Origin: Rhodospirillaceae bacterium | GTDB lineage: Bacteria > Pseudomonadota > Alphaproteobacteria > SMXQ01 | Assembly: GCA_947474495.1 (NCBI GenBank) | Contig: CANJIM010000021.1 | Span: 1-41,587 of the forward strand | Reading direction: 5' to 3' | Length of the DNA: 41,587 nucleotides | Shown: positions 1-41,587 of the stretch, piece after piece | Layout of the letters: each line of letters starts with the position of its first letter | How positions within the stretch are numbered: position 1 is the stretch's first letter | Notes under the pieces: generated by a model | What the model saw: the letters and a program-made list of their open reading frames with translations, nothing else | What the model was told of the DNA's origin: nothing | The model's database searches: none | Made by a program: the position numbers and the translations under genes

Positions 1-807
1 ACGCGCAGCCCGGGCGTCGACAAGATCGGCTTCACCGGCTCGATCCCCTCGGCTGCCAAGATCATGGCCAACGCGGCCGAGACGATCAAAGGCATTACCT
101 TGGAGCTCGGCGGCAACGATCCGGCGATTTTGCTGGAGGATGCCGATCTTGGCCCTGAGGCGATGGAGCGCATGGCCGGCGCGGTTTACCGCATGACTGG
201 CCAAGTCTGCATGGCGATCAAGCGCGTCTATGTGCCCGAAGCCATTGCCGACAAGTTCGTTGAGGCGTTCACCGGCGTCGTCAATAAAATGGTGGTCGGC
301 GACGGTCTCGCCCCCGGCGTCGCCATGGGCCCGATGCACACGGCGCGCGCCTTCGAGCGCGCCAAGGAGCTGGTCGCGGAAACGGAAAAGTCCGGCGCCA
401 AGGTGCAGCGTCTCGGCACGATGCGTGACGAGGCCAAGGACGGCGGCTATTTCCTGCCGCCGATGATCGCCACCGGCGTGAAGGAGGATTCGCGCCTGAT
501 GCGCGAGGAGCAGTTCTGCCCGCTGCTGCCGATCGTCACCTACAAGACGCTCGACGACGCCATCGCCCGCGCCAACGACACGATCTACGGCCTCGGCGGC
601 TCGGTGTGGAGCAAGAACGTCGACGCCGCGCTCGATGTCGCGCGCCGCATCGAGGCGGGTTCGGTCTTCGTCAACACGCATGGCACGCAAAGCGTCAACC
701 GCCGCGCGCCCTACGGCGGCGTCAAGCAGAGCGGCATCGGCCGCCGCGCCGGCGTCGAGGGCGTGCGCGAATATATGCAGATCCAGACGCTGACGACCTT
801 CGAGTAG
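1..807 (+). CDS. Aldehyde dehydrogenase family protein, 5' end outside the window
   Basis: This is the C-terminal two-thirds of an NAD(P)-dependent aldehyde dehydrogenase, which oxidises an aldehyde to the acid. The frame is open from base 1, so the start is missing. Visible motifs in order are FTGS (cofactor-binding strand), ELGGNDP with the general-base Glu, and GQVCMA with the catalytic Cys. The C-terminal YGGVKQSGIGRR block is the usual family ending. The substrate cannot be told from the sequence. The gene is followed after 27 bases by the stop of an aldo/keto reductase on the other strand, so the two are convergent and probably not co-transcribed. The family call is firm, the specificity unknown. 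Confidence 0.93.
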   Translation, partial: TRSPGVDKIGFTGSIPSAAKIMANAAETIKGITLELGGNDPAILLEDADLGPEAMERMAGAVYRMTGQVCMAIKRVYVPEAIADKFVEAFTGVVNKMVVGDGLAPGVAMGPMHTARAFERAKELVAETEKSGAKVQRLGTMRDEAKDGGYFLPPMIATGVKEDSRLMREEQFCPLLPIVTYKTLDDAIARANDTIYGLGGSVWSKNVDAALDVARRIEAGSVFVNTHGTQSVNRRAPYGGVKQSGIGRRAGVEGVREYMQIQTLTTFE

Positions 808-834
808 CGCGCTTCGAATGATCGGGCGGCGGCC

Positions 835-1911
835 TTACAGAACCGTGGTGGGGCCGCCGCCCTGATACTTGCCTTGGCCGGCGCCGCCGCCGGCCGCGTC
901 GAGCCGCTCGCAGGCCGTCTTGTAAGTCGCGGCGTCGAGCGGTCCCTTGGCGGCATAGGCGATGTCGGCGGCCAGATGCGCCTCGTCGGTCGTCGCCACC
1001 AGGGCGACATCGACGTTCGGATTGCTCAGCACGAAGCGGATCATGAATTCGATGCGGGGCATGCCGTCCAGCAGCTCGTCGAGCTTGGCCTTTTCCCACA
1101 GCGATTTCACTTCGCCGTCGGCGGTGCCGATCGGGCGGGTGGCCCAGCCTTTGGCCGGCGCGCCGCGCCCGGTGACGCCGCGGCAGACCACGGCTTTGCC
1201 GGCCTTGGCGAGCGCGGCGATGGCGTCTTCGTTGGTGCGCTGCAGGGCGGAGTAGGGCACCTGCACGATGCTGAAGGCCTCGACGTCGATATATTGCGCG
1301 AGATGGGGCAGGCGCTGCGAGATGCCGAGCTGGCGCACCTTGCCGTCCTTTTGCAGCTTCAGCATGGCCTCGATGACGCCGCCGTCTTCCAGCTCCTGGC
1401 GCGTCGGATTGCCATGCACTTGGACAAGATCAAGATGGTCGGTCTGCAACCGGCGCAGGCTCTGCTCGACGCCGGCGATGACGTTCTCGCCGGTGAAGGT
1501 ATGGGACTCGCCCTTTTCCTCCGGCGCCACGCCGACGGCGCAGCCGCATTTCGAGGCGAGGTAGAAGTCGCCGCGCCGCTTGGCGAGGGCCTTGCCGATC
1601 AGCATCTCGCTGAGGCCGTAATCGATCGAGGTGTCGATGTAATTGATGCCGAGATCGACCACGCGGTTGATGAAGCGGATCGCTTCGGCCTCGCCGAGAT
1701 CGCGCGCGCGGCCCGCGCCAGCCAATTCCATGGACCCGTAGCCGAGCCGGCTCGCCGTGATGCCGGTCTTGCCCATCGCCCGCGCCCCGCCTGCCAACGC
1801 CATCCCGCTCATGCCGCACAACCCCATTTGTTTGAATCGATGGCCGTCTTTATCGCGGGACGCTGCAGGTCCGGCAAGGGCCTCGATATCGTCATATCTA
1901 AAAAAATTCAT
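835..1911 (-). CDS. Aldo/keto reductase
   Basis: A soluble (beta/alpha)8 NADPH-dependent oxidoreductase that reduces carbonyl compounds. The family tetrad is visible in order: Asp and Tyr in YIDTSIDYG, Lys in ASKCG, and His in DLVQVHG. The N-terminal core begins at GKTGITASRLGYGSMEL. The start is uncertain. ATG at 1911 gives about 358 residues with a leader of roughly 45 residues before the core. ATG at 1827 or 1776 would give a more usual N-terminus, and none has a convincing ribosome-binding site. A longer open frame reaches 2013 but would run across the modA promoter and operator. The gene is divergent from modA, so the two share the 1912-1978 region. No evidence ties it to molybdenum metabolism apart from position. 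Confidence 0.85.
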   Translation of the reverse strand: MNFFRYDDIEALAGPAASRDKDGHRFKQMGLCGMSGMALAGGARAMGKTGITASRLGYGSMELAGAGRARDLGEAEAIRFINRVVDLGINYIDTSIDYGLSEMLIGKALAKRRGDFYLASKCGCAVGVAPEEKGESHTFTGENVIAGVEQSLRRLQTDHLDLVQVHGNPTRQELEDGGVIEAMLKLQKDGKVRQLGISQRLPHLAQYIDVEAFSIVQVPYSALQRTNEDAIAALAKAGKAVVCRGVTGRGAPAKGWATRPIGTADGEVKSLWEKAKLDELLDGMPRIEFMIRFVLSNPNVDVALVATTDEAHLAADIAYAAKGPLDAATYKTACERLDAAGGGAGQGKYQGGGPTTVL

Positions 1912-1934
1912 AGCGCTTGGCGACCGACGGGAGC

Positions 1935-1958
1935 CGTTGTATCCTTGTGAATATAACG
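1935..1958 (+). promoter_or_regulatory. ModE-type molybdate operator upstream of modA
   Basis: Two 8-base arms, CGTTGTAT (1935-1942) and ATATAACG (1951-1958), are inverted repeats with one mismatch and an 8-base spacer. The known ModE box of Escherichia coli has the form CGCTATAT, 8 bases, ATATAACG, so the right arm and spacing match exactly. The site ends 20 bases before the modA start codon, a position fitting repression by molybdate-loaded ModE. A ModE-type regulator gene lies at the end of the same cluster. That it binds here is inferred. Confidence 0.75.
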
Positions 1959-1978
1959 CATCTGTTGAGAGACGATCT

Positions 1979-2770
1979 ATGCAACGCCGCAGGTTTTGCC
2001 GCTCGGCTGTCATCGCCGTTGTCGGCCTCTTTGCCGTTCAGCTGGCGCCGGTCCAGCCGGCTTTGGCGCAATCGGGCGAACTGCTGGTCTTCGCCGCGGC
2101 GAGCATGAAGACCGCCCTCGACGACATCGCCAGGCAGTGGCAGTCCGAAACCGGCAAGACCGTGAAGGTCTCCTATGCCGCTTCGTCGGCGCTCGCCAAG
2201 CAGATCGAGGCGGGCGCGCCTGCCGATCTATTCATCTCGGCCGACAGCGATTGGATGACGTATGTCGCGGGCAAGAACTTGATCAAGCCGGCGACCCGCG
2301 TCGATCTGCTCGGCAACCGCATCGTTCTCGTCGCCGCGAAAGACGACAAGACCGCGCTGAAGATCGCGCCGGGCTTCAATCTCGCCGGCGTGCTCGGCAA
2401 TGATCGTTTGGCGATGGCCAACGTCGAGTCGGTGCCGGCCGGCAAATATGGCAAGGCGGCGCTCGAGAAACTCGGCGTCTGGCCGTCGGTCGCGGCCAAG
2501 GTCGCCCAGGCCGACGACGTGCGTGCCGCGCTGCTGCTCGTGTCGCGCGGCGAAGCGCCGCTCGGCATCGTCTATGCCACCGACGCCGCCGCCGATCCGA
2601 CCGTGCGCATCGTCGATAGCTTCCCGCTGACCGCACATCCGGCGATCATCTATCCGGGCGCCGTGCTGGCCGAATCGAAGAACCCCAATGCCGAGGCCTT
2701 TCTCGCCTACCTGCGCTCGGCCAAGGCCAAGCCGCTGTTCGAGAAGCAGGGCTTCAGCGTTTTAGATTAA
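1979..2770 (+). CDS. modA: Molybdate ABC transporter, periplasmic binding protein ModA
   Basis: A 263-residue periplasmic receptor that captures molybdate (or tungstate) and delivers it to ModBC. Residues 1-31 are a signal peptide with Arg residues at the N-terminus, a hydrophobic core and an ALA cleavage site before QSGELLVFAAAS. That segment opens the mature protein and is the classic ModA start, with the oxyanion-binding Ser. The motif SSALAKQIEAGAPADLFISAD follows the family. ATG at 1979 was chosen over the longer upstream frame because the signal peptide begins there, GAGA lies just before it, and the ModE-type operator sits directly upstream. It is first of modABC, with 39 bases before modB. 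Confidence 0.96.
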   Translation: MQRRRFCRSAVIAVVGLFAVQLAPVQPALAQSGELLVFAAASMKTALDDIARQWQSETGKTVKVSYAASSALAKQIEAGAPADLFISADSDWMTYVAGKNLIKPATRVDLLGNRIVLVAAKDDKTALKIAPGFNLAGVLGNDRLAMANVESVPAGKYGKAALEKLGVWPSVAAKVAQADDVRAALLLVSRGEAPLGIVYATDAAADPTVRIVDSFPLTAHPAIIYPGAVLAESKNPNAEAFLAYLRSAKAKPLFEKQGFSVLD

Positions 2771-2809
2771 ATGGGTCTCGATTGGTCAGCTGTCGGTTAG
2801 ATTGGCGTC

Positions 2810-3505
2810 ATGATGCAGTGGTTGACGCCTGAAGAATGGCAGGTCGTGGGCTTGAGCCTGCGCGTCGCCCTATGGGCGACCGTGGGCAGCCTACCTGTCG
2901 GCCTGGCCGTCGCCTGGATCCTGGCACGCAAGCGCTTCTGGGGCCATGCGCTGCTCAACGGCATCGTGCATCTGCCGCTGATCATGCCGCCGGTCGTCAC
3001 CGGCTATCTGTTGCTCATCCTGTTCGGCCGGCGTGGCGTCCTCGGCGCGGCGCTGGCGGACATCGGCATCGTCTTCGCCTTCCGCTGGACCGGCGCGGCG
3101 CTGGCCTGCGCCGTCATGGGCTTTCCGCTCATGGTGCGCGCTATTCGGCTCTCGATCGAGGCGGTGGACCGCCGCCTGGAAGCCGCCGCCGGCACGCTCG
3201 GCGCCAGCCCGCTCATGGTGTTCCTCACCGTCACCCTGCCGCTGATTCTGCCCGGCGTCGTGGCCGGCGCGATCTTGGCGTTTGCCAAGGCGATGGGTGA
3301 GTTCGGCGCCACCATCACCTTCGTGTCGAACATTCCCGGCGAGACGCGCACCTTGCCGACGGCGATCTACACCTATCTCAACGTGCCGGGCGGCGATGCC
3401 GGCGCGATCCGTCTGACGTTGATCTCGATCGCGCTGTCGCTCGCCGCATTGCTCGTCTCCGAGTGGCTGGCGCGCCGCGCCGCGCGCAATATCGGAGGCG
3501 TGTGA
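2810..3505 (+). CDS. modB: Molybdate ABC transporter permease ModB
   Basis: A 231-residue inner-membrane permease forming the molybdate channel with ModC. Hydrophobic segments alternate with short loops through the whole chain. The EAA loop that contacts the ATPase is visible as EAAAGTLGASPLMVFLTVTLP followed by a conserved Pro-Gly-rich stretch, in the usual place about two-thirds along. MPPVVTGYLLL near the second membrane segment is typical of ModB. Two adjacent ATG codons (2810 and 2813) are possible starts. Its stop codon overlaps the modC start (TGATG), which implies translational coupling. Confidence 0.95.
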   Translation: MMQWLTPEEWQVVGLSLRVALWATVGSLPVGLAVAWILARKRFWGHALLNGIVHLPLIMPPVVTGYLLLILFGRRGVLGAALADIGIVFAFRWTGAALACAVMGFPLMVRAIRLSIEAVDRRLEAAAGTLGASPLMVFLTVTLPLILPGVVAGAILAFAKAMGEFGATITFVSNIPGETRTLPTAIYTYLNVPGGDAGAIRLTLISIALSLAALLVSEWLARRAARNIGGV

Positions 3506-4575
3506 TGCTCGACGTCGCCATAAATCATCATCAGGGCGATTTCCACCTGCAGGCGAGCTTCACGGCGGTCGCCGGTCTCACGGCGCTGTTCGGCCGCTCC
3601 GGCTCGGGCAAGACGACGCTGGTCAATGTCATCGCCGGCCTGGTCAAGCCGCAGCAGGGCCGCGTCACGGTGGACGGCCAAACGCTGATCGACACGGCGG
3701 CCCATCGCTTCGTGCCGCCGCACCGCCGCCGCGTCGGCTATGTCTTTCAGGAAGGCCGGCTGTTTCCGCATCTCACGGTGCGGCAGAACCTGCGCTACGG
3801 CCGCTGGTTCACGCCCGCGCCAGAACGACGCGCCAGATTCGACGACGTCGTGGCGCTGCTCGGCATCGGCGGCTTGCTCGATCGTCATCCGGCGTCGTTG
3901 TCGGGCGGCGAGAAGCAGCGCGTCGCCATCGGCCGCGCGCTGCTCGCCAGCCCGCGCATTCTGCTGATGGACGAGCCGCTCGCCGCGCTCGACGACGCCC
4001 GCAAGGCCGAAATCCTGCCCTACATCGAGCGGCTGCGCGACGAGGCCGGCATCCCCATCGTCTATGTCAGCCATGCGGTGGCCGAAGTCGTGCGCCTCGC
4101 CACCACGGTGGTGATGATGGAGGGCGGCAGGGTCGCCGCCGCCGGACCGGCCGCCGAGGTGATGGCGCGCTTGGACGGCCTGCCGCTGACGCGCGCCGAG
4201 GCGGGCGCCTTGTTGGACGCGCAAGTGCGCGAAGCGGACGACGGTTATGGCCTGAGTTTGATCGCCACGCCCGCCGGCGATTTGCGGGTGCCCAATGTGG
4301 GCCTGCAGGTGGGCGCGCGGCTGCGCGTGCAGATCCTGGCGCGCGACGTGATGATCGCGCGCACGCCGCCAGAAGGAGTCAGCGCCCTCAACATGCTGCA
4401 GGGCCGCATCGCCGAGATCGGCGAGCCCCTGGGCGCCAGCGTCGTCTTGCGATTGGACTGCTTCGGCCTGCCGGTGCTGGCGCAGATCACGCGCCGCTCG
4501 CTGGAGACGCTGAACCTGCAAGTCGGCGAAGCCGTCACCGCCGTCATCAAGAGCGTGACCTTCGCCGGACGCTAG
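3505..4575 (+). CDS. modC: Molybdate ABC transporter ATP-binding protein ModC
   Basis: A 356-residue cytoplasmic ATPase that powers molybdate import. Residues 30-38 are the Walker A motif GRSGSGKTT. LSGGEKQRVAIGRAL is the ABC signature, LLMDEPLAALD the Walker B, and YVSHAVAEVVRLA the switch-His region. The last 65 or so residues form a Mop/TOBE domain (ALNMLQGRIAEIGE... to TAVIKSVTFAGR), the oxyanion-binding module that lets ModC sense molybdate. The ATG overlaps the modB stop by one base. The stop codon lies inside a 15-base tandem duplication shared with the end of the convergent ModE-type gene. Confidence 0.96.
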   Translation: MLDVAINHHQGDFHLQASFTAVAGLTALFGRSGSGKTTLVNVIAGLVKPQQGRVTVDGQTLIDTAAHRFVPPHRRRVGYVFQEGRLFPHLTVRQNLRYGRWFTPAPERRARFDDVVALLGIGGLLDRHPASLSGGEKQRVAIGRALLASPRILLMDEPLAALDDARKAEILPYIERLRDEAGIPIVYVSHAVAEVVRLATTVVMMEGGRVAAAGPAAEVMARLDGLPLTRAEAGALLDAQVREADDGYGLSLIATPAGDLRVPNVGLQVGARLRVQILARDVMIARTPPEGVSALNMLQGRIAEIGEPLGASVVLRLDCFGLPVLAQITRRSLETLNLQVGEAVTAVIKSVTFAGR

Positions 4576-4591
4576 GGTGCCGGACGCTAGG
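4564..4591. repeat. 15-base tandem duplication holding both modC and modE-like stop codons
   Basis: GCCGGACGCTAGG occurs at 4564-4576 and again at 4579-4591, a period of 15 bases. The first copy contains the modC stop (TAG, 4573-4575) and the second contains the stop of the convergent regulator gene (CTA on the plus strand, 4587-4589). It looks like a small replication-slippage duplication at the junction of two convergent genes. Confidence 0.8.
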
Positions 4592-5027
4592 CGTTCGGCT
4601 TGCCGAGCGCCTTGTCCAACGCCTGCAGATCGTCGGCCACCGCCTCGGTCGCCTTGCGCTCCATGGCGCGGTACAGCGCCGCCAGCTTGCGGCCGAAGTC
4701 GGTGACTGCGGCGCCGCCGCCCTTGGCGCCACCGCGCAACGTTTCCGTCACCGGCTCGGCGAAGGCCTGGTTCATGCTGTCGACCAGCAGCCAGGCTTGT
4801 CTGTACGACATGCCCATGGCGCGGCCGGCGGCGCTGATCGAGCCGTTCTCCTCGATCAATTCGAGCAGGCGCACCTTGCCCGGCCCGATCGCCTCGGCAG
4901 AACCGTCCGGAGCGGCGCGGCCGAGATCGACTCGCAGCGTCAGCGCCGGCGTCTTGGCGGGCGTGATCTCCGGCGGGGTGGCGGCCTTGCGGGTGACGCG
5001 GCCGGCGCTGCGGGCGGTGCGGGACAT
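4587..5027 (-). CDS. modE: ModE-type winged-helix transcriptional regulator, DNA-binding domain only
   Basis: A 146-residue regulator matching the N-terminal DNA-binding domain of ModE (LysR-like winged helix). About 45 Ala/Pro/Thr-rich residues come first, then the helix-turn-helix GSISAAGRAMGMSYRQAW and the dimer helix LLVDSMNQAF. The wing follows with GGAKGGGAAVTDFGRKL, a run highly typical of ModE. Full-length ModE is about 260 residues and carries a C-terminal pair of Mop domains that bind molybdate. That part is absent, so molybdate sensing by this protein is not evident. ATG at 5027 was chosen because upstream sequence in the same frame looks non-coding and overlaps the next gene. It likely acts on the box before modA. 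Confidence 0.85.
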   Translation of the reverse strand: MSRTARSAGRVTRKAATPPEITPAKTPALTLRVDLGRAAPDGSAEAIGPGKVRLLELIEENGSISAAGRAMGMSYRQAWLLVDSMNQAFAEPVTETLRGGAKGGGAAVTDFGRKLAALYRAMERKATEAVADDLQALDKALGKPNA

Positions 5028-5174
5028 GGCCCCACTATAACCACAACGGAAACAATGGCCTAGAGGCGGGGCGTCAATCGCCTGTGGGAAACTCTTGCAG
5101 CCGAGGGGCGGCGGCCTAAAATGGCGGGTAACAAGCAGCTGCACCCAACCAGCGTTTTTCCGGAGGTTTGTCCC

Positions 5175-5693
5175 ATGACCGCGCCCAGCGATACCGCCGT
5201 GCTTCCGCCGACCACCGAACTGCGGAGCTACAAGAAATCCGACGTCGCCACGCCGGTCGAGAAGAAGCTCAGCTTCTACAAGCTCAAGGCGCAGATGCTG
5301 GAAGAGGGCCGCACCAACACGCGCCTCGGCCGCTGCGACAATATGTGGGCAGTGCTCAAGGTCTACGCCTCGGGCGGCGAGAACGGCCTGCACACCCATC
5401 CCAGCGAAGACCATACCTTCCTCGTGCTGCAGGGCCGCGCCCGCTACCACGATGAAGACGGCAACACCCAGGAAGTCGGCAAGTTCGAAGGCGTGATGAT
5501 CCCCGCCGGCGCCTACTACTGGTTCGAATCGATCGCCGAGGAAGAGCTGGTGCTGTTCCGCGTCGGCGCCGGCAGCCATCCGGGCGCCAACCCGTCGCAC
5601 CGCCTCAACATCCGCGGCGAAGACATGCCGGGCGACTCGCCCGAGAACAAGCAGGGCAATCTCGTCTTCAAGAAGGACAAGTTTTTCGGCTAG
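5175..5693 (+). CDS. Cupin domain-containing protein
   Basis: A 172-residue protein with a single cupin (small beta barrel) fold. The first cupin motif is visible in GGENGLHTHPSEDHTFLVLQG, with two His and a Glu/Asp that usually hold a metal ion. The second motif appears as GVMIPAGAYYWFES but lacks its usual His. Substrate and reaction are unknown; similar proteins are annotated only as cupins. GGAGG ten bases before ATG 5175 fixes the start, and a slightly longer upstream frame is rejected. A strong hairpin terminator follows the stop. The gene is divergent from the ModE-type regulator, with 147 bases between them. Confidence 0.85.
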   Translation: MTAPSDTAVLPPTTELRSYKKSDVATPVEKKLSFYKLKAQMLEEGRTNTRLGRCDNMWAVLKVYASGGENGLHTHPSEDHTFLVLQGRARYHDEDGNTQEVGKFEGVMIPAGAYYWFESIAEEELVLFRVGAGSHPGANPSHRLNIRGEDMPGDSPENKQGNLVFKKDKFFG

Positions 5694-5713
5694 ACGAGAC
5701 GCATCGCGAATCG

Positions 5714-5748
5714 AAAGGGCGGGACCATCGGTCCCGCCCTTTTCGTTT
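5714..5748. terminator. Strong hairpin terminator between two convergent cupin genes
   Basis: AAAGGGCGGGACC (5714-5726) pairs perfectly with GGTCCCGCCCTTT (5730-5742), giving a 13-bp stem with a three-base loop. A T-rich tract follows on the plus strand, and the A-rich left side supplies a T tract for the minus strand. It can therefore serve both convergent genes. Confidence 0.9.
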
Positions 5749-5758
5749 GTGCGGCGCG

Positions 5759-6316
5759 TTAGTCCTTCTCTGGACGTGGCGGTCGATCGGTCACTGTCTT
5801 CTTCGCCGGATTGAACGTATGGCGCCAGACGCTGTCCATGTCGTCGGAGACGACGCGGATCAGGATTGAGGGCTCGGCGGGATGCGCCGTTTCGTGGATG
5901 GCGCCGACGCCGAACAATTCGGCCTCGCCGGCCTTCACGCGATATTCGCGCGTCGCCGCCAGGTCGGCATAGCCCGGCTGCGAACCGTCGTCGCGCCGCT
6001 GGTAGTCGATCATGTCGGTGTGGCCGGTGAGGTTGCCATACACGATCCAGCAGGGGCCGTGGTCGTGCGGCTTGCTGACGCCCGCCGCATCATAGACATG
6101 CACGAACACATGCATGCCGGTGGACGGCTCATGATGCAGCGTGCGGCGGCCGGGGGCGGGGCCGAGAAAGGCGTGGATCAGCTTGGGGTGGCGCAGCAGC
6201 TGCAGCAGATGGCGGCGCACCGCGCTCTGGCCGTCCGGGCCGGCATCCGCCAATAAGCTGGCGCGGCAATCGTCGAAGAAGGTCTCTAGGCTGTAGCTAT
6301 GGGCCACGATGGACAT
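5759..6316 (-). CDS. Cysteine-dioxygenase-like cupin protein
   Basis: A 185-residue cupin whose core HVFVHVYDAAGVSKPHDHGPCWIVYGNLTGHTDMI places His residues as in thiol dioxygenases. A later His (VGAIHETAH) would complete a three-His iron site. Cysteine dioxygenases are about 200 residues, so the length fits. I infer a mononuclear-iron thiol dioxygenase or relative; the substrate is not determinable. ATG 6316 has GGAG seven bases before it and gives the usual N-terminus; ATG 6361 is an alternative adding 15 polar residues. It is divergent from a TusA-type sulfur carrier gene across about 60 bases, which makes a role in sulfur-compound metabolism more plausible. Confidence 0.7.
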   Translation of the reverse strand: MSIVAHSYSLETFFDDCRASLLADAGPDGQSAVRRHLLQLLRHPKLIHAFLGPAPGRRTLHHEPSTGMHVFVHVYDAAGVSKPHDHGPCWIVYGNLTGHTDMIDYQRRDDGSQPGYADLAATREYRVKAGEAELFGVGAIHETAHPAEPSILIRVVSDDMDSVWRHTFNPAKKTVTDRPPRPEKD

Positions 6317-6378
6317 AGCAGGCTCCGATTCGGAAGGGGCGTTCTCATTTGACGGCCCCATGATATATCCTGGCCGCC

Positions 6379-6684
6379 ATGACAGGCCAGAGCCCAGACC
6401 CTAGCGCGAAAGCCAGTTCCGGCGCCGGAACGCCAGCTGACACGCCTGCCGCCACGCCCGATCAGCGCCTCGATCTCAGCGGCTTGAAATGCCCGCTGCC
6501 GGTGCTGCGCGCCAACAAGGCGCTGCGCGGCCTGGCCACGGGCGCGGTGATCGAGGTGACGGCGGACGATCCCGCCAGCGCCAAGGATTTCCCGGTTTAT
6601 TGCGACACGGCGGGCCATAAATTGCTGGCGGCGGAGTCCGCGGAGAATGGCCGCTTCGTCTTTCGCATCCGCAAAGGCGGCTGA
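6379..6684 (+). CDS. TusA-family sulfurtransferase
   Basis: A 101-residue small sulfur carrier. The defining CPxP motif appears in LDLSGLKCPLPVLRANKAL; its Cys carries the persulfide passed on in thiolation or sulfur-oxidation reactions. The rest of the fold follows with GAVIEVTADDPASAKDFPVYC. The first 28 or so residues are a Ser/Ala/Thr/Pro-rich extension not found in the 80-residue Escherichia coli TusA and probably disordered. The family covers 2-thiouridine tRNA synthesis as well as general sulfur relay, and which applies here is not shown. The start is the first ATG after the divergent cupin gene's promoter region. Confidence 0.88.
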   Translation: MTGQSPDPSAKASSGAGTPADTPAATPDQRLDLSGLKCPLPVLRANKALRGLATGAVIEVTADDPASAKDFPVYCDTAGHKLLAAESAENGRFVFRIRKGG

Positions 6685-6810
6685 TCGCTCCGCCGCGAAA
6701 AAGGCCGCTCGGCGAACCACTGTCCGATTTCGTACAATAGGCGTGATCGACGCGCGCGCCGCCACGGGGCTGCTGCAACCAGCGGAGCGCAGAAGGATAG
6801 GGGCGGTATT

Positions 6811-7743
6811 ATGACCACGGCGCTCTTCACCCATCCGGCCTGTCTGGCGCATGACCCCGGCCCCGGCCATCCCGAATCGCCGGCGCGCTTGCAAGCGGTG
6901 CTCGCCGCGTTGGATGCGCCGGAATTCGCCGGCCTCGCGCGATACGAGGCGCCGCTCGCGACCGAAGACCAAATCCTCCGCGTCCATCCCGTTGACCTCA
7001 TCCATCATCTGCTCGGCGCCGTGCCGCAGGAAGGTTTCGCCAGGATCGACGGCGACACCATCCTGTCGCCCGGTTCGGCCGAGGCCGCTTTGCGCGCCGC
7101 CGGGGCGCTCTGCGCGGCGGTCGATGCGGTGATGGCGGGGGAGGTGCAAAACGCTTTCTGCGCCGTGCGCCCGCCCGGCCATCACGCCGAGCCCGAGACG
7201 GCGATGGGCTTCTGCCTGTTCAACAATGTCGCCATCGGCGCGCTGCACGCGCGGGCCGCGCACGGCCTCACGCGAATCGCCGTGGTCGACTTCGACGTGC
7301 ATCACGGCAACGGTACCCAAGCCGCCTTCGAGCAGGACCCCGATCTGTTCTTCGCCTCGTCCCACCAGTCGCCGCTCTATCCCGGCAGCGGCAGCATCGT
7401 CGAGCGTGGCGTCGGCAACATCTTCAATGCGCCGCTGCCGCCGGGATCGGGCAGCGCGGAATTCCGCACCGCCTGGCGCGAGCGCCTGCTGCCGGCGCTG
7501 CGCGACTTCAAACCGGAGTTCATTTTGATTTCCGCCGGATTCGACGCCCACGCCGACGACCCGCTGGCGAATCTAAACCTGACGGAAGACGACTATGCCT
7601 GGATCACGCGCGAGATTATGGCGATTGCCGAGGAGTGTTGTGCAGGTCGCGTCGTCTCAACGCTGGAAGGCGGCTATGATTTGGAGGCACTGGCGCGGAG
7701 CGTGAGGGCGCATATATCGCAATTAGGCATAGCTAATTTCTAA
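6811..7743 (+). CDS. Histone deacetylase / acetylpolyamine amidohydrolase family protein
   Basis: A 310-residue zinc amidohydrolase that removes acetyl groups from amines such as acetylpolyamines or acetyl-lysine. The active site is complete: paired His in RPPGHHAEPET (124-125), zinc ligands in VVDFDVHHGNGT (Asp 162, His 164), Asp in ISAGFDAHADDPL, and the transition-state Tyr in LEGGYDLE. In many alphaproteobacteria a gene of this family precedes xseB-ispA-dxs. Here the order is kept but a low-GC insert begins at its very end. The last dozen or so residues and the stop lie in AT-rich DNA and overlap the end of the inserted gene by 11 bases, so the C-terminus may have been altered by the insertion. 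Confidence 0.92.
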   Translation: MTTALFTHPACLAHDPGPGHPESPARLQAVLAALDAPEFAGLARYEAPLATEDQILRVHPVDLIHHLLGAVPQEGFARIDGDTILSPGSAEAALRAAGALCAAVDAVMAGEVQNAFCAVRPPGHHAEPETAMGFCLFNNVAIGALHARAAHGLTRIAVVDFDVHHGNGTQAAFEQDPDLFFASSHQSPLYPGSGSIVERGVGNIFNAPLPPGSGSAEFRTAWRERLLPALRDFKPEFILISAGFDAHADDPLANLNLTEDDYAWITREIMAIAEECCAGRVVSTLEGGYDLEALARSVRAHISQLGIANF

Positions 7744-8750
7744 CGCTTCTGTAGGGAATTGATGAAGTTCTAATCGCAATCACTTCGTTCTGAAGGTACG
7801 CGCGCCGGCAATCTGCTGCAAATTTTTCGGCTATTTTGGGATCATTCGCAGGACCACACACGATTTCTTTTATTGAAGAAGCCGCTACTTTCTTCCAATT
7901 AAACTCTTGGTCTCTAACAAGAGCATAAGGTCGAGTGCGAAATAGTAATTCAGGCAACTGTGCGGTGATTGGGTAGCTTTGTAAAAAACGATACTCTTGT
8001 TCATTTACATAAGCTTCGTGTTTAAAGCATAACGACAAAAGTATGCAGGATGCAGCTAAGCGAGCAGAGAGGGCGGCTAAAAAATTTGCTATTTCTTGTG
8101 GGGGCAAATCCTTTCCGCGAGGAGTCTCTATAAAAGAGATCGTTTCTTTGGTGAGATTCTCGAGCAGTTCACAAATTTTTTTGTCGTCATATTTTACTGG
8201 AAAAGTTGAATGGTTAGCGTCTTCTGCTCGCGCTGTTATGAAGGCATTTTCTAAAACCTTCGCATCAAATCCTATGGCGTAACCTTTTCCATCGTCTCCG
8301 TAAGCGCGCCATTGACCTAAATCTTTGTCAGTCCGGCTAAAGCAACAAACAAACCATTGCGCTGCTGCCGTTAATTTACCACTCATCGCCTCGACGAAGC
8401 TGTCTGAAAAAAACTTGAATTCAGGTCTCTTGTTCAACTTGGGCAATCAGAATTTTGAACGCGTGCTTCATTCCATGATCAAGTTCCGATGGATCGTTCA
8501 AACTAAATAAATCGGTAAACCATAACTTACCTGTTTCAGGTATGCCCTTAAGGCCTTTGTCATCTGTATAATGATAAATTACGCTGGGCTTTGGAGCGTT
8601 TAAAAGTTCACCAGTGAAATTATCGCATATGGCACTTGATTGTGCGCTGTGACGTTCAAGTGCCTCGATCAACGCTTTTGTTGTATCCACAGATGCCATT
8701 TGCTTATTGCCCCCAGAAATAATATTCACCAATACCTAAATAAACTCCGC
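7715..8750. other. Low-GC insert between the deacetylase-like gene and xseB
   Basis: Base composition changes abruptly to AT-rich at about 7715 and returns to the GC-rich background at about 8745. The stretch contains only the broken DUF2971 gene. No integrase, transposase or long terminal repeat is visible. The only shared flank is a six-base CGCAAT at 7718-7723 and 8752-8757, too short to prove a target duplication. Recent transfer is inferred from composition and from the interrupted gene order. Confidence 0.7.
7733..8699 (-). pseudogene. DUF2971-family protein, split by a frameshift
   Basis: Two adjoining minus-strand frames together make one DUF2971 protein of about 320 residues. The 5' part carries VIYHYTDDKGLKGIPETGKLWFTD and LNDPSELDHG, the usual N-terminal block. 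The 3' part carries WFVCCFSRTDKDLGQWRAYGDDGKGYAIGFD, HEAYVNEQEYRFL and a final IKEIVCGP block. The first frame stops at 8421. The second has no ATG at the junction, only TTG at 8446, and lies one base further along. Removing one base from the GGG at 8441-8443 (CCC on the coding strand) would join them. It could be a real mutation or a sequencing error. The family's function is unknown. The start is taken at ATG 8699; TTG 8732 is an alternative. Confidence 0.8.
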
Positions 8751-8770
8751 GCGCAATCAAGGATTTGACC

Positions 8771-9037
8771 ATGGCCAAGACCGCGTCCGCCGACACTGAA
8801 ATCTCCCCCGACATCGCCGCGCTGTCCTTTGAGGATGCGCTGGCTGAGTTGGAGAAGATCGTCGGCGATTTGGAGCGCGGCAAGGTCAAGCTCGACGATG
8901 CCATCGCCGCCTACACGCGCGGCGCGCAGCTCAAGCGCCATTGCGAGATGAAGCTCGCCGCCGCCAAGGCCAAGGTCGAGAAGATCGTCGTGCGGCCGGA
9001 CGGCAGCGTTTCGGCCGAAGAGACCGAACTCAACTAA
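8771..9037 (+). CDS. xseB: Exodeoxyribonuclease VII small subunit XseB
   Basis: An 88-residue small subunit of exonuclease VII, which with XseA degrades single-stranded DNA to oligonucleotides. The pattern LSFEDALAELEKIVGDLERGKVKLDDAIAAYTRGAQLKRHCEMKL is the family's helical hairpin and fills most of the protein. ATG 8771 has AAGGA at proper distance; the TTG six bases earlier is less likely. It sits 111 bases before ispA, as in many bacteria where xseB and ispA are neighbours. The gene lies immediately after the low-GC insert, which may have replaced its original promoter or separated it from the upstream gene. Confidence 0.94.
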   Translation: MAKTASADTEISPDIAALSFEDALAELEKIVGDLERGKVKLDDAIAAYTRGAQLKRHCEMKLAAAKAKVEKIVVRPDGSVSAEETELN

Positions 9038-9148
9038 CTTCCCAGTTCCCACCGCGCGTCCCGGGACATGACGCGGCGGCTCCGCGCGGCTATGCTGCGG
9101 CCCTGCGTGGCAACTGCGCCGCGCCTGATGAATGTTCAGGCCCTTGCG

Positions 9149-10105
9149 ATGACCAACACCTCGCCCGGCAACGCGCCGGATATTGCCGGCGCTTTGGCGT
9201 CCGCCGCCGTCGCGGTCGAGGGCGTGCTCGACGCCGTGCTGCCGCGCGCCGCCAGCCGGCCCGAGCATGCGCTGCCCGAGGACGTGCTGTTCGATGCCAT
9301 GCGCTATGCCGTGATGAACGGCGGCAAGCGCTTCCGCCCGGCCTTGTCGCTCGCCTGCGCCCGGCTGTTCGACCTGCCCGATACGTCGGTGCTGCGCGCC
9401 GCCGCCGCCGTCGAACTGGTCCATTGCTATTCGCTGGTGCATGACGACCTGCCGGCGATGGACGACGACGACATGCGGCGCGGCCAGCCGTCCTGCCATG
9501 CCAAGTTCGGCGAGGCGACCGCGATCCTGGCGGGCGACGCGCTGATGACGCTGGCCTTCGAGGTGCTGGCCGATCCCGCCACCCATCCGGATGCGGCGCG
9601 GCGCACCGAGCTGATCCTCGCCCTGGCGCGCGCCGCCGGGCCCCAGGGCATGGTGGCCGGGCAGATGATCGACCTCGCCGCCGAGGGCAAGACCGCCATG
9701 GGAGCAGGGGCGCCTCGTTCGCTCGATGCCGACGGTATTGCCCGCATGGAAGAATTGAAGACCGCCGCCCTGATTTCGGCGGCCTGCGAGGCGCCGGCCA
9801 TCCTCGCCGGAGCCTCCGCCGAGGCGCGCGGCAAGCTCGCTGCCTATGCCCGCGCGCTCGGCCTGGCCTATCAGGTGACCGACGATCTGCTCGACGCCGA
9901 GGGCGGCTCGGCCGAGATCGGCAAGACCGCCGGCAAGGACGCCGCCGCCGGCAAGGCGACCTTCGTCGCCACCCTGGGGCTGGCGGGAGCAAGGGCCGAG
10001 GCCGAGCGTTTACTGCGGGACGCCGGTCAAAGCCTTGATTTCTTCGGGGAAAAGGCCGAATTTCTGCGCCACTTGACGCGGTTCGTTCTCGAACGGCGTA
10101 AGTGA
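9149..10105 (+). CDS. ispA: Farnesyl/geranyl diphosphate synthase (polyprenyl synthetase)
   Basis: A 318-residue prenyltransferase that condenses isopentenyl diphosphate with allylic diphosphates, normally to farnesyl diphosphate. The first Asp-rich motif is in LVHDDLPAMDDDDMRRG and the second in YQVTDDLLDAEG; the GKTAGKDAAAGKATF block between helices is typical of IspA. NGGKRFRP near the N-terminus binds the homoallylic diphosphate. Several upstream start codons exist (9068, 9128). ATG 9149 gives the usual length but no start has a clear ribosome-binding site. It lies between xseB and dxs and supplies the next steps of the same isoprenoid pathway. Confidence 0.93.
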   Translation: MTNTSPGNAPDIAGALASAAVAVEGVLDAVLPRAASRPEHALPEDVLFDAMRYAVMNGGKRFRPALSLACARLFDLPDTSVLRAAAAVELVHCYSLVHDDLPAMDDDDMRRGQPSCHAKFGEATAILAGDALMTLAFEVLADPATHPDAARRTELILALARAAGPQGMVAGQMIDLAAEGKTAMGAGAPRSLDADGIARMEELKTAALISAACEAPAILAGASAEARGKLAAYARALGLAYQVTDDLLDAEGGSAEIGKTAGKDAAAGKATFVATLGLAGARAEAERLLRDAGQSLDFFGEKAEFLRHLTRFVLERRK

Positions 10106-10182
10106 TTGGAATAAAATAAGAAGTTTCCGGGGCCCCGACCATCAGGGTGGGCCACCGAGGCTTTCGGACCGTATACCCCCGT

Positions 10183-12135
10183 ATGACCAGCGAATTACCC
10201 CCGAGCAAGACGCCGCTGTTGGACGAAGTCCACTTCCCGGCGGACCTGCGCCAGCTGCCCGAAAAAGACCTCCGCCAGCTCGCCGACGAGCTGCGCGCGG
10301 AGATGATCGAAGCCGTCTCGATCACCGGCGGCCATTTGGGCGCCGGGCTCGGTGTCGTCGAGCTGACGGTGGCGCTGCATTACGTGTTCAACACGCCGGA
10401 CGACAAGCTGATCTGGGACGTCGGCCACCAGGCCTATCCGCATAAGATCCTCACCGGCCGGCGCGAGCGCATCCGCACCCTGCGTCAGGGTGGCGGCCTG
10501 TCCGGCTTCACGCGCCGCAGCGAGAGCGAATATGACCCGTTCGGCGCGGCGCATAGCTCGACCTCGATTTCCGCCGCGCTCGGCATGGCCGTGGCGCGCG
10601 ATCTCAAGGGCGAGAGCCGCAACGTCATCGCCGTGATCGGCGACGGCGCCATGAGCGCCGGCATGGCCTATGAGGCGATGAACAACGCCGGCTCGATGAA
10701 GTCGCGCCTCGTCGTCATCCTCAACGACAACGACATGTCGATCGCGCCGCCGGTCGGCGCCATGAGCGCCTATCTGTCGCGCCTGATCTCGTCGAAGTCC
10801 TATCGCGCCGCGCGCAGCGCCGCCAAGGCGGTGACCGAGAAGCTGCCGCGCCCGCTGAAGAACGCGGCCAAGCGCGCCGAGGAATATGCCCGCGGCATGG
10901 TCACCGGCGGCACGCTGTTCGAGGAGCTCGGCTTCTATTACGTCGGCCCGATCGACGGCCACAATCTTGAGCATCTGCTGCCGGTGCTGAAGAACGTGCG
11001 CGATATGAAAGAGCCGCGCCCGGTGCTGGTCCATGTGGTCACGCAAAAGGGCCATGGCTACGCGCCGGCCGAGGCCGCCGAGGACAAATATCACGGCGTC
11101 GGCAAGTTCGATGTCGTCACCGGCGCGCAAGCCAAGGTCAAGGCCGCCGCGCCGAGTTACACGCGCGTCTTCGCCGACGCCTTGATCGCCGAGGCCGAGA
11201 AGGACGAGCGCATCATCGCGCTGACGGCCGCCATGCCGTCGGGCACCGGCATCGATCTGTTCGCCAAGCGCTTTCCCGAGCGTTCGTTCGATGTCGGCAT
11301 CGCCGAGCAGCATGCCGTCACCTTCGCCGCCGGTCTGGCGACCGAGGGCTTCAAGCCCTTCGCGACGATCTATTCGACCTTCCTGCAGCGCGCCTATGAC
11401 CAGGTGGTGCATGACGTCGCCATCCAGCAGCTGCCGGTGCGCTTCGCGCTCGACCGCGCCGGTCTGGTCGGCGCCGACGGCGCCACCCATGCCGGCGCCT
11501 TCGATGTCGCGTATCTCGGTTGCCTGCCGGGCTTCGTCATCATGGCCGCCGCCGACGAGGCCGAGCTGGTGCATATGGTGGCGACGCAGGTCGCCATCGA
11601 CGACCGCCCGAGCGCGCTCCGTTATCCGCGCGGCGAGGGCTTCGGCGTGCAACTGCCGACCCAGGGCGTGCAACTGCAACTCGGCAAGGGCCGCATTCTG
11701 CGCGAAGGCACTTCGGTCGCCATCGTCAGCTTTGGCGCGCGCCTCCATGAAGCGCTCGCCGCCGCCGACATGCTGGCGACCTTCGGCCTGTCCGCCACTG
11801 TCGCCGATGCGCGCTTCGCCAAGCCGCTGGATACCGACATGATGCGCCGCCTGGCGCGCGAGCATGAGGTGATGATCACCATCGAGGAGGGCAGCATCGG
11901 CGGCTTCGGCACGCAGGTGATGCAGTATCTCGCTCTCGAAGGCGCCCTCGACACTGGCGTGAAGTTCCGCCCGATGACGCTGCCCGACGTCTTCCTCGAG
12001 CATGATTCGCCGGCCAAGCAATATGCCGAGGCCGGCCTCGACGCGGCGCATATCGTCGCCACGGCGATGGCGGCGCTCGGACGCAACGGCGATTACCTCG
12101 CCAGCGCGGCCGTCAGCGGTCTCAAGCGACCGTAG
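10183..12135 (+). CDS. dxs: 1-deoxy-D-xylulose-5-phosphate synthase
   Basis: A 650-residue thiamine-diphosphate enzyme that joins pyruvate and glyceraldehyde 3-phosphate in the first step of the MEP isoprenoid pathway. Landmarks in order are [17 protein letters not shown], the thiamine-diphosphate motif [18 protein letters not shown]...NDNDMS, and the catalytic Glu in [32 protein letters not shown] and [18 protein letters not shown] follow. Length and motifs are complete. ATG 10183 starts a protein with the usual N-terminus; an upstream GTG at 10147 would add 12 residues. It forms an isoprenoid pair with ispA, 77 bases upstream. Confidence 0.96.
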
Positions 12136-12159
12136 CCGCCCCATTACTGCTCTAGGGCG

Positions 12160-12178
12160 GGCTCTTTTATAAAGAGCC
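12160..12178. terminator. Perfect short hairpin after dxs
   Basis: GGCTCTTT (12160-12167) and AAAGAGCC (12171-12178) form an 8-bp stem with a three-base loop, 25 bases after the dxs stop. No T run follows, so intrinsic termination is uncertain; it may only weaken read-through into the MATE gene. Confidence 0.4.
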
Positions 12179-12255
12179 GCAATTCGGCCTTTGTCCCGTT
12201 TTTGTCGCGCCGCGCAGCCAGACTGCGCTGTGTTCCCATTTTGAGATTGCTTGCG

Positions 12256-13652
12256 ATGTCCGCCGCCCTGTCCTCCGTATCTACCGTCTCACGCGGCGCC
12301 CTGTGGCGCGCCGAAGTGAAGGCCATGCTCGCGCTCGGCGTGCCGCTGGCGCTCAGCCAATTGGCGCAGATCGCGATTCAGACCACCGACGTGGTGCTGC
12401 TCGGCTGGCTCGGCCCCGAGTCGCTGGCCGCGGCCGGCTTGGCGACCAACATCTGGGTCATCATGTTCCTGTTCGGGCTCGGCGTGGTCAGCGCCGTTTC
12501 GCCCATCGTGTCGCAGATCGTCGGCCGGCCGGAAAAGCGCGGCAAGGTGCGCGCCATCCGCCGCATCGTGCGCCAGGGCTTCTGGGCCGCTGGTTTGCTC
12601 TCCGTGCCCTTCATGCTGGTGTGCTGGCACATCCAGGCGATCCTGCTGCTGTTCGGCCAGGACCCTTTGCTGGCCGCCGCCGCCGAGCCGTTCCTGCGCG
12701 CGCTGATGTGGGCGACCCTGCCGGCCCTGTGGTTCGTCGTGCTGCGCTGCTTCGTCTCGGCCTTCGAGCGCACCCGCGCCGTGCTGATCGTCACCGTCTG
12801 CGGTATCCTGTTCAACGCGCTGATCAATTACGGCCTGATCTTCGGGCACTTTGGGTTGCCTCGCCTCGAACTGCTCGGCGCCGGCATCGGTTCGGCGATC
12901 ACCCACAGCAGCATGACCGTCATCATGTTGGCCTATGTGCTGCGCGACAAACGCTTCCGCCGCTACTACATCCTCGGCCGCTTGTGGCGCGCCGACTGGT
13001 CGCGCCTGGGCGAAATTTTCCGCATCGGCCTGCCGATCGGCAGCATGTGGGTGCTCGAGGTCGGCGTCTTCACCGCCGCTTTGCTGCTGATGGGCTTGAT
13101 CGGCACCACCGCCATCGCCGCCCATCAGATCGCCCTGCAATGCGCCGCGATTACTTTTATGGTGCCGCTCGGCATGGCGATGGCCGCCACCGTGCGCGTC
13201 GGCGTCGCCATCGGCGGCGACGACATGGCGGGCGCCCGCCGCGCCGGCTTCACGGCGCAAGCGCTCGGCGTCGGCTTCATGGGCCTCAGCGCCTTGACCT
13301 TCCTGTTCGCCGGGCCGCATCTCGTCGGCCTGTTTCTCGATGCCGAACGGCCCGATACGTTGCCGGTCTCGCTGCTCGCCGCGCAATTGCTGGTCGTCGC
13401 CGGCATCTTCCAGATGTTCGACGGCGCCCAGAGCGTCGCCGCCGGGGCGCTGCGCGGCTTGAAAGACACGCGCTGGCCGCTCGCCATCGCGCTGGTCGCC
13501 TATTGGCTGATCGCCTTTCCGCTCGGCGTGCTGTTCGGTTTTCCGTTCAAGCTGGGCGCGGTCGGCATTTGGATCGGCCTCGTCGCCGGCCTCGCCATCG
13601 CCGCCGTGCTGCTGACCCTGCGCTTCCATTGGCTAACCAAGCGGCGGGCGTC

Positions 13653-13656
<4 letters not shown>
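12256..13656 (+). CDS. MATE family multidrug/Na+ or H+ antiporter
   Basis: A 466-residue inner-membrane exporter of the multidrug and toxic compound extrusion family. About twelve hydrophobic segments run through the sequence in two similar halves. The family opening is seen in LALGVPLALSQLAQIAIQTTDVVLLGWLG and the second-half counterpart in IFRIGLPIGSMWVLEVGVFTAALLLMGLIGTTAIAAHQIAL. Such proteins expel cationic drugs or metabolites using an ion gradient; the substrate here is unknown. ATG 12256 was chosen with GAGA upstream. The stop overlaps the tlyA start (ATGA), so the two are translationally coupled, although their functions are not obviously linked. Confidence 0.92.
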
Positions 13657-14414
<758 letters not shown>

Positions 14415-14431
14415 CGTGTTAGGATCAATCT

Positions 14432-15757
14432 ATGTCTGATGAACTCGAACTGACCGTGCAGAGCCTGGGCGCCGAGGGCGACGGCATCGCCACGCTCGCC
14501 CATGGCGGCACCGACGGCGCGCGGGTCTATGTGCCCTTCGCCCTGCCGGGCGAGGTGGTGCGGGCGCGCGTGACGCCGACGCCGGACGGCTTGCAGGGCA
14601 CGGTGGTCGAAATTCTCAAAGCCTCGCCGGACCGCATTGCGCCGGCTTGCCCGAATTTCAAGCGCTGCGGCGGCTGCGTCATGGAGCATCTCGCGCCCAA
14701 GCCCTATGCGGTCTGGAAGCGGGGCCTGGTCGTCGAGGCGCTGGCTCATGTCGGCTTAGGCGACGCGCCGATCGGCGATCTGGCCAGCGTGCCGCCGCAG
14801 TCTCGCCGCCGCGCCACCTTCTTCGCCCATCGCCAGCCGCAAAGCGAAAGCGGCAGCGGCGCAGTGCGTCTCGGCTTTCAGGCGCGCAGCAGCCATGACG
14901 TGATCGACTTCAACGACTGCGCCGCGCTGTCGCCGGCCTTGCTCGCCCTGCTGCCACCGCTGCGCGATCTGTTCGCGCGCATTCTGCCGCCGGGTGGCCG
15001 CGCCGAGGCGATGGTCAACCAGCTCGACGACGGCCTTGATCTCGTGATGCGCACGCCGGGCAAGCTGCCGGCGCCGATTCGCCAGATGTTCGCCGAGTTC
15101 GCCGGCGCCCGCAATTTGCAGCGCCTATCCTGGCAATCGCTTGTCCATAACGGCCCGCCGACCACGCCGGAGACAGTCGTTTCACGCCGTCCGGCACAAG
15201 TCACGTTCGGCAAGGCGCAAGTCGCGCTGCCGCCCGGCGCTTTCTTGCAAGCGACCAAAGAGGGCGAGCGCTTGCTCGTCGAGGCGGTGCTCGCCGCCTT
15301 CAAAGGCGCGAAGGTCAAGCGCATCGCCGATCTGTTCTGCGGCGCGGGGGCGTTCAGCTTTCCGCTGATCTCCGTCGGTTCGGTCCATGCCATCGACGGC
15401 GATGCGGCGCTGGTCGGCGCATTGCGCAAGGGCGCCGACGCGTCGGGCATCGGTAACAAGCTGTCGACCGAAACGCGCGACCTGATGAAGCGCCCGCTGA
15501 TCGCCGACGATCTCAAGAAGTTCGATGCGGTGGTGTTCGATCCACCGCGCGCCGGCGCGTCGTCCCAGGCCGGGCGCCTGGCGGCCTCGAAGATTCCGCT
15601 GGTCGTCGCGGTCTCGTGCAATCCGGCGAGCTTCGCGCGCGACGCCAAATTGCTGGTCGACGGCGGCTACCGGCTGGAATCGGTCCTGCCGATCGACCAG
15701 TTCCTGTGGACGCCGCATCTCGAAGTGGTCGGCGTGTTCCGGCGCGGCAAAGCCTGA
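14432..15757 (+). CDS. RlmD/TrmA-type class I SAM-dependent RNA (uracil-5) methyltransferase
   Basis: A 441-residue RNA methyltransferase. Residues 5-60 form a TRAM domain for RNA binding. CPNFKRCGGC (Cys 73, 79, 82), with a further Cys in FNDCAAL, can hold an iron-sulfur cluster as in RlmD. The C-terminal Rossmann domain shows IADLFCGAGAFSFPL, VVFDPPRAGASSQ and the catalytic Cys in VAVSCNPASFARD, with a terminal Glu region HLEVVGVF. It should form 5-methyluridine in rRNA or tRNA; which base cannot be told. It starts 17 bases after tlyA, so two rRNA/tRNA methyltransferases are in one operon. Confidence 0.9.
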   Translation: MSDELELTVQSLGAEGDGIATLAHGGTDGARVYVPFALPGEVVRARVTPTPDGLQGTVVEILKASPDRIAPACPNFKRCGGCVMEHLAPKPYAVWKRGLVVEALAHVGLGDAPIGDLASVPPQSRRRATFFAHRQPQSESGSGAVRLGFQARSSHDVIDFNDCAALSPALLALLPPLRDLFARILPPGGRAEAMVNQLDDGLDLVMRTPGKLPAPIRQMFAEFAGARNLQRLSWQSLVHNGPPTTPETVVSRRPAQVTFGKAQVALPPGAFLQATKEGERLLVEAVLAAFKGAKVKRIADLFCGAGAFSFPLISVGSVHAIDGDAALVGALRKGADASGIGNKLSTETRDLMKRPLIADDLKKFDAVVFDPPRAGASSQAGRLAASKIPLVVAVSCNPASFARDAKLLVDGGYRLESVLPIDQFLWTPHLEVVGVFRRGKA

Positions 15758-15822
15758 CCGTTGACGGGCCCCGTCCGGCCCGATATGCACGGCAGTAAGA
15801 CCAAAAAGCCAGGGAGACTAAC

Positions 15823-16803
15823 ATGCGGATTTGCATCTTCGGCGCGGGCGCCATCGGCGGCTTCATGGGTGCCGAATTGGCTTTGGCCGGCGCCGATGTC
15901 ACGCTGATCGCGCGTGGGCCGCATCTGGCGGCCATGCAGAAGGACGGCCTCAAGCTCATGCGCGGCGGCGAGGAAAAGATCGCCAAGGTGCGCGCCTACG
16001 AGACCGCTGCCGAGGCCGGACCGCAGGATTTCGTCGTTATCACCTTGAAGGCCCATTCGGTGCCCGGTGTCGTGCCGGCGCTGCAGCCGCTGCTCGGGCC
16101 GGACACCGCCATCGTCTGGGGCGTCAATGGCGTGCCCTGGTGGTATTTCTACGGCCTCGACTCGCCCCATAAGGACGCGCGGCTCGCCAGCGTCGATCCC
16201 GGCGACGTGCAGTGGAACGGCCTCGGCCCGGAGCGCATGATCGGCTGCGTCGTCTATCCCGCCTGCGAAGTGATCGCGCCCGGCGTCGTCCAGCATGTCG
16301 AAGGCGACCGCTTCACCCTCGGCGAGCCGTCCGGCGAAAAGACGGCTCGCGTCACGGCGCTGTCCGAGGCTTTGATGAAGGCCGGCCTGAAGGCGCCGGT
16401 GCGGCCGCGCATTCGCGACGAAATCTGGATCAAGCTGTGGGGTAACCTCTGCTTCAATCCGATTAGCGCATTGACCCACGCGACGCTCGACGTCATCGCT
16501 ACCGAGCCCGGCACGCGCGCCGTGGCGCGCGCCATGATGCTGGAGGCGCAGGCCATCGGCGAAAAACTCGGTGTGAAATTCGGCATCGACGTCGACAAGC
16601 GCATCGCCGGCGCGGCCGGCGTCGGCGCGCACAAGACCTCGATGCTGCAAGATCTGGAGCGCGGGCGGCCGATGGAGATCGACGCCCTGGTCACGGCGGT
16701 GCAGGAGATGGGCCGTCTGGTCGAACTGCCGACGCCGACCGTCGATACCGTGCTGGCGCTGATCCGCCAGCGCGCGGTGGCCGCCGGGCTTTACCATAGC
16801 TAA
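15823..16803 (+). CDS. Ketopantoate reductase family protein (2-dehydropantoate 2-reductase)
   Basis: A 326-residue NADPH-dependent reductase. The nucleotide-binding fold begins at residue 1: MRICIFGAGAIGGFMGAELA. Substrate-domain features include the catalytic Lys region IWIKLWGNLCFNPISALTH and the C-terminal HKTSMLQDLERGRPMEIDALVTAVQEMG, which is typical of PanE. PanE makes pantoate for coenzyme A, but many paralogues act on other 2-oxo acids. Here the neighbours are an alpha/beta hydrolase and an FAH-family enzyme rather than pantothenate genes, so a catabolic paralogue is equally possible. A GGGAG ribosome-binding site precedes ATG 15823. Confidence 0.85.
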   Translation: MRICIFGAGAIGGFMGAELALAGADVTLIARGPHLAAMQKDGLKLMRGGEEKIAKVRAYETAAEAGPQDFVVITLKAHSVPGVVPALQPLLGPDTAIVWGVNGVPWWYFYGLDSPHKDARLASVDPGDVQWNGLGPERMIGCVVYPACEVIAPGVVQHVEGDRFTLGEPSGEKTARVTALSEALMKAGLKAPVRPRIRDEIWIKLWGNLCFNPISALTHATLDVIATEPGTRAVARAMMLEAQAIGEKLGVKFGIDVDKRIAGAAGVGAHKTSMLQDLERGRPMEIDALVTAVQEMGRLVELPTPTVDTVLALIRQRAVAAGLYHS

Positions 16804-16909
16804 GCCGCATTTTTAGGGCCGGAACGCTGGCCGAAAAACGCCGCACCGTGCTAACAATACAGGAACGAAGACCCCGGCTCCGGGGCGCATCATCGTAAGG
16901 GAGATTGCC

Positions 16910-17788
16910 ATGGCCACAGCCGTTCAGACTGGCGTGCAGGACAAGTTCGTCACCATCGACGGGCTGAAGATCCGCTACATCGAAGAAGGCGCGGGCCATC
17001 CGGTCATCCTGTTACACGGCGCATCGCTCGGTTCGTCGGCCGATGTGTTCCGCCGCAACCTCGGCCCGTTATCGCGCGGTGGTTTCCGCGTCATCGCCTT
17101 CGATCAGCCGGGCTTCGGCTTGTCGGACAATCCGGCCGATCACGGCGCCGGCTTGCGCAAGAAGATGATCCCGAAATTCATCGACGCCCTCGGTCTCGGC
17201 AAGGTCGCCGTCATCGCCCATTCGCAGGCCGGCAGCACCGCCGTCTCGCTCGCGCTCGCCGAGCCGGAGCGTTACAGCCATATCGCCGTGCTCGGCACCG
17301 GCAGCCTGCTGCCGCCGCTGGAGGAAAAGCCCGATGCCGGCGCCGACCGCCAGGCCGCCGTGCAGCAGCGCCTGGAGCGCCGCATGGCCGCCTCCGAGCC
17401 GACCATCGACGACACACGCAAGTTGCTCGAGGCGAACCTGTTCCACCATGAGCTGATCACGCCCGACGAATTGGCGCTGCGCCATCAGAACAGCACCGGC
17501 AAGAACTTCGAGGCCTTCGTCGCGCGCAACGAGCTCAGCGAGTCGAACAAGGCGAAGCCGAAGGACAAGACCGGTCCCGAGCAGTGGGAGACGCTGACCG
17601 ATCTGAAGATGCCGCTGCTGATGATCTACGGCAAAAACGACCGCGCCAATGCCTTCGAAAAGGCGACGCTTTTGAAGGAGCGCCGCCCGCAGCTCGATCT
17701 GCATATCGTCGACGGCTGCAAGCATCTGGTGCCGTGGGACGCCGCCGACGAGGTCCATCGCCTCGCCGTGCCCTTCCTGAAGCGTTGA
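16910..17788 (+). CDS. Alpha/beta fold hydrolase
   Basis: A 292-residue hydrolase of the alpha/beta fold. The oxyanion segment is VILLHGAS, the nucleophile Ser lies in VIAHSQAGS (an Ala replaces the first Gly of the usual GxSxG), the acid in LLMIYGKNDRAN and the His in VDGCKHLVPWD. This arrangement resembles C-C bond hydrolases of meta-cleavage pathways, but an esterase is also possible. A good GGGAG site precedes ATG 16910. It is seven bases upstream of the FAH-family gene, so the two are surely co-transcribed. A hydrolase next to an FAH-family enzyme is common in aromatic or side-chain degradation. Confidence 0.86.
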   Translation: MATAVQTGVQDKFVTIDGLKIRYIEEGAGHPVILLHGASLGSSADVFRRNLGPLSRGGFRVIAFDQPGFGLSDNPADHGAGLRKKMIPKFIDALGLGKVAVIAHSQAGSTAVSLALAEPERYSHIAVLGTGSLLPPLEEKPDAGADRQAAVQQRLERRMAASEPTIDDTRKLLEANLFHHELITPDELALRHQNSTGKNFEAFVARNELSESNKAKPKDKTGPEQWETLTDLKMPLLMIYGKNDRANAFEKATLLKERRPQLDLHIVDGCKHLVPWDAADEVHRLAVPFLKR

Positions 17789-17795
17789 GGGTCGC

Positions 17796-18566
17796 ATGAC
17801 GCTTTGGCTGCGTTTCGCTCGGGAAGACGGCCGCACGGGCTTCGGCATTCTCGAGGGCGACAGTATCTCCGTTCACGAGGGCGATCTGTTCGGCGCCAAC
17901 GTGCCGGCGGGCGAGAGCCTCCCCTTGGCGGGCGTGACCTTGCTGACGCCCTGCGAACCGCAGAAGATGGTCTGCTTGTGGAACAACTCGCGCGCCGTGG
18001 CGGCGAAGAACAATCTGACGGAGCCGGCGGAGCCGCTTTACTTTCTCAAGGCGCCGAGCGCCTATCTCGCCAGCGGCCATGTCATTCCGCGCCCGCTCTC
18101 TTATGAAGGCCGGGTGATCTATGAGGGCGAGCTCGGCGTCGTCATCGGCAAGCGTTGCAGCGGCGTCGACGAAGCAGCGGCGGCCGATCACATCTTCGGT
18201 TTCACCTGCGTCAACGACGTTACTGCGCTTGAACTGCTGTTCAAGGATCCGTCCTTTCCGCAATGGACGCGGGCCAAGAACTTCGACGGGTTCGGCGCCT
18301 TCGGTCCGGTCGTCGCCACGGGCCTCGATCCGGCAGCGCTCACGGTCAAGGCCTTGCTCGACGGTCGCGAACGGCAGAGTCAGTCGATGGACGACATGTT
18401 CTTCTCGCCGGCCAAGCTGGTCAGTCTGATCTCGCGCGATATGACGCTGCTGCCCGGCGATGTCATCGCCTGCGGCACCACGGTGGGCGCCTTGCCGATG
18501 AAGCCCGGCGCCAAGATCGAGATTGTCGTCGAGGGCGTGGGCACGCTGTCGAACGTCATGGGCTGA
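17796..18566 (+). CDS. Fumarylacetoacetate hydrolase (FAH) family protein
   Basis: A 256-residue enzyme with the FAH fold, which breaks C-C bonds or decarboxylates oxo acids using Mg2+ or Mn2+. Metal ligands are visible as the two Glu in IYEGELGVVIG and Asp in CVNDVTALELL. Other markers are FLKAPSAYLASG, QWTRAKNFDGFGAFGPV and the late LLPGDVIACGTTVG. The length matches bacterial single-domain members such as hydratases and decarboxylases of meta-cleavage routes. It is the last gene of this short plus-strand run and is convergent with aroC. A long palindrome lies between the two stops. Confidence 0.9.
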   Translation: MTLWLRFAREDGRTGFGILEGDSISVHEGDLFGANVPAGESLPLAGVTLLTPCEPQKMVCLWNNSRAVAAKNNLTEPAEPLYFLKAPSAYLASGHVIPRPLSYEGRVIYEGELGVVIGKRCSGVDEAAAADHIFGFTCVNDVTALELLFKDPSFPQWTRAKNFDGFGAFGPVVATGLDPAALTVKALLDGRERQSQSMDDMFFSPAKLVSLISRDMTLLPGDVIACGTTVGALPMKPGAKIEIVVEGVGTLSNVMG

Positions 18567-18591
18567 AGAGCCGCAGTTTCGACAGTCCCTG

Positions 18592-18622
18592 CGTCATGGC
18601 CGCGACGACTGCGGGCATGACG
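18592..18622. repeat. REP-like palindrome between convergent genes
   Basis: CGTCATGGCCGC (18592-18603) and GCGGGCATGACG (18611-18622) are inverted repeats of 12 bases with one mismatch around a seven-base loop. The GTCATGcCCGC type of arm resembles dispersed palindromes of other alphaproteobacterial genomes. It lies between the stops of the FAH-family gene and aroC and could also act as a transcription barrier. Only one copy is present in this window. Confidence 0.6.
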
Positions 18623-18645
18623 GCTGTTTGGTGCTAGGGGCGGCG

Positions 18646-19755
18646 CTACGCGCCGATCTTGCCGCCGGCGTGATCGCCGACTTGGGCGCGCTGGCGCAGA
18701 TAATGGTCGGCCAACACGCAGGCCAGCATGGCTTCGCCGACCGGCACGGCGCGGATGCCGACGCAGGGGTCATGGCGGCCCTTGGTGACGACTTCGGTGT
18801 CGTTGCCGTGGATGTCGACCGTGCGGCGCGGCATCAGGATCGAGCTGGTCGGCTTGACCGCGAAACGCACGACGACGTCCTGGCCGGTCGAGATACCGCC
18901 GAGGATGCCGCCTGCCTTGTTCGACAGAAAATCGACTTTGCCGTCCTTCATGCGCATTTCGTCGGCATTCTCGTCGCCCATCAGCGAAGCGGCGGCCATG
19001 CCTGCACCGATCTCGACGCCCTTCACGGCGTTGATGCTCATCATGGCGGCGGCGAGGTCGGCGTCGAGCTTGCCGTAGATCGGCGCGCCGAGGCCGGCCG
19101 GCACGCCGGATGCGACCAGTTCGATGATGGCGCCGACCGAATTGCCCGATTTGCGCACGCCGTCGAGATAGCTTTCCCAGGTCTGCGCCGCTTGGCGGTC
19201 GGGGCACCAGAAGGGATTGTCCTGCGTCGCGTCCCACTCCCAACGCGCGCGGTCGATCACTTGCGTGCCCATTTGCACCATGGCGCCGCGGATGACGAAA
19301 CCGTCGCCGAACGCCTGCTTGAGGATTTGCCGCGCTACGCCGCCGGCGGCGACGCGCATGGCGGTCTCGCGCGCCGAGGAGCGCCCGCCGCCGCGATAGT
19401 CGCGGATGCCGTATTTCTGATGGTAGGTCAGGTCGGCGTGGCCGGGGCGGAACTTGTCCTTGATGTCGCCGTAGTCCTTCGAGCGCTGATCCTCGTTCTG
19501 GATCAGCAGGCCGATGGAGGTGCCGGTGGTTTTGCCCTCGAAGACGCCCGACAGGATCTGCACGGTGTCGCTTTCCTGGCGCTGGGTGACGAAGCGCGAC
19601 GTGCCGGGCTTGCGCGCTTCCATCCAGACCTGGATGTCGTCTTCTTTCAGCGCGATGCCCGGCGGGCAGCCGTCGACCACGCAGCCGATCGCCGGCCCGT
19701 GGCTTTCGCCCCAGGTTGTGACGCGGAACAGATGGCCGAAGGTGTTGTGCGACAT
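18646..19755 (-). CDS. aroC: Chorismate synthase
   Basis: A 369-residue enzyme that converts 5-enolpyruvylshikimate 3-phosphate to chorismate using reduced FMN, the last common step to aromatic amino acids. All three family signatures are present: [19 protein letters not shown] near residue 16, the [20 protein letters not shown] block, and [17 protein letters not shown] near the C-terminus. The start codon at 19755 has GGCGGA upstream. It follows fabI by 15 bases on the same strand, so the two are probably one operon. Long open frames on the opposite strand here are shadows. Confidence 0.97.
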
Positions 19756-19770
19756 GATCCGCCTGCGGCC

Positions 19771-20583
19771 TTAGACCGTGGCGATGTCGGGTGCGTCGAC
19801 GGCCTTCATGCCGACGACATGGTAGCCGCAGTCGACATGCAGCACTTCGCCGGTGACGCCGCTGCCGAGGTCGCTCAGCAGGAACAGGCCCGACTTGCCG
19901 ACGTCCTCGATGGTGACGTTGCGCTTGAGCGGCGAGTTGTATTCGTTCCACTTCAGAATGTAGCGGAAGTCGCCGATACCCGAAGCGGCCAGCGTCTTGA
20001 TCGGGCCGGCCGAGATGGCGTTGACGCGAATGTTGCGGCCGCCGAGATCGACGGCGAGATAGCGCACGCTGGCTTCCAGCGCGGCCTTGGCAACGCCCAT
20101 CACGTTGTAATGTGGCGTGACTTTCTCGGCGCCATAATAGCTCAGCGTCACCAGGCTGCCGCCCGACGACATCAGGGGCGCGGCCTTCTGCGCAATGGCG
20201 GTGAAGGAGTAGCAGGAAATGTTCAGGCTGTTGGCGAAGTTGGCGGCTGACGTGTCGATGTAGCCGCCCTTCAGCTCTTCCTTGTCGGAATAGGCGATGG
20301 CATGGACGAGAAAATCGAGCTGGCCCCAGCGTTTGCCGAGTTCGGCAAAGACGGCGTCGATGCTCGCGGTGTCGGTCACGTCGCAGGGCAGCAGAATGTC
20401 GGAGCCGATGCTCTGGGCGAGCGGCGCCACGCGCTTTTGCAGCGCCTCGCCCTGATAGGTGAAGGCCAGTTCCGCGCCATGGTCGGCCACGCTCTTGGCA
20501 ATGCCCCAGGCGATCGACCGATCGTTGGCGACGCCCATGATCAGGCCCTTTTTACCGGCCATGAGGCCGCTGCTGCTCGTCAT
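19771..20583 (-). CDS. fabI: Enoyl-[acyl-carrier-protein] reductase, FabI type
   Basis: A 270-residue short-chain reductase that completes each cycle of fatty-acid elongation by reducing the enoyl-ACP with NADH. The altered nucleotide motif GVANDRSIAWGIAK and the Tyr-(6 residues)-Lys active site in PHYNVMGVAKAAL are diagnostic of FabI rather than of ordinary SDRs. FLVHAIAYSDKEELKG is also typical. GAGGAA lies just before ATG 20583; an internal ATG at 20562 is the alternative. This is the known target class of triclosan and isoniazid-type inhibitors. It is upstream of aroC on the same strand. Confidence 0.96.
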   Translation of the reverse strand: MTSSSGLMAGKKGLIMGVANDRSIAWGIAKSVADHGAELAFTYQGEALQKRVAPLAQSIGSDILLPCDVTDTASIDAVFAELGKRWGQLDFLVHAIAYSDKEELKGGYIDTSAANFANSLNISCYSFTAIAQKAAPLMSSGGSLVTLSYYGAEKVTPHYNVMGVAKAALEASVRYLAVDLGGRNIRVNAISAGPIKTLAASGIGDFRYILKWNEYNSPLKRNVTIEDVGKSGLFLLSDLGSGVTGEVLHVDCGYHVVGMKAVDAPDIATV

Positions 20584-20721
20584 AGATTCCTCATACGGAC
20601 TGGGCCGCCCGGCAGGGGTGAGTGAAGGGGCGCCGGCGACGGGCCGTATGCTACACGAATCGCCGGAAAATCAAAAGGTTGGGAGGGGTTCTAGGCCCAT
20701 TGAAAAGGCTCTAAAAAGAGC

Positions 20722-20745
20722 GAAAAGGCCCCCCGGGAGGCGCCT
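20722..20745 (-). terminator. Probable terminator of the cbpA-cbpM operon
   Basis: Just after the cbpM stop, the minus strand reads an imperfect GC-rich hairpin (AGGCGCCTCCC against GGGGGGCCT, with one mismatch) ending in TTTT. A further T tract lies a few bases on. The pattern fits a factor-independent terminator. Confidence 0.5.
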
Positions 20746-20749
20746 ATGC

Positions 20750-21082
20750 CTATGAGGGCTGATCGAGCTCGGCCAAGAGGGCGGCGATGCGGCCGCGTGC
20801 TGGCTCGGGGAGGTCGTGGGTCGCTTCCAGCACCTTGCGCATGGTGATGTGCAGGGCATTGAGCTGATCGACCAGGCTGAGCACGACGGGAATCGCTTCC
20901 TCGCCGATCGCCAATTCACGCGTCAGTTCGACGATGAAGCCGACGCGGGCGGCGTCGACGTCATCGAAACTGTAGGCATCGCCATCGCGCGCCGGCGCGA
21001 CCCAGCCTTCCTCGATCCAGGCGATCAGAACGTGGCGTTCGAGTTGTGCCTGCGCGAGCATGTCGTCGAAACTGAGCGTCAT
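20750..21082 (-). CDS. cbpM: Chaperone modulator CbpM
   Basis: A 110-residue protein of the CbpM/MerR-like modulator family, which binds the J-domain of CbpA and regulates its action with DnaK. The N-terminal part (LERHVLIAWIEEGWVAPARDGDAYSFDDVDAARVGFIVEL) is the MerR-like helical portion that reads the J-domain. The C-terminus is a helix with repeated hydrophobics. A strong AAGGAGG site precedes the start. It lies 11 bases downstream of cbpA in the usual order, which makes the assignment secure despite low sequence conservation in this family. Confidence 0.88.
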   Translation of the reverse strand: MTLSFDDMLAQAQLERHVLIAWIEEGWVAPARDGDAYSFDDVDAARVGFIVELTRELAIGEEAIPVVLSLVDQLNALHITMRKVLEATHDLPEPARGRIAALLAELDQPS

Positions 21083-21092
21083 GGCGGCCTCC

Positions 21093-21989
21093 TTACTTCG
21101 CGGCCTGTTTGGCCCAGTCTTCCAGCACGCGCCGCAAGGACTCGTCGCTGTCGCCGGGGGTGGGCAGGGAGATCATCAGGCGGACGAACTGATCGCCGCG
21201 TTCGCCCTTCTTGCCGTGCGGCACACCCTTGCCTTTGAGGCGTAACATCGTGCCGCTGCTGGCGCCCTTCGGCACTTTCATCGACACCGGGCCGTCCAGC
21301 GTTTCGACCGCGATCGAGCCGCCGAGCACGGCGTCGCGCAGCGGCACCTTCACCTCGGAATGGATGTCGTTGTCCTTGCGGGTGAACAGCGGATCGGGCT
21401 CGACGGTAATTTCGACATAGGCGTCACCAGCGCCGCCGCCGCGCTCGCCGGGCTGGCCCTGGCCCTTCAGTCGCATTTTCTGGCCGTCGTTCGTGCCGGG
21501 CGGGATCGTCAGGTCGAGCGTCTTGCCACTGGCGAGCCGCACGCTCTTCTTGGCGCCGAGCGCCGCTTCGCGAAAGCCGATGGGCAGCTTGTAGTTGACG
21601 TCAGCGCCCTGGAAGCCGGGCGCGGCGCGGCCGCGCCGGCTACCGAACAGCTCCGAGAAGATGTCGTCGCCCGAGAACATGTCGTCCATCTTGAAGCCAC
21701 TTTGGTATTTCTTGCCGGCATCGCCTTTGCCCGCTTGCGACCAATAGTTGCCACGCCCGCGCATTTCAGCGCCGCTGGCATCAATCTCGCCGCGATCAAA
21801 GCGGGCGCGTTTGTCGGCGTCTGATAGGAAGTCGTAAGCCGCCGAAACCTCGGAAAACTGCTCGGCCTTCTTGGCGTTGCCTGGATTGAGATCCGGGTGG
21901 AGCGTCTTGGCGAGCTTGCGATAGGCTTTTTTGATGTCGTCGGCGCTCGCCGACTTGGCCACGCCGAGCACCTGATAGGGATCTTTCAT
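21093..21989 (-). CDS. cbpA: DnaJ-class co-chaperone CbpA
   Basis: A 298-residue J-domain protein. Residues 1-65 are the J-domain with the HPD triad at 31-33, needed to stimulate DnaK ATPase. A Gly/Phe-type linker follows (YWSQAGKGDAGKKYQSGFKMDDMF). Two C-terminal substrate-binding barrels come next (GADVNYKLPIGFREAALGAKK..., VPKGASSGTMLRLKGKG). There is no Cys-rich zinc finger, so it is CbpA-like rather than DnaJ itself. It is the first gene of the cbpA-cbpM pair. ATG 21989 has AGGAT upstream. Confidence 0.94.
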   Translation of the reverse strand: MKDPYQVLGVAKSASADDIKKAYRKLAKTLHPDLNPGNAKKAEQFSEVSAAYDFLSDADKRARFDRGEIDASGAEMRGRGNYWSQAGKGDAGKKYQSGFKMDDMFSGDDIFSELFGSRRGRAAPGFQGADVNYKLPIGFREAALGAKKSVRLASGKTLDLTIPPGTNDGQKMRLKGQGQPGERGGGAGDAYVEITVEPDPLFTRKDNDIHSEVKVPLRDAVLGGSIAVETLDGPVSMKVPKGASSGTMLRLKGKGVPHGKKGERGDQFVRLMISLPTPGDSDESLRRVLEDWAKQAAK

Positions 21990-22042
21990 TGCCGCACATC
22001 CTTAACATCCGTCCACGTCGGCGGGACGGTCTTCCCATTCTG

Positions 22043-22081
22043 GCACAAAAGCAAAAGGCCCGGCAGTCGCCTGCCGGGCCT
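22043..22081 (-). terminator. Hairpin terminator of the lipoprotein gene
   Basis: AGGCCCGGCAG (22056-22066) and CTGCCGGGCCT (22071-22081) form a perfect 11-bp stem with a four-base loop. On the minus strand it is followed by TTTTGCTTTTG, which is a good intrinsic terminator for the gene ending at 22119. Confidence 0.88.
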
Positions 22082-22118
22082 AATGGGCGCGCGCCAGGGG
22101 CGCAAGTCTATTTAGTCG

Positions 22119-22595
22119 TTACTTAATGACTTTCCAGGTGCCGTCGGGCTGGCGACAGGCGGTGCCATAGGCGCTCTCGGCCTTGCCGCCGATGCTCACG
22201 GTCTGCTGGAATTCGCGGCAATAGGCGCCCGAGGTGTCGCTGCCTTCGCGCACCGGCGTGATGGTGCCGTAATTGCCGCTCGATGGATTGCTCCATTGGA
22301 TGTTCTGGCCGATCGGCGCCGCCTGCGCCTGCTGATTGGCGCGGTTGGCATATTCCAGATCGGCTTTGTCGAGCGACTTGCCGACCTCGCCGCCGACCAG
22401 GGCGCCGAGCAGGGCGCCTGCGGCGGTCGCCGCCAAGCGGCCCGTGCCGCTGCCGAACTGGGCGCCGGCGACGGCGCCGCCGACGCCACCAAGCAGGGTG
22501 CCGCCAGTCTGCTTCTGGCCGCCTAAGCTTTCGCAGGCGACGAGCGACAGGCCCATGAGGGCTGCCAGGGAAACGCTGAGAATCTTATTGGTCAT
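22119..22595 (-). CDS. Glycine-zipper surface lipoprotein (17 kDa antigen / RT0821-like)
   Basis: A 158-residue outer-membrane-associated lipoprotein. Residues 1-20 are a lipoprotein signal ending in the lipobox LVAC, with Cys 21 as the lipid-bearing residue. A glycine-zipper stretch ([40 protein letters not shown], about 30-70) resembles the membrane-associating segment of 17 kDa surface antigens. The C-terminal part, with [31 protein letters not shown], is the small beta domain of that family. Its exact role is unknown, probably envelope structure. ATG 22595 gives a proper signal peptide; the longer frame from 22643 does not. A strong terminator follows. Confidence 0.85.
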
Positions 22596-22652
22596 GCCGG
22601 TCTTCTTTGCGGTTTGAATGTCGGTCGTCTGGAGCGAGTTCATGTCGTCACC

Positions 22653-22671
22653 TTGTGAATTCTGGTCACAA
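22653..22671. promoter_or_regulatory. Short perfect inverted repeat in the lipoprotein/pdxH divergent region
   Basis: TTGTGA (22653-22658) and TCACAA (22666-22671) are perfect inverted arms around seven bases. The arms look like those of CRP/FNR-family sites, but those normally have six bases between TGTGA and TCACA. It lies about 58 bases upstream of the lipoprotein start. A regulator cannot be assigned. Confidence 0.3.
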
Positions 22672-22824
22672 CCGATCGGGGTGACCGCCCCCGGAGCCAG
22701 CAGGCGCTGCCCCAGTCGCCTGAAGAGATAATAGCAATTTGCGGCGAAAAAAGGGCCGAAGTCGTGCTAAAGCAAAGCGTTAACGCCAGCCATTCTCAAA
22801 TGGTTCCGCCATAAGGACCGCGCC

Positions 22825-23415
22825 ATGACCACCTTGGAAGATTCCGATCCATTTACCTTGTTCGATAGCTGGTACGGCGAAGCCAAGACCGGTGAGGTGA
22901 ACGATCCCAATGCCATGTCGCTGGCGACCGCGACGGCGGATGGCAAGCCGTCGGTCCGCATGGTGCTGCTTAAGGACGTCGATCGGCGAGGCTTCGTCTT
23001 CTATACGAATTTCCACAGCCGCAAAGGCGGCGAGCTGGCCGCCAACGGTCAGGCGGCGCTGCTGTTCCATTGGAAGTCGCTGCGCCGACAGGTCCGCATC
23101 GAAGGGCGGATCGTCGAGGTGACGCCAGCCGAAGCCGACGCCTATTTCCACTCGCGGCCGCGCGACAGCCAGATCGGCGCCTGGGCCTCGCTGCAGTCCG
23201 AGCCGATGGCCGAGCGTTTCGAACTCGAGCGGCGCATGGCCAACTATACGGCGCAATACGCGGGCAAGCCGGTACCGCGGCCGCCCCATTGGTCGGGCTA
23301 CCGGGTGATCCCGGATATTTTCGAATTCTGGCTCGACCGGCCCTTCCGGTTGCATGAGCGCGTCACCTTCGCGCGTGCGGGAGACGGCTGGCGGGCCGGG
23401 CGCCTCTATCCGTGA
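22825..23415 (+). CDS. pdxH: Pyridoxamine 5'-phosphate oxidase
   Basis: A 196-residue FMN flavoprotein that oxidises pyridoxamine or pyridoxine phosphate to pyridoxal 5'-phosphate. The family pattern is continuous: DPNAMSLATATADGKPSVRMVLLKDVDRRGFVFYTNFHSRKGGELAANG binds FMN. RQVRIEGRIVEVTPAEADAYFHSRPRDSQIGAWAS follows, with the C-terminal FWLDRPFRLHERVTFAR and GWRAGRLYP. It supplies the cofactor used by the PLP enzymes further along the window (5-aminolevulinate synthase and the class III aminotransferase), though there is no operon link. It is divergent from the lipoprotein gene. Confidence 0.96.
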   Translation: MTTLEDSDPFTLFDSWYGEAKTGEVNDPNAMSLATATADGKPSVRMVLLKDVDRRGFVFYTNFHSRKGGELAANGQAALLFHWKSLRRQVRIEGRIVEVTPAEADAYFHSRPRDSQIGAWASLQSEPMAERFELERRMANYTAQYAGKPVPRPPHWSGYRVIPDIFEFWLDRPFRLHERVTFARAGDGWRAGRLYP

Positions 23416-23596
23416 TCTCGCGTTTAGTGGTTTGATCCAGAGCAATTTTTTCCTATCGACGCGGGGGTAATGTGGAACACGGTCGTCGCCCGCCCGTTTA
23501 GTTCTGGAACCGTCTGTTCTTTCAGAACGCTTGAGAGGGCCGGCTTCGGCTCGGCGCGCAAACCTTTGCGCCGCCATTCAGGCAAGGGAGATTTCC

Positions 23597-24460
23597 ATGA
23601 CGATCAAAAGCATCCTCGTTCCGCTATCGGATGCCCGTTCCGGCAAGAACGCGCTCAAGGCTGGTGTGGGACTGGCGAAGATGTTTGGCGCCCATCTGAC
23701 GGCGCTGCATGTGGAAGCCGACCCGCGCGCCATCGCCGTCGACTATGTCGGCGAGGCGGTATCCGGCGCGATGATCGAAGAGATGATGAAGACGGCGCAG
23801 CAGCGCTCGGACGCCGATACCAAGAGTTCGCGCAAATTGTTCGACGCGGCTTGCGCTGCCGGCGGCTTGAAGCTCAGCGAGCGCCCGACCAGCGCGAACG
23901 CACCGACCGCGTCCTGGCGCAAGGAAACCGGCTATGAAGACGGTTGGCTGCAGACTTACGGCCGTTTCGCGGACTTGATCGTGGTCGGCCGCGCCATCGA
24001 CGACAAGGACCTGACGGCCAAGCTGTCCCTTGAGACGGCGCTGATCGAGACGGGCCGCCCCATCCTGCTGGCGCCGCCGACGCTGCCGAGCAAGATCGGC
24101 GTCAATATCGCCATTGCCTGGAAGGCGACTGCTGAGGCGGCGCGCTCTATCGAGGCGGCCAAGGCCTTCTTCCCGACGGCCAAGAAAGTCACGATCTTGA
24201 CGGCCAAGGAAACCGACTCGGATCAGCGGCCGGACGAATTGGTCGCCTATCTTGCTTGGCACGGCATCAAAGCGACGGTTTCGAAGCTGCGCGCCAGCGA
24301 CAACATCGGCGCCTCGCTGCTGTCGGCGGCGGGCAAGGCCGGCGCCGACATGCTGGTCATGGGCGCCTACGGCCATAGCCGCATGCGAGAGATGATCTTC
24401 GGCGGCGTCACCAAGCATGTGATCGCCAAGTCGAGCCTGCCCGTCCTCATGACCCATTAA
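23597..24460 (+). CDS. Universal stress protein with two UspA domains
   Basis: A 287-residue cytoplasmic protein with two UspA folds in tandem. The first begins MTIKSILVPLSDARSGKNALKAGVGLAK and is less conserved. The second (from about residue 140) ends with the ATP-binding pattern VMGAYGHSRMREMIFGGVTKHVI, G-2-G-9-G-T in form. Members respond to stress and bind ATP, but their activities are mostly unknown. The start at 23597 has a GGGAG site; the longer frame from 23531 is rejected. A second protein of the same two-domain type lies at 32177. The small gene that follows 11 bases later is likely co-transcribed. Confidence 0.9.
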   Translation: MTIKSILVPLSDARSGKNALKAGVGLAKMFGAHLTALHVEADPRAIAVDYVGEAVSGAMIEEMMKTAQQRSDADTKSSRKLFDAACAAGGLKLSERPTSANAPTASWRKETGYEDGWLQTYGRFADLIVVGRAIDDKDLTAKLSLETALIETGRPILLAPPTLPSKIGVNIAIAWKATAEAARSIEAAKAFFPTAKKVTILTAKETDSDQRPDELVAYLAWHGIKATVSKLRASDNIGASLLSAAGKAGADMLVMGAYGHSRMREMIFGGVTKHVIAKSSLPVLMTH

Positions 24461-24471
24461 GGGAGGCGATC

Positions 24472-24834
24472 ATGTTGAAGAAGATCCGCCTCGAATTGGG
24501 CCGCACGCCGGATCGCCCCGAGGGCGATCCGAACGTCGCCTACGAAATCGTCGCCCCGCTTGACCGCAGTGGCCACCTCGACGCCGAGGCGTGGAAGGCG
24601 CACCGCGCCGACTGCAGCGTCGCCCATTTGCGGCCCGGCTTGCCGGTCGAGAAGGGCACCCTGCTGCATCGCGCCGGTAATGTTTGGGCGTTTTCCTATC
24701 GCCCGGGCCCGGATGACGACGAGCCGCTGTTCAAGCTGGCCAGCCACCAGTTTCTGGCCGGAGAGTATGTCTCGATCACCGGTCATGACGGGCAGCAGCA
24801 ACCGTACAAGGTCGTCAGCGTCACCAACGCCTGA
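24472..24834 (+). CDS. Conserved small protein of unknown function
   Basis: A 120-residue soluble acidic protein that I do not recognise as a named family. It opens with MLKKIRLELGRTPDRPEGDPNVAYEIVAPLD and ends with VSITGHDGQQQPYKVVSVTN. Short beta-type stretches alternate, with no signal peptide and no membrane segment. The composition and codon use are those of its neighbours, so it is probably a genuine gene. An AGGGAGG site lies just before ATG 24472. It starts 11 bases after the universal stress protein, so the pair is probably expressed together and may act in the same stress response; that link is inference only. Confidence 0.75.
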   Translation: MLKKIRLELGRTPDRPEGDPNVAYEIVAPLDRSGHLDAEAWKAHRADCSVAHLRPGLPVEKGTLLHRAGNVWAFSYRPGPDDDEPLFKLASHQFLAGEYVSITGHDGQQQPYKVVSVTNA

Positions 24835-24889
24835 CGACCTTCGCGACGCGCCGCTGGATTGCCGGCGCATCCTTCGCTAACGTCGCGGG

Positions 24890-25660
24890 ATGAACGCTTC
24901 CCAAGACATTGCCGCGCCTCCCCCCAACGTTTTGCCGACGGTCATCCTGACCGGGGCGAGCCGCGGCATCGGCCATGCCACCGTCAAACGCTTCAGTGAG
25001 GCGGGCTGGCGCGTCATCACCTGTTCCCGCGAGGAAGTGCCGGACGATTGCCGGCGCGATCCCAACTGGCATGCCCATATCACCGCCGACCTCGCCGAGC
25101 CAGACGAACAGGCGCGGTTTATCGAGCAGGCCATGGCGATCCTCGGCGACGGGCCGTTGCAGGCGCTGGTCAACAACGCCGGCGTGTCGCCGAAAACGCC
25201 TTATCAGGAACGTCTCGGCGTGCTCAATGGCGATCTCGGCGCTTGGCGCGAGGTGTTCGAACTAAATTTGTTCGCCCCGCTGCGCTTGTCGCGCGGGTTG
25301 GCGAGCGCCTTGCACAAAGGCGCCGGCGCCGTGGTCAACGTCACCTCGATCGCCGGCCATGCCATTCATCCCTTCGCCGGGTCGGCCTACAGCATATCCA
25401 AGGCGGCGCTGTCGTCTCTGACGCGCGAAATGGCGGCGGAGTTTGCCGAATTGGGCGTGCGCGTCAACGCCGTGGCGCCGGGCGAGATCGAAACGGTGAT
25501 GCTGTCGCCGGCCACCGAATCGTTGCTGCCACGCATTCCTCTGAAGCGGCTCGGCAAGCCTGAGGACGTCGCTTCAGTGATCCTGTTTCTCTGCTCCGCC
25601 GACGCGGCTTACGTCAGCGGAGCGGAGATTTTCGTCACCGGTGGGCAGCACCTCTATTAG
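24890..25660 (+). CDS. SDR family oxidoreductase
   Basis: A 256-residue classical short-chain dehydrogenase/reductase using NAD(P)H. The glycine motif is VILTGASRGIGHATVKRF, the structural NNAG is ALVNNAGVSP, the catalytic Ser lies in VVNVTSIAG, and Tyr and Lys in GSAYSISKAALSSL. The C-terminal YVSGAEIFVTGGQHLY is usual. Substrate unknown. The N-terminal 15 residues before the fold are polar. ATG 24890 follows the small unknown gene by 55 bases. The stop is four bases from that of the convergent glutathione transferase. Confidence 0.93.
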   Translation: MNASQDIAAPPPNVLPTVILTGASRGIGHATVKRFSEAGWRVITCSREEVPDDCRRDPNWHAHITADLAEPDEQARFIEQAMAILGDGPLQALVNNAGVSPKTPYQERLGVLNGDLGAWREVFELNLFAPLRLSRGLASALHKGAGAVVNVTSIAGHAIHPFAGSAYSISKAALSSLTREMAAEFAELGVRVNAVAPGEIETVMLSPATESLLPRIPLKRLGKPEDVASVILFLCSADAAYVSGAEIFVTGGQHLY

Positions 25661-25663
25661 AGG

Positions 25664-26263
25664 TTAAGCGAGGCCTTCCGCCTTGAGGGCTTCCTGCACC
25701 TTCGGACGCGCGGCGACGCGGTCGAAATATTTCAGCAGGGCGTCGGGCATCGCCACTTCGAACTTCTTGCCCCAACGCATGACGGTGAAGAGGTAGGCAT
25801 CAGCCACCGAGAAGCTCTTGCCCATCAGGTAGTCCTGGCTGCCGAGCTTCTTTTCGACCAGCGCGAAGCGGCCGGCGATCTTGTCCTTGGTCGCTGCCTT
25901 GATGGCATCCGGCATGTTCGGGTTGAACAGATTGCTGAACTGCTTGTGCAGTTCGGTGCCGATGAAGGTCAGCCATTCCTGCAGGCGATAGCGCTCTAGG
26001 CTGCCGTTGGCCGGCGCCAGATGGCTGGCCGGCGCCTTGTCGGCCAGGAACTGTACGATGGCGGGCCCCTCGGTCAGCACGGCGCCGTCGTCCATCTCCA
26101 GCGCCGGCACATAGCCCTTTGGGTTGACGGCGCTGTAGTCGGCGCCGGTCTCGGTTTTCTTTTCTTTCAAGTCGACCTTCACCATGCTGTGCGGCAGACC
26201 GGCTTCGCAAAGCACGATATGCGGCGAGAGCGAGCAAGCGCCGGGGCTGTAATACAGTTTCAT
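25664..26263 (-). CDS. Glutathione S-transferase, beta class
   Basis: A 199-residue transferase with an N-terminal thioredoxin-like domain and a C-terminal helical domain. The start MKLYYSPGACSLSPHIVLCEAGLP has Cys 10, the residue that marks the bacterial beta class and forms a mixed disulfide with glutathione. YVPALEMDDGAVLTEGPAIVQFLADK is the glutathione-binding region. GGAG precedes ATG 26263. It lies 37 bases downstream of the DUF1194 gene on the same strand and may be read with it. The function is likely detoxification or redox protection; the substrate is unknown. Confidence 0.93.
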   Translation of the reverse strand: MKLYYSPGACSLSPHIVLCEAGLPHSMVKVDLKEKKTETGADYSAVNPKGYVPALEMDDGAVLTEGPAIVQFLADKAPASHLAPANGSLERYRLQEWLTFIGTELHKQFSNLFNPNMPDAIKAATKDKIAGRFALVEKKLGSQDYLMGKSFSVADAYLFTVMRWGKKFEVAMPDALLKYFDRVAARPKVQEALKAEGLA

Positions 26264-26300
26264 GGAAAACTCCTACTGATAGGGGACGGGAAGCGGACGA

Positions 26301-27032
26301 TTACTGCGGCAAAGCAGCCAGAGTGGTGTCCGTAGGGGCGGGAAGGCCGGCGATTTCGCGAATCAGTTTGCTGCGCACGGCGTTGGCGAAATCTTCGAAG
26401 CCTTCGGCCGGAATTGAGAAGGCGCCGGGGCCGCCGATCACATCTCGCGCGTAAAATTCCTCAAGGTAGGGTTCGCCGAGGATCGGCAAGCCGTTGATGA
26501 CGATACCCTGCGCGACGACATAATCGCGGGCCGGTGCGGCCGGCATGCCGTTTCGCGTGCGACCGTCGCCCGAGAGATCGATGACGCGGCGCGCGGCCTC
26601 GAAACCGTTGTTATTAAATAGGCCGGCAGCGTGATAGAGCGCTTCGCCGACGGCGGTGCCGCCGCCGAAGAAATAGGCGCGCGGCAGCGTCAGCAGTTTT
26701 TCTGCGAAGGCATTGGCGCTCGCTTCGCTGTCGATCAGCGTCCAGTCGATCACGACTTGCTGCATGTTGGCGGCAGCCCATTCGACGAAGACGACGGCGA
26801 TGCGTTGCATACCGCCGCTGCGGATAGCATTGATCACGCGCTTGTCCTGGAATGCGGTGGCGTAGCCCCGCCGTTGCAGGATGAATTCCTGATCGTCGAC
26901 GCTGCGTGAGACGTCGGTGCTGAGCACCAACGCGAGATCAACGGGTTTGTCTGCGGCTTGGGCCGGCAAGGCCAGCCCTACGCCGAAGAAGGCCAACAGC
27001 GCGACGAGAGCAGCCATGCGGCGCAGCGGCAT
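26301..27032 (-). CDS. DUF1194 secreted von Willebrand-type protein
   Basis: A 243-residue protein of the DUF1194 family. Residues 1-26 are a signal peptide ending ALPAQAADK. The mature part begins VDLALVLSTDVSRSVDDQEF, a variant metal-ion-dependent adhesion site with DxSxS, and continues with VIDLSGDGRTRNG and AYFFGGGTAVGEAL. This is a von Willebrand A-like fold, usually a protein-protein binding module in the periplasm or outside. The biological role is unknown. It follows a PadR-like gene by three bases, and its start may be translated from ribosomes finishing that gene. Confidence 0.85.
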   Translation of the reverse strand: MPLRRMAALVALLAFFGVGLALPAQAADKPVDLALVLSTDVSRSVDDQEFILQRRGYATAFQDKRVINAIRSGGMQRIAVVFVEWAAANMQQVVIDWTLIDSEASANAFAEKLLTLPRAYFFGGGTAVGEALYHAAGLFNNNGFEAARRVIDLSGDGRTRNGMPAAPARDYVVAQGIVINGLPILGEPYLEEFYARDVIGGPGAFSIPAEGFEDFANAVRSKLIREIAGLPAPTDTTLAALPQ

Positions 27033-27035
27033 GAT

Positions 27036-27593
27036 CTATCCGACGCTGCGAGGAATGGCGGCGAGTGTGTCGCCGAGCGCTTCGAACCAGGCCAGGCGTT
27101 CCTCGGCCTGGGCGATATCATGATCGAGCCAGTCGGCGAAGGCGCTGCCCTTCGCGGCGGCCTGCTGGTTGCAGAGGCCGATGAGACGGGCGAGTTCGGC
27201 ACGCGACGCTTCAGCGAGCAGAATAGCCTGTTCGCGTTGCGCTGCCGGCGAGAGCAGCGGCAGGAAGCGCATCTTGAGCGCGACGACGAGCTTGTTGAGA
27301 TCGTTGAAGGGCGAGCGCACGGTCGCTTGCATGAGCGCGTCCAGCTCCTCGCGTCCCTTGGCGGTGATGACGAGCTTATCATCGCTCCCATTCGCTTGCT
27401 GATCGGCGAGGCCCTCGTAGCGCAGCAGTTCGAGCGATGCGCCCATGGCTTCGGGCGAAGGGCCCATGATGTGCGAGACGAAAGCGCGCAGATCGCGCGC
27501 CAGATCGCCGTACGTCGCCGGCGCTTCGGCCAACATGCCGAGAGCGGCCAGGCGCAGCGCTTCGCGGGGCATCAAGGAGTGATCTGGGAACAT
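27036..27593 (-). CDS. PadR-like winged-helix protein
   Basis: A 185-residue protein with an N-terminal winged helix resembling PadR regulators (MPREALRLAALGMLAEAPATYGDLARDL..., then LLRYEGLADQQ and KLVITAKGREEL). A C-terminal helical part follows (DLNKLVVALKMRFLPLLSPAAQREQAILLAEASRAEL... to WLDHDIAQAEERLAWFEALG), like the PadR dimerisation region. PadR proteins repress genes until a ligand, often phenolic, is bound. The match is by pattern only and less clear than for the enzymes around it. It lies between hemA and the DUF1194 gene, with very short gaps (20 and 3 bases), so it is probably part of the hemA operon. Confidence 0.65.
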   Translation of the reverse strand: MFPDHSLMPREALRLAALGMLAEAPATYGDLARDLRAFVSHIMGPSPEAMGASLELLRYEGLADQQANGSDDKLVITAKGREELDALMQATVRSPFNDLNKLVVALKMRFLPLLSPAAQREQAILLAEASRAELARLIGLCNQQAAAKGSAFADWLDHDIAQAEERLAWFEALGDTLAAIPRSVG

Positions 27594-27612
27594 CGCTTGG
27601 CCCTGCCTTTTC

Positions 27613-28824
27613 CTATGCCGCGCGTCGGATTTCGAGGCGGGCCCAAACTTCGGCGAGAGCGTCGACGAGACGATCCATCATCTCGTCGCTGTGCTGCGGC
27701 GTCGGCGTGATGCGCAGGCGCTCGGCGCCACGCGGCACGGTCGGATAATTGATTGGCTGGATGTAGATGTTGTGGCGTTCGAGCAATTCGTCGCAAGCCA
27801 GCTTGCAGAGGCGCGCATCGCCGACCAGCACCGGCACGATATGGCTTTCCGACGGCATGACGGGCAGGCCGGCGTCGGCGAGCAGACGCTTCAGCCGCGC
27901 GGCACGCTCTTGCTGGCGCTGGCGCTCCGCATCGCTGGCCTTGAGATGCCGGATGCTGGCGAGCGCGCCGGCGGCGACGGCGGGCGGCATCGAAGAGGTG
28001 AAAATGAAGCCGGGCGCGAAGCTCCGCACCACGTCGATGAGCGCAGAGCTGGCGGCGATGTAGCCGCCGTGCGCGCCGATGGCTTTGGCGAGGGTGCCTT
28101 CGATGACAGTCAGACGGTGAGAGAGACCATCGCGGTCGCAGATGCCGCCGCCGCGCGGGCCATACATGCCGACGGCATGGACCTCGTCGATATAGGTCAT
28201 GGCGCCGTATTTATCGGCGACGTCGCAGATCGCTGCGATGGGCGCGATGTCGCCGTCCATCGAATAGACCGACTCGAAGGCGATCAGCTTGGGCGCCTTG
28301 GGATCGGAGGCGCGCAGCAGCTGTTCGAGATGGGCGACGTCGTTATGGCGGAAGATCTGCTTCTCGGCTCCGGAATGACGGATGCCCTGGATTATCGAGG
28401 CGTGGTTGAGGGCGTCGGAGAAGACAATGCAGCCGGGCAACAGACGGGCGAGGGTGCTGAGCGTCGCTTCGTTGGACACATAGCCAGAGGTGAAGATCAG
28501 CGCGGATTCCTTGCCATGCAGGTCCGCCAGTTCGCGTTCCAGCAGCACATGATAATGGTTGGTGCCGGAGATATTGCGCGTGCCGCCGGCGCCGGCGCCG
28601 CAGCCGCGCACGGCCTCGACCATCGCGTCGAGCACGGCGGGATGCTGGCCCATGCCGAGATAGTCGTTGCTGCACCAGACGACGACGTCGCCCTTGGCGC
28701 CGCCGTTATGGTGGCGCGCGCTCGGAAAGGCGCCCGCACGGCGCTCGAGATCGGCGAAGACGCGGTAACGCCCCTCGGCTTTCAGCCGGGCGATCGCATC
28801 AGCGAAGAAGGCATTGTAATCCAT
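27613..28824 (-). CDS. hemA: 5-aminolevulinate synthase
   Basis: A 403-residue PLP enzyme that condenses glycine with succinyl-CoA to 5-aminolevulinate, the first step of heme synthesis by the C4 route of alphaproteobacteria. The start [23 protein letters not shown] is the classic N-terminus. [46 protein letters not shown] and the PLP-Lys in [17 protein letters not shown] are all present, as is [14 protein letters not shown]. It therefore is the synthase and not a related acyltransferase such as KBL. ATG 28824 was chosen; a longer frame to 28866 is less likely. Confidence 0.97.
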
Positions 28825-28990
28825 GGGCGGTGACGCTCGGGGTGCTCGACAGGGCGGCGCAACCATTGGCGGCGCGGCTAGCGAAATAGTAGCAGGGCGG
28901 CCCTGCCGCCGCCACCCTATCCACAGGCCCCGCGAGATCGAGTTTCTTCAGGGAAACCCGTGACTTAGCGGAATATTTTTTTTAAGAGGC

Positions 28991-30385
28991 CTAGGTCCCG
29001 GCGGTCAATTCCGCATGGGCGCCGTCCAATGCCGCGCCGAAGCGCTCCAGCAGGCTGGCGATCTCGGCCGCCTGGATGATCAACGGCGGTGAAAAGGCGA
29101 TGGTATCGCCGAGCGCCCGGGTGATCAGGCCCTTGGCCTGGGCATGGCGGATCAGGGCGGCGCCGGCTTTGCCGTAGGGCTCGAACGGTGTTTTCTTGGC
29201 CTTGTCCGCGACCAGTTCGACGCCGGCGACGAGGCCGATACCCCGCACCTCGCCGACCAGCGGGTGATCGGCGAATTTGCGGAGGCCCTCCTGCAGCAGC
29301 GGGCTCATCTTGCGGACATGGCCGAGGATGTCGCGTTCCTGATAGATGCGCAGGGTTTCGAGGGCGACGGCGGCGGGCACCGGATGGGCCGAGTAGGTGA
29401 AGCCGTGGCCGAAGGTGCCGATCTTGCCGCTTTCGGAGACGAAGGCCTTGTAGAGCTTGTCATTGATCATCACTGCCGAGATCGGCATGTAGCCGGACGA
29501 CAGGGCTTTCGCCAACGTAATCATGTCGGGCTGCAGATCGAAGGTGGTGCTGCCGAACATATTGCCGGTGCGGCAGAAGCCGGTGATGACCTCATCGACG
29601 ACGAACAGGATGTCGTACTTGCGCAGCAGCGCCTGGATCTTGGCGAAATAAGTGCGCGGCGGCACGATGACGCCGCCGGCGCCCTGCACAGGCTCGGCGA
29701 TGAAAGCGGCGACCGTGTCGGGGCCTTCTTTCAGAATTTGCGCTTCGAGATTGGCGACCAGGCGGTCGGCGAATTGCTCTTCGCTCTCGCCCGGGAGGCC
29801 ATAGCGGTAATAGTGCGGACAGTCGGTCTGCAGGAAGCCTTCGCGCGGCAAATCGAAGCTGCGGTGATTGGCCGGCAGCGCGGTCAGGCTGGCGGCGGCG
29901 ACGGTGACGCCATGATAGCCCTTCAGGCGGCTGATGATCTTCTTCTTGGCCGGGCGGCCGACGGCGTTGTTGTAGTACCAGACGAACTTGATCGCCGTAT
30001 CGACCGCTTCCGAGCCCGAGTCGGCGAAGAAGACATGCGACATCGGCACCGGGGACATGGCGATCAGCGTTTCGGCCAGCTCGATGGCGCGGTCGTGCGA
30101 CTTGCCGCCGAACAGATGGTAGTAGGGCAGGCGGGTCATCTGCTTGGCGGCGGCATCGGCTAGGCGCTTTTCGCTAAAGCCGAGGCTGGCGCACCACAGG
30201 CCGGACATCGCTTCGATATAGCGCTTGCCCTGCTCGTCGATGACATGCACGCCGTCGCCACCGGTGATCACCAGCGGACCGATCTTCTCGTGCAGTTCGA
30301 GATTGGTATAGGGATGCAGCACGGCGGCAATGTCGCGCGCGGCGAAGCTGTTGACGCCATGCGGCGGGATCGATTGGTCGGCCAT
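28991..30385 (-). CDS. Class III (omega-amino acid type) aminotransferase
   Basis: A 464-residue PLP-dependent transaminase of class III. PLP-site features are GSEAVDTAIKFVWYYNN (phosphate cup), RLKGYHGVTVAAASLT, VVDEVITGFCRTGNMFGS and the Schiff-base Lys in MITLAKALSSGYMPISAVMI. Close relatives use omega-amino acids, putrescine or amines with pyruvate as acceptor; the exact donor is unknown. ATG 30385 has AGGATT upstream and the expected N-terminus; the frame to 30454 is rejected. It lies 115 bases downstream of the manC-type gene, with unrelated function, and has its own stop region at 28985-28990. Confidence 0.94.
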   Translation of the reverse strand: MADQSIPPHGVNSFAARDIAAVLHPYTNLELHEKIGPLVITGGDGVHVIDEQGKRYIEAMSGLWCASLGFSEKRLADAAAKQMTRLPYYHLFGGKSHDRAIELAETLIAMSPVPMSHVFFADSGSEAVDTAIKFVWYYNNAVGRPAKKKIISRLKGYHGVTVAAASLTALPANHRSFDLPREGFLQTDCPHYYRYGLPGESEEQFADRLVANLEAQILKEGPDTVAAFIAEPVQGAGGVIVPPRTYFAKIQALLRKYDILFVVDEVITGFCRTGNMFGSTTFDLQPDMITLAKALSSGYMPISAVMINDKLYKAFVSESGKIGTFGHGFTYSAHPVPAAVALETLRIYQERDILGHVRKMSPLLQEGLRKFADHPLVGEVRGIGLVAGVELVADKAKKTPFEPYGKAGAALIRHAQAKGLITRALGDTIAFSPPLIIQAAEIASLLERFGAALDGAHAELTAGT

Positions 30386-30500
30386 GGAGAATCCTGCGCG
30401 AGACTGGACGAAATGCGTTTCGCGCAGAGTGTCGCTAACAGGCGGATCGTGCAAGCCGCTAATCGGCGAAACGTTTGTTCCGGACCCTGAAACTCAGGCT

Positions 30501-31934
30501 TTAAGAGCGGCCGTAGGTATCTTCTATGCGGACGATGTCGTCCTCGCCGAGATAGCCGCCCGATTGCACCTCGATCAGATGCAGCGGCACTTTGCCGGGA
30601 TTTTCCAGGCGATGCTGCGTGCCGATCGGGATGTAGATCGACTCGTTCTCGTTGAGCATGAGGACCTCTTCGCCCTTCGTCACCTGGGCGCGACCGCTGA
30701 CAACCACCCAGTGCTCGGCGCGGTGATGGTGCCATTGCAGCGAAAGCTTTCCGCCCGGCTTGACCATGATGTGCTTGACCTGGTGGCGCTCGCCGATGTC
30801 GATGCCGCGATAGCTGCCCCAGGGGCGAAACACCGTGGTGTGGCTGCGCGGCTCTTCGCGGCCCTGGCGGTTTAGCGTGTCGACGACTTTCTTGACGTCT
30901 TGCGCCTTGTCCATGCTGGTGACCAGCACGGCATCGTCGGTGACGACAACAACGAGATTGTCGACGCCGACCGTGGCGAGCAAGGTGCCGCCTTCGCTCC
31001 GCAGATAGCTGTTCTGACTGTCGATGGCGACGACGTCGCCGAGCACGACGTTGCCGTCGGCATCTTTCTTGCCGATCTGCCACAACGCATCCCATGCGCC
31101 GACGTCGTTCCAGCCAATGTCGGCCGGCACCACGCCGGCGTCCTTGGTGTGCTCCATCACCGCATAGTCGATGGAGATCGAGGGTGCGAGGCTGAAGGCC
31201 TCCTTGTCGAGGCGGAAGAAGTCGAGATCGTTGGCGCCCCTGGCGATGGCCGCTTCGCAGGCCTCGGCGATCGCTGGCTGCAGCCGCGCCAGTTCGGCGA
31301 GGTAGCGGTCGGCGCGGAACAGGAACATGCCGCTGTTCCAGTCGTAGCCGCCGTCCTTTAAATAGGATTCGGCGGTGGCGGCGTCGGGCTTTTCGACGAA
31401 ACGGTCGACGGCGTAGCAGCCATCATGACCTTTGAGCGCGGCGCCCCGATGGATGTAACCGTAGCCGGTTTCGGCGCGTGACGGCGGAATGCCGAAGGTC
31501 ATCAGTTTGCCGGCGATGGCCGCGGGCAGGGCGCTCGCGATGGCCGCTTGGAATTTGCCGCCGGCGGCGATCACATGGTCGGCCGGCAGGAGCAGCAGCG
31601 GCGTGGCCGGATCGTCCTTGGCGGCGATCAAGGCGGCGACAGCGACCGCCGGGGCGGTATTGCGCGCGACCGGCTCGAGGACGATGGCTTCCGGCTTGAT
31701 GCCGATGGCGCGCATCTGCTCGGCCACGATGAAGCGGTATTCCTCGTTGCACAGCACGATCGGCGGTAGGAAATGGGTTGTGTCGTCGACGCGGCCGACG
31801 GTTTCGGCCAGCATGGTTTTGGCGCCGGCCAGGGGCATGAATTGCTTGGGCGAGAGGAGGCGGGACATCGGCCAGAGGCGCGTGCCGGTGCCCCCTGCGA
31901 GGATGACAGGTCGAATCTTCGAATGCGTCGCCAT
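30501..31934 (-). CDS. Mannose-1-phosphate guanylyltransferase / mannose-6-phosphate isomerase
   Basis: A 477-residue bifunctional enzyme that makes GDP-mannose, precursor of O-antigen, capsule and exopolysaccharide sugars. The N-terminal nucleotidyltransferase starts VILAGGTGTRLWPMSRLLSPKQF, with FVEKPDA and GWNDVGAWDALW later. The C-terminal type II isomerase cupin has RPWGSYRGIDIGERHQVKHIMVKPGGKLSLQWHHHRAEHWVVVSG. This is the ManC/AlgA/XanB domain arrangement. AGGGAA precedes ATG 31934. It stands alone without visible sugar-pathway neighbours, so its polysaccharide cannot be inferred. It is divergent from the second universal stress protein. Confidence 0.95.
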   Translation of the reverse strand: MATHSKIRPVILAGGTGTRLWPMSRLLSPKQFMPLAGAKTMLAETVGRVDDTTHFLPPIVLCNEEYRFIVAEQMRAIGIKPEAIVLEPVARNTAPAVAVAALIAAKDDPATPLLLLPADHVIAAGGKFQAAIASALPAAIAGKLMTFGIPPSRAETGYGYIHRGAALKGHDGCYAVDRFVEKPDAATAESYLKDGGYDWNSGMFLFRADRYLAELARLQPAIAEACEAAIARGANDLDFFRLDKEAFSLAPSISIDYAVMEHTKDAGVVPADIGWNDVGAWDALWQIGKKDADGNVVLGDVVAIDSQNSYLRSEGGTLLATVGVDNLVVVVTDDAVLVTSMDKAQDVKKVVDTLNRQGREEPRSHTTVFRPWGSYRGIDIGERHQVKHIMVKPGGKLSLQWHHHRAEHWVVVSGRAQVTKGEEVLMLNENESIYIPIGTQHRLENPGKVPLHLIEVQSGGYLGEDDIVRIEDTYGRS

Positions 31935-32032
31935 ACTTTTCCCTGCGAAAGGCGTCTGCCGTCCCCGAACTATAAAGTAGCTAGCTTAATTTCCACGGGT
32001 CGCCAAACGGAAAAGCGGTGACTTCGGGGCGG

Positions 32033-32061
32033 TGGCGAGGGGACCTATGTTGCGGTATAAT
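32033..32061 (+). promoter_or_regulatory. Possible sigma-70 promoter of the second universal stress protein
   Basis: TATAAT (32056-32061) matches the -10 consensus, and TGGCGA (32033-32038) could be a weak -35 at 17 bases. It lies 115 bases upstream of the start codon at 32177. The -35 match is poor, so the call is tentative. Confidence 0.35.
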
Positions 32062-32176
32062 CAGAAAAAAGCCGCTTTAGGCCGCATGGTTTAAGGCGGG
32101 CGGACAGCGACGTAGGCGGATACTCAAGACAAAGCGGCCAAATATGGCCCAGAACTTGGCAGCGCGGAGGTAGCTC

Positions 32177-33013
32177 ATGGACTACAAGGACATCCTGGTC
32201 CATCTCGACAGTTCGCCCTCTTGTCCGGCGCGCATCGACGTCGCCATTTCCTATGCTCGCGCGTTCGGCGCGCGATTGACCGGCCTTTATGTCGTCGGGC
32301 TCGCGCCGATGCATCAATATGCCGAAGCCGATCTCGGCCCCGAGCTGGTCGAGGCCCATGACAAATACATGCGCGAAGCCTCGCATGAGGCCGAACGCCT
32401 GTTCACTGAACGCACGCGCAGCGCCGGAGTGGCTGCCGAATGGCGCCAGGTCGAAGGCGCCTTGCCCGATCTGGTGATGCTGCATGCGCGTTTCGCCGAT
32501 CTGGTGATTGCCGGCCAGCGCAATCCCGAGCGGCTCGATCCCGGCACGGCGCCGGAATTGCCCGAGCAACTGGTTCTGGATGTTGGCCGTCCGGTTCTCA
32601 TCGTCCCCCATGCCGGCACTTTCCCGACAGTCGGCGAGAAGATCATGATTCTGTGGAAAACCAGCCGTGGCGCCGCGCGCGCGGTGAACGACGCGCTGCC
32701 GTTCTTGGTCAAGGCCAAGGAAGTCTGCGTCGTCGCGATCAATCCCGAAGCCGGCATTTCAGGTCAGGGCGACAATCCGGCGGCGGACGTGGTGACGCAC
32801 TTGTCGCGCCACGGCATCACGGCGACGGCGCGTAGCGCCAAGGCCGAGCGCGGTACCATGGGTAAAACCATGCGCGACATCGCCGCCGATTTCGGTGCCG
32901 ACATGATCGTCATGGGGGCCTTCGGCCGGGCGCGCTGGCGCGAGATGATTCTCGGCGGCATGACGCGCAACATGCTCGCCACCATGCCGCTGCCGATTCT
33001 CATGTCGCGCTGA
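32177..33013 (+). CDS. Universal stress protein with two UspA domains
   Basis: A 278-residue two-domain UspA protein. The first domain starts MDYKDILVHLDSSPSCPARIDVAISYARAFGARLTGLYVV. The second, from about residue 145, starts KIMILWKTSRGAARAVNDALPFLVKAKEV and ends with the ATP-binding pattern GADMIVMGAFGRARWREMILGGMTRNML. It resembles the one at 23597 in layout and length; the two are probably paralogues. AGCGCGGAGGTAGCTC before ATG 32177 includes a GGAGG site. Its stop directly abuts the stop of the convergent permease gene, without a gap. Confidence 0.92.
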   Translation: MDYKDILVHLDSSPSCPARIDVAISYARAFGARLTGLYVVGLAPMHQYAEADLGPELVEAHDKYMREASHEAERLFTERTRSAGVAAEWRQVEGALPDLVMLHARFADLVIAGQRNPERLDPGTAPELPEQLVLDVGRPVLIVPHAGTFPTVGEKIMILWKTSRGAARAVNDALPFLVKAKEVCVVAINPEAGISGQGDNPAADVVTHLSRHGITATARSAKAERGTMGKTMRDIAADFGADMIVMGAFGRARWREMILGGMTRNMLATMPLPILMSR

Positions 33014-33937
33014 TTACTCGGACCGAGGGTCTAGTGCGTCCTGTAATCCATCGCCGAGGAAGTTGAAGGCGATGACGGTGGCGAAGATCAACAGCCCCGG
33101 ATAGATCGCGAGCAGCGGCGCGCTCCAGATCGTTTCTTGGGCATTGGTCAGCATGTTGCCCCAGCTCGCTGCCGGCGGCTGGATGCCAAGGCCGAGAAAG
33201 CTCAACACCGATTCCAACAGGATGACGTTGCCGACCGAGAGCGTCGTCGCCACCACGATGGGCGACACGGCGTTGGGCAGGATATGCACCGTCATGATGC
33301 GCCAGGGACCGGCGCCGATGGCGACGGCGGCGCGCACGAAATCGCGTTCGCGCAAGGTCAGGGTCGCGCCGCGCACCAGGCGGGCAACTGTCGTCCAGCC
33401 GACCAGAGAAATAATGGCGATGATGCGATAGAGGCTGACGCTTTCATCGTTGGCGATACCCGGCGGCACGCCCAATTTGTTCAGATCGACGGCGGCCAGT
33501 ACGATCAGCAGCGGCAGCAGCGGCAGGGCGATGACCCCGTCGGTCAGGCGCATCAGCAACCCGTCGAGCTTGCCGCCGAAGTAGCCGGCGACGATGCCGA
33601 AGGCGGTGCCGATGACGGCGGAGACGAGCGCTGCGGCGAGGCCGACGGCGAGCGATACACGCCCGCCGTAGAGCAGGCGCAACAACAGGTCGCGGCCGAG
33701 TTCATCGGTGCCGAGCGGATGGGCAAGCGACATGGGCTGCAGTCGTTCCAACAGATCGGCGGCATTCGGGTCATGACCGAGCAGAGCGGCGACCAGCGGC
33801 GCAGTGAGTGTTGCCAAAGCAAAGATGATGAGCAGGAGCAGGCTGGCTACGGCGAGGCGATGGCGCAAGAAGCGCTGCCAGAACACCTGGACCGGGCGCT
33901 GCGGCGGCTGCAGGGCAAGCTGGGCGCTCATCGTCAT
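33014..33937 (-). CDS. Peptide-type ABC transporter permease (DppC/OppC-like)
   Basis: A 307-residue inner-membrane permease. A hydrophobic first segment near residues 27-52 is followed by a periplasmic loop with HPLGTDELGRDLLLRLLYGGRVSL, the signature of DppC/OppC. The coupling loop with the ATPase is FVRAAVAIGAGPWRIMTVHILPN. The C-terminal LGLGIQPPAASWGNMLTNA and the end GDGLQDALDPRSE are also typical. The start overlaps the end of the partner permease by four bases (ATGA). It is the last gene of the transporter operon in this window, where ATPase genes would often follow, but a convergent stress-protein gene is there instead. Confidence 0.94.
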   Translation of the reverse strand: MTMSAQLALQPPQRPVQVFWQRFLRHRLAVASLLLLIIFALATLTAPLVAALLGHDPNAADLLERLQPMSLAHPLGTDELGRDLLLRLLYGGRVSLAVGLAAALVSAVIGTAFGIVAGYFGGKLDGLLMRLTDGVIALPLLPLLIVLAAVDLNKLGVPPGIANDESVSLYRIIAIISLVGWTTVARLVRGATLTLRERDFVRAAVAIGAGPWRIMTVHILPNAVSPIVVATTLSVGNVILLESVLSFLGLGIQPPAASWGNMLTNAQETIWSAPLLAIYPGLLIFATVIAFNFLGDGLQDALDPRSE

Positions 33938-34905
33938 CGGCGTGCCTCGCCGGACAGGTACGAGATACGCGGGTCGAGCCAGACATAGGCGAGATCGGAG
34001 ATCAGATTACCGAGCAGAGTCACTAGGGTCGCGAAGAGCAGGCCGATGAGCGCAAGGTTGTAATCGTTGCCCATGATCGCGTCGTAGATCATCTTGCCCA
34101 TGCCGGGATATGCGAACATGGTTTCGGTCACCAGCGCGCCCGAGAACAGACTGCCGAAGCTCAAGGCGAGCACGGTGACGACGGGGATGAGAGCGTTGCG
34201 CAGCGCATGGCCCCACACGACACGGGTCGGGCTCGCGCCTTTGGCACGGGCGGTGCGGATGTAATCCTGTCGCAGCGTCTCGATCATCGCGGCGCGCACG
34301 AAGCGCGTGTAATGGCCGACGCTGGACAGGGTCAGCGTGGCGACCGGCAAGATCAGATGCAGCAAGCGGTCATTGAATCCGCCTTCGCCCGGCGTGGCGA
34401 CGCCACCGGCGGGCAGAATGCCGAGCGTGACGGAGAAGGCCATCATCAGCATCAGGGCCAGCCAGAAGACCGGGAGTGATATTCCGGCGAAGCACAGAAG
34501 GTTGATCGCATGGTCGAGCTTGGCGTGCGGCTTGATGGCAGCATAGACGCCGGCCGGCAGGGCGATTGCGACGGAGAGTAGAAAGCTTGTTCCCATCAAT
34601 AGCAGGCTGTTGGCGAGGAAAGGTCCCATCACGTCGAGCACCGGGCGCAGGTGCAAGCGCGAGTTACCGAAGTTGCCGCCGAGCGCCGAGGACAGCCAGG
34701 CGGCATAGCGGGAATAGAGCGGCTGATCGAGGCCGTAGAGCGCCTTGATGCGGGCGACATCGGCCGAGGTGATGCGCGGATCGCCGGCAATCATCATGTC
34801 CGCAGGATCGCCCGGCATCAGGCCGATCAGCAGATAGATCACAAAGGACATGACCAACAGGACGACGAGAGACTCGCCGAGCCGCAGGGCGATATAGCGC
34901 GTCAT
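33934..34905 (-). CDS. Peptide-type ABC transporter permease (DppB/OppB-like)
   Basis: A 323-residue inner-membrane permease. The first helix MTRYIALRLGESLVVLLVMSFVIYLLIGLMPGDPADMM opens the family. Later come LYGLDQPLYSRYAAWL, the coupling loop DYIRTARAKGASPTRVVWGHALRNALIPVV, FSGALVTETMFAYPGMGKMIYDAI and a final segment DLAYVWLDPRISYL. It pairs with the DppC-like permease, four bases overlapping. Substrate is likely a peptide or other compound of the family-5 binding protein upstream, but the real substrate is not determinable. Confidence 0.94.
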   Translation of the reverse strand: MTRYIALRLGESLVVLLVMSFVIYLLIGLMPGDPADMMIAGDPRITSADVARIKALYGLDQPLYSRYAAWLSSALGGNFGNSRLHLRPVLDVMGPFLANSLLLMGTSFLLSVAIALPAGVYAAIKPHAKLDHAINLLCFAGISLPVFWLALMLMMAFSVTLGILPAGGVATPGEGGFNDRLLHLILPVATLTLSSVGHYTRFVRAAMIETLRQDYIRTARAKGASPTRVVWGHALRNALIPVVTVLALSFGSLFSGALVTETMFAYPGMGKMIYDAIMGNDYNLALIGLLFATLVTLLGNLISDLAYVWLDPRISYLSGEARR

Positions 34906-34962
34906 GGCGTGCGGGCTCTGCGAAGTCCGCGGGGCCGTGCGACGCCGATCACCGGTTTCTTC

Positions 34963-35181
34963 TCAATTTTTCTTGGTAGCTTTCGCCTGTTCGTGGCGCT
35001 CATAGGCAGCGAGGAGAAGCGGGTTTGATTGACGCTTGTCTGACGATTGGACGCCGCCGAAGGCGGATTGCTCCACCTCGAGGGCCCGCAGCAGCGTATC
35101 CGCGACATCCAGGCGGCCTTCGTCGCAGGCCTGGCCGTGGGCTTGAATGATCTTGTCGCTGAGGCGGCGCGTGTAGTCCAT
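34963..35181 (-). CDS. 72-residue conserved small protein within the transporter operon
   Basis: A small soluble protein, MDYTRRLSDKIIQAHGQACD at its start and rich in charged residues and helical pattern (LDVADTLLRALEVEQSAFGG), ending KATKKN. No signal peptide, membrane segment or known domain. GGGGAC lies just upstream of ATG 35181. It is placed between the binding protein gene and the DppB-like permease, 85 and 57 bases from them, in the same direction, so it may share their transcript. Its codon and base use match the neighbours. The function is unknown; a regulatory or accessory role is only a guess. Confidence 0.65.
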   Translation of the reverse strand: MDYTRRLSDKIIQAHGQACDEGRLDVADTLLRALEVEQSAFGGVQSSDKRQSNPLLLAAYERHEQAKATKKN

Positions 35182-35266
35182 GAACGTCCCCGGTGTTGAT
35201 ATGGTCGATAGTGGCTGTCCAGTTTAGCGTCTTTTTGGGCCTGCTGCAGCAACGGCACGCAGTTGG

Positions 35267-36943
35267 CTATTGCCCCGTCCAGTTTTCGACCCAGAGCGGT
35301 GAAATATCCTGATGGCCTGTCGGCTCGATGCCTTTCAGCCATTTCGGGAAGATGAAGGCGTCGGAGCGGAAGAACAGCGGGATGGTCGGCAGTTCGGTGG
35401 CATAGGTCGCCTGAAGCTTGCTCCACAGCGCCTTGCGCTTGTCGCGGTCGAGTTCGACCTCGATGGCGTCGATCAGATTGTCCACCTCGGCGTTTTTGAA
35501 TCCGGGGTAGTTCTGGCCGGCATAATTGTTCTCCGGCGTAGTGATCTGCGACGAATGCAGCGTCGTGCGCGGCACGCTCTCCGGGGCGGAGAACCAGGCG
35601 TACATGCCCATGGCGCCGTATTTTCGTTTGGTCATGGTCTCGCCGAAGAAGACGCGCGCCGGCTCGTTGCGGATACGCACGTCGACGCCGAGCTGGCGCC
35701 ATTGGCTCTGCAGCACCTGCTGGACCTGTTCGCGTGTCTTGTTGCCCGCCGTCGTCATGAATTCGAGCATCAAGGGCTCGCCCTTGGCGTTGCTGCGCAT
35801 GGCGCCGCGCGTCTTGGCGGTCCAGCCCGCCTCGTCGAGCAGGGCGGCCGCTTTGACCGTGTCGCGCTTGTAGCTTGGCGTCGCCGGATCGAACACCCAG
35901 TCGAGCGGATTGACCATGCTGCTGGCGACGAGCTGGCGGCCTTCGAACAATTGCTTGCCGATGGCATCGCGATCAATGGCGTAGATCAGCGCCTGGCGCA
36001 CCCGCTTATCTTGCAGGATCGGGTTGTCGAGATTGAAGTCGATATGCTCGTAGGTCAGGCTCGGCTTGTAGACGATGTCGTAATTCTTGCCGTAGCGCTT
36101 TTCGAAGGCGAGCGCCTGGTCGAGCGTGAATCCAAGCTCGCCGGCGACGTAATCGACGCCGCCTGACAGCAGGTTGGCCTCGAGCGCCGCGGTGTTCTCG
36201 ATGGCCCGCACGACGATACGCTTGAAGTAGGGCGGCTTGCCCCACCAAGTCGGGTTCGGCGCCAGTACGATATGCGAGCCAACGACCTTCTCGACGATCT
36301 TATAGGGACCGTAAAACAAGCCGGGATTCGTCGTGTCGGTGTCGTAGCCGTTGCGCATGCGATAGGCGCTGGGCTCGGCGAAGCGCGCGCGTTCGAGATG
36401 CTCGGGCAGCACGTTGAAGTCGTTGATCGCAGCATAGTCGAAGGTCAGCCGGTCCATGTGCAGGGTGAAGGTCTTGTCGTCCTTCACGTCGATTTTGAGG
36501 ATGCGGCGGTACATCTCGCCCGACGTCACGCCGCTCTGCGGATGCTTGCCGACCTCGTAGGTGAAGAGCACGTCCTTGGTGGTGACGGGCACGCCGTCGC
36601 CCCAGGCCGCCTTGGGCTGGATTGTATAGGTGACGGCAATGCCTTTCTTGCCGTCCGGCAGGTCTTCCGGCACGGCCATGCCGTTCTCGATGGTCGGCAG
36701 CGTGACACAGAGCATGCAGATGAGCTGCCAGTCCTTGTCATAGGCGGTAAAGGGCCGCCGCGTCATGTCGAGCACATACGTCTTCGCCAGCATCGATTCG
36801 ATACTTGGATGCAGCGTTGCCGGATATTGCGTGAAGCCGATGGTGAGATCGTCCTTCGCTGCGGCGGCGCGCGGCGCGACGGCGGCACTGGCAAGAAGAA
36901 CAGCCGCGACCGCGGCCAGGGCGAAACGTTTCGTGACGACCAT
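35267..36943 (-). CDS. ABC transporter substrate-binding protein, family 5 (peptide/nickel type)
   Basis: A 558-residue periplasmic binding protein. Residues 1-28 are a signal peptide ending in an Ala-rich cleavage region (APRAAAAKDD). The mature chain begins LTIGFTQYPATLHPSIES, the usual opening of SBP family 5. Further marks are WGDGVPVTTKDVLFTYEVGKHP, NPTWWGKPPYFKRIVVRAIEN, DKRVRQALIYAIDRDAIGKQLF and the C-terminal LWSKLQATYATELPTIPLFFRSDAFIFP. An excellent GGAGG site precedes ATG 36943. It is the first gene of the transporter operon: binding protein, 72-residue protein, DppB-like, DppC-like. No ATP-binding subunit lies nearby in this window. Confidence 0.94.
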   Translation of the reverse strand: MVVTKRFALAAVAAVLLASAAVAPRAAAAKDDLTIGFTQYPATLHPSIESMLAKTYVLDMTRRPFTAYDKDWQLICMLCVTLPTIENGMAVPEDLPDGKKGIAVTYTIQPKAAWGDGVPVTTKDVLFTYEVGKHPQSGVTSGEMYRRILKIDVKDDKTFTLHMDRLTFDYAAINDFNVLPEHLERARFAEPSAYRMRNGYDTDTTNPGLFYGPYKIVEKVVGSHIVLAPNPTWWGKPPYFKRIVVRAIENTAALEANLLSGGVDYVAGELGFTLDQALAFEKRYGKNYDIVYKPSLTYEHIDFNLDNPILQDKRVRQALIYAIDRDAIGKQLFEGRQLVASSMVNPLDWVFDPATPSYKRDTVKAAALLDEAGWTAKTRGAMRSNAKGEPLMLEFMTTAGNKTREQVQQVLQSQWRQLGVDVRIRNEPARVFFGETMTKRKYGAMGMYAWFSAPESVPRTTLHSSQITTPENNYAGQNYPGFKNAEVDNLIDAIEVELDRDKRKALWSKLQATYATELPTIPLFFRSDAFIFPKWLKGIEPTGHQDISPLWVENWTGQ

Positions 36944-37066
36944 TGAAACCTCCTTCAGACGCAGGCAGCGGGAAACTCTAGCAAAGATCGTCGAGCCGCC
37001 GAGAGAAATCGCGTCTTTTCATGCCCTTGTGATTGCGTCCTATGGCCAAAGTGCTAGGAGAGAGGC

Positions 37067-38062
37067 ATGGAACCGCTCGTTATGATGAAGCAGACGCCAA
37101 GAGTCTGGGTTTTGACCGATCCGGTCGTCGGCCATGCCAGCCAGAGCCTCGGTGTTGCCGAAGCCTTGGATGTCCCGTTCGAAACGCGCGCGCTGTCCTA
37201 TAGCCCATTGGGCGTTCTGCCGGGCCTCCTGGGTCCACGCCTTTTATGCGGCCTTGACGCGGCGAGCCGCGCGAAGCTGACCCCGCCATGGCCGGATATC
37301 GTCATCGCCACCGGGCGGCGGCTTGGCGGCGTCGCGCGCTGGATCAAACGCCGCGCCGCCGATGACGGCCAGCGGGTTTTTCTCGCCCAGATGATGGATC
37401 CCCAACGGGGCCGCGCCGAGTTTGATCTGATCGCCGCGCCGGCGCATGACAGATTGGCGCCCCAGCCGAATGTTCTCGCAACGCTGGGCGCGCCGACGCG
37501 GGTGACGCCCGAGCGCCTCGCCGGCGCGGCCGATGCCTGGCGTGCGCGCTTGGTCCATCTACCGTCGCCGCGCATCGCGCTGCTGGTCGGCGGTTCCGCG
37601 GGCCGGCGGAGCTTTACGCCGCAGCAAGCCGCTGAGCTCGGCCGCCGCGCGTCCGCCCTCGCGCAGGCGCACGGCGGCAGCTTGATGGTGACGACGAGCC
37701 GCCGCACCGACGATGCGGCAGCCGCCGCGCTGCTCGCCGCCATCACGCTGCCGGTCTATGCGCATCGCTGGTCGCAGGCCGGCGAGAATCCCTATTACGC
37801 GTTCCTTGGACTTTGCGATGCCGCGATCGTGACGGGCGAATCGGTGTCGATGGCGTCGGAAGCGGCGGCGGCGGGTAAACCCTTGTTCATCTACGCGCCG
37901 CCCGCGCTGATCAAGCCGGCCTTCGCACGCTTTCATGCGGCGCTCCATGCTCAAGGCCTGGCGCAATTGTTGAGCGACAATCCGGACTTTACAACAAACG
38001 CCAAGCCTGGCCCACGTACGGCGATGATCATCGCCGAGGCGATTCGGGCGCGCTTGAAGTAG
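37067..38062 (+). CDS. Mitochondrial fission ELM1 family protein
   Basis: A 331-residue cytoplasmic protein of the ELM1 family, named after a plant mitochondrial-fission factor but common in alphaproteobacteria, where its role is not known. The fold resembles a GT-B glycosyltransferase: VWVLTDPVVGHASQSLGVAEAL at the N-terminus, PDIVIATGRRLGGVARWIKR, VFLAQMMDPQRGRAEFDLIAAPAHD, LVGGSAGRRSFT, and the sugar-nucleotide-like VTGESVSMASEAAAAGKPLFIY. GGAGAG before ATG 37067 supports that start; 37082 is an alternative. Possible envelope-related glycosyl transfer is inference. A perfect hairpin begins immediately after the stop. Confidence 0.85.
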   Translation: MEPLVMMKQTPRVWVLTDPVVGHASQSLGVAEALDVPFETRALSYSPLGVLPGLLGPRLLCGLDAASRAKLTPPWPDIVIATGRRLGGVARWIKRRAADDGQRVFLAQMMDPQRGRAEFDLIAAPAHDRLAPQPNVLATLGAPTRVTPERLAGAADAWRARLVHLPSPRIALLVGGSAGRRSFTPQQAAELGRRASALAQAHGGSLMVTTSRRTDDAAAAALLAAITLPVYAHRWSQAGENPYYAFLGLCDAAIVTGESVSMASEAAAAGKPLFIYAPPALIKPAFARFHAALHAQGLAQLLSDNPDFTTNAKPGPRTAMIIAEAIRARLK

Positions 38063-38085
38063 GCGCAATTCGCGACGAATTGCGC
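38063..38085. terminator. Perfect hairpin directly after the ELM1-family stop
   Basis: GCGCAATTCG (38063-38072) and CGAATTGCGC (38076-38085) form a perfect 10-bp stem with a three-base loop, starting at the base after the stop codon. No T run follows, so it may stop transcription inefficiently or stabilise the 3' end of the message. Confidence 0.5.
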
Positions 38086-38091
38086 GGAAGT

Positions 38092-38106
38092 TTAAAGAGC
38101 GCTTAA
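38092..38106 (+). promoter_or_regulatory. CtrA-type binding site before the TadE-like gene
   Basis: TTAA, seven bases, TTAA is a perfect full match to the CtrA recognition pattern of Caulobacter and relatives. It is the only such full site found in the window. It ends 23 bases before ATG 38130, or 41 bases before the alternative ATG 38148. In Caulobacter the pilin and pilus-assembly genes are CtrA-controlled, so the context fits. Confidence 0.7.
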
Positions 38107-38129
38107 CCGAGCTCTGCCAAACTCCTCGC

Positions 38130-38732
38130 ATGGTGACGACTTTTCTCATGGCGCGCTTGCGGCGCTTGGCACGAGACCGCGATGGATCGGCGGCTCTTGA
38201 GTTCGCCTATGCCTTTCCCATCATTGTCTTGGCCGTCGTCGGCTTGCTTGAGCTGTCGATGATCATGTTCGTTTCGGCGATGATGGAAGGTGGACTGCGG
38301 GATGCGTCGCGGTTCGCCATCACGGGCAATGTCCCGGTCGACGCCAACGGCGTGCCGACGACGACGCGCGAGCAGATCATTCTGGATGTGGTCAACGACC
38401 GCACGCTCGGCCTGCTCAATCTGACGCTCAGCGATATCCATATGCGCGTTTACGACAGCTTCGGCCAAGTCGGCCAGCCAGAGCCTTTAATCGTTGACCT
38501 CAACGGCAATGGCCGCTTCGACCTCGGCGACAGCTATACCGATATCAATGGCAACGGCCAATGGGATGAAGATATGGCGGCGGTCGGCACGGCCGGCGCT
38601 TCTGGCGACGTGGTCGCATATGATCTCGTCGTCGATTGGCCGCTACTGACGCCGTTGCTGGCGCCCTTTATCGGCCAGAACGGCTTGATCAAATTGGGCG
38701 CCTCCGTGGCCGTCCGAAACGAGCCTTATTGA
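38130..38732 (+). CDS. TadE-like pseudopilin with two calcium-type loops
   Basis: A 200-residue TadE family protein of the tight-adherence pilus. RDRDGSAALEFAYAFPIIVLAVVGLLELSMI (from about residue 15) is a type IVb prepilin-like signal: a Gly just before the cleavage point (Gly 19), Glu at +5 and then a hydrophobic stem. The soluble part carries two DxNxNG-type loops, D123LNGNG...D131 and D138INGNG...D146, resembling EF-hand/dockerin calcium loops. Two starts are possible (38130, 38148); the second would leave a shorter, more usual leader and better room for the CtrA site. The stop overlaps the next gene's start (TGATG). Confidence 0.85.
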   Translation: MVTTFLMARLRRLARDRDGSAALEFAYAFPIIVLAVVGLLELSMIMFVSAMMEGGLRDASRFAITGNVPVDANGVPTTTREQIILDVVNDRTLGLLNLTLSDIHMRVYDSFGQVGQPEPLIVDLNGNGRFDLGDSYTDINGNGQWDEDMAAVGTAGASGDVVAYDLVVDWPLLTPLLAPFIGQNGLIKLGASVAVRNEPY

Positions 38733-39301
38733 TGATCGCCGCCGACTTCATACGCCGTTGGCGCGGGTTTATGGCCGACCACCGCGCCATGGTTCTGGTC
38801 GAAATGGCGATGACCATGCCGATCGTCATCGTTATCGCGCTCGGCGGCTTCGAGGTGGCCCGCTACACGTTGTTGCAGCAAAAACTCGACCGCCTATCCG
38901 TCACCGTGGCCGATCTGGTGTCGCAGTCGACCTCGATTTCGACGACGCAGCTGACGCAGATTTTCGCTGCGACCGGTCCGATCATGACTCCGTTTGGATT
39001 TGGCGGCGACGGTGTGGTGATCGTCTCCTCGGTGAGCGCCAGCAATGGATCCGGCGCCCGCGTCGCCTGGCAACGCAATGGCGGCGGTATGATGGTGCAA
39101 ACGAGCGCCATCGGCGTCACCTCGCAGCTGGCAACCTTGCCGACCGGCTTCGTCGTGCGCGACGGCGAGAATGTCATTGTCGCCGAGACTTATTACAATT
39201 ATGTGCCGATGTTCGTGCCGGACTTGGTGCCGCCACGGCAACTTTATCACCGCGCCATGTTCCGGCCGCGCTTCGGCTCGCTGGCGGCGCTCGGCAACTA
39301 A
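38732..39301 (+). CDS. TadE/TadF-like pseudopilin with an atypical processing site
   Basis: A 189-residue protein with one N-terminal membrane segment (LVEMAMTMPIVIVIALGGFEVARYTLL) followed by a helical stretch and a soluble domain, as in TadE/TadF minor pilins. The Glu expected at +5 is present (Glu 24), but the preceding residue at the cleavage position is Ala rather than Gly, and Met follows the Glu instead of Phe or Tyr. It may be processed poorly or serve as an uncleaved membrane component. It is translationally coupled to the TadE-like gene by a one-base overlap. The end is convergent with the TadG-like gene. Confidence 0.8.
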   Translation: MIAADFIRRWRGFMADHRAMVLVEMAMTMPIVIVIALGGFEVARYTLLQQKLDRLSVTVADLVSQSTSISTTQLTQIFAATGPIMTPFGFGGDGVVIVSSVSASNGSGARVAWQRNGGGMMVQTSAIGVTSQLATLPTGFVVRDGENVIVAETYYNYVPMFVPDLVPPRQLYHRAMFRPRFGSLAALGN

Positions 39302-39307
39302 GGCCGC

Positions 39308-40783
39308 CTACTTCGACAAGCGCAGTTCCGAAAGGTTGTTCGCCACTTCGCGGAACACCGTCTGCAAGGCTGCCGCGTCAGGCGCGTAGTTGTAGAACGG
39401 CCTATCCGGCGTCGTCGCGACCTGCTTCAACAGCGTCTGCATCGATGAATTGTTGTTGGCGAATTGGATCACGTAAAGCGTGATGCCGGCGGCCTTGATG
39501 TTGGCGGCCAATAGCCGCGTGCGGGCGTCCATGCTCGCCTGCGCCGCCGAATTAATACCGAACATGGCTTTATAGCCGTCGCCGTAACCGCCGACGTTCT
39601 CGCCGTCGGTCAGCAGCACGATGGCCTGTTGACGGGGCGAGGGCGGTGTCGGATTGGCTTCGGTCCAAGGCGCGGCCGGCGTCAGCACGCGCCAGGCCCA
39701 GGCGAGACCGGCGGGTACGTTGGTATTGCCGTCCGGCGTGGTCAATTGGTTGATCGCGTTGGTGATGCCGGTTTTGGTGTTCTGCAGCGAAGTGATGCCG
39801 CGCGTGAAGCAGGCGCTGCACTCCTGACCCGACGGCGCAGAGGAGCAGCGTGTGCTGCCCGACGAAGTCGGTTCGCCTTCGGCGCCGATCGGCTCCCAGC
39901 CCATCCAGTCGCCGGTCGGATCGAGCAAGGCGGCCTCGACGATGTCTCCGTCGTTGGTCGTATTGGCATCATTCTTGTAGCGGTCGTAGACGCAGCCTCT
40001 CCAGCCGCTCGGCGGTGCGCTGAGGAGCGGCACCGGCGAGTTGTTGGCATAATAGAGCCGAGTCTGGCTGACGCCGGTCAGCGGATTTTTGAACGTGGGA
40101 ACCGTTTGAAACGTCGTCAGCGCGGAATTGAACGTCGTACCGTTGCGCGTCACGTTGACCTTACTGTTCCACGGCACGAGGCCGATATTGAGCAGGGTGC
40201 TCGACGCGGCATCGCCGAACAGAATGCCGACCAGGGTATTGGCGGCCGAACGGGCAGCTTGGATACGCGTTTGGCCACCGCCAGCCGAACTGCCCATGGA
40301 GCCCGAAACGTCGATGGCGAGCACCACGTCGAGCAATTGTTGCTCGCGTGTCACCTCGACCTCGGAATTGACGGTCATCGTTTCGATGCCGAGCACGCGC
40401 AGGAAAGTGGTGCCGATCACGGCGCTCGCCGTCAGCGTCAGTTTTTCGTTGTTGGTGCCGGCGGGTACGAGGAAGGGGCCGGTGATCGTCGCGCCCATGT
40501 AGTTGGCCGGAAAATTCGCCGAGAAATACATCTGAATATCGGCGTCGCGGCTGGCGGAGAAGATGACACGCCCGCCAGCGAGGCCGGCGGCATCGAGCGC
40601 CTGCGATAGGCGCGACTTCACGAGATAACCGCGTGTGGTATCGACGGCGAGGCCGAGGAAGCCGACGAGCGGCACGATGGCGGTGGCGAGGAACACAGCA
40701 ACCCCGCCGCGCTTGTCGCGCGCGATCGCGTCGAGGCCGCGGCGCAGCGTGCGCCAGAAGATGTGCGTGATAAATCGGGTCAT
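39308..40783 (-). CDS. TadG-like protein with a von Willebrand A domain
   Basis: A 491-residue envelope protein. Near the N-terminus is a TadG-type segment (DKRGGVAVFLATAIVPLVGFLGLAVDTTRGYLVKSRLSQALDAAGLAG, single membrane span). Then comes a von Willebrand A domain with an intact metal-ion-dependent adhesion site (VVLAIDVSGSMGSSAGG) and VLLTDGENVGGYG. About five Cys lie in the middle (CVYD, RCSS, ECSACF). It probably binds pili or surfaces as part of the tad machinery. The start is likely ATG 40783, with GAAGAG before it; ATG 40798 is the alternative. It lies on the opposite strand to the other tad genes here. Confidence 0.85.
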   Translation of the reverse strand: MTRFITHIFWRTLRRGLDAIARDKRGGVAVFLATAIVPLVGFLGLAVDTTRGYLVKSRLSQALDAAGLAGGRVIFSASRDADIQMYFSANFPANYMGATITGPFLVPAGTNNEKLTLTASAVIGTTFLRVLGIETMTVNSEVEVTREQQLLDVVLAIDVSGSMGSSAGGGQTRIQAARSAANTLVGILFGDAASSTLLNIGLVPWNSKVNVTRNGTTFNSALTTFQTVPTFKNPLTGVSQTRLYYANNSPVPLLSAPPSGWRGCVYDRYKNDANTTNDGDIVEAALLDPTGDWMGWEPIGAEGEPTSSGSTRCSSAPSGQECSACFTRGITSLQNTKTGITNAINQLTTPDGNTNVPAGLAWAWRVLTPAAPWTEANPTPPSPRQQAIVLLTDGENVGGYGDGYKAMFGINSAAQASMDARTRLLAANIKAAGITLYVIQFANNNSSMQTLLKQVATTPDRPFYNYAPDAAALQTVFREVANNLSELRLSK

Positions 40784-41192
40784 GGCGTTGCTCTTCATGC
40801 GCGAACAAAGGAACCGTCTCGCCAAAAGATGCCAAAGACGCCTTACCAAGCCGTGAAGAATAGACCAAGTAAAACGCGTATTTTATCTATCGCGCCGCCG
40901 GCGCTGGTAAAACGCGCCGCTTGCATAAAATGCCATAGATAATAGCAAGATCAGCATATGCCACCGTAGCTGGCGACCTTATCTCATGCATTTTAGAAAA
41001 ATGAATTTTGTATTCGTCAAAAATACTGAAGTCATAGTGATTTTATATTCTTAGAATTATCGAAAATACTCCGCTTTATGCTGTCATTTATTTTCGAAAC
41101 TCAAAAGTATTTCTTTGATCTTTACTATCCATTAAGAGCGGCAGCGCAAAGATTGCCTCACTGCGATCCCATCTTTTTGGAGGAGACAACAC
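40784..41192. promoter_or_regulatory. AT-rich divergent region between the TadG-like and flp genes
   Basis: About 400 bases without a gene. The first 75 are of normal composition. From about 40860 to 41150 the DNA is markedly AT-rich, unlike anything nearby except the DUF2971 insert. A 10-base direct repeat GTAAAACGCG occurs at 40869-40878 and 40907-40916. A CtrA-type half-site TTAA lies at about 41133-41136, with no second half at seven bases. GGAGGAG just before ATG 41193 is a strong ribosome-binding site. Both divergent promoters should lie here, but no clear -35/-10 pair could be fixed. Confidence 0.6.
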
Positions 41193-41378
41193 ATGCTGAT
41201 CACCAACCTGCGTAATTTGATTGCCGATGAATCCGGCGCCACGGCCATCGAATATGGTCTCATCGCCGCGCTCGTGTCGGTTGCCGCCATCGGCGCGCTT
41301 CAGGCCATGGGCACTTCGTTGACCACCATGTTCACCAACGTGTCGACCGCGCTGACCTCTGCGGTGACCGGGCCGTAA
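41193..41378 (+). CDS. Flp family type IVb pilin
   Basis: A 61-residue major pilin precursor. The leader MLITNLRNLIADESG (15 residues) ends in Gly, and the mature pilin starts ATAIEYGLIAALVSVAAIGAL, with Glu at +5 and Tyr at +6 as in Flp pilins cut by the TadV/CpaA peptidase. The mature protein would be about 46 residues. GGAGGAG before ATG 41193 indicates strong translation, as expected for a major pilin. No assembly ATPase, secretin or prepilin peptidase gene lies in the window. An IS element begins about 60 bases after the stop, where further tad genes would often be found. Confidence 0.95.
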   Translation: MLITNLRNLIADESGATAIEYGLIAALVSVAAIGALQAMGTSLTTMFTNVSTALTSAVTGP

Positions 41379-41439
41379 GTCCGTCGCCGCTCTAGAGCTT
41401 CGGGGTCGCGGCGGGCCGTCCGGTCAGCGGATACGGCCC

Positions 41440-41587
41440 TGATCTGCCCCCTTCAGAGTGGTCCATCGACTATTTTAGTGTGGACCCTGAAGGAGAGAGA
41501 AAATGGGCAAGAGACACGGGCCTGAAGAGATCATCGGCAAGCTGCGCGAGGCAGAGATCGTACTGGCGCAAGGCGGCACGGCGAGCG
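41440..41587 (+). mobile_element. Left end of an IS3-family insertion sequence, truncated by the window
   Basis: From about 41440 the sequence TGATCTGCCCCC begins, like the outer inverted repeat of IS3-family elements. It is followed by the transposase start. Just inside the end, two stacked inverted repeats (CCTTCAG 41450-41456 with CTGAAGG 41487-41493, and GGTCCA 41460-41465 with TGGACC 41481-41486) can form a hairpin. The right end and any target duplication lie outside the window. Confidence 0.75.
41503..41587 (+). CDS. IS3-family transposase OrfA, 5' part only
   Basis: The first 28 codons of a transposase. MGKRHGPEEIIGKLREAEIV matches the N-terminal helix of OrfA in an IS3-family subgroup, where it forms the DNA-binding helix-turn-helix, followed here by LAQGGTAS. 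AAGGAGAGAG lies before ATG 41503. The window ends inside the gene, so completeness and OrfB cannot be judged. Confidence 0.85.
   Translation, partial: MGKRHGPEEIIGKLREAEIVLAQGGTAS

What the first reader, a model, noticed from the sequence alone, without database searches (positions are those of the whole stretch)
7715..8750. Low-GC cargo inserted into the deacetylase-xseB-ispA-dxs block
A conserved gene order is interrupted by about 1 kb of AT-rich DNA that carries a single DUF2971 gene reading against the neighbours. The insert begins inside or at the end of the deacetylase-like gene, leaving its last residues in foreign-looking sequence. No recombinase or clear repeat is present, so the means of arrival is unexplained. 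DUF2971 proteins are of unknown function and are often found as scattered accessory genes, so a defence-type cargo is possible but unproved.
Basis: partly seen in the sequence, partly recalled or inferred. Interest (0 to 1): 0.5.

Follow-up and report, generated by a model that had tools for sequence, protein, structure and literature searches.

The report
Foreign gene at a deacetylase-xseB junction
An uncultured alphaproteobacterium carries one frameshifted, foreign-looking gene, predicted to have the fold of ADP-ribose-transferring enzymes and related to a listed phage-defence candidate, in a gene junction where its sister species carries a different foreign-looking gene.

Summary
About 1 kb at window 7744-8740 has 42% GC against 65-68% around it, and its one sizeable gene is DUF2971 on the minus strand. 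It is not ancestral: six of the ten deacetylase-bearing genomes of the order have only a 67-115 bp gap here. The one other held species of the genus has a different AT-rich orphan gene at the same junction, and two further genomes have 2 kb of other genes at near-native composition. Across 83 loci this junction is occupied (gap above 600 bp) in 10; xseB|ispA is opened in none of 67 measured. So this is a permissive boundary filled more than once.

Corrections: the DUF2971 gene is split by a frameshift, so it is a pseudogene or a draft error; the deacetylase keeps its normal length; CGCAAT is not a target duplication.

New lead: AlphaFold models of the window protein (read through) and of an intact viral-contig homologue both align best with the ADP-ribosyltransferase DarT, but only at best Z 8.4 and 6.7. 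PADLOC's phage-defence candidate PDC-S31 profiles match in part. Most likely: horizontally acquired, defence-type ADP-ribosyltransferase cargo, apparently damaged. How it arrived is unproved.

The parts
6811..7743 (+). Deacetylase (PF00850), left flank; native length, last codons divergent
   Evidence: Pfam E 5.7e-95; 87% aa identity to G001; lengths and tails
7744..8740 (.). AT-rich foreign insert; left border within 7715-7743, right border within about 8733-8740
   Evidence: GC 0.421 vs 0.65-0.68 and top tetranucleotide distance; blastn against G001 stops at 7715 and resumes at 8741
7733..8446 (-). DUF2971 gene, downstream part (second frame), holds the conserved W/Y, K and E-x-E residues
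   Evidence: PF11185 E 6.6e-12; PDC-S31 E 5e-9; phrog_1762 E 3.2e-21
8421..8732 (-). DUF2971 gene, upstream part (first frame; likely start ATG at 8699), holds the YHYT and ND..E residues
   Evidence: phrog_1762 E 1.8e-4; matches the same homologous ORFs as the downstream part
8741..8770 (+). Native xseB leader with the TAAACT box; the TTGCYC box found 17 nt upstream in relatives is absent at that spacing
   Evidence: Shared with G001 without mismatch; TTGCYC-17-TANACT in 8 of 10 order genomes, not in G000 or G010
8771..9037 (+). xseB (exonuclease VII small subunit), right flank
   Evidence: PF02609 E 3.8e-18
9068..10105 (+). ispA-type prenyl synthase ORF, part of the conserved block
   Evidence: ORF; next to xseB in relatives; gene name as in the finding, not scanned

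Best explanation
A single accessory gene of foreign origin was inserted, with loss of the short intergenic spacer, at the boundary between two transcription units: deacetylase | xseB-ispA-dxs. This boundary tolerates insertions, and different lineages have filled it with different genes. The cargo is a DUF2971 gene. DUF2971 proteins are predicted here to have an ADP-ribosyltransferase fold, with an HY pair on the first strand of the core and an E-x-E-x-R motif by a late strand. The most likely activity is NAD+-dependent ADP-ribosylation of a nucleic acid or other cell target, as stand-alone anti-phage (abortive-infection type) or phage accessory cargo. In this genome the gene is split by a frameshift that separates the two halves of the predicted site, so it is probably inactive now, unless the shift is a draft error. 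Shown: insertion, composition, absence from this place in relatives, different cargo in the sister species, the frameshift in this assembly, conserved residues, fold similarity of two models. Inferred: catalysis, target, defence role, transcription-unit boundary, and entry by homology-assisted or illegitimate recombination.
For: Composition. Occupancy in the order is 4 of 10 genomes, with three different contents. hdac|xseB gap above 600 bp in 10 of 83 loci, xseB|ispA above 200 bp in 0 of 67; only one pair of these loci is alike above 93%. DUF2971 is sporadic: 9 of 385 class genomes by protein query and 49 of 299 phylum genomes by Pfam, own genome included in both. It occurs in viral contigs: 11 of 11 hits of a motif pattern carry a DUF2971-like ORF (judged by alignment, not Pfam-scanned). 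PDC-S31 and PHROG matches. Family-invariant residues are kept in the window copy. Window model (pLDDT 79): best aligned to DarT, Z 8.4 (4.4 A, 151 residues) and 8.2 (3.7 A, 141 residues). Viral-contig homologue (pLDDT 84): DarT is Foldseek's top hit, and 18 of 22 VIA rows are ART folds, some by recall.
Against: No Foldseek PDB match at E <= 0.001 for either model. For the window model Foldseek ranks DinG and N-methyltransferases among its first hits (E 0.12 and up); the first ART fold, KptA, is 34th (E 1.8). In the VIA list for the window model, by my count 27 of 50 rows are ART folds, but ribosome recycling factor reaches Z 7.2 at rank 8. Best Z of 8.4 and 6.7 lies about where the tool says models without a clear match often fall (7 to 8). 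The profile comparison with KptA is weak (probability 12%, P 0.0024). No antitoxin and no defence gene beside it. The PADLOC match covers 120-170 of 273 positions. The sister's cargo sits on a 3,071-bp contig of a draft genome. No direct trace of the recombination event.
Confidence: 0.6

Rival explanations
1. One ancestral multi-gene AT-rich island entered before the two species split; each species then lost a different part, leaving DUF2971 in one and the orphan gene in the other. No repeated insertion is needed within the genus.
For: Both held species of the genus have AT-rich cargo at the same junction, although such islands are sparse: 9 in about 796 kb of readable sampled stretches.
Against: No clear similarity between the two cargoes: 108 and 10 of 200 base shuffles reach the best local score on the two strands. 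The deletions would have had to stop at native sequence on both sides. The right borders differ: G001 keeps TTGCTC-17-TAAACT, the window does not.
Confidence: 0.2
2. Replacement by homologous recombination: the junction is a small replacement island whose contents are exchanged among strains by crossovers in the conserved flanking genes. This is compatible with the best explanation and concerns only the means of arrival.
For: Different contents between conserved core flanks; codons 26-74 of xseB differ at a single synonymous site between the two species, and only 16 of 1580 windows of 180 nt are at least as alike as its best window.
Against: Two other regions are as conserved: about 5183-5683 (which lies next to the GIY-YIG insertion of G001) and about 23433. 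The left flank next to the junction shows no such signal. No strain-level data.
Confidence: 0.3
3. The frameshift is a draft error and the DUF2971 gene is intact and active.
For: Only one disruption; both halves keep the family-invariant residues. The source is a draft of 127 contigs. In Halomonas elongata a frameshift in a DUF2971 gene was repaired on resequencing (PMC5552945, passage seen).
Against: The overlap of the two frames has no base run longer than 3. Reads were not available.
Confidence: 0.35
4. A transposon, integron cassette or other recombinase-borne element delivered the gene.
For: Single-gene size, foreign composition.
Against: No terminal inverted or flanking direct repeats at the borders. 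CGCAAT is not a duplication. The DUF2971 stop lies inside the deacetylase ORF, leaving no room for an attC site. No tRNA in the window. No ORF of recombinase size besides DUF2971 in the insert.
Confidence: 0.07

Closest known systems
DUF2971 (PF11185) / PADLOC candidate PDC-S31 / phrog_1762
   Same: The window gene matches all three; family-invariant residues kept.
   Different: Split by a frameshift; the PADLOC match covers only part of the profile.
DarT (DarTG toxin-antitoxin, DNA ADP-ribosyltransferase)
   Same: Best structural alignment of two DUF2971 models. DarTG is reported to protect against phages (PMC11543638, start of abstract and passages).
   Different: No DarG or NADAR partner beside it; 8-17% identity in the structural alignments; the DarT residues named in print were not mapped onto the models.
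Tpt1/KptA RNA 2'-phosphotransferase
   Same: Its C-terminal part aligns with the models; YHYT lines up with FHGT in the profile comparison.
   Different: KptA chains have a further N-terminal part (alignments begin near residue 84-104); the profile match is weak.
Core defence hotspots and replacement flexible genomic islands
   Same: Fixed core flanks with differing cargo, some defence-type (PMC10250203 and PMC4033161, abstracts seen).
   Different: Here one to three genes instead of many kilobases (medians of 6 and 26 kb for the two P. aeruginosa hotspots), and only 4 of 10 genomes occupied.

Membership tests
DUF2971 (PF11185) | Score above the Pfam gathering cut-off over the full profile | tested here: met
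   47.1 bits against a cut-off of 22, profile positions 1-89 of 89. That the gene is split is told elsewhere; it is not a feature of the family.
PADLOC PDC-S31 | Match to PDC-S31 profiles by PADLOC's rules | tested here: inconclusive
   Five PDC-S31 models match, best E 5e-9 over 120-170 of 273 positions; PADLOC's own thresholds were not applied
PADLOC PDC-S31 | Anti-phage activity | not testable with these tools
   No held paper names PDC-S31
ADP-ribosyltransferase superfamily | ART fold | tested here: inconclusive
   DarT is the best VIA match of two models, Z 8.4 and 6.7; no Foldseek hit at E <= 0.001
ADP-ribosyltransferase superfamily | Catalytic residues of the [H-Y-E] or [R-S-E] type | tested here: inconclusive
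   H43, E233 and E235 invariant and Y133 nearly so, but not superposed on a solved active site
ADP-ribosyltransferase superfamily | NAD+-dependent transfer | not testable with these tools
   Needs an assay
DarTG | Adjacent DarG or NADAR antitoxin | tested here: not met
   The neighbours are hdac and xseB
Transposon insertion | Terminal inverted repeats and target duplication | tested here: not met
   None at the borders; the right-hand CGCAAT lies in native leader
Integron cassette | attC site at the gene's 3' end | tested here: not met
   The gene's stop lies within the deacetylase ORF; no suitable inverted repeat there
Replacement island / cargo hotspot | Different cargo between the same core flanks in relatives | tested here: met
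   Three contents in 4 of 10 order genomes
Replacement island / cargo hotspot | Recombination tracts in the flanks | tested here: inconclusive
   One conserved stretch in xseB, equalled in two other regions

The most novel reading that the evidence does not exclude
DUF2971 is an unrecognised family of stand-alone, antitoxin-less ADP-ribosyltransferases of the DarT/Tpt1 type, spread by phages and by single-gene chromosomal insertion, that defend against phages by modifying nucleic acid; and the hdac|xseB junction of this order is a small site where such cargo is exchanged.
Probability: 0.3. Interest if true: 0.65.

Novelty: new member of a known kind. Interest (0 to 1): 0.42.

Why it matters
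The locus is a small, clear example of cargo turnover: two species of one genus carry unrelated single foreign genes at one boundary while the aligned flanks stay collinear. More useful is the lead on function. DUF2971 was found in 49 of 299 sampled genomes of the phylum and in viral contigs. In the library searched, one paper mentions the name, only in an annotation table, and none mentions PF11185. A predicted ADP-ribosyltransferase fold with named invariant residues makes the family directly testable.

Tried and rejected
Target duplication by CGCAAT: rejected. Transposon, integron cassette, tRNA-associated element: no border repeats, no attC room, no tRNA. Ancestral gene: rejected by relatives. 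Truncated deacetylase: not supported. Two other insertions in G001 as the same phenomenon: neither is AT-rich, a GIY-YIG ORF and an HslJ/META-like ORF. The AT-rich window end (40700-41380) aligns with G001 and holds a Flp pilin. Relatives of the sister's orphan cargo: only its own genome among 385 class genomes, none in 398 phylum genomes, plasmids, phages or (peptide search) viral contigs; no Pfam, NCBIfam or PADLOC match, E 0.11 in PHROGs; such absence shows little. Relatives of the window DUF2971 in named records: one plasmid (27% identity), one phage record (32%), none by peptide search of viral contigs with it or with the L119 homologue. Solved structures by sequence: best E 0.22, unconvincing. 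Foldseek against viral models: none at E <= 0.001, best E 0.0035 to an unnamed protein, not followed. Promoter and terminator scans at chance level. Flank divergence as a sign of exchange: inconclusive. The promoter pattern was tried on 18 loci; a looser form matched 11 and not G000, G010, G011, G017, G019, G035, G038. For one search I gave 102 loci (83 had both genes, 19 no xseB); left out were repeats of one place (L001, L003, L032), loci replaced by longer stretches (L011, L014, L026, L031), and deacetylase paralogues or loci without xseB (L021, L024, L025, L027-L030, L113-L117). L254 was dropped from the alignments as a near copy of L252; L248 and L252 are also absent from A4.

Full report
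Observation. The window carries deacetylase (PF00850) - xseB (PF02609) - ispA-like - dxs-like genes in one direction (the last two names follow the finding). Between the first two lies about 1 kb at 42.1% GC, against 66.8% and 68.0% on the two sides, with the largest tetranucleotide distance of 163 one-kilobase windows. Its one sizeable gene is DUF2971 on the minus strand (PF11185, E 6.6e-12).

The gene is broken in this assembly. It lies in two overlapping frames, 8421-8732 and 7733-8446. Both halves match the same PHROG family, phrog_1762, in the right order, and nine homologous ORFs are matched by both halves at E <= 0.01 (alignments of eight homologues). Read through, it keeps the invariant residues of an alignment with ten viral-contig homologues, among them H43, Y44, N68, D69, E72, W130, Y133, K226, E233, E235 and R237. 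So it was intact until recently, or the shift is a draft error. A frameshift in another DUF2971 gene was repaired on resequencing (PMC5552945, passage seen).

Is it ancestral? Eleven genomes of the order are held and ten have the deacetylase. In six of the ten the gap to xseB is 67-115 bp. In the window it is 1031 bp. In G001, the only other held species of the genus, it is 878 bp with a different gene: a 267-aa orphan on the plus strand in AT-rich DNA of 41.3% GC, without clear similarity to the window's insert and without relatives found elsewhere. In G009 and G010 it is 1974 and 1980 bp at 61-64% GC, next to deacetylase genes of 67-70%, with TetR and flavodoxin-like genes in both and an anthrone-oxygenase-like gene scanned in G009. 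Their congeners G003 and G007 have 94 bp. Over 83 loci with both genes, hdac|xseB exceeds 600 bp in 10, and xseB|ispA exceeds 200 bp in 0 of 67 measured. Only one pair of these loci, G002 and G006, is alike above 93%. The junction is thus a permissive boundary, filled more than once.

Borders. Blastn against G001 stops at 7715 and resumes at 8741. On the left, the deacetylase is 310 aa in both species and 308 in G002; only the codons after AHI/AHV differ. On the right, 8 of 10 order genomes carry TTGCYC-17-TANACT upstream of xseB, G001 among them. The window keeps TAAACT (8741-8746) but has no TTGCYC at that spacing, so the insertion probably replaced the upstream half of the xseB promoter. 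G010 lacks a match too. That these boxes are a promoter is inferred from conservation. CGCAAT is not a target duplication, and no border repeats were found.

Background rate. Stretches under 48% GC in 400-bp windows formed 6 islands in 380 kb of G000 and 3 in 416 kb of G001 (two stretches that read N left out). Over about 35 kb of the window aligned with G001 (within 763-9791 and 14511-41439), three gaps of more than 500 bp separate the blocks, and only that at hdac|xseB is AT-rich. Two AT-rich insertions at one junction are unlikely to be chance, but one older island with different losses is not excluded.

What the gene does. DUF2971 is sporadic: 9 of 385 class genomes by protein query and 49 of 299 phylum genomes by Pfam, own genome included. 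All 11 viral-contig hits of a motif pattern carry such an ORF. PADLOC's phage-defence candidate PDC-S31 profiles match in part (best E 5e-9). The AlphaFold model of the read-through window protein (pLDDT 79, pTM 0.77) is best aligned by VIA with DarT (Z 8.4, 4.4 A, 151 residues; Z 8.2, 3.7 A, 141 residues), then more DarT entries and Tpt1. By my count 27 of the 50 rows are ART folds, but ribosome recycling factor reaches Z 7.2, and plain Foldseek put DinG and N-methyltransferases among its first hits. I therefore folded a second, intact family member (L249, pLDDT 84, pTM 0.83) without the window sequence in its alignment. Here Foldseek's top hit was DarT (E 0.11, probability 0.60), and the first 18 of 22 VIA rows were ART folds (DarT, Tpt1, CteC, the Rhs toxins TreX/TreTu, PARP1; Z 6.7 down to 3.1). 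That Tpt1, the Rhs toxins and the unlabelled C. violaceum effector entries are ART folds is recalled. A profile comparison with KptA was weak but lined up YHYT with FHGT (probability 12%). I judge an ART fold likely (about 0.75) and a phage-defence role plausible (about 0.45).

Mechanism. Inferred: the intact protein would use NAD+ to ADP-ribosylate a target and stop phage growth, as reported for DarTG (PMC11543638, start of abstract and passages) and CmdTAC (PMC11618068, start of abstract and passages). The frameshift falls between the YHYT half and the E-x-E half of the predicted site, so neither half alone should work. Entry was probably by recombination with help from the conserved flanks or by illegitimate joining. 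No recombinase gene lies in the insert, and the flank test was inconclusive.

Known or new. Fixed core flanks with changing, partly defence-type cargo are known in other bacteria (PMC10250203, PMC4033161, abstracts seen). In the library searched, one paper names DUF2971, in an annotation table; none names PF11185 or PDC-S31; a survey of viral NAD+/ADP-ribose systems, PMC9503650, does not contain the name (term search only). The library lacks most subscription papers, so this does not prove that the fold is unreported.

Noticed in passing
L173 (G001:C143) 5005-5614; window about 5743-5763: The sister species has a GIY-YIG ORF (PF01541, E 4.3e-9) with CCCTCGGG...CCCGAGGG palindromic repeats around it where the window has about 20 bp; possibly a repeat-associated mobile unit.
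   Followed up: partly
L202 (G001:C11) 4057-4866; window about 18565-18653: The sister species has an extra HslJ/META-like ORF at 62% GC in a gap that is about 89 bp in the window.
   Followed up: partly
window 41193-41378: Flp/Fap pilin gene (PF04964) in an AT-richer stretch at the contig end; the region aligns with G001, so it is native.
   Followed up: yes
window 8700-8746: The TTGCYC box found 17 nt upstream of TANACT at xseB in 8 of 10 order genomes is missing at that spacing, so the insert may have altered expression of xseB and the genes after it.
   Followed up: partly
L035, L074, L075, L081, L101, L105: The hdac|xseB junction also holds 0.9-2 kb of other DNA near native composition in other lineages, e.g. 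a ribosomal protein S4-like ORF in L081 (name by eye, not scanned).
   Followed up: partly
window 26345-26973 against L202 about 12599-13995: One window stretch aligns to two tandem stretches of the sister genome, probably tandem paralogues.
   Followed up: no
PMC5552945: In Halomonas elongata a DUF2971 gene is listed under 'repair of known frameshift', a precedent for a frameshift in this family being a sequencing error.
   Followed up: no
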